The position numbers and the translations under genes are program-made. Positions 1 through 64,000 of a DNA stretch of 64,000 nt are shown here, one piece after another; the stretch's first letter is position 1; every line of letters begins with the position of its first letter. Source of the DNA: Acholoe squamosa (taxonomy: Eukaryota; Annelida; Polychaeta; Phyllodocida; Polynoidae); NCBI GenBank assembly GCA_949317995.1, contig OX439038.1, forward strand, positions 1,878,001 to 1,942,000, written 5' to 3'. Below the pieces are notes generated by a model that was not told the origin of the DNA, made no database searches, and saw nothing but the letters and a program-made list of their open reading frames with translations.

Positions 1-790
1 TAATATCTAGATATGTAATTTAGGGGAACTATATGTTTCTATGTAGATGTATTAAGTCCCAGAATGTGTAAATCCAAACTGCTTATCAATACTCATGTGG
101 TAGAATCACTATGTATGCCTAGCCAGTTCTCAGGACACACATGAAAGTCCAAGAGGTAAAGTGAGTTGAAGTATCCTTTTGTTCCACTAACAGGACATAC
201 AACTTCCAAATATCAATAGACAATAGATTCTCCAAATACATGGTCTTTTATATAAGGCTCTCAGTCCGAAAGTGACATTCAGATGGCCTTCACCCTGGGC
301 CTGAGACCACTCACCCTGGGTGTGGCAGTACCCTCACCTTGGGTGTGTCCCTGTCCTAACATAACCGGACAAGCTTCCCCGAGTACAGGTGAGTACAGAA
401 GGTCCAGCCACACCCCCTCTCAATGTCATCTGTCGATACATTTGAGTTATAAAGTTTCCACTAGTTCTACCTTCAGTTTCAATACATTTTAGGTACTATA
501 TAATATGCATCTGGAATTATAGACCAGTGCAAGGTGATCGTCTGTGATGGTGGGTTTGGGGTATATATCTTTAGGATGGTGTCGGGAGTGGGTTAATAGT
601 TATCTCACGTTTCAGGCCCCACAGCGTGTTTTTTCGGTCATAACCCCATTCCTTTATTGGGGTATAACCGCACTCTCAGAGTTCATTTATTTTTCTAAGA
701 CATCTTTGGTTCGAACCTGGACATGTTAATAAATTGGAGAAGGATACAATGTCACCCTCGCCATACATTTCCAGTTAAAACCATTCAGGT
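1..790. other. unassigned flank, no gene seen
   Basis: I see no coding region, repeat array or RNA gene. The short open stretches (up to 69 codons) have no recognisable protein motifs. Confidence 0.4.
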
Positions 791-860
791 TTCTATAGGG
801 AATCGATCCCTGGCCACTGTGGCAGGAGACAAGCTCGCTGTCCACTATACCAAGCCGACC
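791..860 (-). repeat. tRNA-derived SINE head or tRNA pseudogene
   Basis: Read on the minus strand this stretch has a pol III A-box-like TGGTATAGTGG and a B-box-like GGGATCGATTCCC about 40 bases apart. The layout resembles a decayed tRNA-Asp-like sequence. The acceptor stem is not convincing, so it is more likely a SINE head or pseudogene than a working tRNA. The neighbouring minus-strand sequence (about 700-790) may be the SINE body; I could not define its ends or a target duplication. Confidence 0.45.
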
Positions 861-1844
861 GGTGCTAGAAATCAATGTACATGAAGGATTTGAAGTTTTC
901 CGACATACCTGATGTTTACACACCTCGTTAGCATAGAATCCAATGGTGCTAGGTGGAGTTAGTAACAGGGAAACATCCTTAGATATCCTATATGAACATG
1001 CCATGCCTAATTTCTCCATTCTGTTCGAAATAAATAAGAATCCATTGATTTTCCATAGCAATACAGGTCGGCAGGCGCATTATCCGGCAATTCCTTGTTC
1101 GATGCATATTTGACCTAGTTCTTCAGCCGAAAGTATGTCAGGTAACATCCGGGCACCTACCCACTTCGCTAAACAAGACGGAATTGCCGTGTGTGTTGGA
1201 TCGCTATAAAAAATCATTTGATTCTTATTTATTTATAAGAAAATGGAGACAAAATGTGGGTGAACACCAACTAGAGATCGTATATTTGGCAGTGCTAAAA
1301 GTACAGGACTTGACATGCTTGGATTCTACCCGAAAAATGTGTGTGAAGGTGGAGGTTTGTCGGGCAGAGTGACAATGAGTGATTTTTGCCTAATTCACTC
1401 ATTTTGACAGTGAATATTTCACTAGAAAGAATACTTATGAATGATATAATTTCAGATTTTGAAACTTCACTTCTATCTTATTCATCATGAAGAAAGGGGT
1501 GAACATTAGTCAATGTCTTTTGCATGTTTATTAGGTCTGAAATCTGTTGATTACTCAGTTGTCCCAACATGTGAATAAACATGCCATATTCATGACCATG
1601 TTACATAATCATTGATTGAATTCAATTAAGGCTCAATGGGTGTATTACATGGAGAAACAGTTAAAATATCATTAATTGGTTCAAGATTCTCAAATGTAAC
1701 ATGTTTTATGCAAATCAGAGCCCTAATTACAAATTTAATTAGAAATGTTTTATCAGTGCTTGGTTATTCTATTGCTGACTCTAATTTAGCAGTCAGGAGA
1801 TGCTTCAGTGCATTTTTGAACGTTTGGCAGGAGGACAGTCTTTA
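861..1844. other. unassigned AT-rich stretch
   Basis: No gene, RNA or clear repeat is visible. The 111-codon minus-strand open stretch that overlaps its left part runs through the tRNA-like sequence and is not a gene. Confidence 0.4.
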
Positions 1845-2215
1845 GTGGTTATGATATGTCAAAATGCACTAGAGAGTATTTTAGAACAATATCTTCAATA
1901 TAAATGTTGTAGACGGATCTTCAATATAAACGTTGTGGAAGTAGGGTTTCTGGAGTGGTGTTATGCCAGAATGTAATACAGTGTATTGCATGACACTTTC
2001 CTTCATAGGAAAACATTTTAGAACCTTGTTCTTTTTGGTGGTCTTACTATGCAAAAACGTATTAGAGGAACATTTTCCCTTACTACAAAACGATTTAGAA
2101 CTTGATGGAAGGAGACTGTACCTAGTAGTCATGGTATGCCAAAACGTATTAGGGAGTATTGAAGAACATTTCTTTTCAATACAAAACGTTTTAGAAGGAT
2201 TTGACAGTAGAATAT
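1845..2215. repeat. degenerate tandem repeat, about 4 units
   Basis: Units of roughly 80-120 bases repeat with much divergence. Each contains variants of TATGCCAAAACGTATTAG followed by a TTCAATA..AAACGTTTTAGAA-like segment. The open stretches on both strands here are by-products of the repeat. Confidence 0.4.
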
Positions 2216-2451
2216 CTTCAGTTATCATATCAAAAATGAGTGATAATGTACATGGAGGTTCCATTTCATAGATCTATTTATGGGCTAAAATACGTTTATA
2301 CATAGGCATCATGTCATGACTCTGAATGGGCTATTTTACATTTCATAACTCTACATGGGCTGATCCGGTGGGGGGGCTGGGTGTTGATGTACATGTAGGT
2401 ACCAGGCATTGACTCTGCATGGCTTAATGTAGATCTAAATATATATACAAT

Positions 2452-2454
<3 letters not shown>

Positions 2455-2505
<51 letters not shown>
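2455..2505. repeat. (TA)n microsatellite
   Basis: About 50 bases of uninterrupted TA directly abut the left terminal inverted repeat of the element that starts at 2506. Confidence 0.95.
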
Positions 2506-2507
<2 letters not shown>

Positions 2508-2700
2508 GTGGGGCTCCAGAAAATGTCCAATTTTGAGAAAAAATGATCAATTTTTTTAATTACCCTTAGACTTCTATAGTTTTACATGTCTGTGGAGGAG
2601 GTGATAAGCCATGAGAATGCTAAATATTGTGAAGTTGGGATTTTTCCATCATTTTCTATTTTTTAGCTCAAAATGCATATATTTTAAGCATTAAGAGGGG

Positions 2701-3540
2701 TGTTACGTTCATCAGATTTGATTAAATGAGATAAAATTGTGGAAAAATGATTTTCAAACAATATACCATGATATATATTCACTGGAACCTGGTAGAGATG
2801 TATCTCTTCTATGCACAGAATATCATATATAAATTTTTCCTTCGTTTCCACATATCTTGTGTCATGCTTAAAATATCAGGTAAATTGAGAAAATGATGGA
2901 TTTGCTCTAAGTACATTTAAAAATTCTTGTAGACAACAAAAAAAATATAAAATTGAACAATGTTCCACTAACTGACAATTGGAAATGATTGTATTCACTT
3001 TTATTAGCTATACCTAAAGATATTTCTTTGATCTACTTATGCATTATAAAGGATTTTATCTTTGATAAGTCATTAGCCTGAATCCGATGAACGTAACATT
3101 TTTGGGGAAAATCATGAAATATCTCCTTAAAGAATATATCTATCTGGAAAATTCATATCCCATGCTGATTAGGTTGATTTTCTCAGGTTTACTGGTTGTT
3201 TAAAATTTTCTTCATGGATGATTTATGCCATTCATATGCTATCATCAATTTATCCGATGAACGTAACAGTCTGATGAACGTAACACCAAAAATCTGATGA
3301 ACGTAACATAAATCCGATGAACGTAACATAAATCTGATGAACGTAACATTTATGATTGCATTCCTATTACAGCAAAACAATAATCTACATTGAAAAAATT
3401 CTTACACTAGCTGGTGCAGTTCACTACTTGGGTACCCTATTGATATTTGTTTTAACTATTATTGAAGAATTAGGCAAATTAGAGGTAAATCATCCATGTG
3501 AATCCGATGAACGTAACATAAATCTGATGAACGTAACATT
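2701..3540. repeat. iterated TCYGATGAACGTAACA motif, 9 copies
   Basis: Eight direct copies lie at about 3081, 3252-3349 (five in tandem) and 3501-3540 (two), and one inverted copy at 2701-2719. The consensus is AATCYGATGAACGTAACA. The surrounding sequence is unrelated AT-rich DNA. Arrays like this often bind a transposase or replication protein near the end of a transposon. That role is inference. Confidence 0.8.
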
Positions 3541-3688
3541 TTCAATTTTCTGTCTTTTATCATACTTTGAAGTGGAATTTCCGGAATCAAATGGCAAGAT
3601 CCTTTCAAGGCCCCCACCACACACAGTGTCAACTGAATTTCATCTTTATATGCCTTATATTTATATAATAAATTATTCCCTAAAGAAA

Positions 3689-3867
3689 ATGACTACTATA
3701 TGTACAAAGGAACGGAGTAGATATAGGGGTATATTTCCCCACTAGATGGACCTCCCCACCACCTGGGTCAGGTGGTACTGTGCTGCCACACCAGATGGCA
3801 CTGCACTGAGACTGAACAAAGGAACTGAGTCATGGACTCCATGGACATTTGGTCATAAAATTTTTCT
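3689..3867 (+). repeat. split direct repeat A1
   Basis: This 179-bp copy is repeated at 6478-6656 (A2). A1 includes the first codons of the reverse transcriptase ORF, so A2 carries a partial copy of that ORF start. Confidence 0.9.
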
Positions 3868-5521
3868 AGAATCTGTCGTTACACAAGTTAAACCTTGCGC
3901 CTTTGCTTGTAAGTTACTGGAATTCGGTGACCTGGCAACTGAAAGTGACTGGTATGTCCTGACTGGTATTTACCGAGGATTTAGGATTGTTGATCATGAC
4001 TGCCCATCTATGTATAATTGTAATAATTATGCTTCTCTCACAAACAGTGCCTTTTGTTCAGAAATGACTGAACGTGTAATTAGTGAGCTTTCTGAGGGAA
4101 AAGTCAGGAGAGTGGATTCTCGACCTAAATGCGTTCATGCTATGGGTGGCGTTCTGAAATCCGACAACACCTTGCGCCCTATCACTGACTGCTCTATGCC
4201 TGAGCATATCAATATCAACTGTTATATGGAAGATTCATGTGAAAAATTCCATTATCATTCTGTAGATGATGTTGTGTCGGACTTGAATCAATTCGATTTC
4301 TGCGCAGTGACTGACATCGCCGATGCTTATCGTTCTATTAATGTATTGCCTGCCCATCGTGACTTTCAGGGGTTTGCCTGGGATGTGGGCAATGGCAGTG
4401 AATTCTTCCAAGATATGTCATTATGCTTCGGGTTGCGCTGTGCTCCCTTCATCTTCACCCAAGTTTCCGACTTCATAGTGAAGTGTGGGGCCAGCGGCAG
4501 TTATCCACGCTGTACCAACTATTTAGATGATTACCTCGTTATAGGGAATTCAGAGTCTTCTTGCCAGGAAGCTCAGAGCCAATTGTGTGCAATGTTGAAT
4601 GGCCTGGGTTTCAAGGTAAAAATGAACAAGCTGGTCCCCCCGTCTCAAGTTACTAAGTTCCTTGGGATTGTTATTGACTCAGTGAACTTGACCTTGTCAA
4701 TCGATAATGAAAGACTTGATCGTGTGAAAGCGGAGGTCAATTACTTCAGGGGCCGTAAATCATGTACTAGGAAACGCTTGGAGAAATTAGCTGGCCTCCT
4801 GGGCCATTGTTCGACTGTCGTTAAAGGCGGCCGCACCTTCTCCCGTCGTGTGTATAATGAGCTTCGAGACCTTCCACCCGGCATTCACTGCTTCAATTTG
4901 TCTGAAAGTTTATTATTAGACTTGGAGTGGTGGTACCAATTTGTAACTTGGTTCAATGGCAAGGCCCGCATGATAAGAACTGATACCCCGTCCCATACTG
5001 TGTATACAGATTCTTCAAAATATGGTTTCGGCGGTCACATCGAAGACGACTTCTTCTATGGTTGTTGGTACAGGGATGACAAGTGTTGTGGCCATCATGA
5101 AAATCCCCCGCAGGATGAGTCGTACTGTGATCATATTAACATTGAAGAAATGTGGCCTGTTGTAGTATCTGTGCATCGCTGGGGCAACGAGTGGAAAGAT
5201 AGCTTTGTAGCTGTGTATACAGATAACACTCAGGTACAGGGCATGATAAATTCTGGCAGGAGTACAAGCCCCCATGCCATGCCTTGGTTGCGGGAATTAT
5301 TTTGGTGCTGCGCCTTATACAACATTCATCTAAGAGCCTTCAGAATCAGCTCTGAAGATAACATATTAGCTGACGCCTTGTCTCGTCTGAATAATGCCGA
5401 CCATGTAATTATTTGTGGCTATACTATTGACACCTTCATCGATTGTTGTTACAGAGCGGGAGGCACTGCGACGCAGTTGGGAGGTTCTGAGATCGAATTG
5501 CTGGTCTGCCACCACTTATAG
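3746..5521 (+). CDS. reverse transcriptase / RNase H of YR retrotransposon
   Basis: This is a 591-residue open frame. Reverse transcriptase hallmarks are visible: LRPITDCS, the catalytic stretch FCAVTDIADAYRSI, the LCFGLRCAPFIFTQ block and YLDDYLVIG (the YxDD motif). An RNase H domain follows, with VYTDSSKYGFGG, the INIEEMWPVV helix, VYTDNTQV and a terminal ILADALSRL. This order is typical of DIRS/Ngaro-group pol. Its 3' end overlaps the recombinase ORF by about 107 bases in another frame. The start at 3746 is the first Met after the A1 repeat begins; an upstream start by read-through cannot be excluded. It looks whole. Confidence 0.88.
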   Translation: MDLPTTWVRWYCAATPDGTALRLNKGTESWTPWTFGHKIFLESVVTQVKPCAFACKLLEFGDLATESDWYVLTGIYRGFRIVDHDCPSMYNCNNYASLTNSAFCSEMTERVISELSEGKVRRVDSRPKCVHAMGGVLKSDNTLRPITDCSMPEHININCYMEDSCEKFHYHSVDDVVSDLNQFDFCAVTDIADAYRSINVLPAHRDFQGFAWDVGNGSEFFQDMSLCFGLRCAPFIFTQVSDFIVKCGASGSYPRCTNYLDDYLVIGNSESSCQEAQSQLCAMLNGLGFKVKMNKLVPPSQVTKFLGIVIDSVNLTLSIDNERLDRVKAEVNYFRGRKSCTRKRLEKLAGLLGHCSTVVKGGRTFSRRVYNELRDLPPGIHCFNLSESLLLDLEWWYQFVTWFNGKARMIRTDTPSHTVYTDSSKYGFGGHIEDDFFYGCWYRDDKCCGHHENPPQDESYCDHINIEEMWPVVVSVHRWGNEWKDSFVAVYTDNTQVQGMINSGRSTSPHAMPWLRELFWCCALYNIHLRAFRISSEDNILADALSRLNNADHVIICGYTIDTFIDCCYRAGGTATQLGGSEIELLVCHHL

Positions 5522-6371
5522 GACAAGGAAATCCCAATGGAAACAATATGAGGACTTCTGTGAGGAATATGATCTGTGTTATTTACCAGCCTCAATAGAA
5601 ACCGTCTGTCTATATATAACTTATCTTGTTAGTCGCGTGGCTTATAACACCATTGAGAACTACATCTCGGGCCTATGGGCTCTGCATGACTTTATGGGCT
5701 ACCCTCATCCCACAAGAGCATGTTTCCTTATCAAATCTACCTTGGATGGTGCGAAACGATTGTTGGGCTCAGCATCTAAGCCAGCCGAACCCCTGACAGC
5801 CTCTGACTTATTACGTATAAAGGCTGTCCTGAACTTATCTAAGGCTAAAGACAGGAAATTCTGGGCCGCGCTATTGTTGTCCTTCCGTTGCTTGTTGCGC
5901 GTTGGGCACATCACAAATTCGATACATTCCCTCTTAGTGAGTGATGTGAAATTCTGGGATGGTGGACTTGACTTATGTATTCGCAGCTCGAAGACGGTTC
6001 AATTCCGTCAATATAAACAAATTATTCCTGTTATTGCATCACCTGGCAGTAATCTCTGCCCTGTACAGCTGCTGAAGGATTATATTCTGGAGTCTGGGCT
6101 AGAACCCAATGACCAACTATTTTCATGGACTTATAATGTTTATTCATACAAACTCAAGGACTCTTGTCGGATCGCCAAGCTGGAAGGGGATTTCACTACC
6201 CACAGTGTGCGTCGGGGTGCCGCCATGTTTTTGGCAGATTTTATGCACCTTCACGACGTTAAAAGCTATGGTAACTGGAGATCCTGGGCGGTTCTGATTT
6301 ATTTATCAGATTCTTACCGCTCGCGACGTGTTAAAGACTTACGTGTGGCTCATGAATTGAGCAGGTATTAA
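5415..6371 (+). CDS. tyrosine recombinase of YR retrotransposon
   Basis: This is a 318-residue open frame with the tyrosine recombinase (phage-integrase-like) fold. The N-terminal SAM-like part runs from about residue 20 to 110 (RKSQWKQYEDFCEEY, then TVCLYITYLVS). The catalytic part has Arg in LLSFRCLLRVGHI, the H-x-x-R box in THSVRRGAAMFLAD, and a C-terminal Tyr in YLSDSYRSRR. Such enzymes join circular element DNA to the genome without target duplication. The start overlaps the end of the RT/RNase H ORF; the true start may lie after 5415. It looks whole. Confidence 0.85.
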   Translation: MAILLTPSSIVVTEREALRRSWEVLRSNCWSATTYRTRKSQWKQYEDFCEEYDLCYLPASIETVCLYITYLVSRVAYNTIENYISGLWALHDFMGYPHPTRACFLIKSTLDGAKRLLGSASKPAEPLTASDLLRIKAVLNLSKAKDRKFWAALLLSFRCLLRVGHITNSIHSLLVSDVKFWDGGLDLCIRSSKTVQFRQYKQIIPVIASPGSNLCPVQLLKDYILESGLEPNDQLFSWTYNVYSYKLKDSCRIAKLEGDFTTHSVRRGAAMFLADFMHLHDVKSYGNWRSWAVLIYLSDSYRSRRVKDLRVAHELSRY

Positions 6372-6400
6372 CTGGGCAAAGTGTTTTTGTATGCCGTGTG

Positions 6401-6777
6401 CCGCCCCAATTGTCAGCGATTGTCAGCGACTTGGGCAAAGTGTATATATGTTGTCGTGTCCATCCATACAAGGAAATATGACTACTATATGTACAAAGGA
6501 ACGGAGTAGATATAGGGGTATATTTCCCCACTAGATGGACCTCCCCACCACCTGGGTCAGGTGGTACTGTGCTGCCACACCAGATGGCACTGCACTGAGA
6601 CTGAACAAAGGAACTGAGTCATGGACTCCATGGACATTTGGTCATAAAATTTTTCTTTTTGTTTCTGACGTTGTCTGTTAGGTTTAAAGTTTAATAAACC
6701 GCCCCAATTGTCAGCGATTGTCAGCGACTTGGGCAAAGTGTATATATGTTGTCGTGTCCATCCATACAAGGAAATAT
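6401..6777 (+). repeat. B1-A2-B2 split repeats at the 3' end
   Basis: B1 (6401-6479) begins CCGCCCCAATTGTCAGCG and is repeated as B2 (6699-6777). A2 (6478-6656) lies between them and a 42-base spacer follows A2. This is the 3' half of the split direct repeat structure. Confidence 0.9.
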
Positions 6778-7350
6778 AGCCTTAAAAGGGTCATTTTTCT
6801 ACCCCTCTTTGGGCCTCATTTATGGAGAGAAAAGAGTAAAATATTCAGATTTTTGCATATCTGCTCCAATATGTGGGTGTCAGACTTCTACATACTGTCA
6901 AAAAACTACCTCAAACGCATTCTATTCATATAGATAACACATTTTTTAAATAAAAACATGATTTTATGAGAAAAACTCTATTTTTAAAGATTTTCATCAG
7001 ATAATGAAAAAAATTGAAAATTTTCTTGAAAATTCACGGTGATGTACAGAAGGGTCTCTAAAATATGTTGTATTAATTGCAAAATGGGTTAATACAATGT
7101 GAATAGAGAAAAAAATTGAATGAAAATCATTTTTTCTCAGGGGACATGGATTTTTTGGTATTTTTCAAGCAAAATATGGGTAAATTCAGAAAATAACAGG
7201 AAAAAAATAATTTATTCCTTAGTTATTACATAAGTACTCATTGAGATCTTTGTAACCATGCTGTTCATATCACCTGAAATGATCTTATTACAGAGTTATT
7301 AAAGAAAACATGACAAATTTGCATAATGGACATTTTCTGGAGCCCCACCC

Positions 7351-7417
<67 letters not shown>
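7351..7417. repeat. (TA)n microsatellite
   Basis: A run of TA repeats abuts the right inverted repeat of the 2506-7350 element, mirroring the run on the left side. Confidence 0.95.
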
Positions 7418-7418
<1 letters not shown>

Positions 7419-7797
7419 CCTCCTCCTCCCTCTCTCACCTTCTGAGCAGATAGGTTGTCTTTGCCTCCCATTCAATAAATTATACAAAATAAGAGATATA
7501 GTTGTGTTATTTATGTATTTTACTTGTCAAGGCTTAGGGCTTGAAGGGGAACCATGGTTTTGCCTATCTGTTATGCATAATAAGTAAGCTACAGGGGTTA
7601 GAACAGCCAAAAAGGGTGAAGGGTAAAAACAAGGAAATAGTTTTTTCCCTTGCTACCAAAAGAAAAATTAAGAGCCAAATCTTTATTTATTTCATCTATG
7701 ATACCCCCTAGGGTAGAGAATGTTTTTGTAATATTTTGGGGTCCATGCATTATCTTTTGTGGTGACTGGGTACAAAAACCTTTGGGGTAACCATTGT

Positions 7798-9277
7798 GAG
7801 GACACATCTACGACCTTTTCCAGCTTGGTTGGCACCAAGAAAGACACAGTGGATGGACTAGTAAAATTTACCAGGTAGAGATCTTACATGTACCTATGTA
7901 ACCAACAAAGAATAATGAACCTGCCTGTAAAACTGTATATCCCAGAGGCTATGACTTGATTTTGGGGTAGTTTACACATGGACGCGTCTACGACCATAAA
8001 TGCACTCATAGCTGCTAGGTGTTTGATATTTAACTATCCTTATTATCCGGCCCTTATACCTTCATATGACAGCAAAAAGCCCAGTAAGTTTGGTTGATAG
8101 ATTCCACATAGAACCAGAGATATCATAAGAAAAGTCTTAGCCAGGACACATCTACGGCCGCAAGGACACGTCTACGACCGCAGACACATCTACGACTGGC
8201 AGCAAATGCTGCTTATAAGAGCACATTACCTGGGGGGTTGTACATAATGTTCCAGCCTTTTATGGTGTGATGACCTGTTCAATAAATTGTTTTTGTTTGT
8301 TGTTACATGTGTGTGTCCCTATTCTTAGCAGGAAACCTTTAAAAATATCAGTGGAGGGCAATGTCTAAGGGAGGGTAGTGCCAAATGACCAAGGCAGCTT
8401 GAATATAGTTACATGAAGAAGTAATTATCTATAGGTATCCTAGAAAGGTAATATCAGGTCATAACTCCTATCAGAAAAGGTATAGTGGCAATAGTGTTAA
8501 GTTTTCTAATGCTGCGAGGACAGGTCTACGACCGTGAGGACACGTCTATGACCGCACATTAAGCATCTTAGTCCACTGTGCTCTCCCCCATCCTTATATT
8601 TCAGTCAATAGCATCTAGAGGTAGGGTACCAAACTACCTGGCCCTAAAATGCCACCGACCTATAAGGAAGAAAGTAATAACTTATGGTTTTCCGATGAAA
8701 AATACCATTTAGCCAAAAAATTTACCAAACATGTACAACTTTTAATACATCAAACCAGGCTAATTTCACTATAATATGGTATAACAGAGGTTTGCTGATG
8801 AATAAACAGTTAAGTACAGATCATATCAATGGAATATCATAGGAACCAATTACAGGCATTTAAATTCACTCTACTTTGCCTACTCATGGAAGCTCGCAGA
8901 GGCCACGAGGACACGTCTATGACCTATTTCCAGCTGTTCTGCAGCAGACACATCAATCTAGTGCCCCCATATCTATATACCATGAAGGGATTATCTATCT
9001 GTTCATGGTGAAATAAGTTGCATATGTCCTCTTTTCAAGGAGTGGTGCTAACTGGAAAGAAGCATGTCAGTTTATGCTAGGCTTTTCAGAAAACGCGTTA
9101 TCCTCTCTGTAGCCAAAAATAGCATAACATGCTCAAAAGAGTAAAAGAAAAGTGATTTCCTTTAATGCTTGGGATGTTTTCTTACATATATTATTAACAA
9201 TCATTGGGTTAAACTTCATGTGAAACATCTGTTTCCTATGTATCTCTGCATAGAGGTAAGGTCGTAGACATGTCCTC
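7798..9277. repeat. dispersed GAGGACACGTCTACGACC motif, 9 copies
   Basis: An 18-base motif, GAGGACACRTCTACGACC, occurs at about 7798, 7979, 8143, 8163, 8181, 8515, 8536 and 8907 in direct orientation and at 9260 inverted. Copies differ at one to three positions. The sequence between copies is unrelated and not coding. I see no terminal inverted repeats that would define an enclosing transposon. Confidence 0.8.
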
Positions 9278-9467
9278 GCGGTAATCAACATACCTCACTT
9301 CGGCGGGCTAGTACAGAAATACTTAACATATTTAACCTTCCCTCATATATGGGCCCTATGCACCAACACTTGTAGTTTAGATATGCAACAGGAATAGATG
9401 GTACTGCTAATTTTTTTTGGGACCCCCTTGCCAACCCAATTGACGATGATCTGTGACTATCAGTCAT

Positions 9468-9473
9468 ATATAT

Positions 9474-9527
<54 letters not shown>

Positions 9528-9530
9528 AAC
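9468..9530. repeat. (TA)n / (ATA)n microsatellite
   Basis: A TA run passes into an ATA/TAA run. Confidence 0.95.
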
Positions 9531-9544
9531 AGAGTAATAAATAG

Positions 9545-9654
9545 GCTAACGGGTACCAAATTTGGTGTATCGTAGGATATAGAAACGAGTGGCTGTAGGG
9601 CCTACGGCCACCCGTTTCGATATCCTACGATACACCGAATTAGGTGCCCATTCC
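9545..9654. repeat. foldback sequence, about 55-bp arms
   Basis: The arms 9545-9599 and 9600-9654 are inverted copies centred near 9600, sharing GGTGTATCGTAGGATAT and neighbouring bases with a few mismatches. There is almost no loop. It could be a small MITE or a head-to-head insertion. Confidence 0.75.
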
Positions 9655-9792
9655 TTACTGTCTTTATTACATGATTAATCAATAAATAATCAATAGAATA
9701 TCAATATATAAAGTTGAAAACAAAATTTGTTCCCCTTCCCCGGGACTTGCCATAGTGCCTGCCATAGTGTGTATACACACAGCGAAAAAAAA

Positions 9793-9868
9793 ACGTGACG
9801 AGGACTCATCCTGCCTACCTGTAGAAGCTGAGGGCAATGCGCTTACCACTAGACCATAAGTACACAGA
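9793..9868 (-). repeat. tRNA-derived SINE head
   Basis: On the minus strand an A-box-like TGGTCTAGTGGTAAGCGC and a B-box-like GGATGAGTCC are followed within about ten bases by a run of nine T, a pol III terminator. No complete acceptor stem can be formed. It is a tRNA-derived repeat rather than a working tRNA gene. Confidence 0.6.
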
Positions 9869-9897
9869 CCTCGGCGCCCGGCAGCCGTTGGTTTGGT

Positions 9898-12352
9898 TTG
9901 AACGCGTCCAGCAGTACCTACAACAACCAGGGTTCCAGCAACTCTGGTCGCTACAACAATGGTGGATCCTACAACAACCAGGGTTCCAACAACTTTAGTC
10001 ACTACAGCAACTCTGGTCAGTACAACCAGGGTTCCAACTCAAATCAGGAGGACTACAAACCAAACACAACAGGTTACCAGGGAAACCAGCAGAGTAACGC
10101 CCACATACCACCTCATGTGATGGACCAAGCTTTCTATTGTACTTCTTTTTAAAAATGGCTGTATCAATGCAAATCTCTATGATGCTTCAGATGTACACTG
10201 TTTGGTTGATACAGATGCCACTATCACCTGTGTCAGAGAAGCCTTCCTCATGGATCTCCAAAAGAGATTCTATATCCAATTAAAGAAGTCAAAAATCAAC
10301 ATCCACTTGGCAGATGGATCAGTGTGTCATGTTAGACATTCAGAATTTCAGAATCCAAGGTGTCATATTTCAATACCAATTTGCTGTAATTCCCAACCTC
10401 ACACAGCCCATTGTTTCCGGCACAGATTTCTTAAGCACTACAAAATCTCAAATTGAATTCAATGGTGATCCTGAACAAATTCTCGAACCCATTAGGGCAG
10501 TGAGGGATTTTACTATCCCTCCATTCTCTGATTCTCTGCAGTATTGGAAAAAGTCACATCTACCCAATCACTGCAGGGCAAAACTGGAGTAGTAGATAAT
10601 CTCCAGAGAAATAACAATGCCCCATATCTAGTTCAGAGAGCAGCAGTAACCCCCAGGGGAAATAACAAACATCCCCTAGTGTTACTCAACACCAGCAGGC
10701 GCCCACACAAAATCAAAAAGGGTGCCATCATAGCTCTATTTCAGGAAGTCAAAGAATCTGACCTAGAAAAACCCCAACAGGTGTCAGACACTACCCCACC
10801 CAATGAACAATCCATCTCAGCCATACAGCCTGAGTATGAACTTCCATTCAGTGACACAGACTCAGACTGTGAGTCTACATATGCTGACCCTGAGCCTAAC
10901 ACAATCAAACTATCTGAAGTAACAGCTATACATAGTGAGGCACATGACCTCGAGTCAGAGTTGGAAGAGAATGTTCCACCAAAATCTGTGCTCACATCAA
11001 AAGATCAGCATGATAGGCTAGAATCACTGCTGACCAAATATAATGATATATTTGTAGGAAAATATGGAGACATTAGTGCTACACACCTGTATACCCACTC
11101 TATATATGTGAAACCTGAAGCAGTACCATGTCATTTCCTACCCTCTAGACAAACACCAGAAAAACAGGCCGCAATAGGGGAAGAGTGTGAAAGGCTATTG
11201 AAACAGGGAATTCTCAGAGAATGTGCCTGGGCATCCAGATCCTTTCTAGTACAGAAGGCATCAGGAGGCCACAGGCTCATAACAGATTTTCATCATTAAA
11301 ACCAGAATACAATCAATCAAGCCTTATCTACACCCTGGGCCAACGACATTCTAGACATGAAAGGGTCAATCAGACCAAGAGTTTTCAGTAAGCTAGATGC
11401 CCAACAGGGATTTTTTCAAATTCCTATAAGGGAGGAGGACCAGCACAAAACGGAATTCATAGCTAAGGACAACAATATGTCTACCCAAGGATGCCAATGG
11501 GACTTGCTATGGCCCCTGCTGGATTTTGCCATCCAGTCACATTGATTCTGAATAAACTCAAATACAAATATGCCCTACCATACCTAGATGACATCTTAGT
11601 GTTGTCACCTTCCATTGAACAACACTTCCATGACTTGGAAGATGTTTTCAATAGTTTGAGAGTTCGTAAACTCAAATTGAAGAAATCAAAATGTGAATAA
11701 TTCATATACAGAATAGACTTCTTGGGAATGAGAGTCACAACCATCTCCCACAAAGGTAGAATCCATCAAAACCTTCCCAACACCAAAGTCAGTAAAAAAT
11801 GTCAGATCCTTCACAGGACTATGTCAATACTTCAAGAAGTTTATCAAAGGTTATGCCAAGATTGCTAGACCTCTGTATGACCTACTGACATATCTCAAAC
11901 CATTTGTCTGGACAAAAGATGCAGATAATCCTTTCAAAGTATTAAAGCATGCCCTCATACTAATGCTCTTCTCAGGTACCCCAACTATGAGAAGGAGTTC
12001 AGTTTGGCAACTGATGCTTCCAATGTGAGTTTAAGAGCTGTACTCTTACAGAGAGATAATAAAGGAGTGCTGAGACCAGTAGCCTTTGCAGCTTGAACCC
12101 TCTTCAAACATGAGAGAAATTACAATATCACAGAGAGAGAACTACTGGGAGTGGTGTATGGAGTATTACATTTCAGACACTACCTAGAAACTGGACACTT
12201 CCAATTATACACAGACCATGCAGCCCTAATTCCACTTTTAACCAACACAGGACTCACACACAGATGAGCCAGATGGGCTCTAGACATACAACAATTTTCA
12301 TTCACCATCCAACACGTGAAATGTGATGATAATACACCACCACATGCCATGT
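9898..12352 (+). mobile_element. Ty3/Gypsy-like fossil (partial)
   Basis: A decayed Ty3-like element. In order it shows an Asn/Gly-rich gag-like tail (about 9898-10090), an aspartic protease region with an LVDTD-like active-site block (about 10200), a linker, reverse transcriptase (about 11040-11700, with KYNDIF, GHRLITDF and YLDDILVLS-type blocks), and an RNase H region (about 11990-12330, LATDASN). Integrase and LTRs are not found. The copy is clearly broken, with several interruptions, and old. Its right part is cut where a minus-strand LINE is inserted at 12353. Confidence 0.85.
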
Positions 12353-13817
12353 CTTTTTTTTAAACATTTATCTTTATTGCCAGGAAATAAACTGACAGTT
12401 ACATTAAGCAATGTGCACATCATAATGATAGCGAAATGAATATAGGTAAACAGATCCAATTCCTGTGCAGGCAAGAAAGGTACCCCTCAGTCCACCCCAT
12501 GGTGATTGGCTGATACTTCTTGGGGGACCCTTTCCTATAAAGGAATATAAACCCAAATTCTAATACACAAAAATGGTTAAGTATGGACCAACATAGGACT
12601 CTTATACCAAAGTTGTTTATTGCCATAACTTATACTCAAAGATAAATCATGTTTCCATTACAAAGGGGCTATAGGTATACGGGTATTCAACCAGTTTTTA
12701 CGTTCATATTTGAATTGTAATGCATTTGGCAGGAGCCTGATGGGGGGATCCAAATTATTCCACACCATCGCACCATAGTGCTCTATAGACCTATAGTAAA
12801 CACCGCCATGTTAAGTAAGATGTGTCATTACAGGTGCCTGGTACCTTCTAGTGCAAACATCTCTGTGATCTATATAAGAGGGATCCATTGACCTTTAGTA
12901 CATAAAATTATATAAATGGTACATTCTACGATCTTCCAGCTTGGGAGTATTTGTACACCAATCAATCCAATCAGTAGAAGTAATATATGGTACTCTAAGG
13001 CAAATTTTGAGACACCTGTTTTGAGCAGTTTGTAAATCTTTTAACAAATCCTTGCTAACATAAATAATATATCTCCATAGTCGAAATAAGGTAGGACCAC
13101 TGTTTTGAAAACTTTCAATGCAATACCCTGGGTCATAAAAGACCGTTTACATGCCAACATATGTTTTGTGAGATATTGTTTAAAGCATCTGCCTAATGTG
13201 TATGTCATACTTTAAGTGGGGGTCAAGAGTCACAGTTCTTATTTGTAAGAAGGTACAACCTGTTCAGTGTTAGTGACACATCAAGACCATTTAGCTACCT
13301 TTTAGAGGCAGTAAAGCACATTACTTTTGTTTTTTTGGTATTGACTGTCAGCTCATTCTGTTAGCACAAGAGTGAAAACAAGTCCAAACTATCTTGAAGT
13401 TTTAACTGAGTATTTGCAATTGTTGGTTCCGCATTGTAAATCACTGTGTCATCGGCATATAGCCTAACATTTGAGTTTTTGATTCAATTTGAAAGATCAT
13501 TGACATACAAAATAAACACGAGCGGCCCAAGAATAGAGCCTCCCTGATTTACTGTGAGAATGTTGTGATGGTCAATGAATTTAAAGATATGAGTGTGTAC
13601 CAACCTCTCAATCATTTTACAGGGTGTTGGGGTGAGAACTATGGGTCTATAATTTTCAACACATTTGGCATCACCTGATTTCTATATAGGGACTATAGTG
13701 GCTACCTTCCATGATAGAGGAACCATGCCAGTTTGGAATGAAGAATTGAACATGTCAGTAATCTTTGCAGGGATAACCTGAAATGCATCCTTGACAACAG
13801 CATTAGACATGTTATCA

Positions 13818-14235
13818 GCTGATGCCCAACCCTGGTTTCAAATATTACTTAAAATCACCATAAATCCAAAACACAGGCCGAATTCCTAAATGATTGCATC
13901 ATCAAAAACATCATCCCAAAAGGACTCATGATCAGGATTCTACTGACAAATCAGACATTTTTCATAATTGTTGACATCATTGCATAGCAACTCGGTCACT
14001 ATGGTTACCAGGTGAAAAATTCGATCATTTTTATTACCTCAGGTAGCATTTTTGTAACAATTGGCATCTTGCCTGATGAAGAGTCATAAATGACTCGAAA
14101 CGTCGCACCATAAGATCAGCAACAACATAACACCAAAATGTAACATCAATTATCATACTCATCAAATGTCTAAGAAATAAACTGTTATTAATATGAAACT
14201 GACTGTGTTTGGTTTTGTGTGATATTCTTATCTCT
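13818..14235 (+). mobile_element. 418-bp insertion, Penelope-like or similar, hammerhead-like motif
   Basis: This stretch interrupts the LINE and is flanked by an 11-bp direct repeat ACATGTTATCA (13807-13817 and 14236-14246). It ends in AT-rich sequence with an AATAAACTG. Near 14073 it has CTGATGA, a six-base stem (GAGTCA/TGACTC, loop TAAA) and GAAAC, the order of a hammerhead ribozyme core. Penelope-like elements are known to carry such ribozymes in their terminal repeats. No GIY-YIG or RT coding sequence is left, so the family is a guess. Confidence 0.5.
14073..14106 (+). ncRNA. hammerhead-ribozyme-like motif (imperfect)
   Basis: CTGATGA, hairpin GAGTCA-TAAA-TGACTC and GAAAC are present in the right order. 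One extra A lies between the CUGAUGA box and stem II, and I could not find convincing stems I and III around it. It may be inactive or only a relative of the ribozyme. Confidence 0.35.
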
Positions 14236-14894
14236 ACATGTTATCAATACCTGATGACTTTGATGTATTTATTCCTTTGATTAAATCTTTAATCTCATTT
14301 ATAGTGGAGACAAATCCGGTGATGTCAAACTCACATCTATTGTCGTATGAGCGCCATGGGTCATGCATTTCACAAGAAAGTTTTGTACCAATATTGGCAA
14401 AAAAGGAATTTATATAGCCCGATATGTCAGGTGGATCTAAATTAAGTCCTGTTATGTCATCTTTGAGTTGAATAAAGTCATTATGTGACAGGGTGGGAAT
14501 AATTTTCCTGAATTTTCGCCAAAAGTGTTTATCATCTGCCATAGAAGCATTTCATTCATTTTTGACAAATCGCCTTTGTGCAGCTCGAGATGTACTTTCA
14601 TTAATCATTTGAACCCTGAAACAATTCACTTAGGTCTTTTTTTTCAGTTACATACGAATAAGCAACATACATGTCCTGCAGAGTGCCAATTTATTCTTAG
14701 GTTTCTAGTTTGAAATAAAGCAGTTACACATTATAAGGTTCAGAGGTTTATACAGCATTGCTCATGTTGAAAGATGCAATCAAACAAGCAAAAAAGTCTG
14801 GACGAGTCTGGAGGAGCTGGTGAATGGTCACAGTTTATCTTTACATTTATGTCAAGATGTTTCCGGCCATTTTTTTAAATTTCTTTTAAAATTA

Positions 14895-15229
14895 GGCCAT
14901 GTAATTATAATAACTTGGATTACAGATTTTTCCACCAAGTGCATGGTCGGCCATCGGTATAAAAAAGAAAAAAAAAATCACAAACCCCCTACCTGATCAC
15001 CAAATTGCCGGGAGACAAAAAAAAGGGCATGAAAAAACACTTCAAACATCGGAATTTGGAGAAATCTCTAGACAGGAAAAGGACGTTTTTTCATTACCAC
15101 ATACATTTTTCTTCAACAACACTTTTTTATGGTCAATTACTGCAATACTCCCATTGGGGATCGGTTAAAAAAAATTGCCAAAAATCTCGCCGCCGGATCC
15201 GTAATCCAAGTTATTAGAATAAAACGGCC
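14895..15229. mobile_element. 335-bp MITE, PIF/Harbinger-like
   Basis: Imperfect terminal inverted repeats start GGCC and share TAATAACTTGGATTACRGAT (14909-14928 and, reversed, 15197-15216). The element is flanked by TTA on both sides (14892-14894 and 15230-15232), the three-base target duplication used by PIF/Harbinger. The 70-codon open stretch inside has no recognisable motifs. Confidence 0.65.
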
Positions 15230-15463
15230 TTATCACCTCATATTTCTTGAAATCACATGCTGCATTGAAATTTTGAATGTTATGATCCCTTGACCTCGAT
15301 TATGAGGTCATCATGTGGAATTATTTACTGGTGGAGTGCAATCCAGAGGCTTAGTGCAATGTCAACAGGGACACAATATTGACAATGACATAAAGCTATA
15401 GCGGCCTTATGGAACCAGACTGGTTCCTGCATTAGAAACCCCGCTATAGGTTACAGGTGGACC

Positions 15464-15571
15464 TTATTTGAACTCATGTTGTGATTCTGGCAGTGCCTTG
15501 GCTATGTCTGGTAGCGGCAGATTGCATCCATCCTTCCCACTCAGCCAGTATGTGGACATGGGGTCTTTACC
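15464..15571 (-). CDS. guanylate cyclase exon 22 (C-terminus)
   Basis: Encodes [20 protein letters not shown] and the last 16 residues, ending FK-stop. The acceptor is TTTTCAG before GGT, phase 0. The KG/GK-x-x-TYWL block is the usual end of the cyclase domain. No AATAAA was seen on the minus strand in the next few hundred bases. Confidence 0.93.
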   Translation of the reverse strand, partial: GKDPMSTYWLSGKDGCNLPLPDIAKALPESQHEFK

Positions 15572-18500
15572 CTGAAAAGGAAAAAAGAAAATTGCTATAG
15601 AAAGCATTTCATCTTAGAACTCTTTTCATTAACCTTTAGGGCATCTTAAAAGTCTGGATTCCTTCTTCTTCTCCTGTTTCCTATCCACTCAATGTGTGTC
15701 TGGTACACCTTAGGTGCGGACAGCAACATTTACACAATTAGACAGTGGTTAATGATTAATGCTTTTTAATGCTGATGCATCAATGCAGGCCCTGGCAGGT
15801 TAGTTCCTGATGCAGGAATGTAGCCCTGGCCTGCCCTGGCCGGCCCTGGCAGGCCCTGGCCGGCCCTGGCAGGCCCTGGCAGGCCCTGGCAGGTTAGTTC
15901 CTGATGAAGGAATGTAGCCCTAGCAGGCCCTGGCAGGTTAGGTGCTGATGCAGGAATGTAGCCCTGGCAGGCCCTGGCAGGTTAGTTCCTGATGAAGGAA
16001 TGTAGCCCTGGCAGGTTAGTTCCTGATGCAGGAATGTAGCCCTGGCAGGCCCTGACAGGTTAGTTCCTGATACAGGAATGTAGCCCTGGCAGGTTAGTTC
16101 CTGATGCAGGAATGTAGCCCTGGCAGGCCCTGGCAGGTTAGTTCCTGATGCAGGAATGTAGCCCTGGCAGGTTAGTTCCTGATGTAGAAATGTAGCCCTG
16201 GCAGGTTAGTTACTGATGCAGGAATGTAGCCCTGGCAGGCCCTGGCAGGTTAGTTCCTGATGCAGGAATGTAGCCCTGGCAGGCCCTGGCAGGTTAGTTC
16301 CTGATGAAGGAATGTCGCCCTGGCAGGCCCTGGCAGGTTAGTTCCTGATGCAGGAATGTAGCCCTGGCAGTCGGTGGCAGGTTAGTTCCTGATGAAAGAA
16401 GGTAGCCCTGGCAGGCCGTGGCAGGTTAGTTCCTGATACAGGAATGTAGCCCTGGCAGGCCCTGGCAGGTTAGTTCCTGATGAAGGAATGTAGCCCTGGC
16501 AGGTTAGTTCCTGATGCAGGAATGTAGCCCTGGCAGGCCCTGGCAGGTTAGTTCCTGATACAGGAATGCAGCCCTGGCAGGCCCTGGCAGGTTAGTTCCT
16601 GATGCAGGAATGTAGCCCTGGCAGGCCCTGGCAGGTTAGTTCCTGATACAGGAATGTAGCCCTGGCAGGCCCTGGCAGGTTAGTTCCTGATGCAGGAATG
16701 TAGCCCTGGCAGGCCCTGGCAGGTTAGTTCCTGATGAAGGAATGTAGCCCTGACAGGCCCTGGCCGGCCCTGGCAGGCCCTGGCAGGTTAGTTCCTGATG
16801 AAGGAATGTAGCCCTGGCAGGCCCTGGCAGGTTAGTTCCTGATGAAGGAATGTAGCCCTGGCAGGTTAGTTCCTGATGCAGGAATGTAGCCCTGGCAGGC
16901 CCTGGCAGGTTAGTTCCTGATGCAGGAATGTAGCCCTGGCAGGCCCTGGCAGGTTAGTTCCTGATACAGGAATTTAGCCCTGGCAGGCCCTGGCAGGTTA
17001 GTTCCTGATGCAGGAATGTAGCCCTGGCAGGCTAGGTGCTGATGCAGGAATGTAGCCCTGGCAGGCCCTGGCAGGTTAGTTCCTGATACAGGAATGTAGC
17101 CCTGGCAGGTTAGTTCCTGATACAGGAATGTAGCCCTGCCAGGCCGTGGCAGGTTAGTTCCTGATGCAGGAATGTAGCCCTGGCAGGCCCTGGCAGGCCC
17201 TGGCTGGCCCTGGCAGGCCCTGGCCGGCCCTGGCAGGCCCTGGCAGGTTAGTTCCTGGTGAAGGAATGTAGCCCTGGCAGGCCCTGGCAGGTTAGGTGCT
17301 GATGCAGGAATGTAGCCCTGGCAGGCCCTGGCAGGTTAGTTCCTGATGAAGGAATGTAGCCCTGGCAGGTTAGTTCCTGATGCAGGAATGTAGCCCTGGC
17401 AGGCCCTGAGAGGTTAGTTCCTGATGCAGGAATGTAGCCCTGGCCGGCCCTGGCCGGCCCTGGCAGGCCCTGGCAGGCCCTGGCAGGTTAGTTCCGGGTG
17501 AAGGAATGTAGCCCTGGCAGGCCCTGGCAGGTTAGGTGCTGATGCAGGAATGTAGCCCTGGCAGGCCCTGGCAGGTTAGTTCCTGATGAAGGAATGTAGC
17601 CCTGGCAGGTTAGTTCCTGATGCAGGAATGTAGCCCTGGCAGGCCCTGACAGGTTAGTTCCTGATACAGGAATGTAGCTCTGGCAGGTTAGTTCCTGATG
17701 AAGGAATGTAGCCCTGGCAGGCCCTGGCAGGTTTAATTCCTGATGCAGGAATGTAGCCCTGGCAGGCCCTGGCAGGTTAGTTCCTGATGAAGGAATGTAG
17801 CCCTGGCAGGTTAGTTCCTGATGAAGGAATGTAGCCCTGGCAGGCCCTGGCAGGTTAGTTCCTGATGCAGATGCAGCACAGCAGGCTCTGCTGTAGATGC
17901 AGTGTTGGAAATGCAGCACAGCAAGCTCTGCTGTAGATGCAGCACTGCAGATGCAGCACAGCAAGCTCTGTAGTAGATGCAGCATTGCAGATGCAGCACA
18001 GCAAGCTCTGCTGTAGATGCAGTGCTGCAGATGCAGCACAGCAAGCTCTGCTGTAGACGCAGCGCTGCAGATGCAGCACAGCAAGCTCTACTGTAGATGC
18101 AGCACTGCAGATGCAGCACAGCAAGCTCTGCTGTAGACACAGTGCTGCAGATGCAGCACAGCAAGCTCAGCTGTAGATGCAGCGCTGCAGATGCAGCACA
18201 GCAAGCTGTGCTGTAGATGCAGCGCTGCAGATGCAGCACAGCAAGCTCTGTAGTTGATGCAGCGCTGCAGATGCAGCACAGCAAGCTCTGCTGTAGATGC
18301 AGATGCAGCACAGCAAGCTCTGCTGTAGACGCAGCGCTGCAGATGCAGCACAGCAAGCTCTGCTGTAGATGCAGTGTTGCAGATGCAGCACAGCAAGCTC
18401 TGCTGTAGATGCAGCGCAGCAGATGCAGCACAGCAAGCTCTGCTGTAGATGCAGCGCTGCAGATGCAGCACAGCACGCTCTGCTGTAGATGCAGTGCTGC

Positions 18501-21500
18501 AGATGCAGCACAGCAAGCTCTGCTGTAGATGCAGCACTGCAGATGCAGCACAGCAAGCTCTGCTGTAGATGCAGCGCTGCAGATGCAGCACAGCAAGCTC
18601 TGCTGTAGACGCAGCACAGCAAGCTCTGCTGTAGATGCTGCACTGCAGATGCAGCACAGCAAGTTCTGCTGTAGATGCAGTGCTGCAGATGCAGCACAGC
18701 AAGCTCTGCTGTAGACGCAGCGCTGCAGCTGCAGCACAGCAAGCTCTGCTGTAGACACAGTGCTGCAGATGGAGCACAGCAAGCTCTGCTGTAGACGCAG
18801 AGCTCTGCTGTAGATACAGATGCAGCACAGCAAGCTCTGCTGTAGATGCAGCACTGCAGATGCAGCACAGCAAGCTCTGCTGTAGATGCAGCGCTGCAGA
18901 TGCAGCACAGCAAGCTCTGCTGTAGATGCAGCGCTGCAGATGCAGCACAGCAAGCTCTGCTGTAGACGCAGCACTGCAGATGCAGCACAGCAAGCTCTGC
19001 TGTAGACGCAGCGCTGCAGATGCAGCACAGCAAGCTCTGCTGTAGATGCAGCGCTGCAGATGCAGCACAGCAGGCTCTGCTGTGGGCGCAGTGCTGCAGA
19101 TGCAGCACAGCAAGCTCTGCTGCAGATGCAGCGCTGCAGATGCAGCACAGCAAGCTCTGCTGTAGATGCAGCGCTGCAGATGCAGCACAGCAAGCTCTGC
19201 TGTAGATGCAGCACTGCAGATGCAGCACAGCTTGCTCTGCTGTAGATGCAGTGGTGCAGATGCAGCACAGCAAGCTCTGCTGTAGATGCAGTGCTGCAGA
19301 TGCAGCACAGCAAGCTCTGCTGTAGATGCAGCACTGCAGATGCAGCACAGCAAGCTCTGCTGTAGACACAGTGCTGCAGATGCAGCACAGCAAGCTCTGC
19401 TGTAGATGCTGTGCTGCAGATGCAGCACAGCAAGCTCTGCTGTAGATGCTGTGCTGCAGATGCAACACAGCAGGCTCTGCTGTGTTGCAGATACATTTTA
19501 CATGGATACCTACCTTAACACTTATGGTACCCCGTTGGTCCAGATGGTAACCTCCTAGCTCCTGTAAGATGGCTGCTGTTGTTGGACTGACATGGATCCG
19601 TAATGCTGAAATTATATACAGACGTCTTTCATTTCATAGTCTAACAGTCTCTGTACCAAGCACTCCTGCATAGCTTTCCTGCATCCTACTCTTTTGCCTT
19701 TTTCTAGGGATTTTGACCAATCATCTTTCTTCTGTAGTGAAATGATGAGCATTGAGGTAGCAATGATATCATAACATCAATGGAGCCATTTTTTGTTTAA
19801 TGGGTCAAAGTTATATATCCTTTGTGATAGGTTGAGGGCTTATATGGAAAACAGTTCTCTATTATGTCCCATGCAACATGGTTATAGGAAAGGTCATTCA
19901 GCGATGACAGCTGTATGTGAACACCTGCATTATTGATCAACCAACAATTAGCCTCTATTTAGATTATAAAAAGGCATTTGATACTATTTCTCACTCAAAA
20001 TTAATAGAAAAATTAAGATCTTTTGGACTTAGCGAAAATTCTCTAAAATTCTTATCCCCGTACTTAACCAATAGATTTCAAGACACAATGGCAATAAAGA
20101 AGTCACATATGTTGTCCCACAATGATCAGTAATGGGTCTTATCCTATTTTCTATTTATATAAATTATTTACCAACTGTTTATGAAACTGCAAGAGTCACC
20201 TTATATGCAGATGGTGCCGTTATATCAGTGTCTGACTCTGATCATATGGATGAAGCTATAAACAGAATATCCCAATAGTGTATTGATAGTGTTTTAACTG
20301 TCAATGACAAAGAAACAAAATGGATGATTTTCAATAATCTTTTACATGAATAGATATATGCTGGAACAGGTTGAGGCATTTCCTTATCTTAGAGTGACAC
20401 TAGACCCCAAGCTGAACTTTGTCGAGCATAGGACAATCACTACTAATAGAATAAGGGAAAAGCTGGTTCAATTAGGTAGGGTTAGGAGATATGTTGACAA
20501 TAATACTGCAGTTACTATCTATAAAAGTATGATCCTCCCCATTTTTGATTATGTTGATTTCATCAGGGATAGGGAAGCGGTTGGGGAAACAAAGGAATTA
20601 CAGCTGTATCAAAACAAAGTTCTTCGTATAGCATATAAGGTAAAACTGGAGAAAAATCCACTGTACACCGCTGAGCAGTTACATGAGTTGAGTGGTTGTA
20701 AAGAATTGTATATTAGGAGAAACATTCACCTGCTAACATATACTTTCCACTTATACAAAGGTGGACAGTATTATGACACAAGGGATGTTAACACTAGATA
20801 TCATGATGGCAATAGACTAATGGTTCCTGTTACTGTCAAAACTGTGGTTACTCCTAGTGCTTTTTATAGGGCAATTGCTATCTTGAATAAACTTAAACCA
20901 GAATTTACCAGAATTGATGGTATTAATGTATTTAAAAGTAAAAAGCATGAATTAATACATATAATTGTTATATTGTATTAAGGACCCAATAAAACACTTT
21001 AAAAAAAGTTGTATACTGTACCTAAGCCACTAGACTCCATTCTCGAGGCAGTATTCACTGTGTCTCCAAATAAGCAATATCGAGGCATCTTTAAACCAAC
21101 GACTCCTGCCACCACCGAACCTGAAGTACAAACATCAGACATTCTGTGTATAGATTCCATTATTCCTCATTTTCAGTAACTATTTGATAGGAGATTTTCC
21201 TGATAGTTCAGTAGTGGTACTTGGATAAGCCAAACCCCAAATTTATCCTGATCCCACATTCTCTTGTAAGCTCCATTTTTTCCCCTGCTGATTATTCTCC
21301 TACGGAGTCTCTGTGACGATATTGTGTATGAGATGTGGCTTTGAAAGGTTTACATTAAGCTCACTTCCAATCAAATTTACCCTGATATAAGCTCCAAAAG
21401 TGCATGTTATACATCAAGGAATGCAACTATATCATTTATAATCGCTGATTAGTAGCAACCTTTGTAACATGATTATTTTGAAAGTGCATATAACTGCTTC

Positions 21501-24500
21501 TAATCAACTTAGAAATTTGATTTCTTGACCTATATAAGCATACCCAGAAGAGAAAAAGAGTATGAGAGGAGACTTATGTTCCACTCCAAGAGTTACAAAT
21601 TTCCCTTCACCAAAGCCAACTACCACATCTGCTCAGCTTGGCACTCAAGTTTCTGCCTGATTTCAATTGACTAATGTAGGCTAAAATGAGGTTTGTCTAA
21701 AGTGGGCTTGTGACATGATTATATGAATACTTTTCCCCAACAAATACATAATACGTATTCTCAAGCCTCAGGTACCTGTATGTATGCCAATACGGATCTG
21801 TATGAGAACCCCTGCCATGTGAGGTATAGTGTACGAGCTGATGCCACTGAGTACGTGAAGAGACATGGTCGCAATATGCGCCGCATGCTGGTCCCCGTTC
21901 TGTACTGGTAATCCTGATACTACCATGTATGCATCTCCAATTGTCTCCACCTACAAGAGAGCAAGAATAGAAGAGCACATGTTTACTCAGAGTTGGTTAC
22001 ATTCAGTGGTAACAAGCATATGCAGTTCAATAATCGTCTCACCATGACAGTGGTCAAGGCAGGCTTAACTAACTCCTTACCCAACTTTCATGTAGAAGCC
22101 AGAGTCAGACAACTAGTGCTGCCACCTTCCCACAACAGCCAGAGAACCCCTACAAAAGTTTCCCAATGACAATAACAAATACACACACCCTATATTTATA
22201 CTTACTTTGTACACATCAAAGTCATCTGTGATCTCATCGAATGTTGAGTACAGGCCATTGAGCAGATTCACCACCTGAAATAAAAAACACAACTGTCAGT
22301 CATCCTACCCATAGTAGAGAATGTCTAAATGACTAATATGTATAGGGTGTCTACCTTACCTGTAGAGGTGTACTGGCAGCAGAGAGTTTGGTGAAGCCAA
22401 CAATGTCTGAGAAGTAAATAGTAACAGCTTCAAACGTCTCGGGCTCCACAACATGGCCAAGCTTCAGCTGGTCAGCCACTGACCTGAAATTATATATAGG
22501 ACACTTGCAGGTTGTATTTAACCAATGAAGTAATTTCCCAGTGCATACGAGATATGTAAACCGAAGCCTCCCTAGGAGGCTTCTGTTTTAAGACACCTGG
22601 CCAGTATTCTGCTACTCTACAAAATATGAGTTATAAAGACAATGTCAGAATTGCATGGGTTGTCTGAAAAGGCCTGTCCAACTAGTCTATCTATTCAGGA
22701 CATATTAGTTTTAATTTTTAAGTAAAATTTTGCTTCTTTTTTATTTTCATGGAAAATCATTCCAGGGCTAATATCTCCAAATAAGAACTGCCTGGACAGT
22801 GAAAGTTGTGCTCTCTATCATTTACATGAAGAATATGTACAACTATACTATGAAGCAAGCTTTACCTGGGTAGTATACAGTAGTACCTTCTTTGTCTCCT
22901 TACCTGGGTAGTGTACTGTAGAGCCGTGCTTCTACTTTCTTCTTCTCATTACCTGGGTCATATACTGTAGAGCAGTACTTCTACTTTTTGTCTCCTTACC
23001 TGGGTAGTTTACTATACAGCCGTCCTTCTACTTTCTTTGTCTCCTTACCTGGGTAGTATACTGTAGAGTAGTCCTTCTACTTTCTTTGTCTCCTTACCTG
23101 GGTAGTATACTGTAGAGCAGTCCTTCTACTTTCTTTGTGTCCTTACCTAGGTAGTATACTGTAGAGCAGTCCTTCTACTTTCTTTGTCTCCTTACCTGGG
23201 TAGTATACTGTAGAGCAGTACTTCTACTTCCTTTGTCTCCTCACCTGGGTAGTATACTGTAGAGCAGTCCTTCTACTTTCTTTTTCTCCTTACCTGGATA
23301 GTATACTATAGAGCAGTCCTTCTACTTTCTTTGTCTCCTTACCTGGGTAGTATACTGTAAAGCTGTCCTTCTACTTTCTTTGTCTCCTTACCTGGGTAGT
23401 ATACTGTAAAGCTGTCCTTCTACTTTCTTTGTCTCCTTACCTGGATAGTATACTATAGAGCAGTCCTTCTACTTTCTTTGTTTCCTTACCTGGGTAGTAT
23501 ACTGTAAAGCTGTCCTTCTACTTTCTTTGTCTCCTTACCTGGGTAGTATACTGTAGAGCCGTGCTTCTACTTTCTTCTTCTCATTACCTGGGTCATATAC
23601 TGTAGAGCAGTCCTTCTACTTTTTGTCTCCTTACCTGGGTAGTATACTGTAGAGCAGTCCTTCTACTTTCTTTGTCTCCTTACCTGGGTAGTATACTGTA
23701 GAACAGGGCTTCTACTTTCTTTGTCTCCTTACCTGGGTAGTATACTGTAGAGCCATACTTCTACTTCCTTTGTCTCCTTACCTGGGTAGTATACTGTAGA
23801 GCAATCCTTCTACTTTCTTTGTCTCCTTACCTGGGTAGTATACTGTACGGCAGTCCTTCTACTTTCTTTGTCTCCTTACCTAGGTAGTATACTGTAGAGC
23901 AGTCCTTCTACTTTCTTTGTCTCCTTACCTGGGTAGTATACTGTAGAGCAGTCCTTCTACTTTCTTTGTCTCCTTACCTGGGTAGTATACTGTAGAGCAG
24001 GGCTTCTACTTTCTTTGTCTCCTTACCAGGGTAGTATACTGTAGAGCAGTCCTTCTACTTTCTTTGTCTCCTTACCTGGGTAGTATACTGTAGAGCCATA
24101 CTTCTACTTCCTTTGTCTCCTTACCTGGGTAGTATACTGTAGAGCCATACTTCTACTTCCTTTGTCTCCTTACCTGGGTAGTATACTGTAGAGCAGTCCT
24201 TCTACTTTCTTTGTCTCCTTACCTGGGTAGTATAGTGAAGAGCAGTCCTTCTACTTTCTTTGTCTCCTTACCTGGGTAGTATACTGTAGAGCAGGGCTTC
24301 TACTTTCTTTGTCTTCTTACCTAGGTAGTATACTGTAGAGCAGTCCTTCTACTTTCTTTGTCTCCTTACCTGGGTAGTATACTGTACGGCAGTCCTTCTA
24401 CTTTCTTTGTCTCCTTACCTGGGTAGTAAACTGTAGAGCAGTCCTTCTACTTTCTGTCTCCTTACCTGGGATGTAAACTGTAGAGCAGTCCTTCTACTTT

Positions 24501-27500
24501 CTTTGTCTCCTTACCTGGGTAGTATACTGTAGAGCAGTACTTCTACTTTCTTTGTCTCCTTACCTGGGTAGTATACTGTAGAGCAGGGCTTCTACTTTCT
24601 TTGTCTCCTTACCTGGGTAGTATACTCTAGAGTCATACTTCTACTTTCTTTGTCTCCTTACCTGGGTAGTATACTGTAGAGCAGTCCTTCTACTTTCTTT
24701 GTCTCCTTACCTGGGTAGTATACTGTAGAGCAGTCCTTCTACTTTCTTTGTCTCCTTACCTGGGTAGTATACTATACAGCAGTACTTCTACTTTCTTCTT
24801 CTCCTCGTTAAGCTCCGTGGTGCGGCCAGCCACTAGGTCCTCCAGGTTCTCCGCATGTTCCTCCAGCATATGGATCATCTTGTCTATCACATTGAGTGGT
24901 CTGTGGATGGATACGTTAGATATATAACCATCATAAATTGTCACATGTATAGGCCAACACTCACACCTAGTCTACTTAGGACTCACACTTAGATAAAGAA
25001 AGCTGCAATGGCCAGTTTGAGCACCCCAGCACTAATAAATTTTACCTTCTTTGAAACTGCCACTTATTTGAATACTTTTTTTAGTGCTTAAGATTAATTT
25101 TAACCTACCTTACCCCTGTTGCTTATTTGAGACCCTTATTTGAAACAAGCCATTCAGGTATAAGGTACAGGTGGGGCTTGCTTTTAACAAGTTTAGTGCA
25201 AATTTAACATTGAATAGTCCCACCGGTAAGGCGCAAAAAAGACTGTTTAGGTATATTTTGTAAGATTTTGAAGAATACACTAGATGCATCTTAGCTATCA
25301 TGGAATTGGTGGAAAAAAAGTAGAGCAGATAAAATTGAAAAAAGTTGAAAATTGAATGCACACTAACCTCCCACCATTAATGTCAATGAGTACTTTGATG
25401 ACTTTGTTGAAGGTTGGTCGTTTCTCGGGTGCCTCATCCCAACATGACATCATTAAATGCCGCCATGAGTCAGAACAATTCTCTTGTGGAACCGTGGGAC
25501 GGAATGGATGGGAGGAGATGGCCTTAACCTTCTCAATAATCTCTGTAAGTAGCATAAAAAGAATTTTAGAGCATGAATCTAATCTACATGGAAAAGACGT
25601 GTTGCAATTGGCATAGGTCCTACAACTGTTACTCCTACTTGCTGCAGGATTAACCAAGAAGCCACACATTACATACCCACATGCTCTTACCCTGTAGTTC
25701 ATGGTCATCTGTAGTACCTTTTAAAATGGCCAGATAACTATGATTTAGTCATTATCCTATGACAAATAAATCTGCCAATCCTTCACCATGTGTCTCATTT
25801 CTCTATTGTCAGCTTGTGTAAGTTATACGATGGTGCTGCAATTTGTCCATTATGATTCCAAATGAATAATTTTATGATTGGACTTACCCGAGTACTCTAA
25901 GTGAGTGTCCTTGGCATAGGGTCCATTGTGAAGTGCTATCTCCTGCAGTATAATGCCATATGCATACACATCACCACACGGAGTACCGTATGGACCAGGG
26001 GGTGGACCTCTCAGTAACTCTGGGCTCTTCCACAACAGGGCTATAGATACAAATATATATATGTAGGGGCTCGTGGAGCTTTGTATATAGTGTTTGCTCC
26101 TTATTCGAGAGGGCAGGTCGATCGGTGTGGTTGCCACCAGTGGGACCAGAGGTCGCTTCGATCTCTGGCCACTGCGGGGTGGTGGCAGCACTAGTCTTCG
26201 CTGCTCCAGTCCCTACCTGGGACCACATAGGGAGCTCAGTTGGTCTCTGGCTACGGCCAGCACAACACCTGATCATAATCGAGCTATATTCATAGCACCA
26301 CTCCGAACTTATGTAGATACTGAATAAACATGTGCCGGTTGCACTAACCTGAGCTAACTCGTCTGGTTTTACTTAACATTAATATCCCTCAAACTAGATC
26401 GAAGTTAAACAAGAACTCGAACCATTACACTGGTGCCGTGACCAGTCTTGGTTTTAGTGCGCGACCCTGGAGGTCGAACCGAACCATGATGGAGCGACCC
26501 AAGGAAACTTGGGGTTCAACAGTGGTGACTCCACTGGATCTGAAGCAAAGGCGCTACCATTCACGGTAGATACAGGCCGAGGCCTCACTATCGAAACCGA
26601 GGATGGTAACACGACATATACCATACTACTAACTTCGAACCCGAAGAAATTAGACTTAACAGAACCAACTTTTTGATAGAAGGGTGAGAGACTATTTGAT
26701 GACATGACAGTGGAGAATGGGGCCATGAATGTGGCTGTGCAGAATGGGATTCAGTTTCTTTACGATCCTGTTGAAAAATGGCCTTCCATATATGTTTTAC
26801 TATTGGAATTGTCATTCTTAACAAGAAATAAAAACAGTTTTTTGTTCCTAGGACAAGTGCGCTAAATGCCGGAAACATAGATATTAACATAAAATGAATG
26901 TGAAGACATATGTAAGACTCATTTGTAACCCTAATTCAACTTTAATAAAACTGTAAACCTGATATTACCTTCCAGCAGTACACTTACCGAAATAGTTAAC
27001 AGTGTCCTCTTTATGTGTGGAGCAGGCCTTAAACTTGGCAAGTCCGTAGTCTGTGATTTTACAGATCCACCGACTGTCCACGAGGCACTTAGAACTTGTT
27101 AGATTACCATGGGAACCAAATGGGCTCTCATGGAGATAGGCCATCCCCTGTAAATGTAGCATTAATAAAGCAAAATAACATCATGTATACCATAGGAACC
27201 AAAGGAGCTCTCATGTAGGTAAGCTATCCCCTTAATGCTCAACATGTATGCATGAATGTAGTCTCCTGGCTAGTAGAGCTTATTTCAAGAATCTTGATGC
27301 CCCACACATATGATGCATTAGAGTACTATTGGCATTTTTAACATGTTTGATGAAACAAGACAACTGCTTTCACATGGGCCTTTATCATGGCTTCATCTCA
27401 TCATCCATTACCTAAAAGGTGTTGCATTACCTTTATTGCAGATTTATACTTTTATCAAGGGCTTCAATCTACAGTGTGTACACCTGGGCATAAAACATTT

Positions 27501-30500
27501 GGATTTGATCCATCACAGTTGCAATGTTTATGCCTTTTTGCAGAAAATGGATGGACTTAATTCAATACCTCAAGCATTGAATGATGCCTACCTTGGCAAT
27601 ATCAGTCACTATTCCAATCTTGAAGTCATACGACAGGTTGATGTCCTCATTCTGCAGTATGTCCTGTAAGGAATGGTATTATGAATAATCTGAGGTGACT
27701 ATGAACATTGATGGTGCATATAATACAAAAGACTCTATCGAAAATAATTGTATTTAGGGTCATTGATAACAGGGTTAAATAACACAGACATAGTTGTTCA
27801 TTGAAGTTGAAAAAGGGATAATTTTTAGTTTCCACATTTCGCAAGCATTTCTAGTCAAAGATGTGAAAGTGTGATTCCAGAGAGAGCTCCCAAATGGCAG
27901 AAAAGAAGTGTTTCTCTTGCTTGAAGCAATTATTGTTGGTCCATGATTTTTCATAAAGACCTTCAATTGAAGAAGAAGCTTTGAGGCTTACTTAGGGTCG
28001 ATTTTGGCCTATAACTTTTATAAGGTGCATCTTGAATTTTGGGACATTCTATGCATCTAATGTTATCACCATGTGTAATCAGCACCTCTGAGTGATTTAA
28101 GCACTCATCACGATAAGTCAGTCCTCACATATATCAGATTAACGGGTACCAGAAAAGATTTGCCAGTCCTAAAAAATCCACCATACCCCCCCAGCTTGCA
28201 ATAAATGAGTTGGCCCTTGAACCTTACCTGTAGGCTGCCCTTCTGTGCATAGGCCATGACAATGAAGACTTTGGGTGCCTCGGTGCAGGCGCCAACAAAC
28301 TGGTTCACGTTCTCATGGTGCATACTCCGCATCTGTATGTGTGGAATGTTGTGAAAGGGAAATAGGAGGGAATATTCTGTAAAGGATCAAATCTCACATG
28401 ATATTTCCTTGAACTATAAAATATGGCATGGAACGTTACATGAGAATCACATTGGATTATGAAAAGTCATGTGAAATTTTACCTGTGTCTGTAGGTACCT
28501 ACCAGGTACAACTAGGTCATGACATATGTAATACTACCTGTGTCTGCAGGTACCTACCAGGTACAACTAGGTCATGACATATGTAATACCACCTGTGTCT
28601 GTAGGTACCTACCAGGTACAACTAGGTCATGACATATGTAATACTACCTGTGTCTGTAGGTACCTACCAGGTACAACTAGGTCATGACATATGTAATACT
28701 ACCTGTGTCTGCTGGTACCTACCAGGTACAACTAGGTCATGACATATGTAATACTACCTGTGTCTGTAGGTACCTACCAGGTACAACTAGGTCATGACAT
28801 ATGTAATACCACCTGTGTCTGTAGGTACCTACAAGGTACAACTAGGTCATATGCAGGCAGGCAGGCCTTGTTTCAACTAGGGAAAGGACGTAAAATATGT
28901 TGGACACTCACATATTTCATCTCAGTTAGAATCCCGACATCACGAACGTCAACTGTTGGCCTGTTCAGCTTCCTTAGAGCCACCATCTTACCCTGAAGAT
29001 GAAAGTGAGCTTTAACTAATGTATGAATATAAACAGAATCTAAAGAAGAATGGGTTCAGTGCAATTGTTGAATTGTTTAAAAAACCTTGTAACAGTGGTC
29101 ATGAGCCCCTTTAGTGAGTGTTTTCATATAAAGTATGAGAGGCCTTTATCAAAAAGACAATCCTACTTCCATAAAAGCTAGTGTAGGGAATCATGTTGCC
29201 ATTTCGAGACTAGGATAGAATCGAGACTATTTACTGTGGACCTATAGTTGGAGGGTAGGCATTCTTTGGGATTCCCTCCTATATATCTCGCGAGAGGGCA
29301 CCACCTGTTGCCTCGATTGTGTGACATAGAGAATGGCCCAGAGGGCGCTGAGAGCGGATCTACTGGTGAGCAGCATATATTCTGCCATCCACTCACTATC
29401 AGGGGGAGATTCCACCCTACCGTGTTGGTAGGCATTGGGCTCTCTAGAAATGGCCTAGGGTTTTTATTAACCTAAAGCATTACCACTGAGGTATTGACTA
29501 TTTAAAGGAACGATCACTTGAAAGGACTGATTATTCTTATAAAGAAATAAAGTGATCTGGGTTCTATTTAGAATATTATGTCCTGAATATTTTCAATATC
29601 AAAGAAACCTTTCAGCCAATTACATGATAACATATTTATAAATTTACATCAGGTTTGAACCTTCCTTCACTAATAGGAAAAAGTAAAATGGCCATTTTCA
29701 GAACTCCTTACACCAGGATTCAAACCCACGCAGTTCTAACCTTTGAATTTCAATGCATGTGGCTAAGAAGTGAAACTGAGCAGCTCATGGTGAAAGGAGC
29801 CACTTGTCAGCCAAGCCAGTATAACCTCTTTTGCTGCTATTGATGTCTCAACATGGACATTCCACATAAGAAACAAATATGAAGAGAGGTAGGCCTATAT
29901 ATTGAAAATTTGACTTAGTTGAATAATATAAATTCTATCTAAACATATATCCAAACTATCCAAAAAATAACCTTTCAGGTTTTTTAAACAGTCGATATGC
30001 TACCTAGGAAAACTTTGTGTTTACTAGGATATCACCCCCAACCCAATACATACAATATTATAAGTTGGTGCTAAAAGATGGCAGGTAAACCAGTCCGACA
30101 GACTGCTGAACCATTCCTGATGAAGTTCTAGTAATCAGACTAATGTACAGGAAAATACGGTCATGGAGATTTCAGTGGTGATAAAGTCATACAGAGATTC
30201 GCTCGCTCCAGCTATTGTAGTTTCAGATGATTAATTACGGTATCAGTGAAGTTTATACCTGGTATGGGTGCTACTACAGCCGTGGAGGGCCACACCTTGA
30301 AAAAATTCACCTTGATTTTTTTTATTCCCAATATGGAAACAACATAAAATGAAACATGAAAAAACTACTGTTAAGCCTGAAATTTCAACCTGTCAACTGT
30401 CAAAGTAGAAAAAAAATATCTGCAGTCAAGATGATATTTTCCCATGTCAACTGTCAAGTTGCAAAAAAATCTCCCGTCAACTGTCAAGTTGACAGTTGAC

Positions 30501-33500
30501 AGCAGAAAAATCATGCTGACAGCAGATAAGAAAACATGATTTTTCCCTGTCAACTGTCAATTTTATGCAACCTGACGGTTGAAAAACACGGGAAAATATC
30601 ATGTTGACAATTTTTTTTTCAAGTTGACACTTGACCCTATGGTAGGGTCAGCAGGTTACATCATGCTGACCCTACCCTACCATAGGGTCAGCATGTTACA
30701 TCATGCTGACCCTATGGTAGGGTCAGCAGATTACATCATGACTTTTACATGACTTTAGATACATCATGCTGACCATATGGTAGGGTCAGCACGATACATC
30801 ATGACTTTTACATGACTTTAGATACATCATGCTGGTAGGGTCAGCAGATTACATCATGACTTTTACATGACTTTAGATACATCATGCTGACCCTATGGTA
30901 GGGTCAGCATGATACATCATGACTTTTACATGACTTTAGATACATCATGCTGACCCTATGGTAGGGTCAGCATGATACATCATGACTTTTACATGACTTT
31001 TGATACATCATGCTGACCCTATGGTAGGGTCAGCATAAAAACATCATGACTTTTACATGACTTTTGATACATCATGCTGACCCTATGGTAGGGTCAGCAG
31101 ATTACATCATGACTTTTACATGAATTTAGATACATCATGCTGACCCTATGGTAGGGTCAGCATGATACATCATGACTTTTACATGACTTTAGATACATCA
31201 TGCTGACCCTATGGTAGGGTCAGCAGATTACATCATGACTTTTACATGACTTTTGATACATCATGCTGACCCTATGGTAGGGTCAGCATGTTACATCATG
31301 ACTTTTACATGACTTTTGTTACATCATGCTGACCCTATGGTAGGGTCAGCAGATTACATCATGACTTTTACATGACTTTTGATACATCATGCTGACCCTA
31401 TGGTAGGGTCAGCATGATACATCATGACTTTTACATGACTTTTGATACATCATGCTGACCCTATGGTAGGGTCAGCAGATTACATCATGACTTTTACATG
31501 ACTTTTGATACATCATGCTGACCCTATGGTAGGGTCAGCATGATACATCATGACTTTTACATGACTTTTGATACATCATGCTGACCCTATGGTAGGGTCA
31601 GCATGATACATCATGACTTTTACATGACTTTTGATACATCATGCTGACCCTATGGTAGGGTCAGCAGATTACATCATGACTTTTACATGACTTTTGATAC
31701 ATCATGCTGACCCTATGGTAGGGTCAGCATGATACATCATGACTTTTACATGACTTTTGATACATCATGCTGACCCTGTGGTAGGGTCAGCATGATACAT
31801 CATGACTTTTACATGACTTTTGATACATCATGCTGACCCTATGGTAGGGTCAGCATGATACATCATGACTTTTACATGACTTTTGATACATCATGCCGAC
31901 CCTATGGTAGGGTCAGCAGATTACATCATGACTTTTACATGACTTTAGATACATCATGCTGACCCTATGGTAGGGTCAGCAGATTACATCATGACTTTTA
32001 CATGACTTTAGATACATCATGCTGACCCTATGGTAGGGTCAGCATGATACATCATGACTTTTACATGACTTTTGATACATCATGGTGACCCTATGGTAGG
32101 GTCAGCAGATTACATCATGACTTTTACATGACTTTTGATACATCATGCTGACCCTATGGTAGGGTCAGCAGATTACATCATGACTTTTACATGACTTTTG
32201 ATACATCATGCTGACCCTATGGTAGGCACGGCCTGCATCCATGCATCATGGTTACAAAGCATGGAAGTAGTGATTTAAAGGCTGCAATCGCAGCAAGTTA
32301 CTTGCCAGGGCTTCACTCTTATCGTATGATAGGCTACACTGTTCTGTATGATGCACTGATGCAGCAACATCGCCTTAAATGGTTACTGACCAGGCCATTT
32401 CAACTCTATGAAGCGTTTGAAACACCAACAATGGCGTGTCAAAATGAGTTCTCTAAATCATATAAATACACCATTTGCACATCTCTGATATACGATCCAT
32501 ACAATCGGACCATAGAGCTGATAAGCACCCCCATGAAATATCTGACGTTACAGCTGTACAGGAAACACAATTGGTGTAAGGGAATACTTGGAACTCAACA
32601 AATGTATAATAGCATGTTTTAATAACACTGATGGTTAAATAGATATGTTGCCTAGTTCTAGCGTATGTGTACAATATGAAAAGATGCCTGTGCTCATGAT
32701 TTTTGATACATTTAAGCCATCGGTTATGAAAATCCTATTTGCTGGCACCCATCTACTCTGGAACATCAATTACCAGAACCAAAACATCCATTAACTATTC
32801 CCGGTTATAACATTGGCCAGACAAGGGTCTCCGGAATTTATAATGCTGCTTTTATTTACTAGTTCTTTAAGTCTCTAAAGGCTGTTGGTGCATTCGTGCA
32901 TCATGCCCATTGATTGCTATGATGTGTGAATGAAGCCTGCCCACCAAGACTGCATTCATGCATCATACCGAGCCTATGAATGTTCCCTGGACACGGCCCG
33001 AGGGCTACCAGTACTGCAATGCCACACATAAAAGCCATGGCTTTTATGATAACACCTTATACTGACTTATAGATCTGCCTGAAGTCAAGATGTGCCTTAC
33101 AGGCAATATAGAGCAGCATTAATAGGCAAACTCCAAGTGCTCTGTATGTGCTCTGTATACCTAGGTCTGGCAATAGTTTACGATGCATCTTATATTCGAG
33201 GGAGTCCATGGTATCACTGTGTCAGCCAGAAACCTCTGGTCAGAAACCTTCATTTCTGGACAGATAATAGCCAATTGCAACCTCAAAGATGATATTTAAG
33301 ATTTAGATTGTTTTACTTGAAACATATGCAAGATTACATGTTCTGACAGTTCATTATGGAATTTAGCTATTTCCTGCAAGTATATAGTTGGTCAGAAACC
33401 GGTTAGAAACCTTCACACTCAGAATTGCATCACAGTGGTAAGACAGCCTACACATGAATAATATTGATTTTAAAGTACTCCCTGGATTGCAGGTAGGTTA

Positions 33501-36500
33501 CCAAGGATACATCTGATTCATCAGATCTTGCCCTCATTAATGCTGCCTTGAGGGTAACTTCATAGGACCTCAAAGAGTTAATTTTTAACCCTTTAAAGGC
33601 TGCTGATGCAGGAGTGCATCATGCCCATTGTTCGGCATTATGCACTAATGAAGTACTGGTGAGACTGCTCACCAGCACTTCATTGGAGCATCATGCCGAC
33701 CTTATGGGGTTGATAAATATACTCCAGGAGGGTCGGCATGATGCTCCAATGAAGTGCTGGTGATTAGACTTCATTCGTGCATTATGATGGCATGATGCAC
33801 TCCTGTATTAGCCGCTAGTCCAATACTGCACCATCCACATACATTAGTTATCATGATGCATTGATGGAGCCCACAACTCAAAAGAGCCGCATGAGATACA
33901 TAAAGGTAGCCCTGGAAGGCATTTCTCAAGATGGTAAGTCTAGACCCTCTTCAGATCATGGTGGGATCCCTCAATATAATGCCAGTACAGCCATGAATCT
34001 AGTGGCCAATAATAATTGTACTGGTACAATTGCCCTACCAAACCCTATGTAATTATTACATTAAGTGCTAATCGTACTGAGTACACTGCAAAAATGGTGT
34101 TTAGATTTTAAACATGTTTAGGTCTAAACATATTTAAAACCTAAACATATAGGTCAGTTAGGTTTCTCATAGACTACACATTTAGGAAATGAACACTTTT
34201 ATTCTAACTACATAAACATTTATGCTAAACATGTTTAGATGTTTAGAGTTGAGACAGTTGAATAATAGGTGTTTAGATGTAAACATCAATATGTTTAGAT
34301 ACTTGTATGTTGAATCCACACCAGCCAGGTAGCAGCACTACCTTTGACTGGACTATCTGCACACAGTTATAATCAATTGTTGTGACAAATGTCCCCAAAT
34401 CCCATGTTTATCATGGTTTCATTTCATAGAATGTCATGTGAATAGAAAGGGCAATAGAAAATTGACTAGATTCACCTCATGCCACCATCATTACCATAAA
34501 ATAATCAATAAACTCAATTACTGACACCTATTTGATGTTATTCTGGAATAGACAAGGCAATTTCCTTCCTGCCAAGCTGTTGTACTTTCTCAAGTCTCTC
34601 ATTCTGATGCAGTGTGTAATATACGTACACGTATATAGCTGTGGCTGACATCTTTGGAGACTTTGACAAGTAAATACCTGCTGATGTCCCCCCCAGTAAA
34701 TGAGAAAAAAAAATATATCTCTGTTTTTTAATGCATACATGTCTGCAAACCTTAAATCTCCATCATCATGTCTAAACACAAAAGTTTTAACGTAAACACC
34801 TACATTTCTAAACACTTGAGCTAAGCACATTGTTTGGCTAAACATGTTTAGGAAATTAATGTGATTACAAAAACGTTGCAAGAATATGTTTAGGATTGTG
34901 TTTAGGATCTAAACACCATTTTTGCAGTGTAGTGAGAGTGCACCACCTACGATCAACTTCTCTAATATTGATAGTTTTCAAATCGTAGTAGATGCGTGTA
35001 GTTGTACCATCTGGAGAAATGCCCTCCAGGAGCCTCCTTGGGACTGAATTCATGCTTCATGCCAACCTATGGACATGATGTATTAATTCATTAGAGCCTT
35101 TATAAGGGTTAAACAGAATGTCCCTGTGAGGGTGGATCAAATGGTGGTACATCAGAGGGGAGCCTATATATAGACAATAAATACGTAAATAGTAGATGGA
35201 CAACAGGTGAGGTATGGGGCATTTCACTATGGTAAATACCCACATATAAGTCAAGCCTTATACATAAGGACAGGCACCAGTTGTGTCCTTAAAAATGTAG
35301 CTGAACTTTCAATGTGCCACATAGATCTTTTCTTTAGGATGCCACTAAACTGTCCAAAATCGAAATCACCTTATAGCATCTATAAGTCAGGGTGTGGCTT
35401 ATTTGTGAGGTATGCCTCATTGTATAGACTGTATAGACAAGTACCTCAGCAGACACATCCCTCCCACACACCTCCAGAACCAAACACAAAATGCTGATAA
35501 GCCAACTATAAAGCACAGAGAGCACAGTAATGTCTAGGACAAAGATTATGACTGTATGTGTGAGGTCAGTTCAATCCAGCATAGCTGTCAACTCCAGCAC
35601 GTACCATCAGAAGGCCACTCCCAAGTAGCATAAACGTATTGGACCATGCTTGGACCCATAATAATCAGTAGGGTGGCCCATTGTTTGGATTCTTGTATTG
35701 TGCCCCTACATGGAGGCCGAGAACAAGGGCTGTGTCGCTGTGTCGAATTTAAGAGAACTGCCGTTTTGCGTATGTCGATTTTTATCCAATTATTCCCCCA
35801 TGTCTGATGATTTTTAAAAGTGCCGTATTGTAAGTGTCAATTTTCAAAAGTGCCTTATTGCCTAAATCACCCATGTCACTGATGTTGCATGTGTCGATTT
35901 TTTCCCATGTAAAGGCACTGTATTTGTTGCTAGCAAAAGAATGGCTTGACATCTGACCCTTCATTCATGTGAAACAGTGATCTTGGCTTTATGTTGGCGT
36001 AATATTGGGCCACCATTTTGAGGTTCAAACATTGGTTCGTGGATAGAAATTAAGTATCAAAATTATGTTGTGATGCAGATGTTGGTCTAATCATTTTCAA
36101 ATATTCAGCCAAAATGGTAATTCCTGATAGTGGCCCAATATCATTTCCTCTATTGACATTAAGTTAACCATCCGTGTAGTACATACATATAGAGTGTTTT
36201 CCTTTTAGATATGTTTTAGCAGTTACCTTTGAAATTCATCCCAATCTAGGCACAAAAAGGGCTAATTATACAAACAGTTATACTAGGATTTAGGAAACAG
36301 ATTATATTACCACAAATATCATGCTACTAGTGGTTCACAGGGATTGAGTTTTCAAAACAATCATAAGACAATGTTGGAGTTAACCAACAACTCTTCAACC
36401 AACATGAAACCCCCTTGTGGAGATCTGGGGCCGAGACCATAAACATTGCCAATGTTATGTAAATATTTGGACCAGCAATTAAGCCAGAATTCACCTGCTT

Positions 36501-39500
36501 TCAGATTCATATGTTGGCTCAGTGTTCTGTTCCCTGAATTATTGGGACAGTATCTGAATTTGTATAATTTACCATTGTGTACTTACCTGTGGTTGGCAAA
36601 GGTCATGATAATGATCGCAATGGTGTCGAAGATAGCCGACATAGACCCAATGTATCCTTGCTACCTTGATACAGTACCTCTATTACCGACATATGTAACA
36701 AGGATATTTGCACATTCATTGAACCGAAAAGTAACATTACCCTGGTCACCTTGGTAATGATTGTCATTTCCAAGGTCACCTTGGTCTAACATATGCAGGA
36801 TCCGCCAGGCTTTAGCTCTGACAGTTCAAGTATATAAGCAGTAAAATATGACTTGAGAGTCTGCCAAATATGAAATCCACCATCATTTTGCCTGCAGCCA
36901 CAAGGGACAGACTATCAAGGTCTGACTGTACTTTGAATAGTGGGCACTGTACTGAAGCATGAGTAGCATGTGAGAGTGTCCCCAGGGGAAAATGGCTCAG
37001 TCTGAACATTACCTTGGTAAATCACTATACATACATGTATATATGCACGGTAGTTATCATCAGCATGCTGCTGGGAACAGGATGTTATCCCTTTGTATAT
37101 GCTGTGCCTTATATGTGGACGGTTTTAGGGTAGTTCTCCTTGGTGTATTTATATTGCTGTGTTAGGTAACACAGAGCTAATTACATTTTCTCTATGTGTC
37201 TATATAGCATAACATACAAAAAGAGCTGCTTAAAATGTTTGCCGGACCACCGTAGAACCATTAAACCATCTCTCACACACAATGTGACAGAATACTGGAT
37301 AGCTTTAACCGTGAAGACATTAACTAAGGGAGTGATTTGTGCAGTAAGTGCCTTTCTGCTCCGTATTGGGCCTGAAAATCTCCATTGGCCAGGTTAGTTT
37401 TTATATGCCTCATAAAATCCCAGCAGCAAGAGCACCCTTCAGTGCATGCCTGAATACCATATTATTGACGAGAGGGCAGCATTTACTTTCATTTGACCTT
37501 AATATTGCAGATAAGATATCAGAAAGTGCTCTGATACATTGTATCCATGTATTGGAATAACCCTGCAGCCCTCACTCTAAATGAAGGTAATAAACTATGA
37601 GAAGCTCTGACGTCATCTTGTGGCCTTTTCTAAACGTTTCCGTTATTCTGTAACTGGCCTCTTAGTCAGTACTGCCTTAGGGCTCCATGGTGACTGACCC
37701 TCTGTGAACCTCCAGTGTACCTGGGCATCTTGATGTCCAACATTGACTCCACTCTACTCCCCTTTACACCTAACCTTGTCTGCTGGTATAGACATAATGA
37801 TTAACACATTAACCCTTTGTCTGCTGGTATAGACAAAATGATTAACACGTTAACCCTTTGTCTGCTGGTATAGACACAATGATTAACACGTTAACCCTTT
37901 GTCTGCTGGTATAGACACAATGAATAACAAGTTAACCCTTTGTCTCCTGGTATAGACATAATGATTAACACATTAACCCTTTGTTTGCTGGTATAGACAA
38001 AATGATTAACACATTAACCCTTTGTCTGCTGGTATAGACATAATGATTAACACATTAACCCTTTGTCTGCTGGTATAGACACAATGAATAACACATTAAC
38101 CCTTTGTCTGCTGGGTATAGACATAATGATTAACACATTAACCCTTTGTCTGCTGGTATAGACTTAGAAATTATGTGCAGGTGCCTTAACCCTTTATAGG
38201 CTGCTGGTAAATTCCATTGGTCATCATCAAACATTCATAAACAAATTTCCATGACCATGGAATATTTCTGTATAATATTCCCTGAGCTTTATCCCCACCT
38301 ATAAGATGCACGGCCAACTTTTGGTGATCATATAAGTGCTGTATAAGGCCTGGCTCCTTATGTATATACGCGGCACCTTATACACAAGGCAAGTTGTATT
38401 ATGGTGTTCACCAGGGCTGTGTCATGAGGATAAAGTGTAAAATTACATTGACCTTGAAAAGGCTGCTGATGAAGTGATACACTCTGGCTATGGGTTTGCA
38501 TGATGCACCAGTGGAGTTCTGGTTGATTTGCTTGACAGTACTTTATCGGGGCACCATGATGACCAATGGTTACAGGGTTAAAGCAATATACCACAAATAC
38601 ATGATTATTAACAAAGACAAAGACCTACCCTGAAGTTGGCGACCTGCGTAAAGAGCCGCTCCGGTGTGACCTGCTCACGGGAACAGACGCTTTTCTGGGA
38701 ACCAATCAACTGGGATCGCATCACCTGGCTGCCCTGTGGGGGGAAAACACTTTGTTTGATGAATGGAAAGATCTCCTTGACTGACATGCCCAGTGGGCAG
38801 GGAGCATTGGATCGGTGATGACAACTGGTTGATAAAAGTAGATTTTTTTAATGTAGATTGATACTTTTCAATATAGATTGATACTTTTCAATTCAATATA
38901 TTGTGTGCCCACTGGAGCAGTACAGAGAGGCCAAAAAAAGTACAGGTATTGTTCATTTAAGACATTAAGGGCTGCTAATGTAGGTCTGTTGGTCATCATG
39001 ATGCACCAATGGAGTGCTGCCAAGTACTCACCAGCACTTCATTGGTGCATCATGCTGAACCTCTGGGAGTGTATCAGCCCTGGCAAGTAACTTGCCAATT
39101 GTAAATGGGCCATGAAGACCACTGTAGTGGGTACAGTACAACCCACATCAGGTCATCGGTTTTGTACCTACAGCAACTATCACTGTTTTCTAGAATTAGA
39201 ATAAAACCCTTGCCGCGGTCTGACAGTGAAGTTAGCAAACCCTTTGTGCATTCTAACTCAATGGGCAGGAAATCTCAATTTAAGAATTTTATTTTTTCAT
39301 TCTTAAGAATATGCAGAAAATGGCTAATCAAAAGCTCGCCATATCAGTTACTTATGAACTTACCGTTTTGAAGCTTGTTTTCCCAGACAACTCACTCCAA
39401 TCAATCTTCCAACTAGAGATCATGTGAAGCTCCGCTAGGTCACGTTTTCGCCTGGAGATTAAGACGACCAGAAACAAAACAACATCATATCAGGTTTGTG

Positions 39501-42500
39501 TAATAGGTGTTCAGTGATTTAAGTAAATATGTGTCGCCATAGTTTCACATGCTTTGTAATGTGTTGGAAATTTCCAAAGAAAGGAAGGATTTGGTTGAAG
39601 GAAAAGGGATTGAGAAAGTATTGTATAATTCCAAGAAATATTTAAAATAAATCATTCTTATCTTCAGTGAGCTCTCAATGCTCTGTCATGCCTAAAATAT
39701 CAAATATTGACTCTGAGAAAAGCAGATTATTGAGTAAAAATGAAGTTAATTCATCAAAAAAGGTCTCATATGTGAACCTGCATGGCAGATATCAGAGGTG
39801 GCGGACTAATGGAGGTCCAATTAAACTTGGCCATTGAACAAAAAGGGAAAATTTAAATGAAACAGTGACTGTGTCAATTACCTGTAGTAGAAGAAGGTGG
39901 CAAGGGCAGCGGTGGTGGTCAGCCCGGTGATGGCAACAACGACAATCAGGGTGATGGCCTCTGTAACAATTACATACAGTTTTACTATATTATATTACCG
40001 TAAACCTCTACTGTACATTGGTAGGCATGATGCAAGAATGCAGCCGTTATGAGCATTGCATCAATGCATCATGCCCACCCTATATGTAGGGGCAATGTCA
40101 AAGGGACAGCATGATGCATGAATGCAGCACAAGCATGCATCAATGCATCATAGACCTGATGCATCATGGGTAATGCACAAATAGCTAGTAAGGGTCTAAA
40201 ACCTTAATAGACTGATTTACTGGATTTACAATTAAGCTGTGTCATTAGTCTGAACTGGTTGTCATTCCTTAATACAGTTGTAGGGGCAGTAATTCCCCAT
40301 ACTTGGTGGAGATACCGAGTGGTCCCACCTTGTGAGGGGGATCTCTAGAGAGCTCGGTACCAGGTAATCACTGCCCCCTAGTGTGTGTATCATACCGATC
40401 CAGGTGTAGTTGGAAGGTAGAGAATGTCAGGCCAGGGGAAGTAGCTCAGGGGTAGAGCTTCCGCTTCGAAGTTGGAGGGTCCCGGGTTTGAGTCCCGGTT
40501 TCTCCATGACATTTTCCACTGACCACTACATTGGTGGAGAAACCGAGCATCCTAACGCAATCATGGATTGAAGGTACGGGAACCCTGTATCTTAACGCAA
40601 TCATGGATTGAGGACTCGGGAACTGGGCCGATATGATACAGATGACGCTTCGACCAATCCGGTACTTGTACCAGTACACCCACTGGGAAGTCAGGAGTGC
40701 CCCAACACTGCTTGATAAAGCCTCAACTCTCAGGTAACTGGATTGAGGGGGAATGCCGGGTGCTAGTGGATGGTGGTTGAAGCTGATGGGGAGGAGTGTA
40801 GGGGCAGTAATTCCCCGTACTTGGTGGAGATACCGAGTGGTCCCACTTTGTGATGGGATCTCTAGAGACCTCGGTAACAGGTAATCACTGCCCCCTAGTG
40901 TGTGTATCATACCGATCCAGGTGTAGTTGGAAGGTAGAGAATGTCAGGCCAGGGGAAGTAGCTCAGGGGTAGAGCTTCCGCTTCGAAGTTGGAGGGTCCC
41001 GGGTTTGAGTCCCGGTTTCTCCATGACATTTTCCACTGACCACTACACAGTTTATACATGTGAAACCCAACATACAATCCACAACATGAGTTCCTAAACA
41101 TACCCTTAGTCTGAGTATATAAGTCAGTATAACCCTCTGATATATAACTGATATGTTATATATATGGGTTTGTGTGAAGAGTAAGAGTGTTCATTACGTG
41201 CGTTATCCTGGCAGTGTTCATTCATCCATCCACAGGTCGGTGAGTCAAGTGGTGCTGAGGTCCGGCCCCCCTTGTACTTAACACCTACAGGGTGTGGTAC
41301 TCTATGTAGCTGCCCTGCCCGCGCGTCCCACCAGAACAACGTGTGCCACGCGTTATCCTGAAATATCTGTATCACATAGTCGGCCATCCTGTCACCATTA
41401 CTGTTTATAACCACTTCTCCACTGATACCTGCACAACAGGGAGTAAACAGAGAGAAGATTTCAGACTTAAAAAGCAAAATAATAGCCATTATCTTTTTGG
41501 CTTCTCCACTGAGTCTATACAGGGAGTTAAAGGGAGGAAATCAGAGTCTGTAAATGTGACCTTAAAAGGGGATATTGGTGATATCATGACCTTAGAGGGT
41601 CATATCGATCATGATCTGACATTGGAAAGTGATCATATCATCAATGTGGTTCTGACCTTGGAACAAGGTATTGATGATAATTGGCCCTGATAATTGACAT
41701 TGATGATGATATGACCTTGGAATATATTTATGACATACTTACATTGGAAGGGATATTAGTGATGTAATGACCTTAGAGAGTGATATGTAATGACCTTGAA
41801 GGGTGATATGTAATGACCTTGGAGGGTGATATGTAATGACCTTGGAGGGGAATATTGGTGATGTAATCATCTATTAAAGGGATATTGGTGATGTAATGAC
41901 CTTGGAGGGTGATATGTAATGACCTTGGAGGGTGATATGTAATGACCTTGGAGGGTGATATGTAATGACCTTCGAGGGGAATATTGGTGATGTAATCACC
42001 TATTAAAGGGATATTGGTGATGTAATGACCTTGAAGGGTGATATGTAATGACCTTGGAGGGTGATATGTAATGACCTTGGAGGGTGATATGTAATGACCT
42101 TGGAGGGTGATATGCAATGACCTTGGAGGGGAATATTGGTGATGTAATCACCTATTAAAGGGATATTGGTGATGTAATGACCTTGGAGGGTGATATGTAA
42201 TGACCTTGGAGGTGGATATGTAATGACCTTGGAGGGAATATTGGTGATGTAATCATCTAATAAAGGGATATTGGTGATGTAATGACTTTGGAGGGTGATA
42301 TGTAATGACCTTGGAGGGTGATATGTAATGACCTTGGAGGGTGATATGCAATGACCTTGGAGGGGAATATTGGTGATGTAATCACATATTAAAGGGATAT
42401 TGGTGATGTAATGACCTTGGAGGGTGATATGTAATGACCTTGGAGGTGGATATGTAATGACCTTGGAGGGAATATTGGTGATGTAATCATCTAATAAAGG

Positions 42501-45500
42501 GATATTGGTGATGTAATGACCATGGAGGGTGATATGTAATGACCTTGGAGGGTGATATGTAATGACCATGGAGGGTGATATGCAATGACCTTGGAGGGGA
42601 ATATTGGTGATGTAATCACCTAGTAAAGGGATATTGGTGATGTAATGACCTTGGAGGGTGATATGTAATGACCTTGGAAGGGGATATGTAATGACCTTGG
42701 AGGGGAATATTGGTGATGTAATCACCTTTGGGGGTGTGTATGGGGGTCCCCATGTCAAATGTCACTTGAATTCCCATGTCCCATGTCACTTCTAAGAACT
42801 TATCATGTTCCATGTCAATTTTAAGAAAGCACCTATATCATGTGACTATTATTTTGCCTTATGTCACTAATGCCCATGTCACATGTCAATTTTAAGAAAT
42901 AGCTATGTCACCATGTCGAATTTAGTGGTCACACCCATACCTTCGGGGACATTGATTGTTTTAGGCCATATGATGATATTTTCAATATAGTGACCTCAGG
43001 AGATGCCATCAATGATCTTACCTTGGAAGGTCATGTTGATGATGTTCTGTGTGATGTTATACCCATCGTCATAACGACCACCATCCTCCACCGTCTGGTT
43101 CACACCCCAGGCCCATTGTAGAATGGCATCATGTAGAAAACCAGCATGGACGTCAACCTGTATGATGCAGAAAGATCAAACTTAAATCTTCCTTTTCTGT
43201 AACATTTCCTTAAGCAAGAGAGCAGTCTCTAGGAAAGTTTGACAGGATTTGTAAAACATGTTTGACCAATCAAGGGTCTGACCTGATGTATAGCTACCCC
43301 TACTGACACCTATCTGTGCTCTCCTAAACCACCATATGGCCTGACTTTTGTCAGAAGAGGCTGTTTTTTCTGACTATAAATAGCCCCCACAGTCCATAAT
43401 ATGACTCAGTTGGTGGTTGACCTATGTGTATAACCTACTAGAATTCATCATATAATGATTGCACAGTGGGTTGTGCTGTTTAAGGGGCCCATATAAGCTG
43501 TTTGCCACCCATTTCATCCAACATACACAGCTGTGCCTTCTCCCACCATGTGCTCTTACCACTCACTAGGCACAAAATGTACTCTTTGTGCTACAGCCAA
43601 GGTCAGAATACATACCGGTCCCGCTATAAGCTGGAATGAGCTAAATAAGTGCTGGACTTGAACAACCAGGGGTTAGAGGGTACAAAAATCACTCAGTATT
43701 GAAATTAGCTCTGGCCTCGAAACCTTTATTATGTATTGGGACCCTCAGTTATATTGAAAATGAGGTCCAGAATGTCGATGAAATCTCCATGGTGAACATA
43801 ACATGCACCAATTCTATAAAGCCTCTAGAATTGAATACATTTATTTCCAGTTAAAATGAAACTGAAAATGGCTGTTGACGCATCCCAGACCATTAAATTG
43901 TTGACAATAAATGACCAATGATAATTGAAAAAGCGGATGTCCCGCAAGAGCCTAATACAACAACATGACATGATTTCATCCTGCACCGTTAACTATTTAA
44001 GGACCACTGATGCATTAATGTATCATGCACATTGGTTGACATGATACATAAAAGCAATTTACCCACCAGAGCTTAATGCAAGAATCATGCCTACCCTATG
44101 GGATCACTACACTTCTCGAAGGTTATCAAGATGCACCAATGAAGTGCCGGCAAGCAGACTTGCCAGCACTTCATGCCAACCAATAGAGATGACAAACTTA
44201 GTATCAGCAGGCCTCAAACGGTTGACCAGATAGCAGTCCTTAAAGGGTTAACCATATAGCAGTCCTTAAATCATTAACCATATAGCAGTCCTTAAAGGGT
44301 TAACCATATAGCAGTCCTTAAAGGGTTAACCATATAACAGTCCTTAAAGGGTTAACCATATAGCAGTCCTTAAAGGGTTAACCATATAACAGTCTTTAAA
44401 GGGTTAACCATATAGCAGTCCTTAAAGGGTTAACCATATAGCAGTCCTTAAAGGGTTAACCATATAACAGTCCTTAAAGGGTTAACCATATAGCAGTCCT
44501 TAAAGGGTTAAACATATAGCAGTCCTTAAAGGGTTAAACATATATAGCAGTCCTTAAAGGGTTAACCATATAGCAGTCCTTAAAGGGTTAACCATGTAGC
44601 AGTCCTTAAAGGGTTGACCATATAGCAGTCCTTAAAGGGTTAAACATTTTGAATAATTAATGTGTGTACAACATAAATCAGTGCACTGACCGAGTCATTG
44701 ACTGTTAGCTTTCGTAGAGATGGGTCATCAAATACAGCGTTGTTCATCTCCTCTCTAACTTGGCGCTTGAACTCCTCCCATTCTGGTCCATCCGGTGCTG
44801 GATGTTTGTAATAAAGGATATATAGAATAACTGTAATACAAATGTACCTCACAACATAAAGCTCTACTCACATAGACAGATGTCTACACTGTAAAGAAAT
44901 AACTGTTGAATCTACCAGGGATCCCCATAAAACAGAACAGTGAACTACCCTAATTATACAGCAGTGAACCAGTGTAGTTTTTACAAGAAGCCCCAGGTGG
45001 CAGTACAGTGGTACAAAGAAGCTCTGTGAAAGTAATATCAAATCTCTGGTAACTTTGGGATATTGATTCTGTTGTTATTTTGACAACAGTATTTACATGG
45101 ATAAAAAGTGAAGGTTGTGATGTAGGGGTTTTAAAACTTGATGCTTTTGATGCAGGGGTTTTAGGAAATGATGTAAAGCATCAATATCAGAAGTTCTGTA
45201 TCATTGGGATATATACATAAAAAGTGATGTAATGAAGCTCTCCAACCCTTCTAAATGGTGTGACATCCTGAATAAATCACCAATTAAGAATGGCTGTGCT
45301 ACCTGGATTAACATTGCGAAATCAATGATAAGCATTGAATTAACCAGTTGGAACTTTAGATCCAGCAGTAAAATTCTTATTAAAGACGATTTTGTTGGAT
45401 GGATGTGTCAAGGTATGCGGACACATTTAGGTTAACCTACCCTATTCTATAGTATCATGTGACTGGACTGAACAATGCTACAGGACATGATAGATTTCAG

Positions 45501-48500
45501 GATATAAAGATAGTTGAGAATTTTACATAAGATTTATAATTTTATATCAAATTTTTGTACCTACATTTGACGTTAGCAGATACAAGTCCCTCAAACGACT
45601 GAAGTGTGGCATTAGGACGGTACCTGCTGAACCTGGTAGCTATCGACAAAGGTAGGCAAGATTAAAACATGTAATTAGAATTCAAAATTCATATTTCAAG
45701 CTTGAATCTATTGTGTCTCCTGGATTAAATAGTGATTTACAGTTTTGCCAAAAACTAAGAAACTTTGTACCGCCTAGATGCAGCTAGACTGTTTTGGGTT
45801 CATATGGATAATGGGTAATCAATAGTCAAAATTTGAGTTGAAATTTTTCAAAAAACTTTCTGAATGATCATTCAAAACAGGGATTAGGATATTCTTAATA
45901 ATACAAATGTATACAATAAATATTCGATTCAGAATAGCTGAACATAACAAAATGATACCAAAGATTTATGGTTCAAGAGAGAAAAAAAGTCACCATAGCA
46001 TTACCAGTAATGATTACAATATTCCTTAATGTGTGACAATGGAACTAAACAATAGTGAACTTTATCACAATTCACAGTGGCGGATTTAGAGGGGGACATG
46101 GGGGCGTGCGTCCCCTCCTTTTTCCCAGTACTTAAGAGTTTAACTACATATTTTGGACCCAAAAACTCGTCCCAAAATAGGGGGTGCACCTGCTCCTTTG
46201 GAGCCAAGCCCCCTCCTTTTCCAAATCCTGGATCCGCCACTGAATTCACTACAAAAAGTGAATCTTAGTATAATGAGAAAACATGACATTGTGTTTCTTA
46301 CCATTGACATAATAAAGGACAACAAGAGTCACCCTGACCACTCTATTACTTAGAGTAAACAGTTACATAATGAAAAATAGTGACAGTCTCATTCAGGTTA
46401 AGCACTGCCACCTCCATATTGAATATATGGAGGCTGATCTATACGAGTCAATGACCCACATTTCTGGATGTGGCCTCGCAGTTTGCTCAGGAATTGTATT
46501 TCTTAGGGCCAGATAACTGTAAAAGTTCCAAATATAGTAAAACATAACTTAATCAACATAGGCATGTAGTTTAGTAATGGAATCTATCAGTTCTAGTCAG
46601 GTATTGCTAAGACCTGAAAGGGGTTCTACCACTGTGACCTTCTAGTTAATGCCAGTTATGAAAGTATAGGTTTATTATGATACTGAGACAGCGAAAAATT
46701 AGACTTACAGACTTCTACCTCAGATGTGATGAAGATGTACTCCCCATTATGCATGCCCTCATCGTACGTAGAAAGCAGAAAGCTTCTTAGGTCCCGTGGG
46801 TACATACAACCTATTACAACTGGAACAGCATCAAGGTATAAGAGTACACCACCACATTATTCTCAAACCAGAAAGGTCATTCTGTTCACTTAATGTTGTG
46901 TCCATTTCACGTGGATCTTTTGCACACAAAATATCCACTGAATAAAAATAACGTCACCATAGATTGTGTGTGAACCAACACACTGACATAACTAGGTGCG
47001 ACAACATCCTGCACAAAATTTAGAGCGCATCACTACAATATGTGATAAGATTTATTTTTTCTTTTCTTTTCTATATACTTAGATTATAAACTTGCACTTA
47101 AACAATGTACATATTATTTTAAGCCTAGCTTGGAGGGTGCTACCTCCCCTCTGACTGCCATACCAATGAGATATCATGCCCTTACTGCGATCATCATTCA
47201 TATCACCTGCATACTTGGTATCATATCATATCACTCTCATGTCTTTTTGTATTACAATAATGGTATTTCTTAATGAAATTAAAACCATGAAGGGGTTAAA
47301 GCTTGCATGTATCAACACAAGATCAATGTTTGGCAAGAGAACGGGTGTATTTGATATAGTGAGTACCTTGGATGTATGTGGAATAGTGGAGTCATGGCTA
47401 AATGAAACACATAATGATGCAGATCTCTTCATTCCTGGTTATCAGTGTGTAAGATTTTATAGGAAACCAAGTAGAGATAATGATGCTGGGGGGCTTATTC
47501 TATATGTAAGGGACTCCATTACTGTTAATGTAGATTTAGACTCTTCAATAATAACAGAGGAATATGAGATCTTGTGTGTTGATATGCAAGTCAGTGTGAT
47601 AAAATATAAACTATATCTATGTTATCGTCCACCTGACTCCCACTTGGATAAAAGTGTAATCTACACAAAGCTCACAGCCTTAAGAGCTAATGTAACCCAC
47701 AATAGAAAACTAATATATATGGGCGACTTTAATGTCAATTTATTTGATGCTAAACAATTGGAGGACTCTTCTGTTGAAACTTTTTGTACTGAAAATCAAT
47801 ATTATCAGTTAAAAGATAAGGTTACACCACCAAAGTCACAAACACTTTTGGATCATATATATACAAATGTGCACAATGTAGCAGACTCTGATTGTATTGA
47901 CATGCATGTTTCAGACCACTGTCCTATATACATGGTAATTAAATGTCAATGGAATAAAATTAAGAAAAAGCAGTGTAGTGGTTCGGCTCAATAAGTTAGA
48001 TTAAATCATAACGAAGAGAGAAGAAGTTTCCGGGTAGGCAACCAAGCTTTTATTGCATAAGCTTTTGTTACATACAATCACGGCCTTAACTCTTCCTTTA
48101 CGGATTACACATTTATGCGTAGTTTGGGCCGAATTTGGCCGATTTCTTTACCTATTTTGAGTATTCTATAACTTCCTCAAAATCCACTGAAAGTCTTAGA
48201 TTTTTTTTCATTGTTGCACATTGTGTTGGGTTCTCTATGGAGTACAAAGAATTAGTCTCTACCTCTAATACTTTTTGTATGGTAGGCTTGCAAACTTGAG
48301 ATAGATTTCTGAATCACCTTAAAAGTTTTCCTTAGATTTAATCAATCATTTAAGCTAAAAATCATGAAAAACATCAAATAATATAAATTTTTGGGTGAAA
48401 ATTGACTTTGTACATTTTTTTATGCTCTACAAGATGGCATTTTCAGTGTATTATCATGCATTATGGGTCATTTGGAGTGGTTACCAAGGCAACATATATG

Positions 48501-51500
48501 TTATAAATGCTGATTTTCTATAGTTTTGGTTGCTATGGTAACCAAAAAGAACATTTTCTAAATTTCATCATTAACCAATTTTTTAATAAAATGTCGGATT
48601 TCCTACAATATGCACCTTATTTCATCACAATCGGTACAGGGAGTGTTGAGATATTACAATTTAAAGTTTGGTTGAATGATAAACTTTTCCCATTAAAACA
48701 CCATGATTCTGATCCTATTTCTCATAAAATAAAGTAGCTAGAGAAACCTTGGGTGTTACTCTTTCTGATTGACTAGCCCAGCCTAATCCATCACCATTTC
48801 CATTCTAATTGGAATATCCACATAATTCCAGCAGTTTTTGAAAGCCTATTACACCAACTATTACCCGAAATCTGCTCTGAAATAGCCTGGTAAAGGAAGA
48901 GTTAAAGGACTACATGCTGCCGGGGCATTCGGTTACCCTTTCAGGTAACGACCAGGTTGAGCAGTGGGTAAAACCACTACTGGAGAACATAGGAGTAGAA
49001 CCAGCCTCATATAGGGAAAAAGCCAGTGAAACTCAGACCGGCCATGTGACGTGTGGTGGACGAGTGGTAGGCCCCCTGGTGTAGTGGATACAAGCCCAGA
49101 GGCAGGTGCTGCCACCTGCCATCCGGATGCCCCCACTACACCCGAAGACCTAGGTCTGAGTCCCACGGGTGCATGAACGTATGAGTGTAAATACCATACC
49201 CCTACACTGCCCCCCTTAGACAATAACTTGGGGGTAATTAAATGCAGTGTATTAATAACCTAGTAAGTGATTGTTTTACAATACTAAAAAGGGGTATTAA
49301 TTACACTCACTCAATGTGAAATAGGCTATAGGATGAGACTATCCTATTTCTGAAAAATTATACAATAATAGCATCGAGTATCGTTCATCACAGTTCCACT
49401 AGTAACCATGACAACCACCTATGATAAGTGTAAGTATCCCAGATTATATTAACTTTGACAATAATAGAGTCCTGAAAAGGACTGGTGGTTGTAAGTCATG
49501 ACCGTAATACAGTTATTATACCCGAAAAAAAAAGAGTTTCTGACTTTTTAAATTAACAACTTTATCCACATTAAAGTGAACTGAACAATAAATATCAGAT
49601 ATGAACAATCATTCTGATACCTTAGTAAAAAAAAATATATAGCACCCACACTGGTATGCTTATATATTTTTTTTAACACAATAAGGTTTCAAACCTGAGT
49701 AATATAATACTAAATTAGAGAAATCCATTGGACCTTCTCTATTTTATAGAAGAAAAATATTTATATATTTGAGATGTAGCTCAATTTATACCTTAGTGTT
49801 TGATATTTACAAAGTACAGAAGAATTATAGTCTATTAATGTGTTGAGACCAGGAATGACCTATTTAGACAATTATAGGTCTAGTACTACCTTAAATAACT
49901 TAAAGGTAAGTACCTTTATATAATAATATATCTTTATGAAAGATATTAAAGTTATAAATACAGTTTTACATGCAATACAATAATATTAACAAAGTTTCTT
50001 GTTTCTAGGTGGAGAATATAGGTGGAGCCAGATGCTGCTGATGTCTTGGTACGGGCGAGCTGAACCCTGATGCCTGAAGTGCTATATAATCTTGAAATTT
50101 GTAGATTTTGGGCGAGCTGAACCCTAATGCCTGAAGTGCTATATAGGAATATGTAGATGGGCGTAGCTAAACCCTGTTGCCTGTAGTGCTAGCTAACTGG
50201 AGGTAGTAGTAAATCCAGTTGTAGAGTATATATATAGGAATATGTAGATGGGCGTAGCTAAACCCGGATGCCTGTAGTGCTAGCTGACAAGTTGTAGTTT
50301 TAAATCCATAATAACGTAATCCAGTTTTAAAAGTCCATAGTTCAATGGTAATAAGCACAGTCCTTAGGTAATAGCACAGTATACGAACTAGTTTAGATTG
50401 ACACCACTAGTTGTATTTTCTATGGACAGCATTCGTACTCCCTCTCCAAGGTAAGTTGTTTTCTGCTTTCAATTTCTGGATTAGGGTTCAGTTTATACCC
50501 GAATCAATACTTAACGGGTTGGATAAGAAAATGAATTCCCATCCAACAGTACATAAGTAATAACATATCAGGACACACAATTATGTCCTACCTACATGCA
50601 ACAGTTTTCACTATTCCATGTTCTCCTCGGTTGGCTGGTTTGGACCCGGTTGTTGAGTCGGTTGCTGAACAAGTGGGTGTACACCAGCTCCATCCGTAGG
50701 TACAGGGATTGCGGGGACAACAGGTGCAAGTTTCACCTTCTGGCGTGCTTCAAACAAGGTCAAAGCATGTCCAGGTGTGCCATCCCAGTTATCCATGATA
50801 ACTCCAAAGACTTTGAAGAACTTTTGTTGGTTTTTCATGTTCGTTGCCCGTTCTAAGTCGAGCATCTGAGAAGCTGTTTCCTTCTCGGATAAGGCTTCTT
50901 GCCGCAGATTAGCAGCTTCCTGCTTCTCTTTGGAAACATCAGCCTTTATCTGAGTAGAGATTCGGTTAATCTCTGACTTCTGGATCGCGTCTATGCACTG
51001 GAGAGCACTCGACACGGTTTGCCGACGGTACATATCCAAATGGAGGTTTTCCAAGTGGTGCTGTAACGTTTCAAATTGCTTGGTCTGTATGGCACAAGAC
51101 AATTTATCTTCCTTCTTGAAGAAGGTCTCCACTGTCTGGATCACTTTAGGCCGGTGGACCACAGCGCCAGGTGGGGGCACCTGACTCTGAGGTTTCGGCT
51201 GTGAACCAGACCCACTCGGAGTGACGGCTACCTGCATATATGCGATGAGGCAACTGCAGTAGTAGCCACACTAGCGGAAGTCATAGGAGGGCCTTGGTTT
51301 GGTAGTCCCTGGGTTAGGGGCAACCGAGACAATTCCCTTCTGAGGTCTTTAGCAGTCAACAATGGTGCGGGTGGACGTTGTCTCACCACAGCACTTGCAT
51401 CTCTGGTCCGGGTGGGCCCATAGCAGGGTACTGCTTCGGGTCTCGGACATTCAAGGGCGTATGTGTTCGGGAGGGGTGACCACCCAGTCCACTGACACCA

Positions 51501-54500
51501 AAGAATGTTGGGTTACATGCACCACCCTGGGGGGCAGGTGCTCGTCCATAATTGGAAGGAGTTCTAGTAGGAGATGGAAGATGTGGCTTCTTCCGTCCCC
51601 CATTTGCCTGTCTCTCCAGCGCTTCCAGTGGTGACCTGGATCGGCTAGGAGATTCAGATGCCTGTCTCTTCCTATCTGCTACAGAGGGTCCCTGACGGTA
51701 ATCCCTGCAGCTTCGGATTTGCTCTCCGGATGGAGTTACATGAGCCCCACCTCGCCGGCGGGCCTTATTACTCCTCCACTCGTTCAACAAATCATACTCC
51801 TCCTGAGCATATTCGAGTTTGCCAGACCCGGGAGTCTGGGCAAGTCTAGCCTTCAGCTTCTGGTAAGTACCAGGAACCGTTGGCGCAAACTGCTTCGTGC
51901 TCGGTGTGAGTGAAGCAAGTTTCTTGGCATTGAGGCTCTTGAGGTTACCATAGAGCTCAGAGTGAATTTTCATCACTCTTTCTATGGCTGCCTCCAGACC
52001 CTCTCCATGTGCAGTCACATAGTGCCGGATCATATCTCCGCATCGGGGAGTGACACATCCTGTGCATTTAGCACATTTCTTGCCAACTTCTCAATCGCAG
52101 ACATACTCTGGTCTCTGGTGCATATGAAACTCCACGAGATGACGAAGGAACTTGTCTTTCTTGATGAAGAATTCAACCTCACCTTCACTTTGGGTACAAT
52201 GTTGAAAGGGACAATCTTTACGATCCTCCCCGTAGTACTCATCTAGAGCAAACTTCAGTTTACCCTTCTGGTCGTAATTGTAAAGGCCATTGGGTGAATT
52301 CTTAATAAATTCCCAATAGATCCAATACATATTGGCCGGTTTCCTGTTGGAGAGCTTCTTACGAAGCCACTCCTCCATGTCCTCATGCCCTTCACAGGTT
52401 TTCAGAGGGGGTAGCTTCCATACGGATTTACTCCCCTTCAGATGTCCCCTGTGTAAAGGAATGAAGTCAGCAAAGTTGCTATTGGCGTTATCCCAGATAG
52501 CAGCCTCTTGCTCGGCAGTAGGAGTGGCGTCCACAACTGGGTCAACCGGCTACTCTCCCTCAGGGTCGGATGGTACATCCACGGGTTGCACAACAGGTTG
52601 TTGACCTGCGAGAACCTGGGCTGCGGCATCTTAAGCGTCTCCACTCAAATCGGCCATTATGTCATGTAGCTTGACTACTGGCACGCCGAGCTCAACCTTT
52701 ACGGTTGGAAGAGCCTGTTCAACTTCTGGAGTCTCGAGTTGAACATCTACCTCAATAGGTTCCGGTTTACATTGGTTAACCTTCTTCTTATTCCGTCTGC
52801 GGGGTCTGCCACTAGTAGGGGTGCCAGACTCGGATGCATCCGTCTCGTTGCCGGAGACATCTGAAGCCTTAGCTTCCTTCCTATTGGCCGAGCGTGGGGA
52901 CACCCGAAGAGTTCGGGTACTGTCGGCCACACTCGTGCTGGTTCAGTTTCTGACTGCTTCCCTTTACCCTTGTTGTTAGTGGGGGTACCCTTACCCTTTC
53001 CACTAGCTGGTTTCCCTGACTTCTTTTCAGTCTTCGGAGGGGTAGACTGAGCAGTTTTAGGGGAACTATCTGCACGAGGCGGAGCAGGTGGAGTCTTCTC
53101 AGGTACTTCTGCCGTATCTCCTGAGGTAGGAGTTTCAGCAGGAGACATGAGACGCTCCATCCGATCGGCCATTTTGGCTGTCACCGGCACGGGTGCTGGC
53201 CCAAGGACAAGCTCCAGGTGCGCCAGTGCATACTGCCTCTCCAATAGTCGTACTATGAGGTCCTGGATTACCCCGAGTCTGACTAGTGGAGACACACCAA
53301 TCTGGGCCTCCTCTGCCTCAATGGTTTGAGACGTGACAGTAATCCACAACAGTGTTACCTGCTGCTTCATACTCCTCCGCTGTTCCTAGAAATAGGATGT
53401 GGTGTCTGTCAATGTACCTAGAGACTTCGTCTGCCTTGACACCAGTGTAACCCGTTCTGTCAGACACATAGGAAGGCCTATAAAAGCTATTCCTGTGGAA
53501 AGCCATTTCTGCATCCCAGACGGCTTTGACAACACGTTCGTCAACCTGTCTGGATGTCCCATCACAGGTGGGCATTAGCATTTCTTCCGAAATAGCCAAC
53601 ATCCTTCCGTCATAGGGACCGGCTACATCCTGCCATTCAGGACTGTCTGGAGGGGGCAACTCTAGATGCATTGGCCTGTCAACCGGAGAAGCAGGTTCCA
53701 AGGCATCATGTGAGGTGCTCACACTCAAACGGAGCGGGAGTTGAAGGGGAGGTGGCATTAGAGTCCTGTCATTAGACTGGACTCCTGCTGACCCTCCACT
53801 CAGACTTTCAGATGGAGGAGCTACATAAGGCTGACCTACATCGATTGATTGCTGCACGCGACGGCGTTCAGGACTCGCTTGTCTGGAGTTATCGGATGCA
53901 TCATAGAATGTGTCTAAATCGCTATCATCCACTCCAGAGAAGTACTGATCAACATTCATCTGTTGATCCATCTGATCACAATCAGCATCATATTGCTGAT
54001 CATCGTATGTGTAAGTGGGACTCCTAGGAGAACCACTACCATACTCCGGCGGGGTGCTGGCACCGGCACTACCAAGGCAAACAGCCTCTTCTGCCATTGG
54101 CAGAAGTGGCTTTACGGGGATAAATTATCCCAATTCACCGGATAAGCAGTTAAAACTGCTTACCCAGTGAAAGGTGGGTGCCTTTTAACGAGGGCACACC
54201 TCGAAACATGGCTGCAAAAGGCTATCAAACTCCTAAAAGAGTAGGACCACTCTCGGCCACCTCTTCTTCCTTTGCAGGAATAAGACAATATGGCGGGTTA
54301 CTCAAACTTGAATCGCTGCGCATTATCAAACCGGCGCGTCACCTGACCAGCCTAAAGAGGTCTTTCCCACGTGCCCTTAATTAGGTCACATCCTTTTACA
54401 TAAAGACAATACAATACCTGAACGGTCATCTGTCCGTACTCGTGTTTCAACCATGACAACTCACTAGGTATGATAGAGTTTATGGATAGCATAAGCATAT

Positions 54501-57500
54501 CCACCGGATTATCCGTCCATAACCATGGGTACATTGTCATGGGTCATTTTCCAGGAACTCGCAACCGGCTAAGATCAACATTGAACAAGGTTACAACATA
54601 TAACAGTAAAGGACAACACACTCATTGTGTTAACAGGCTAGGTTACGGCAGTCTTGAGCAACCTTGGACTGCGTCTAAGAGGTTTTGAGGCCTCTTTTGT
54701 TGACCTGGTATCCATAAGAGCCTTTTCCCAGGTCTTCTTAGCCTTAGAAGTACCTTTCCTCTTATTTCTACCTGCACCTGCCGAGACTTTTTGTATCTTC
54801 CCCTGTTTTCCGGATGTTACAACAGGGGGCACCACCTTCTTCGGGTTTACAACCTTCCCTGGCCTCACGGGTCCTCGCTTCCGGGTCGGTACCACTTTAA
54901 GTTGTCTTACACGATCGTGTTCTAGCACTTGCAATAGACCATCACCATACATTTCAGTGGAGGTATCCCTCCCCTCCATGGGTGTAGTCTTGCTACATTT
55001 GACTTGTAACATTTTCCCATCTGTGATTTAATAATCACTGTACAATAACTGATAACCTGCGTTATCGTGAAGGGTCCCTTCCAATTACTGGCTAATTTCA
55101 GGTTGGCAAGGGTTTTGTGTAGACGCAAAACTCTATCCCCAAAAACAAAAAAATCTAGCTTTTAGACCTGTGTCATAACCAACCTTCTGCCAATGTGCAG
55201 TTTTCTGCAACTCATCTCTAACCCTCTCATAGGCTTGTTTGAAGTTATCTCATAGAGATTCTACAAACATCACCTGGCAAGGGGCTTCCGGATTCATTCT
55301 TACTACGCCAAACACCAAATCTGCTGGCATAATTAAATCCTCTCCAAAAACAAGGAGATTAGGGGAACAATTGGTGCTCGAGTGTACAGTGCTATTATAA
55401 GCATGTACCACGAATTCACACTGTTTGTCCCAATCATCCATCTGCTCATTTACTAGAGATTTCAATACTTGGATCAGTGTCCTATTGAATCTCTCTACTT
55501 GTCCATCACTCTGTGGCCTATAGGGATTAGTTGCAGATTGTCTTGCAGATTGCTAGACAATTACACATCTCTTGCCACAGGCTAGACTCAAATTCTCTGC
55601 CGTGGTCACTATGTAACATGAGTGGGACACCTAGGTGTAATACCCACCCTTTTACAAAGGCCATAGCACAAGTAGCAGCCTTATGATCCGGTAAAGGATA
55701 CACTCGGGTGTACTTGGTATAATAATCTGACACGACCATCATACACGTGTTGCCACTAGGAGTGAGAGGGATCCCACTAATAATGTCAAGAGCTACTCTA
55801 GCAAATCTCACACCAAACAGTTCCTGGGATAATGGCAATTTGCCCAACCCGGGTTCTGGTTTGTTCTTACAGCATTCAGGACAGGTCTCTACCCATCGGG
55901 TGAGATCTGTACTCATGCCAGGCCAATAGTATCGTCTGGCTAGACGTTCTAGAGACCGTTTCTTTCCAAAGTGTCCATGACAGAAATACATAATATCTCA
56001 TGGCATAGCACTGGGTATGACAACTTGCAAGGCTTTCTTCCTATTAGAATAGTTCTTCCATTGGAATAGAAGACCATCCCGGACTTCTAGCTCAGCCCAT
56101 TGAGCTAGGAATCTTCTCATTTCCCTGTTTTCCAATTACACTTCAGGTCTTGGGGGACAGATGCCCTGATTAAGAAACTTAATCAAACGTGATGTGACTG
56201 CACCAGCCTCCAATTCAAAACATTTTCCGGTTGGGTTTCGAAATGTCCTCGAACCCCTGCCAATACAGCATTGTGTGCTCCACAATCAGTGCACTCAGCG
56301 TTTGCACATTTCCTCACCGGGATTCTAGACAAAGCATCCGCATTTAAATGCTTTGCCCCGGCTCGTTGTTCAATCTGATTTAGACCAAATTCGGATAGGT
56401 GCGCCAACCAGCAACCTATCATCCCCTCTGCATCCTTGAAGTTCAATAACCATCTGAGAGAAGAGTGATGATTCCACAGAGTGAAATTACTTCCCCACAA
56501 AAAGTGCTTGAACTTCTTTGTATAGACCACCACAGCCAACAACTCACATTTAGTGGTACAATAATTTCTTTGAGATTTACTCAAGTGTTACTAGCGAAGG
56601 CTATAGGAACCTCAACCCCATCCTCGACCTGAGAAAGGGCAGCTCCTATGCTTTCATTACTAGCATCAGTATCTAGAATGAAATGATCATTCTCTGTCGG
56701 GTACTTCAACACAGGTGTACTAGCAAACAACTCCTTTATTTTCATTAAGGCTTCGTCTTGCTCAGATCCCCAAGGAAATCATTCTTTCCTCATTCCGGGT
56801 GTCCAATGGTGTCTGAATAGGAAAGGCGACCCTTGAATATCCTGGTATAAAGTCCCTGTAATAGGAACAGAATCCAAGAAAGGATCTAACTTCTTTACCA
56901 TTCGTGGGTGCCTGCCAATTTGATACAGCATCCAGTTTCTCCGAATCGGCTTTAATCCCTTCATTCAAGATTATTCGTCCCAAGTAATTGATGGATCTCA
57001 TAAAGAGATCACATTTCTTGGGCTTCAGCTTCAATCCATTAGCTAGGATCCGTTCCAGATCCTTACCTAAATTTTCCAAGCATTCTTCGTATGTCTTTCC
57101 AAAGACTATCACATCATCCAAATAGACGAGACATTTCTTCCATAATAGGTCACTTAATAAAGTTTCCTACATGGCTTCAAATGTCGCCGGTGCATTTCAC
57201 AACCCAAACGGCATCACATTATATTGGAATAGCCCAATATGACTGGAAAAGGCTGTCTTCTCCATATCTTTCGGATGCATACCCACTTGCCAATACCCGG
57301 ATTATAAGTCTAGAGAGCAATACCATTGCTTACCTCCAAGGGAGTCTATAGTCTCATCAATCCGTGGTAAGGGATATGAATTCTTCTTGGTCATACCATT
57401 CAATTTTTGGTAATCTATGCAAAAACGGATGGTACCATCTTTCTTAGTCACCATGCACACAGGGCTAGACCAAGGACTGGTTGATGGGACTATCACATCC

Positions 57501-60500
57501 TATTAGAATATCTAATTCCGGGTTCCTTTCGGGTGAGGAAGGGACTCCCAGTGCCAAAGCATGCTCACAGCCTTCTACTATTTCAGAGAGGACAACCGAC
57601 CCTAGGATTGTATCCTTCTGAACGTAGACAGTTTTATTACCGGTATTGGATATAGGAACCACTCTCCAAGCAGCATTTGCCAATAGGGCATTAGTGGATT
57701 CCAATCCGATACTTGACAACATTGCCACATTTGGCTCTATAACTCCAGTTTTTCCTAAAATCTCTCCATAGGCTCGACATAAGACATCACAGGCAGTGCT
57801 TGGTGGTATCTTAACAGTCTGGGCTACACTGGCTACACTACTTACTTGTCTGAGTACACATTGTACTTCGAGATGATATGGGTCTCTAACCTCCAATATT
57901 CTCCTCTGGGAATCTAACCTTGCTCCATATAATGCAGCAAAATCCAGACCAAGTATACCATCATCTGCGATGTTCGCCACAGTAGGAGTAAGGATAAAAT
58001 CCTTATCCTTCTGTAGACTGAACCTCATACATGTTCTACCAAACGTTTGCATCGTGCAACCGTTGGCCGTACAAGCATTTCCTTCCATTATGGAATGTTC
58101 ATGATTCGTAGGCAAAAGGTCATAGAGCCTCTTAGCAATACAGGAGTGGCTAGCACCTGTATCGACAAGAAACTCAGCAGACCTACCACTCACAGATACA
58201 ACTGCGTACCACCTCCTACCTTTCAAGTAGGTAGGACAACTTGCAAACTTGGCAAGTTCCATCTTAGAGCCGAGGTCAAATCCAAATCCCTTCAAAAATT
58301 CGGGACAAGGATGACCCGGGGGAAGCTGGGCACACCCCACCCTGGCCAACCCATTGGCCACTTCTTCTTGACTGATATCGGGTTTCCCCTCTGTGTTCTT
58401 CTGATGGTTCTTGACACCTGGTGTACTATCAGTCTCCCCAGCCTCATGAGTAAGGAACTGATCAGGTTCCTTAGCTCCACTGCTGGGCGAATTCGCTAGA
58501 GGATTCTCACTAGTACTACAAGCTGTGATAGGCTGGCAGTCATGGCAATCACTCACTCTGGGGGTAATCCGGTTGCCATCATAGACACCCCCTCTCAGTT
58601 TTCCTTCTTCACTGAGTCCTCCTTATCCGGATGGTTCCGGTAACTCAGATATACTGGCTTATCTGCTTCACATTCAGCAGCATAATGTCCAGTTTCCTGA
58701 CATCTGAAACACTTCACTACACTCCTATCAGGCCTAGGCCTTCTAAGATTTTCAGTGATCTTCTGTACCAAGGTGGTAACCAGGTCCTCTGATAAAGACG
58801 GACCGGTATTCGGTTTGGTATCAGGAGTTTTAGTGGCAATCACTTTCTCCTTGACATAACCTGGTTTCTTTCCCCAGTTCCGGTTATACCGGGGGTTTCC
58901 TTGGCCAATGGCCCCAACGTTTTCATTGTCATCAGGTTCTCCTGATTCGGATGAATCGGTCTCAGGTATCCCCTCCAGAACTATCATAGCTTACATCCGT
59001 TGGGGTACCTTCCCGGCAAAGATCCGGGCCTTATGATCATAATGATCTAAGGACTGGATCAAAACTGCCAAAGAGGCATCATTCTTCCAAGCCTCACAGG
59101 CCACGGTCCCGTGTTCCTGATTCTGCAATCCTTCGATGAATTGTTTAAACATTTCATCTAGGAAGCACTCATCATCTAATCTCCATTGAGGTCTGGTTTT
59201 ATGCAACAGTCGTTGGCATTCTAAGCCAAAAACTTTGGCAGATTCCTTAGGTTTCTGAGTTCTTTTAGTGAACGTCAACCAAGGACCTTCCCCAACTATG
59301 TTTCCATATAAATATGAAGCAATCTCTATGAGTTTATCAGGTTAATCCCCTACTCCATTCCATGATTTCCGTATCGTCCAGACCTTGATTGTAACAATCA
59401 ACACCTAGGTTAGAAATCGCTGCATTTGAATCATGCAGTGCTTGCAACCCTGGAGAAAGAGATACTCGTCGACTGAGTCTCTTTTTCTGTGGAGGATTCG
59501 TACCATAGGTTCCTCCAGAGCCACCGGGTGGTGGTCCTCCTTGACACCCTGATCCCCCTGCCCCGGATGTAGGCACCTGTGAAAAGGTGTTTCCATCGGT
59601 TTGAGGAGTTGACCCTGGATTATTGGTGGACTGTGTACTTCCACCAAAACTAAAGAAACCACTATTGTTATTAGTGTTTCTTCCTGTTCCAGACGACTGA
59701 TTTCCATTATTGAAACCAGCTCTACCCGCAAAGGGGTTACCTCTGGAACTACCTGCTGAGGATCCGGATCCTTGAGAGTATCCGGGTTGTCCTCCAGTTG
59801 CACGGGAATTCCCAGATGTTTGTCCGGATGTTTCTCCAGATTGGGCATTACTATCTGATGGCTCTTTACTTCTTCACAACGAGGTACAGTGTTTTCTGTT
59901 ACCTCGTCCTTACCCCTCAAAGAGTTCATCTGGTCACCCGCCATGTTTAGGACAATTCCTGAAACAGTGAAGTCTGTTTCAAGAGTGCCCACCACATGTC
60001 CAGTATCCTCTAGATACTTTGACATCTGGATAGCTTTAGTTTCCAGTTCCGAATAGTCATTCAGCATTCTTGTCTGTTTAGCAGTCAAATTTGCTGATTC
60101 ACATATCCATTGACCTCTGAGTTTTTCATGCTCTTTGGTTTGTTTATGATACGTATTTCATGCATCTTTGAAGGCTGTTTCAATCTTTTTCAGCTCTTCT
60201 TGATACTTGCCATGGGCCGATTGAGTTGAACTTATCTCTTGTTTAGTTCTATTCAACTCTTCACACGAGGCTTTATATTCTAAATCCATGGTGTATAAAG
60301 CATCATGATATTGTTCGTGCTGGAGTTGGAAATCTTGTTTTTCCTTCTCCATTCTATCCAACAATTCTTGTTGTTGGCATCTAGAACTCTGATCGGAATC
60401 AAGATGTTCTGACATCAACTGTTTGTTTTCAGTCAAAATTCTGTCTCAAGTCCCGGTCAGTGTGATGAGATCCAATTGGATCTTCTTGTATTCAGCTTTC

Positions 60501-62774
60501 ATGTCTTCAAGCTCATCCATTTTATTTTTCTCAAATCCACACTTCTGGTGTCTGATTCGAGAACTGTATGGAGTTTCAAACATACCTGCACTTGGCTTAG
60601 GTACCTCAAATGGTAGTTGACCAAATTGAGCGGTACTTCTATGCATAGGTGCAGGTTTTGAAGTACCTCCTGGCATGAAAAAAGAATCTCCGAATTCTTC
60701 CAGTTCATCATGTAAGTTCTTTTTTACATCCACTAACCCGTCTGGGTAGTGTTCTTGTGGATTTCTCCCCCCTGTTACTGGGGATGGTGACATGATTTCA
60801 CCATCTCCCATCAGGGAATTTAGCTCAGGATCTGGGCCATTTCCCCTAACTGGGCTCAGCTCAGTCATTTCTGACTGCGCTTACCCGAAGACCAACTGGT
60901 CACGGCACCAGTGTAGTGGTTCGGCTCAATAAGTTAGATTAAATCATAACGAAGAGAGAAGAAGTTTCTGGGTAGGCAACCGAGCTTTTATTGCCTAAGC
61001 TTTGGTTACATACAATCACGGCCTTAAATGACTACATGCTGCCAGGGCATTCGGTTACCCTTTCAGGTAACAACCAGTTTGAGCAGTGGGTAGGACCACT
61101 ACTGGAGAGTATAGGGGTGGAACCACCTTTATATAGGGGAAAAGCCCGCGAAACTCAGACCGGCCATGTGACGTGTGGCGGACGAGTGGTAGGCCCCCTG
61201 GTGTAGTGGATACGAACCCAGAGGCAGGTGCTGTCACCTGCCATCCAGATTCCCCCACTACACCTGAAGACCTAGGTCTGAGTCCCACGGGTGCATGAAC
61301 GTATGAGTGTAAATACCATACCCCTACAGCAGGTTAAAGCTAGAATTCATAAGCACTATGATTTTTTGACACTTAAAAATGCACTTGTAAATTACAATTG
61401 GGATCATGTGGTCCTGATGGAAAACTGTTTTAGATGAAATGTGCCCAATTAAAAAGATATGTATTCCTGAATGTACACCGCTGTGGTTGACCCAAACTAT
61501 TATGGAACTGAGGTGCCAAAGGGATAGATTATATAGGAGAGCAAAAAATACAATGTTAGTTGATGACTGGCGTGTTGCTAACTTTTATAAGCACAGGGTG
61601 GGTGACGCAATGTTTATTAGTAAAAAAAGAGAAATTGAACATCCTTTAACAATTAGGAAGAATGATCCCCGCAATTTTGGGAAGCTATTTAAAAACTATT
61701 ACCTAATAAAACTAAAGCCACCTTTATTAAATTGTGACATAATATATCAGGGCTAATGGTACCAACAGCAGAATGTGCTGAGTATATAAGTCGCTGTTTC
61801 ACAGATGTAGGGCCAAACTTAGCAGCAGCATTGCCAATTAGGGCTGCATTCCACTTTGTTCATCAGTTGTGATAATCCTTCAACAGCAACTGATGCATCC
61901 ACATGAATGCTGCCCTGAAGAGTTATTCACCAAGGCTACATTCATACATCCACATTCATGATGCATGAATGCATCCCTGGTAAGTAACTTGCCAAGGCTA
62001 CATTCATGCATCCACATTTATGATGCATGAGCCCTGGAGATTTACTCCTAGGACTAAATCTTGTGCACCTTTGTCTATGTAGTTTATATACTTACTTCTG
62101 ACCTGGTCCTTGAGCATCCTTACAACCTGTTTCTGTAAAGTGAGTAGGTCGTCCACCACCTCGTCCCCCTCAAACACACTCTGCATGGCGTGGAAGAACA
62201 CCTCCTTACCGCTCCGCTCCAGGTCCCCTGCTATGGCCTTACAGGTTAGATGGTTAATGTTCTGGTCTGTGGTGACCACCCCGACCCGCTGCCAGCCATT
62301 AAGGTCTACCCACTGGTTAAACATGGGGGCTAGTGCTAGCCATGTACCAACCGTCCGGGAGAAGGTCGGGTAGGTGAACTTGTTACTGAGGCTTTCTGAG
62401 GTACAGCCGAAGGACACAAACGGGATGTTCAGTGCGTCGGCCATATTGGCCACCGGCTCGCAGACCACGCTACATATGCTACCCACAATGCCGTGTAACT
62501 CAGACTGGAAGTAAGACCACATGTCCATGGTCATCCGCATACCTTGTCGTGAGCGGCAGTGGTCATCCCGCCACTGCCAACACAGGGTCAGGTTATCAGG
62601 GAGGAGAGAGAGTTCTTTTACCTTTCTCACCCCGAGGATGGCGCCCCCAGCCATGTACGGCCCCAGCTCCCAATCCCGCGTCCACGGGATGAGAATACCA
62701 AGGTTAATGTCTTCTCCTGCCACCAGGGGCACCAGGCAGTTAGTGACAAGAACCACCACCAGGGTGTGTGCCAT
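15464..62774 (-). CDS. receptor guanylate cyclase, natriuretic-peptide-receptor type, 22 exons
   Basis: A single-pass membrane receptor that makes cGMP from GTP. Exons (plus coordinates): 62096-62774, 46709-46819, 45565-45639, 44691-44797, 43022-43157, 41198-41428, 39882-39960, 39364-39451, 38629-38733, 28912-28992, 28228-28332, 27592-27663, 26988-27147, 25888-26040, 25368-25542, 24760-24900, 22360-22483, 22206-22274, 21776-21950, 21022-21120, 19514-19605, 15464-15571. Coding length is 3165, or 1054 residues, close to vertebrate NPR1/NPR2. Domains by residue: signal 1-20, ligand-binding to about 446, membrane helix 447-472, pseudokinase about 503-785 (HGNL replaces HRD, DYG replaces DFG, so no kinase activity is expected), coiled coil 786-832, cyclase 833-1030. 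The cyclase keeps both metal Asp ([15 protein letters not shown]), the guanine-selecting Glu and Cys (VETIGD, RYCLFGD) and the Asn/Arg pair (NTASRME). It looks functional. The ligand cannot be told. Confidence 0.93.
15790..17870. repeat. minisatellite CCTGGCAGGTTAGTTCCTGATGCAGGAATGTAG
   Basis: About 2.1 kb of tandem repeats in intron 21. The basic unit is about 34 bases, with variable insertion of an extra 11-base GGCAGGCCCTG block. Units differ slightly (GATGCAGG, GATGAAGG, GATACAGG). It runs straight into the next array. Confidence 0.97.
17871..19495. repeat. 40-bp minisatellite rich in CAG/CTG
   Basis: About 40 copies of a 40-base unit containing ATGCAGCACAGCAAGCTCTG and CTGTAGATGCAGCGCTGCAG. 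Because 40 is not a multiple of three and the unit lacks stops on the minus strand, all three minus frames are open for hundreds of codons. These long Cys/Ala/Leu-rich frames are not genes. With the previous array it fills nearly the whole intron between exons 21 and 22. Confidence 0.97.
19514..19605 (-). CDS. guanylate cyclase exon 21
   Basis: Encodes [18 protein letters not shown] and [12 protein letters not shown], the end of the cyclase fold where the known family reads L-RIHVS-T. The acceptor is AATTTCAG and the donor GTAGGT; phase 1 in, phase 0 out. Confidence 0.93.
19790..21006 (+). mobile_element. non-LTR (LINE) fragment, RT to 3' end
   Basis: A 5'-truncated LINE inserted antisense in intron 20. 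The start reads a finger-domain block ([17 protein letters not shown]), then [19 protein letters not shown], a decayed LYADGA catalytic block near 20200, and a 211-residue open thumb/C-terminal part (20346-20981) with [13 protein letters not shown], a form of the FKYLG block, and [10 protein letters not shown]. It ends with AATAAA and a short A run at about 20988-21006. Stops interrupt the RT region, so it is a dead copy. Confidence 0.85.
21022..21120 (-). CDS. guanylate cyclase exon 20
   Basis: Encodes [20 protein letters not shown] followed by [12 protein letters not shown]. It contains the guanine-contacting Cys and the catalytic Asn and Arg. The acceptor is TACTTCAG and the donor GTACAG, a weak but acceptable donor. 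Confidence 0.93.
21121..21775 (-). other. intron 19, nothing recognised
   Basis: Unique-looking AT-rich sequence with no array, RNA or transposon signature that I can see. Confidence 0.5.
21776..21950 (-). CDS. guanylate cyclase exon 19
   Basis: Encodes [20 protein letters not shown], then [16 protein letters not shown] and IQIRIGIHT. It holds the second metal-binding Asp and the guanine-contacting Glu. The acceptor is CTTGTAG and the donor GTACCT. Confidence 0.94.
22206..22274 (-). CDS. guanylate cyclase exon 18
   Basis: Encodes [18 protein letters not shown] and FDVYK, the helix after the first metal-binding motif. The acceptor is ATTTCAG, the donor GTAAGT, both phase 0. Confidence 0.94.
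22360..22483 (-). CDS. guanylate cyclase exon 17 (catalytic start)
   Basis: Encodes [20 protein letters not shown] then [20 protein letters not shown]. It includes the first metal-binding Asp. The acceptor is AATTTCAG and the donor GTAAGG. Just beyond its upper edge lies the intron that holds the exon-derived 49-bp array. Confidence 0.94.
22864..24759 (-). repeat. 49-bp minisatellite made of exon 16 end plus splice donor
   Basis: About 39 units of 49 bases fill most of intron 16 and abut exon 16 without a break. Read on the minus strand each unit is about 34 bases of exon end (codons for KVE-LLYSILP) followed by the donor CAG/GTAAGGAGACAAAG. The exon itself differs from the unit at only about three positions. 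Most units keep a GT donor. The unit length is not a multiple of three. Confidence 0.95.
24760..24900 (-). CDS. guanylate cyclase exon 16 (coiled-coil linker)
   Basis: Encodes [40 protein letters not shown] and LYSILP, the dimerising helix between pseudokinase and cyclase. The acceptor is ATCCACAG. The donor GTAAGG at 24759 is the outermost of a long series of near-identical donors in the adjoining array; I chose this one because the upstream sequence matches the family and phase 2 fits exon 17. Confidence 0.92.
24901..25367 (-). other. intron 15, nothing recognised
   Basis: No repeat or gene signature is visible. Confidence 0.5.
25368..25542 (-). CDS. guanylate cyclase exon 15
   Basis: Encodes [20 protein letters not shown], the block [18 protein letters not shown] and LIDINGG. 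The CW-E-P-RP-F pattern is the conserved end of a protein kinase-like C-lobe. The acceptor is CTTACAG and the donor GTTAGT. Confidence 0.94.
25888..26040 (-). CDS. guanylate cyclase exon 14
   Basis: Encodes [20 protein letters not shown], then [20 protein letters not shown]. The WKSPELL and [12 protein letters not shown] blocks match the pseudokinase domain of receptor cyclases. The acceptor is TATCTATAG. An LTR-type insertion begins only 21 bases beyond the acceptor. Confidence 0.93.
26062..26880 (+). mobile_element. LTR plus start of internal region, LTR-retrotransposon fossil
   Basis: The LTR (26062-26429, 368 bp) begins TGTAGGGG and ends ATTACA. It is followed directly by a primer binding site, TGGTGCCGTGACC (26431-26443), complementary to the 3' end of animal tRNA-His. 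The internal part continues to about 26880 with a short open start at 26488 and decayed coding sequence. There is no second LTR in this intron, so it is a truncated fossil. It lies antisense to the cyclase gene in intron 13. Confidence 0.75.
26988..27147 (-). CDS. guanylate cyclase exon 13
   Basis: Encodes [20 protein letters not shown], then [23 protein letters not shown] stands where active kinases have HRD, and DYG where they have DFG, the usual pseudokinase state of this family. The acceptor is TTTACAG and the donor GTAAGT. Confidence 0.94.
27592..27663 (-). CDS. guanylate cyclase exon 12
   Basis: Encodes [20 protein letters not shown] and DIAK, matching the DIL-ND-I-L-FK block of the family. 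The acceptor is CTTACAG and the donor GTAGGC, phase 0 on both sides. Confidence 0.93.
27664..28227 (-). other. intron 11, nothing recognised
   Basis: AT-rich sequence without a visible array or transposon. Confidence 0.5.
28228..28332 (-). CDS. guanylate cyclase exon 11
   Basis: Encodes [20 protein letters not shown] and [25 protein letters not shown] and CxKGSL are conserved in receptor cyclases, the latter here with Ala-Gln in place of Cys-Ser/Pro. The acceptor is CATACAG and the donor GTAAGG. Confidence 0.94.
28481..28850. repeat. 55-bp minisatellite, 7 units
   Basis: Seven nearly identical 55-base units starting ACCTGTGTCTGTAGGTACCT lie in intron 10, about 60 bases from exon 10. Confidence 0.95.
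28912..28992 (-). CDS. guanylate cyclase exon 10
   Basis: Encodes [20 protein letters not shown] then [12 protein letters not shown] is the kinase-homology lysine strand. The acceptor is CTTCAG and the donor GTGAGT, phase 0 on both sides. Confidence 0.93.
28993..30375 (-). other. part of intron 9, possible SINE trace
   Basis: No gene is seen. On the minus strand near 29715-29730 there is a B-box-like GGGTTTGAATCC, which may be a decayed tRNA-derived SINE, but I find no matching A box at the right distance. Confidence 0.35.
30376..30640. repeat. GTCAACTGTCAA-rich palindromic stretch
   Basis: Repeated GTCAACTGTCAAGTT and its complement, including the palindrome CAACTGTCAAGTTGACAGTT, lie at irregular spacing just before the hairpin satellite. 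Confidence 0.7.
30640..32226. repeat. 63-bp hairpin satellite, about 25 units
   Basis: Each unit contains TACATCATGACTTTTACATG and the near-perfect hairpin CATGCTGACCCTA-TGG-TAGGGTCAGCATG (13-base arms, 3-base loop). In some units the right arm ends CAGATTAC instead of CATGATAC, shortening the hairpin. The array lies in intron 9. Confidence 0.96.
32227..32870. other. unassigned stretch with a 124-codon open frame
   Basis: A plus-strand open frame (32248-32622) begins just after the satellite. It has no recognisable motif, no neighbour and no sign of selection that I can judge. I treat it as chance or as transposon debris. Confidence 0.3.
33598..33816. repeat. foldback element with perfect 32-bp inner arms
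   Basis: Inner arms 33670-33701 and 33731-33762 are perfect inverted copies over 32 bases (starting CACCAGCACTTCATTGGAGC). Outer arms 33598-33626 and 33788-33816 are also inverted, with a few mismatches, sharing CAGGAGTGCATCATGCC. It is the best-preserved member of a foldback family found through the gene. Confidence 0.85.
34084..34929. mobile_element. 846-bp MITE with CACTGCAAAAATGG inverted ends
   Basis: The ends CACTGCAAAAATGGTGTTTA and its complement form terminal inverted repeats of over 20 bases with TA on both sides (34082-34083, 34930-34931). The inside has many TAAACATGTTTAG-like palindromic motifs near both ends and no transposase. The CACTG start recalls CMC/Chapaev-type ends, while the TA flank recalls Tc/mariner; the superfamily is open. 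Confidence 0.75.
34930..37790 (-). other. part of intron 9, no gene seen
   Basis: Low-complexity CATGTC/GTGTCGATTTT-type repeats occur at about 35740-35930. Otherwise I see nothing that can be named. Confidence 0.4.
37795..38170. repeat. 46-bp minisatellite, about 8-9 units
   Basis: Units read TTAACCCTTTGTCTGCTGGT then ATAGACATAATGATTAACACA, with small changes. Confidence 0.95.
38185..38590. repeat. foldback-family relative (decayed)
   Basis: Contains AAAGGCTGCTGATGAAG and GCATGATGCACCAGTGGAGTT segments matching the 33598-33816 foldback, in a less ordered state. Confidence 0.45.
38629..38733 (-). CDS. guanylate cyclase exon 9
   Basis: Encodes [20 protein letters not shown] and [15 protein letters not shown], the start of the kinase homology domain. 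The acceptor CCCCCCACAG has a good pyrimidine tract; the donor is GTAGGT; phase 0 on both sides. Confidence 0.92.
38997..39054. repeat. foldback, 23-bp arms
   Basis: CATGATGCACCAATGGAGTG at 38997 pairs with the inverted copy at 39032-39054 with one mismatch over 23 bases. Same family as 33598-33816. Confidence 0.8.
39364..39451 (-). CDS. guanylate cyclase exon 8 (juxtamembrane)
   Basis: Encodes [20 protein letters not shown] then LSGKTSFKT, the basic stop-transfer and the W-I-W-E juxtamembrane block of the family. The acceptor is TCTCCAG and the donor GTAAGT. Confidence 0.92.
39882..39960 (-). CDS. guanylate cyclase exon 7 (membrane helix)
   Basis: Encodes [20 protein letters not shown] and TFFYY, a single hydrophobic helix followed by Arg/Lys from exon 8. 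The acceptor is TTGTTACAG and the donor GTAATT. Confidence 0.93.
40020..40170. repeat. foldback-family relative
   Basis: Repeated GCATGATGCATGAATGCAGC and GCATCAATGCATCATG segments in inverted arrangement. Confidence 0.5.
40435..40506 (+). tRNA. tRNA-Ala-like sequence in LTR1
   Basis: It folds as a cloverleaf. The acceptor is GGGGAAG with TTTCTCC, the D arm GCTC/GAGC and the T arm CCGGG/CCCGG, with a five-base variable loop and discriminator A. The acceptor includes G3:T70, the known identity pair of tRNA-Ala. The A box (TAGCTCAGGGG) and B box (GGTTTGAGTCC) are intact. The anticodon stem has a mismatch and the anticodon is CGA, not an Ala anticodon. It is a repeat-borne tRNA-like gene, not an ordinary tRNA. 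Confidence 0.7.
40532..40545 (+). promoter_or_regulatory. primer binding site of the TRIM-like element
   Basis: TGGTGGAGAAACCG, one base after LTR1, is the exact complement of CGGTTTCTCCA plus CCA, the mature 3' end predicted for the tRNA-like sequence inside the LTR. Confidence 0.75.
40952..41023 (+). tRNA. tRNA-Ala-like sequence in LTR2
   Basis: Identical by eye over all 72 bases to the copy at 40435-40506, although the first 90 bases of the two LTRs differ at several sites. Confidence 0.7.
41198..41428 (-). CDS. guanylate cyclase exon 6 (end of ectodomain)
   Basis: Encodes [20 protein letters not shown], then [15 protein letters not shown] and [14 protein letters not shown]. The G-x-V-I-NGDR block and the membrane-proximal Cys pair are typical of NPR ectodomains. 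The acceptor is TGTGCAG and the donor GTAATG, which is weak. Confidence 0.9.
41560..42730. repeat. complex minisatellite GTAATGACCTTGGAGGGTGATAT
   Basis: A 23-base unit and a longer variant (ATATTGGTGATGTAATCACC, TATTAAAGGG) alternate in higher-order blocks of about 240 bases from about 41760 to 42730; scattered related units start near 41560. Long minus-strand open frames here come from the repeat. Confidence 0.93.
43022..43157 (-). CDS. guanylate cyclase exon 5
   Basis: Encodes [20 protein letters not shown], then [20 protein letters not shown] and NMTFQ. The AG-LHDA and DG-ITQNI blocks match NPR ectodomains; N-x-T sites are present. The acceptor is CATACAG and the donor GTAAGA. Confidence 0.93.
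43158..43990 (-). other. part of intron 4, nothing recognised
   Basis: No repeat array or gene is visible. Confidence 0.45.
43995..44195. repeat. foldback-family relative
   Basis: Contains CTGATGCATTAATGTATCATGC and GATGCACCAATGAAGTGCCG followed by an inverted GCCAGCACTTCATG. Confidence 0.5.
44225..44640. repeat. 26-bp minisatellite, about 16 units
   Basis: Units of GGGTTAACCATATAGCAGTC and CTTAAA repeat with few changes, about 50 bases from exon 4. Confidence 0.96.
44691..44797 (-). CDS. guanylate cyclase exon 4
   Basis: Encodes [20 protein letters not shown], then [15 protein letters not shown]. The acceptor is ACATCCAG. The donor is GTCAGT, GT but off consensus; phase 0 joins it to exon 5. 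Confidence 0.87.
44798..45564 (-). other. intron 3, nothing recognised
   Basis: No array or transposon signature is visible. Confidence 0.45.
45565..45639 (-). CDS. guanylate cyclase exon 3
   Basis: Encodes [20 protein letters not shown] and ANVK. It has an N-x-T glycosylation site. This short exon is the least conserved; it is supported by phase agreement on both sides and by AG/GT borders (TCGATAG and GTAGGT). Confidence 0.78.
46075..46242. mobile_element. 168-bp MITE, CAGTGGCGGATCCAG ends
   Basis: Terminal inverted repeats CAGTGGCGGATTTAG and CTGGATCCGCCACTG with AATTCA on both sides (46069-46074, 46243-46248). The inside is short and non-coding. Ends of this kind are common in invertebrate hAT-like MITEs, though those usually duplicate eight bases. 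Confidence 0.8.
46709..46819 (-). CDS. guanylate cyclase exon 2
   Basis: Encodes [20 protein letters not shown] then [16 protein letters not shown], the central strand-turn block of the ligand-binding fold (known family: D-R-M-A---GM-NGEY-F). The acceptor GTTCCAG gives the right phase with exon 1. Confidence 0.91.
47070..47973 (+). mobile_element. LINE fragment, endonuclease part (left half)
   Basis: A 272-codon open frame (47176-47994, of which the part to 47973 is LINE) encodes an AP-like endonuclease: [22 protein letters not shown] and VSDHCPIY. It is antisense to the cyclase gene. It is cut at 47973 by the 13.4-kb LTR element and resumes at 61329. The endonuclease looks intact, but the reverse transcriptase is missing. 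Confidence 0.85.
47974..49206 (-). repeat. 3' LTR, split by a MITE
   Basis: Begins TGTAGTGGTTCGG and ends CCATACCCCTACA on the plus strand, matching 60912-61328. The MITE and its duplicated TTAA account for the 816 extra bases. Confidence 0.92.
48090..48901. mobile_element. 812-bp MITE with TTAA target duplication
   Basis: Inverted ends CTCTTCCTTTAC and GTAAAGGAAGAG, with TTAA at 48086-48089 and 48902-48905. The uninterrupted LTR copy has a single TTAA at the same place. TTAA is the target of piggyBac-type transposases. No transposase is encoded. Confidence 0.88.
49207..49218 (-). promoter_or_regulatory. polypurine tract of the Ty3-like element
   Basis: On the minus strand AAGGGGGGCAG directly precedes the 3' LTR, as expected for the plus-strand primer site. 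Confidence 0.8.
50050..50290. repeat. short repeats in the element's 3' untranslated part
   Basis: Four copies of about 33 bases, GGGCGWAGCTRAACCCTGAT followed by GCCTGAAGTGCTA, lie near 50052, 50110, 50159 and 50250. Confidence 0.7.
50611..54097 (-). other. extra coding region of the Ty3-like element, function unknown
   Basis: Downstream of integrase, where some elements carry env, several minus-strand open stretches run from 54097 to 50611. The first (53318-54097) is acidic and Ser/Pro-rich ([12 protein letters not shown]). Then come a basic Lys/Thr/Pro-rich part, a part with zinc-finger-like Cys/His spacing (DCPFQHC about 52150; FLRHLVEFH), a basic Arg/Ser part (SPSRSRSP) and a helical end (about 50611-51237). 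No signal peptide or membrane helix is seen, so it is not an ordinary env. The region is broken. Confidence 0.65.
54638..58556 (-). other. pol region: protease, RT, RNase H, integrase (broken)
   Basis: In order on the minus strand: aspartic protease with [10 protein letters not shown] (about 58130); reverse transcriptase with [20 protein letters not shown] (about 57450) and [13 protein letters not shown] (about 57120); RNase H with CELLAVV and HLNADALSR (56183-56584); integrase with the HHCC region [19 protein letters not shown] and the core [19 protein letters not shown] (55527-55991); then a basic C-terminal part with a KVKCSKTTP-like end (54638-55128). The order PR-RT-RH-IN is Ty3/Gypsy. 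It has several interruptions. Confidence 0.88.
58595..60868 (-). other. gag region of the Ty3-like element (broken)
   Basis: The start at 60868 reads [11 protein letters not shown] coiled-coil-rich stretch (60158-60436), a Gly/Pro/Ser-rich linker and a capsid-like helical stretch (58991-59278, [20 protein letters not shown]) follow. A CCHC zinc knuckle [14 protein letters not shown] lies near 58700. Several interruptions are present. Confidence 0.8.
60899..60911 (-). promoter_or_regulatory. primer binding site, tRNA-His type
   Basis: TGGTGCCGTGACC, one base inside the 5' LTR on the minus strand. The first 12 bases complement the 3' end (GTCACGGCA plus CCA) of animal tRNA-His. Confidence 0.8.
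60912..61328 (-). repeat. 5' LTR of the Ty3-like element
   Basis: 417 bp, TGTAGTGG..CCCCTACA on the plus strand. It contains a hairpin GGTGTAGTGG..CCACTACACC around GGCAGGTG..CACCTGCC near 61200-61265. Confidence 0.93.
61329..61872 (+). mobile_element. LINE fragment, right half
   Basis: Continues the LINE of 47070-47973 after the LTR element. It encodes the linker before the reverse transcriptase ([34 protein letters not shown]) and, after a frame change near 61750, a [20 protein letters not shown] block. It ends without RT at a foldback-type repeat. Confidence 0.8.
61875..62040. repeat. foldback-family relative near exon 1
   Basis: Repeated CTACATTCATGCATCCACAT and GATGCATGAATGCATCC with the GCATGATGCA-type core, ending about 55 bases before exon 1. 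Confidence 0.55.
62096..62774 (-). CDS. guanylate cyclase exon 1 (signal and ligand-binding start)
   Basis: Encodes a signal peptide ([20 protein letters not shown]) and the first part of the ectodomain: [37 protein letters not shown] and [19 protein letters not shown], with Cys spacing like natriuretic peptide receptors. I chose Met at 62774 because a hydrophobic signal follows at once; an in-frame Met at 62825 would place 17 hydrophilic residues in front. The donor is GTAAGT; one base of the next codon is left over. Confidence 0.92.
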
Positions 62775-64000
62775 GTCCTCTATTAGTGCTTCCAGCTGTT
62801 TGTGTGAAAAGGAGGCTCTACACACTCAGTGCGTTCAATACCTGCTAAAGTGACCATTGGTGCCGTCAGTCCACTATGATTCTCCATCCTCTTTTGGGTC
62901 AATATTGATCCTGTAGTCAGTTTACCACACTCCAAAGCATAGTGAGGTACTGGTACCTACCCAGATATGGCTGGGATGGAAAAGGGTTGGGGCAACCAGG
63001 TATGGTAGATAGCATTCCATGATAGCATTTAATAGGGGTAATTCACAACATTTTGCTTTTCGGCCAGGGCTTTTCCACTGCCTAAATGCATCTGATTTGG
63101 CAGAGTCTTGGTCTGGATCATATGATTATGAGGTTCATTTCTTCTCATGTAGGGGACTGTTCTTTCTACTTCTTTAAGAATTTTTAACGCCTTCTCTAGA
63201 TCTACACATAGGGAAAGTAGGCCCTACTTTAAGGGCATATATGTAATAGTGCATATATGGTTTCAAACCACTAGGCTATTTGGTCATTTACCAGGTACTT
63301 ATACTGGAACCTCAGCTGAATTGTTCAATCTCATCTGTACTGGGTTCATCACTGGGCCTTGTCCAATCCATCCTGAGAGGATATAGGCTTGGGCCTGAGT
63401 ATTGTGTTAGTAGGCAGGTCACTTATTCCAGTGCTGACCAATTAGAAGCCGAGCACAGGCGGCCTATGGATACCGTTTTTGGTGGAGATGGTAACCAAGT
63501 GAAGAAGGTCAATTTTGCTACAAAAGTGGGTAACTGAAGAGGTTAGATGAGGTTAATTGTTTGACAGGTCAGCCTGATGCATCAATGCAGACCTTTCAAA
63601 GTTTACCTGAAAGTGCTGCATGCATGCATCATACTGCGCAATCAGTGACTGTCAGTGTCAGCATGATGCATTAATGCAGCACTGGTGAGTGGACTGTCAG
63701 TTCTGCATTCCTGCATCATAATGCATTATTGCATTAAACACCATTAGAGTGTTGAGATGATCAAAAAGGTGCCTGGTTGACATGTATATGAGGTGGCCCA
63801 GCCAATATCACTCACCTCAACCTTACACTTTTGTTTCATGGTGGAGCAAGCTTCTTAATACAGCTGTAACATTGTATACAAACTGGTCCATAACTATATC
63901 GGCCCTTTAGGTGGAAGACATACACAGCGCATAGGTTGCACACAGGTGGCTGTTGCCATGTCAACGTCCACATTAGGAGATCAGAAATTCCCCATGATTA
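62775..64000 (-). other. upstream flank of the cyclase gene
   Basis: It would hold the 5' untranslated region and promoter. I cannot point to a TATA box or start site. At about 63560-63740 there is another member of the GCATGATGCA foldback family. No other gene is seen. Confidence 0.4.
63560..63745. repeat. foldback-family relative
   Basis: CTGATGCATCAATGCAG, CATGCATGCATCAT, GTCAGCATGATGCATTAATG and CATTCCTGCATCATAATGCA alternate in opposite orientations. Confidence 0.6.

Follow-up and report, generated by a model that had tools for sequence, protein, structure and literature searches.

Within the window, the whole 64,000-nucleotide stretch of Acholoe squamosa DNA that was analyzed, a noncoding two-LTR element of the TRIM type (40279..41047, 769 bp) carries a tRNA-like gene in each LTR, and its primer-binding site (PBS) is complementary at 14 of 14 positions to the 3′ end of that tRNA plus CCA, exactly as a preliminary description of this DNA had stated. 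The LTR tRNA and the PBS vary together among related elements of the same genome. We consider it likely that a pol III tRNA gene lies in the LTR and that its product, once CCA-tailed, serves as the primer when the element is reverse transcribed with the enzymes of a Gypsy relative.

The element begins with TGTAGGGG and ends with ACCACTACA, and its two LTRs differ by 5 mismatches in 251 aligned positions plus one gap. The architecture proposed earlier (TG..CA repeats of 251/252 bp, a CAGT duplication, a purine tract, and a PBS in 769 bp) was confirmed at the coordinates listed here.

40275..40278, no strand: left copy of CAGT, 4-bp target site duplication (TSD)
40279..40530, plus strand: 5′ LTR, 252 bp, starting TGTAGGGG and ending ACCACTACA
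40304..40361, plus strand: fossil PBS and leader in the 5′ LTR (TGGTGGAGATACCGAG...), 79 to 83% match to the internal leader of families B, C, D, and F
40435..40506, plus strand: tRNA-Ala-like gene of the 5′ LTR (ARAGORN; Rfam RF00005, 48.7 bits), 3′ end CGGTTTCTCCA
~40442-40452 and ~40485-40495, plus strand: A box and B box of the 5′-LTR tRNA, positions assigned by eye
40512..40515, plus strand: TTTT, putative pol III terminator, 5 nt 3′ of the 5′-LTR tRNA
40532..40545, plus strand: PBS TGGTGGAGAAACCG, one base past the 5′ LTR, 0 mismatches to the LTR tRNA 3′ end plus CCA
40788..40796, plus strand: polypurine tract GGGGAGGAG, preceding the 3′ LTR
40797..41047, plus strand: 3′ LTR, 251 bp
40822..40835, plus strand: fossil PBS in the 3′ LTR, same as that in the 5′ LTR
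40952..41023, plus strand: tRNA-like gene of the 3′ LTR, same as that in the 5′ LTR (ARAGORN; Rfam)
41029..41032, plus strand: TTTT (T4 run) after the 3′-LTR tRNA
41048..41051, no strand: right copy of CAGT, 4-bp TSD

In family A, to which the window element belongs, the LTR contains the PBS and leader in decayed form; families B, C, D, and F have them internally. A stop-to-stop frame of 165 aa on the minus strand overlaps the TRIM. The tRNA-Ala-like cloverleaf that the preliminary description saw in each LTR stands in part. Both ARAGORN and Rfam recognize a tRNA, and its body is Ala-like, with G3:U70 kept in the acceptor stem (by eye), but the anticodon is CGA (tRNA-Ser according to ARAGORN), the anticodon stem is mispaired, and the minimum free energy (MFE) fold, at −28.1 versus −21.6 kcal/mol for the cloverleaf, is not a cloverleaf. 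The two RF00005 matches are the sole hits in the window at the gathering score; the 5S rRNA that marks the LTRs of Cassandra and Ajax is not among them.

At least 41 full-element DNA matches with 97 to 100% identity were identified in the same genome (1.48-Gb assembly, nearly all of it in 18 contigs, C1 to C18), with 40 of 2624 candidates scored, which rules out a single copy or an artifact. All 41 family-A copies start with TGTA and end with ACTACA, and 31 of the 41 are flanked by a perfect 4-bp TSD; four of these 31 (L001, L002, L016, and L017) have common flanks and were counted as one insertion. The LTR pairs are identical in 7 of the 37 elements measured (of 41), and family A has therefore moved recently. 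Four TRIM copies on contig C4 (at 1637413, 1729492, 1918279, and 2027381), ~92 to 190 kb apart, have identical 8-bp flanks and TSD and probably represent a segmental duplication rather than four insertions. At another locus (C9:67545011-67547294), two full-length matches overlap with an offset of 514 bp; this is a tandem TRIM (LTR-int-LTR-int-LTR), as known from Cassandra and LTR-11_DR.

The tRNA T-arm together with the 3′ end (GGTTCRANNCCNGGTTTCTCC) has 3597 matches in the genome (control, 0). The loci fetched from these fall into several two-LTR families with different LTR bodies, tRNA-to-tRNA spacings of ~409 to 742 bp, and the anticodons CGA, GCA, and CAA, all of which have the tRNA-U5-PBS module in common; at other loci, the anticodon is GCA, CAA, TGC, or GAA. 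Because loci were chosen by their tRNA end, the constancy of that end among them is no proof of conservation. Fifty loci from the same list (L041 to L090) lie in LTR-like context, L060 being rearranged and L063 ending just past the tRNA. Two-LTR copies number at least 41 in family A, plus 16 elements of other families, and the earlier classification as a TRIM holds. One TRIM subfamily (L101, L102, and L105 to L114) carries a near-canonical tRNA-Ala(TGC) in its LTR, and some LTR tRNAs score as high as 68.5 bits, compared with 68.4 bits for host Ala(TGC) and 72.7 bits for host Ala(CGC); this subfamily will inflate tRNA gene counts for this genome. At L044 and L047 (families B and F), a third TGTAGGGG lies internally, behind a purine tract, as though part of an LTR sat nested within the internal region.

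In family A, the element's own tRNA forms 14 of 14 pairs with the PBS in 35 of 40 modules and 13 pairs in the other 5 (43 modules were found, 3 chance matches in 3′ flanks were dropped, and one of the 41 elements is without a module). The PBS (0.70%) and the tRNA end (0.22%) vary about as much as other parts of the element (0.71 to 1.12%), so conservation within family A shows little. Covariation was examined across families using a pattern built from the end of U5 and both ends of the PBS (TGG...CC); it left the tRNA free and gave 1806 sites (control, 0). Among the 100 sites listed, all on C1, PBS classes tallied by hand comprise 66 sites with TGGTGGAGAAACC, 13 with TGGTGGAGACACC, 9 with TGGTAGGGAAACC, 6 with TGGTGGAAACACC, 2 with TGGTGAAGAAACC, and one each with TGGTGGAGATACC, TGGTGCAGACACC, TGGTAGAGAAACC, and TGGTGTAGGGGCC. 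Variants other than TGGTGGAGAAACC thus account for 34 of the 100, and 33 were examined, the TGGTGTAGGGGCC site lying outside the count. The loci fetched comprise every site in the three recurrent variant classes and those with TGGTGGAGATACC and TGGTGCAGACACC (30 together), plus 10 more (9 common and one TGGTGAAG), and the tRNA ends for four PBS classes were predicted in writing before the letters of the loci were inspected.

A matching tRNA change is present at 26 of the 33 variant-PBS sites and at 25 of 28 in the three recurrent classes, which answers the check on tRNA/PBS covariation suggested in the preliminary description in its favor. The diagnostic tRNA letters agree at 12/13 sites for TGGTGGAGACACC, 9/9 for TGGTAGGGAAACC, 4/6 for TGGTGGAAACACC, 1/1 for TGGTGGAGATACC, and 0/1 for TGGTGCAGACACC (26/30 together); the prediction for the lone TGGTGCAGACACC site was the one of the four that failed. 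Loci with the common PBS that yielded a module have the tRNA end TTTCTCCA in 8 of 8 cases. The seven unmatched sites are L113, L120, L124, L136, L141, L057, and L071. Three of them, L141 and L057 (TGGTGAAG, TGAAG) and L071 (TGGTAGAG, TAGAG), have a single odd PBS base next to the common tRNA end, as expected of lone PBS mutations that arose after insertion.

Over 39 modules from 40 loci (L126 gave none, and the reading of L120 is shifted by one base), pairs average 13.21 versus 11.88 after shuffling, and 0 of 10000 shuffles scored as high; the PBS classes are few and related, so this figure is not a probability. Changes on both sides occur at tRNA positions 67 (G-C 16, U-A 18, A-U 1, and four off), 69 (C-G 33, U-A 5, and one off), 70 (U-A 29, C-G 9, and one off), and 72 (C-G 28, U-A 9, and two off). 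For two loci in this count, L125 and L120, host Ala is a better fit than the tRNA of the element itself. The predicted fold of the tRNA-U5-PBS stretch does not surpass those of its shuffles (z −0.49). Complementarity ends at 14 nt; that of the HIV primer is 18 nt.

The placement of T4 runs fits a short tRNA transcript. Each of the 41 family-A copies has T4 after both of its tRNAs and no other T4 anywhere; in the window element, the two runs start at positions 234 and 751 of the element. T4 follows the tRNA in 30 of 32 LTRs of the 16 elements from other families, with one other T4 in 12,510 bp, and in the families read the run lies ~4 to 7 nt past the tRNA. Of shuffled LTRs, 1.2% have T4 at the same place, and the absence of any other T4 from one element alone is not significant (P(0)=0.62). 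Leaky termination could produce a template RNA that ends at the second T4.

A Gypsy-type LTR element with Pfam hits to protease and integrase occupies ~48902-61328 of the window on the minus strand. In the one Gypsy copy examined, known from sequence alone, the LTR starts with TGTAGGGG and ends with ACCACTACA, the same termini as in the TRIM, and the leader AGTTGGTCTT after its PBS is that of TRIM family B. The Gypsy element differs from the TRIM in coding for protease and integrase and in its PBS, TGGTGCCGTGACC, which we take to be of the tRNA-His type. The Gypsy boundary has 1218 exact matches in the genome. The TRIM seems to have kept the integrase ends and the leader of its helper and to have changed primer specificity. 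The Gypsy LTR copy near 48.9 to 49.2 kb diverges before the LTR end that is present in the other copy.

From this layout we infer a route that runs from transcription, processing, and CCA addition to priming, together with a template promoter and a helper. The element would be a Helenus-like TRIM whose LTR carries a compact pol III tRNA gene, with an A box, a B box, a CCA-ready 3′ end, and T4 a few nucleotides downstream. The short transcript would be processed and CCA-tailed like a tRNA, and the last 14 nt of the LTR tRNA would prime minus-strand synthesis at the element's PBS. The PBS of a new copy would be partly templated by the primer 3′ end, so that mutations in the LTR tRNA would enter the PBS and the pair would stay matched across subfamilies. 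In retroviruses, the progeny PBS is dictated by the primer tRNA, according to the available part of PMC4549124. Self-encoded priming predicts a PBS that tracks the LTR tRNA over several changes. The template RNA may be made by pol II, or it may be a pol III read-through transcript that runs from the 5′-LTR tRNA past its T4 to the T4 behind the 3′-LTR tRNA, R then being the tRNA with its trailer. A Gypsy relative whose LTR termini are the same but whose PBS is of a different, tRNA-His type would supply the proteins. Weighing against the proposal are the seven unmatched variant sites and the failed prediction, the mispaired anticodon stem and noncloverleaf MFE fold of the window tRNA, the lack of a folding signal over tRNA-U5-PBS, the 14-nt limit of the complementarity, and the need for a Gypsy enzyme set that seemingly uses tRNA-His to accept the LTR tRNA. 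With somewhat more reserve, we also think it probable that this lineage at large encodes its own primer as an LTR tRNA gene, that a leaky terminator yields both primer (terminated) and template (read-through), that the PBS is rewritten in each cycle, and that a private primer-PBS code drifts by lineage, independent of host tRNAs. The self-contained priming envisaged in the preliminary description gains support from the matched changes at 26 of 33 variant sites and from the lack of a matching host tRNA-Ala among the genes compared; the priming step itself we infer.

The refuting case named beforehand, an ordinary tRNA-Ala of the host that shares the 3′ end of the LTR tRNA, was not found in a host-gene search that was incomplete. 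A host tandem array at ~5.09 to 5.13 Mb of C15 (L091 to L100) contains genes for tRNA-Ala(TGC), tRNA-Ala(CGC), and tRNA-Leu(CAG). Its Ala(TGC) and Ala(CGC) genes have the 3′ end CCGGCATCTCCA (ten overlapping loci; one gene copy differs). Their tRNA 3′ ends, read as GGCATCTCCA, differ from that of the LTR tRNA and form 11 to 12 of 14 pairs with the family-A PBS, which excludes them as an exact match. For the window PBS, host Ala(TGC) forms 12/14 pairs versus 14/14 for the element's own tRNA, with duplex energies of −20.6 versus −26.5 kcal/mol. The 3′ end occurs without either of two upstream TRIM letters in 38 of the 3597 genome matches, under a pattern blind to host genes with T at either upstream position or with another T-arm. 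Five of the 38 were examined (L073 and L101 to L104) and are LTR copies; the other 33 are known as 34-nt matches alone.

These host data bear on an explanation in which a host tRNA with such 3′ ends is the primer and the LTR tRNA was captured from a gene of that kind and acts as a pol III promoter only (Kojima's TRIMp3 model). Published Helenus PBSs do fit host tRNAs, with no own-tRNA match in the available part of that account (PMC10886601), the body of the LTR tRNA is host-Ala-like, and our search patterns may overlook host genes, the comparison having covered Ala(TGC) and Ala(CGC) among the host Ala genes. We nevertheless hold a borrowed host primer to be improbable: the host Ala(TGC/CGC) genes end GGCATCTCC, just 38 of the 3597 GGTTTCTCC ends are without both upstream TRIM letters, all five examined being LTR copies, and the T4 straight behind the tRNA favors a short transcript. 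Moreover, there are at least three PBS classes (the ends concerned are GGTTTCTCCA, GGTGTCTCCA, GGTTTCCCTA, and GGTGTTTCCA), and each would need a separate host tRNA.

It is likewise unlikely that the tRNA 3′ end and the PBS, ~24 to 26 nt apart, form a structural stem in the same RNA, with covariation keeping the stem and with another tRNA or the RNA's own end as the primer. Such a hairpin would account for the inverted repeats that lie close together in six families and in the covariation loci, it explains covariation equally well at tRNA positions 63 to 73, and the MFE fold lets the PBS pair locally with the U5 tail TTTTCCAC. It does not account for TGG, the counterpart of the unencoded CCA, which all 41 family-A copies keep and which finds no partner in the post-tRNA letters (TGA in 40/41); the PBS occupies the canonical place, and the predicted MFE fold is without a tRNA-end/PBS stem. 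Shared ancestry alone, in which an ancestral element matched by accident and its subfamilies inherited linked blocks, appears highly improbable. The tRNA, U5, and PBS do lie within ~110 bp and are co-inherited, the classes are few, and 7 of 33 variant sites are unmatched, but inheritance explains the persistence of a match and not the both-sided changes at positions 67, 69, 70, and 72, and in family A the fossil PBS of the LTR, which is not in use, shows drift at one site, unlike the PBS in use. Chance is ruled out by the copies together with the covariation.

To our knowledge, LTR retroelements, including retroviruses, are taken to need a host tRNA or the end of their own transcript for priming; Tf1 primes from the 5′ end of its own RNA. 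If the LTR tRNA does serve as the primer, a mobile element carrying its primer gene would break the dependence on host tRNA and could evade host control aimed at host-tRNA PBSs. Several primer-PBS classes coexist in one genome, which makes the proposal directly testable. Tf1 and others are named as self-priming LTR elements in the available part of PMC6934838; the window element would resemble them in needing no host tRNA primer and differs by its embedded tRNA gene. Among the hits listed in a literature search with most subscription journals outside its coverage, no paper reports that an LTR element encodes the tRNA by which it is primed.

The preliminary description called the arrangement unfamiliar in animals, and this has to be narrowed, since TRIMs with tRNA-like LTRs (Helenus, TRIMp3) are already published (Kojima 2024, PMC10886601). 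As far as the available part of that paper goes, the LTR tRNA was considered there as a primer, and no complementarity to the PBS was found. Helenus and the window element are both TRIMs of similar size with a tRNA-derived sequence per LTR, a PBS, a polypurine tract, and, for Helenus in animals, 4-bp TSDs, and both are probably mobilized by Gypsy, a likeness that rests on the described features, not on comparison with the sequences of named families. The PBSs of Helenus were assigned to host tRNAs, whereas that of the window element pairs with its own tRNA at 14/14 positions, with covariation (PMC10886601, available part). The window element would thus be an exception to the sole published statement found on LTR-tRNA/PBS complementarity. 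In Cassandra, also a TRIM, the LTR likewise contains a pol III gene together with its promoter and terminator, but according to the available part of PMC7215508 the gene is 5S rRNA and not tRNA, the PBS (TGGTATCAGAGC) is a standard tRNA-complementary site, and the hosts are plants.

Elsewhere in the window, positions 3686-6656 hold, flanked by 182-bp direct repeats (99%), an ORF for reverse transcriptase and after it one that resembles a tyrosine recombinase by eye but has no Pfam hit; this is possibly a DIRS/Ngaro-type element. Long tandem arrays with units of ~34 to 44, 49, and 63 bp lie at 15.8 to 19.6, 22.8 to 24.8, and 30.7 to 32.3 kb, and one reading frame in the window contains an ANF-receptor fragment.
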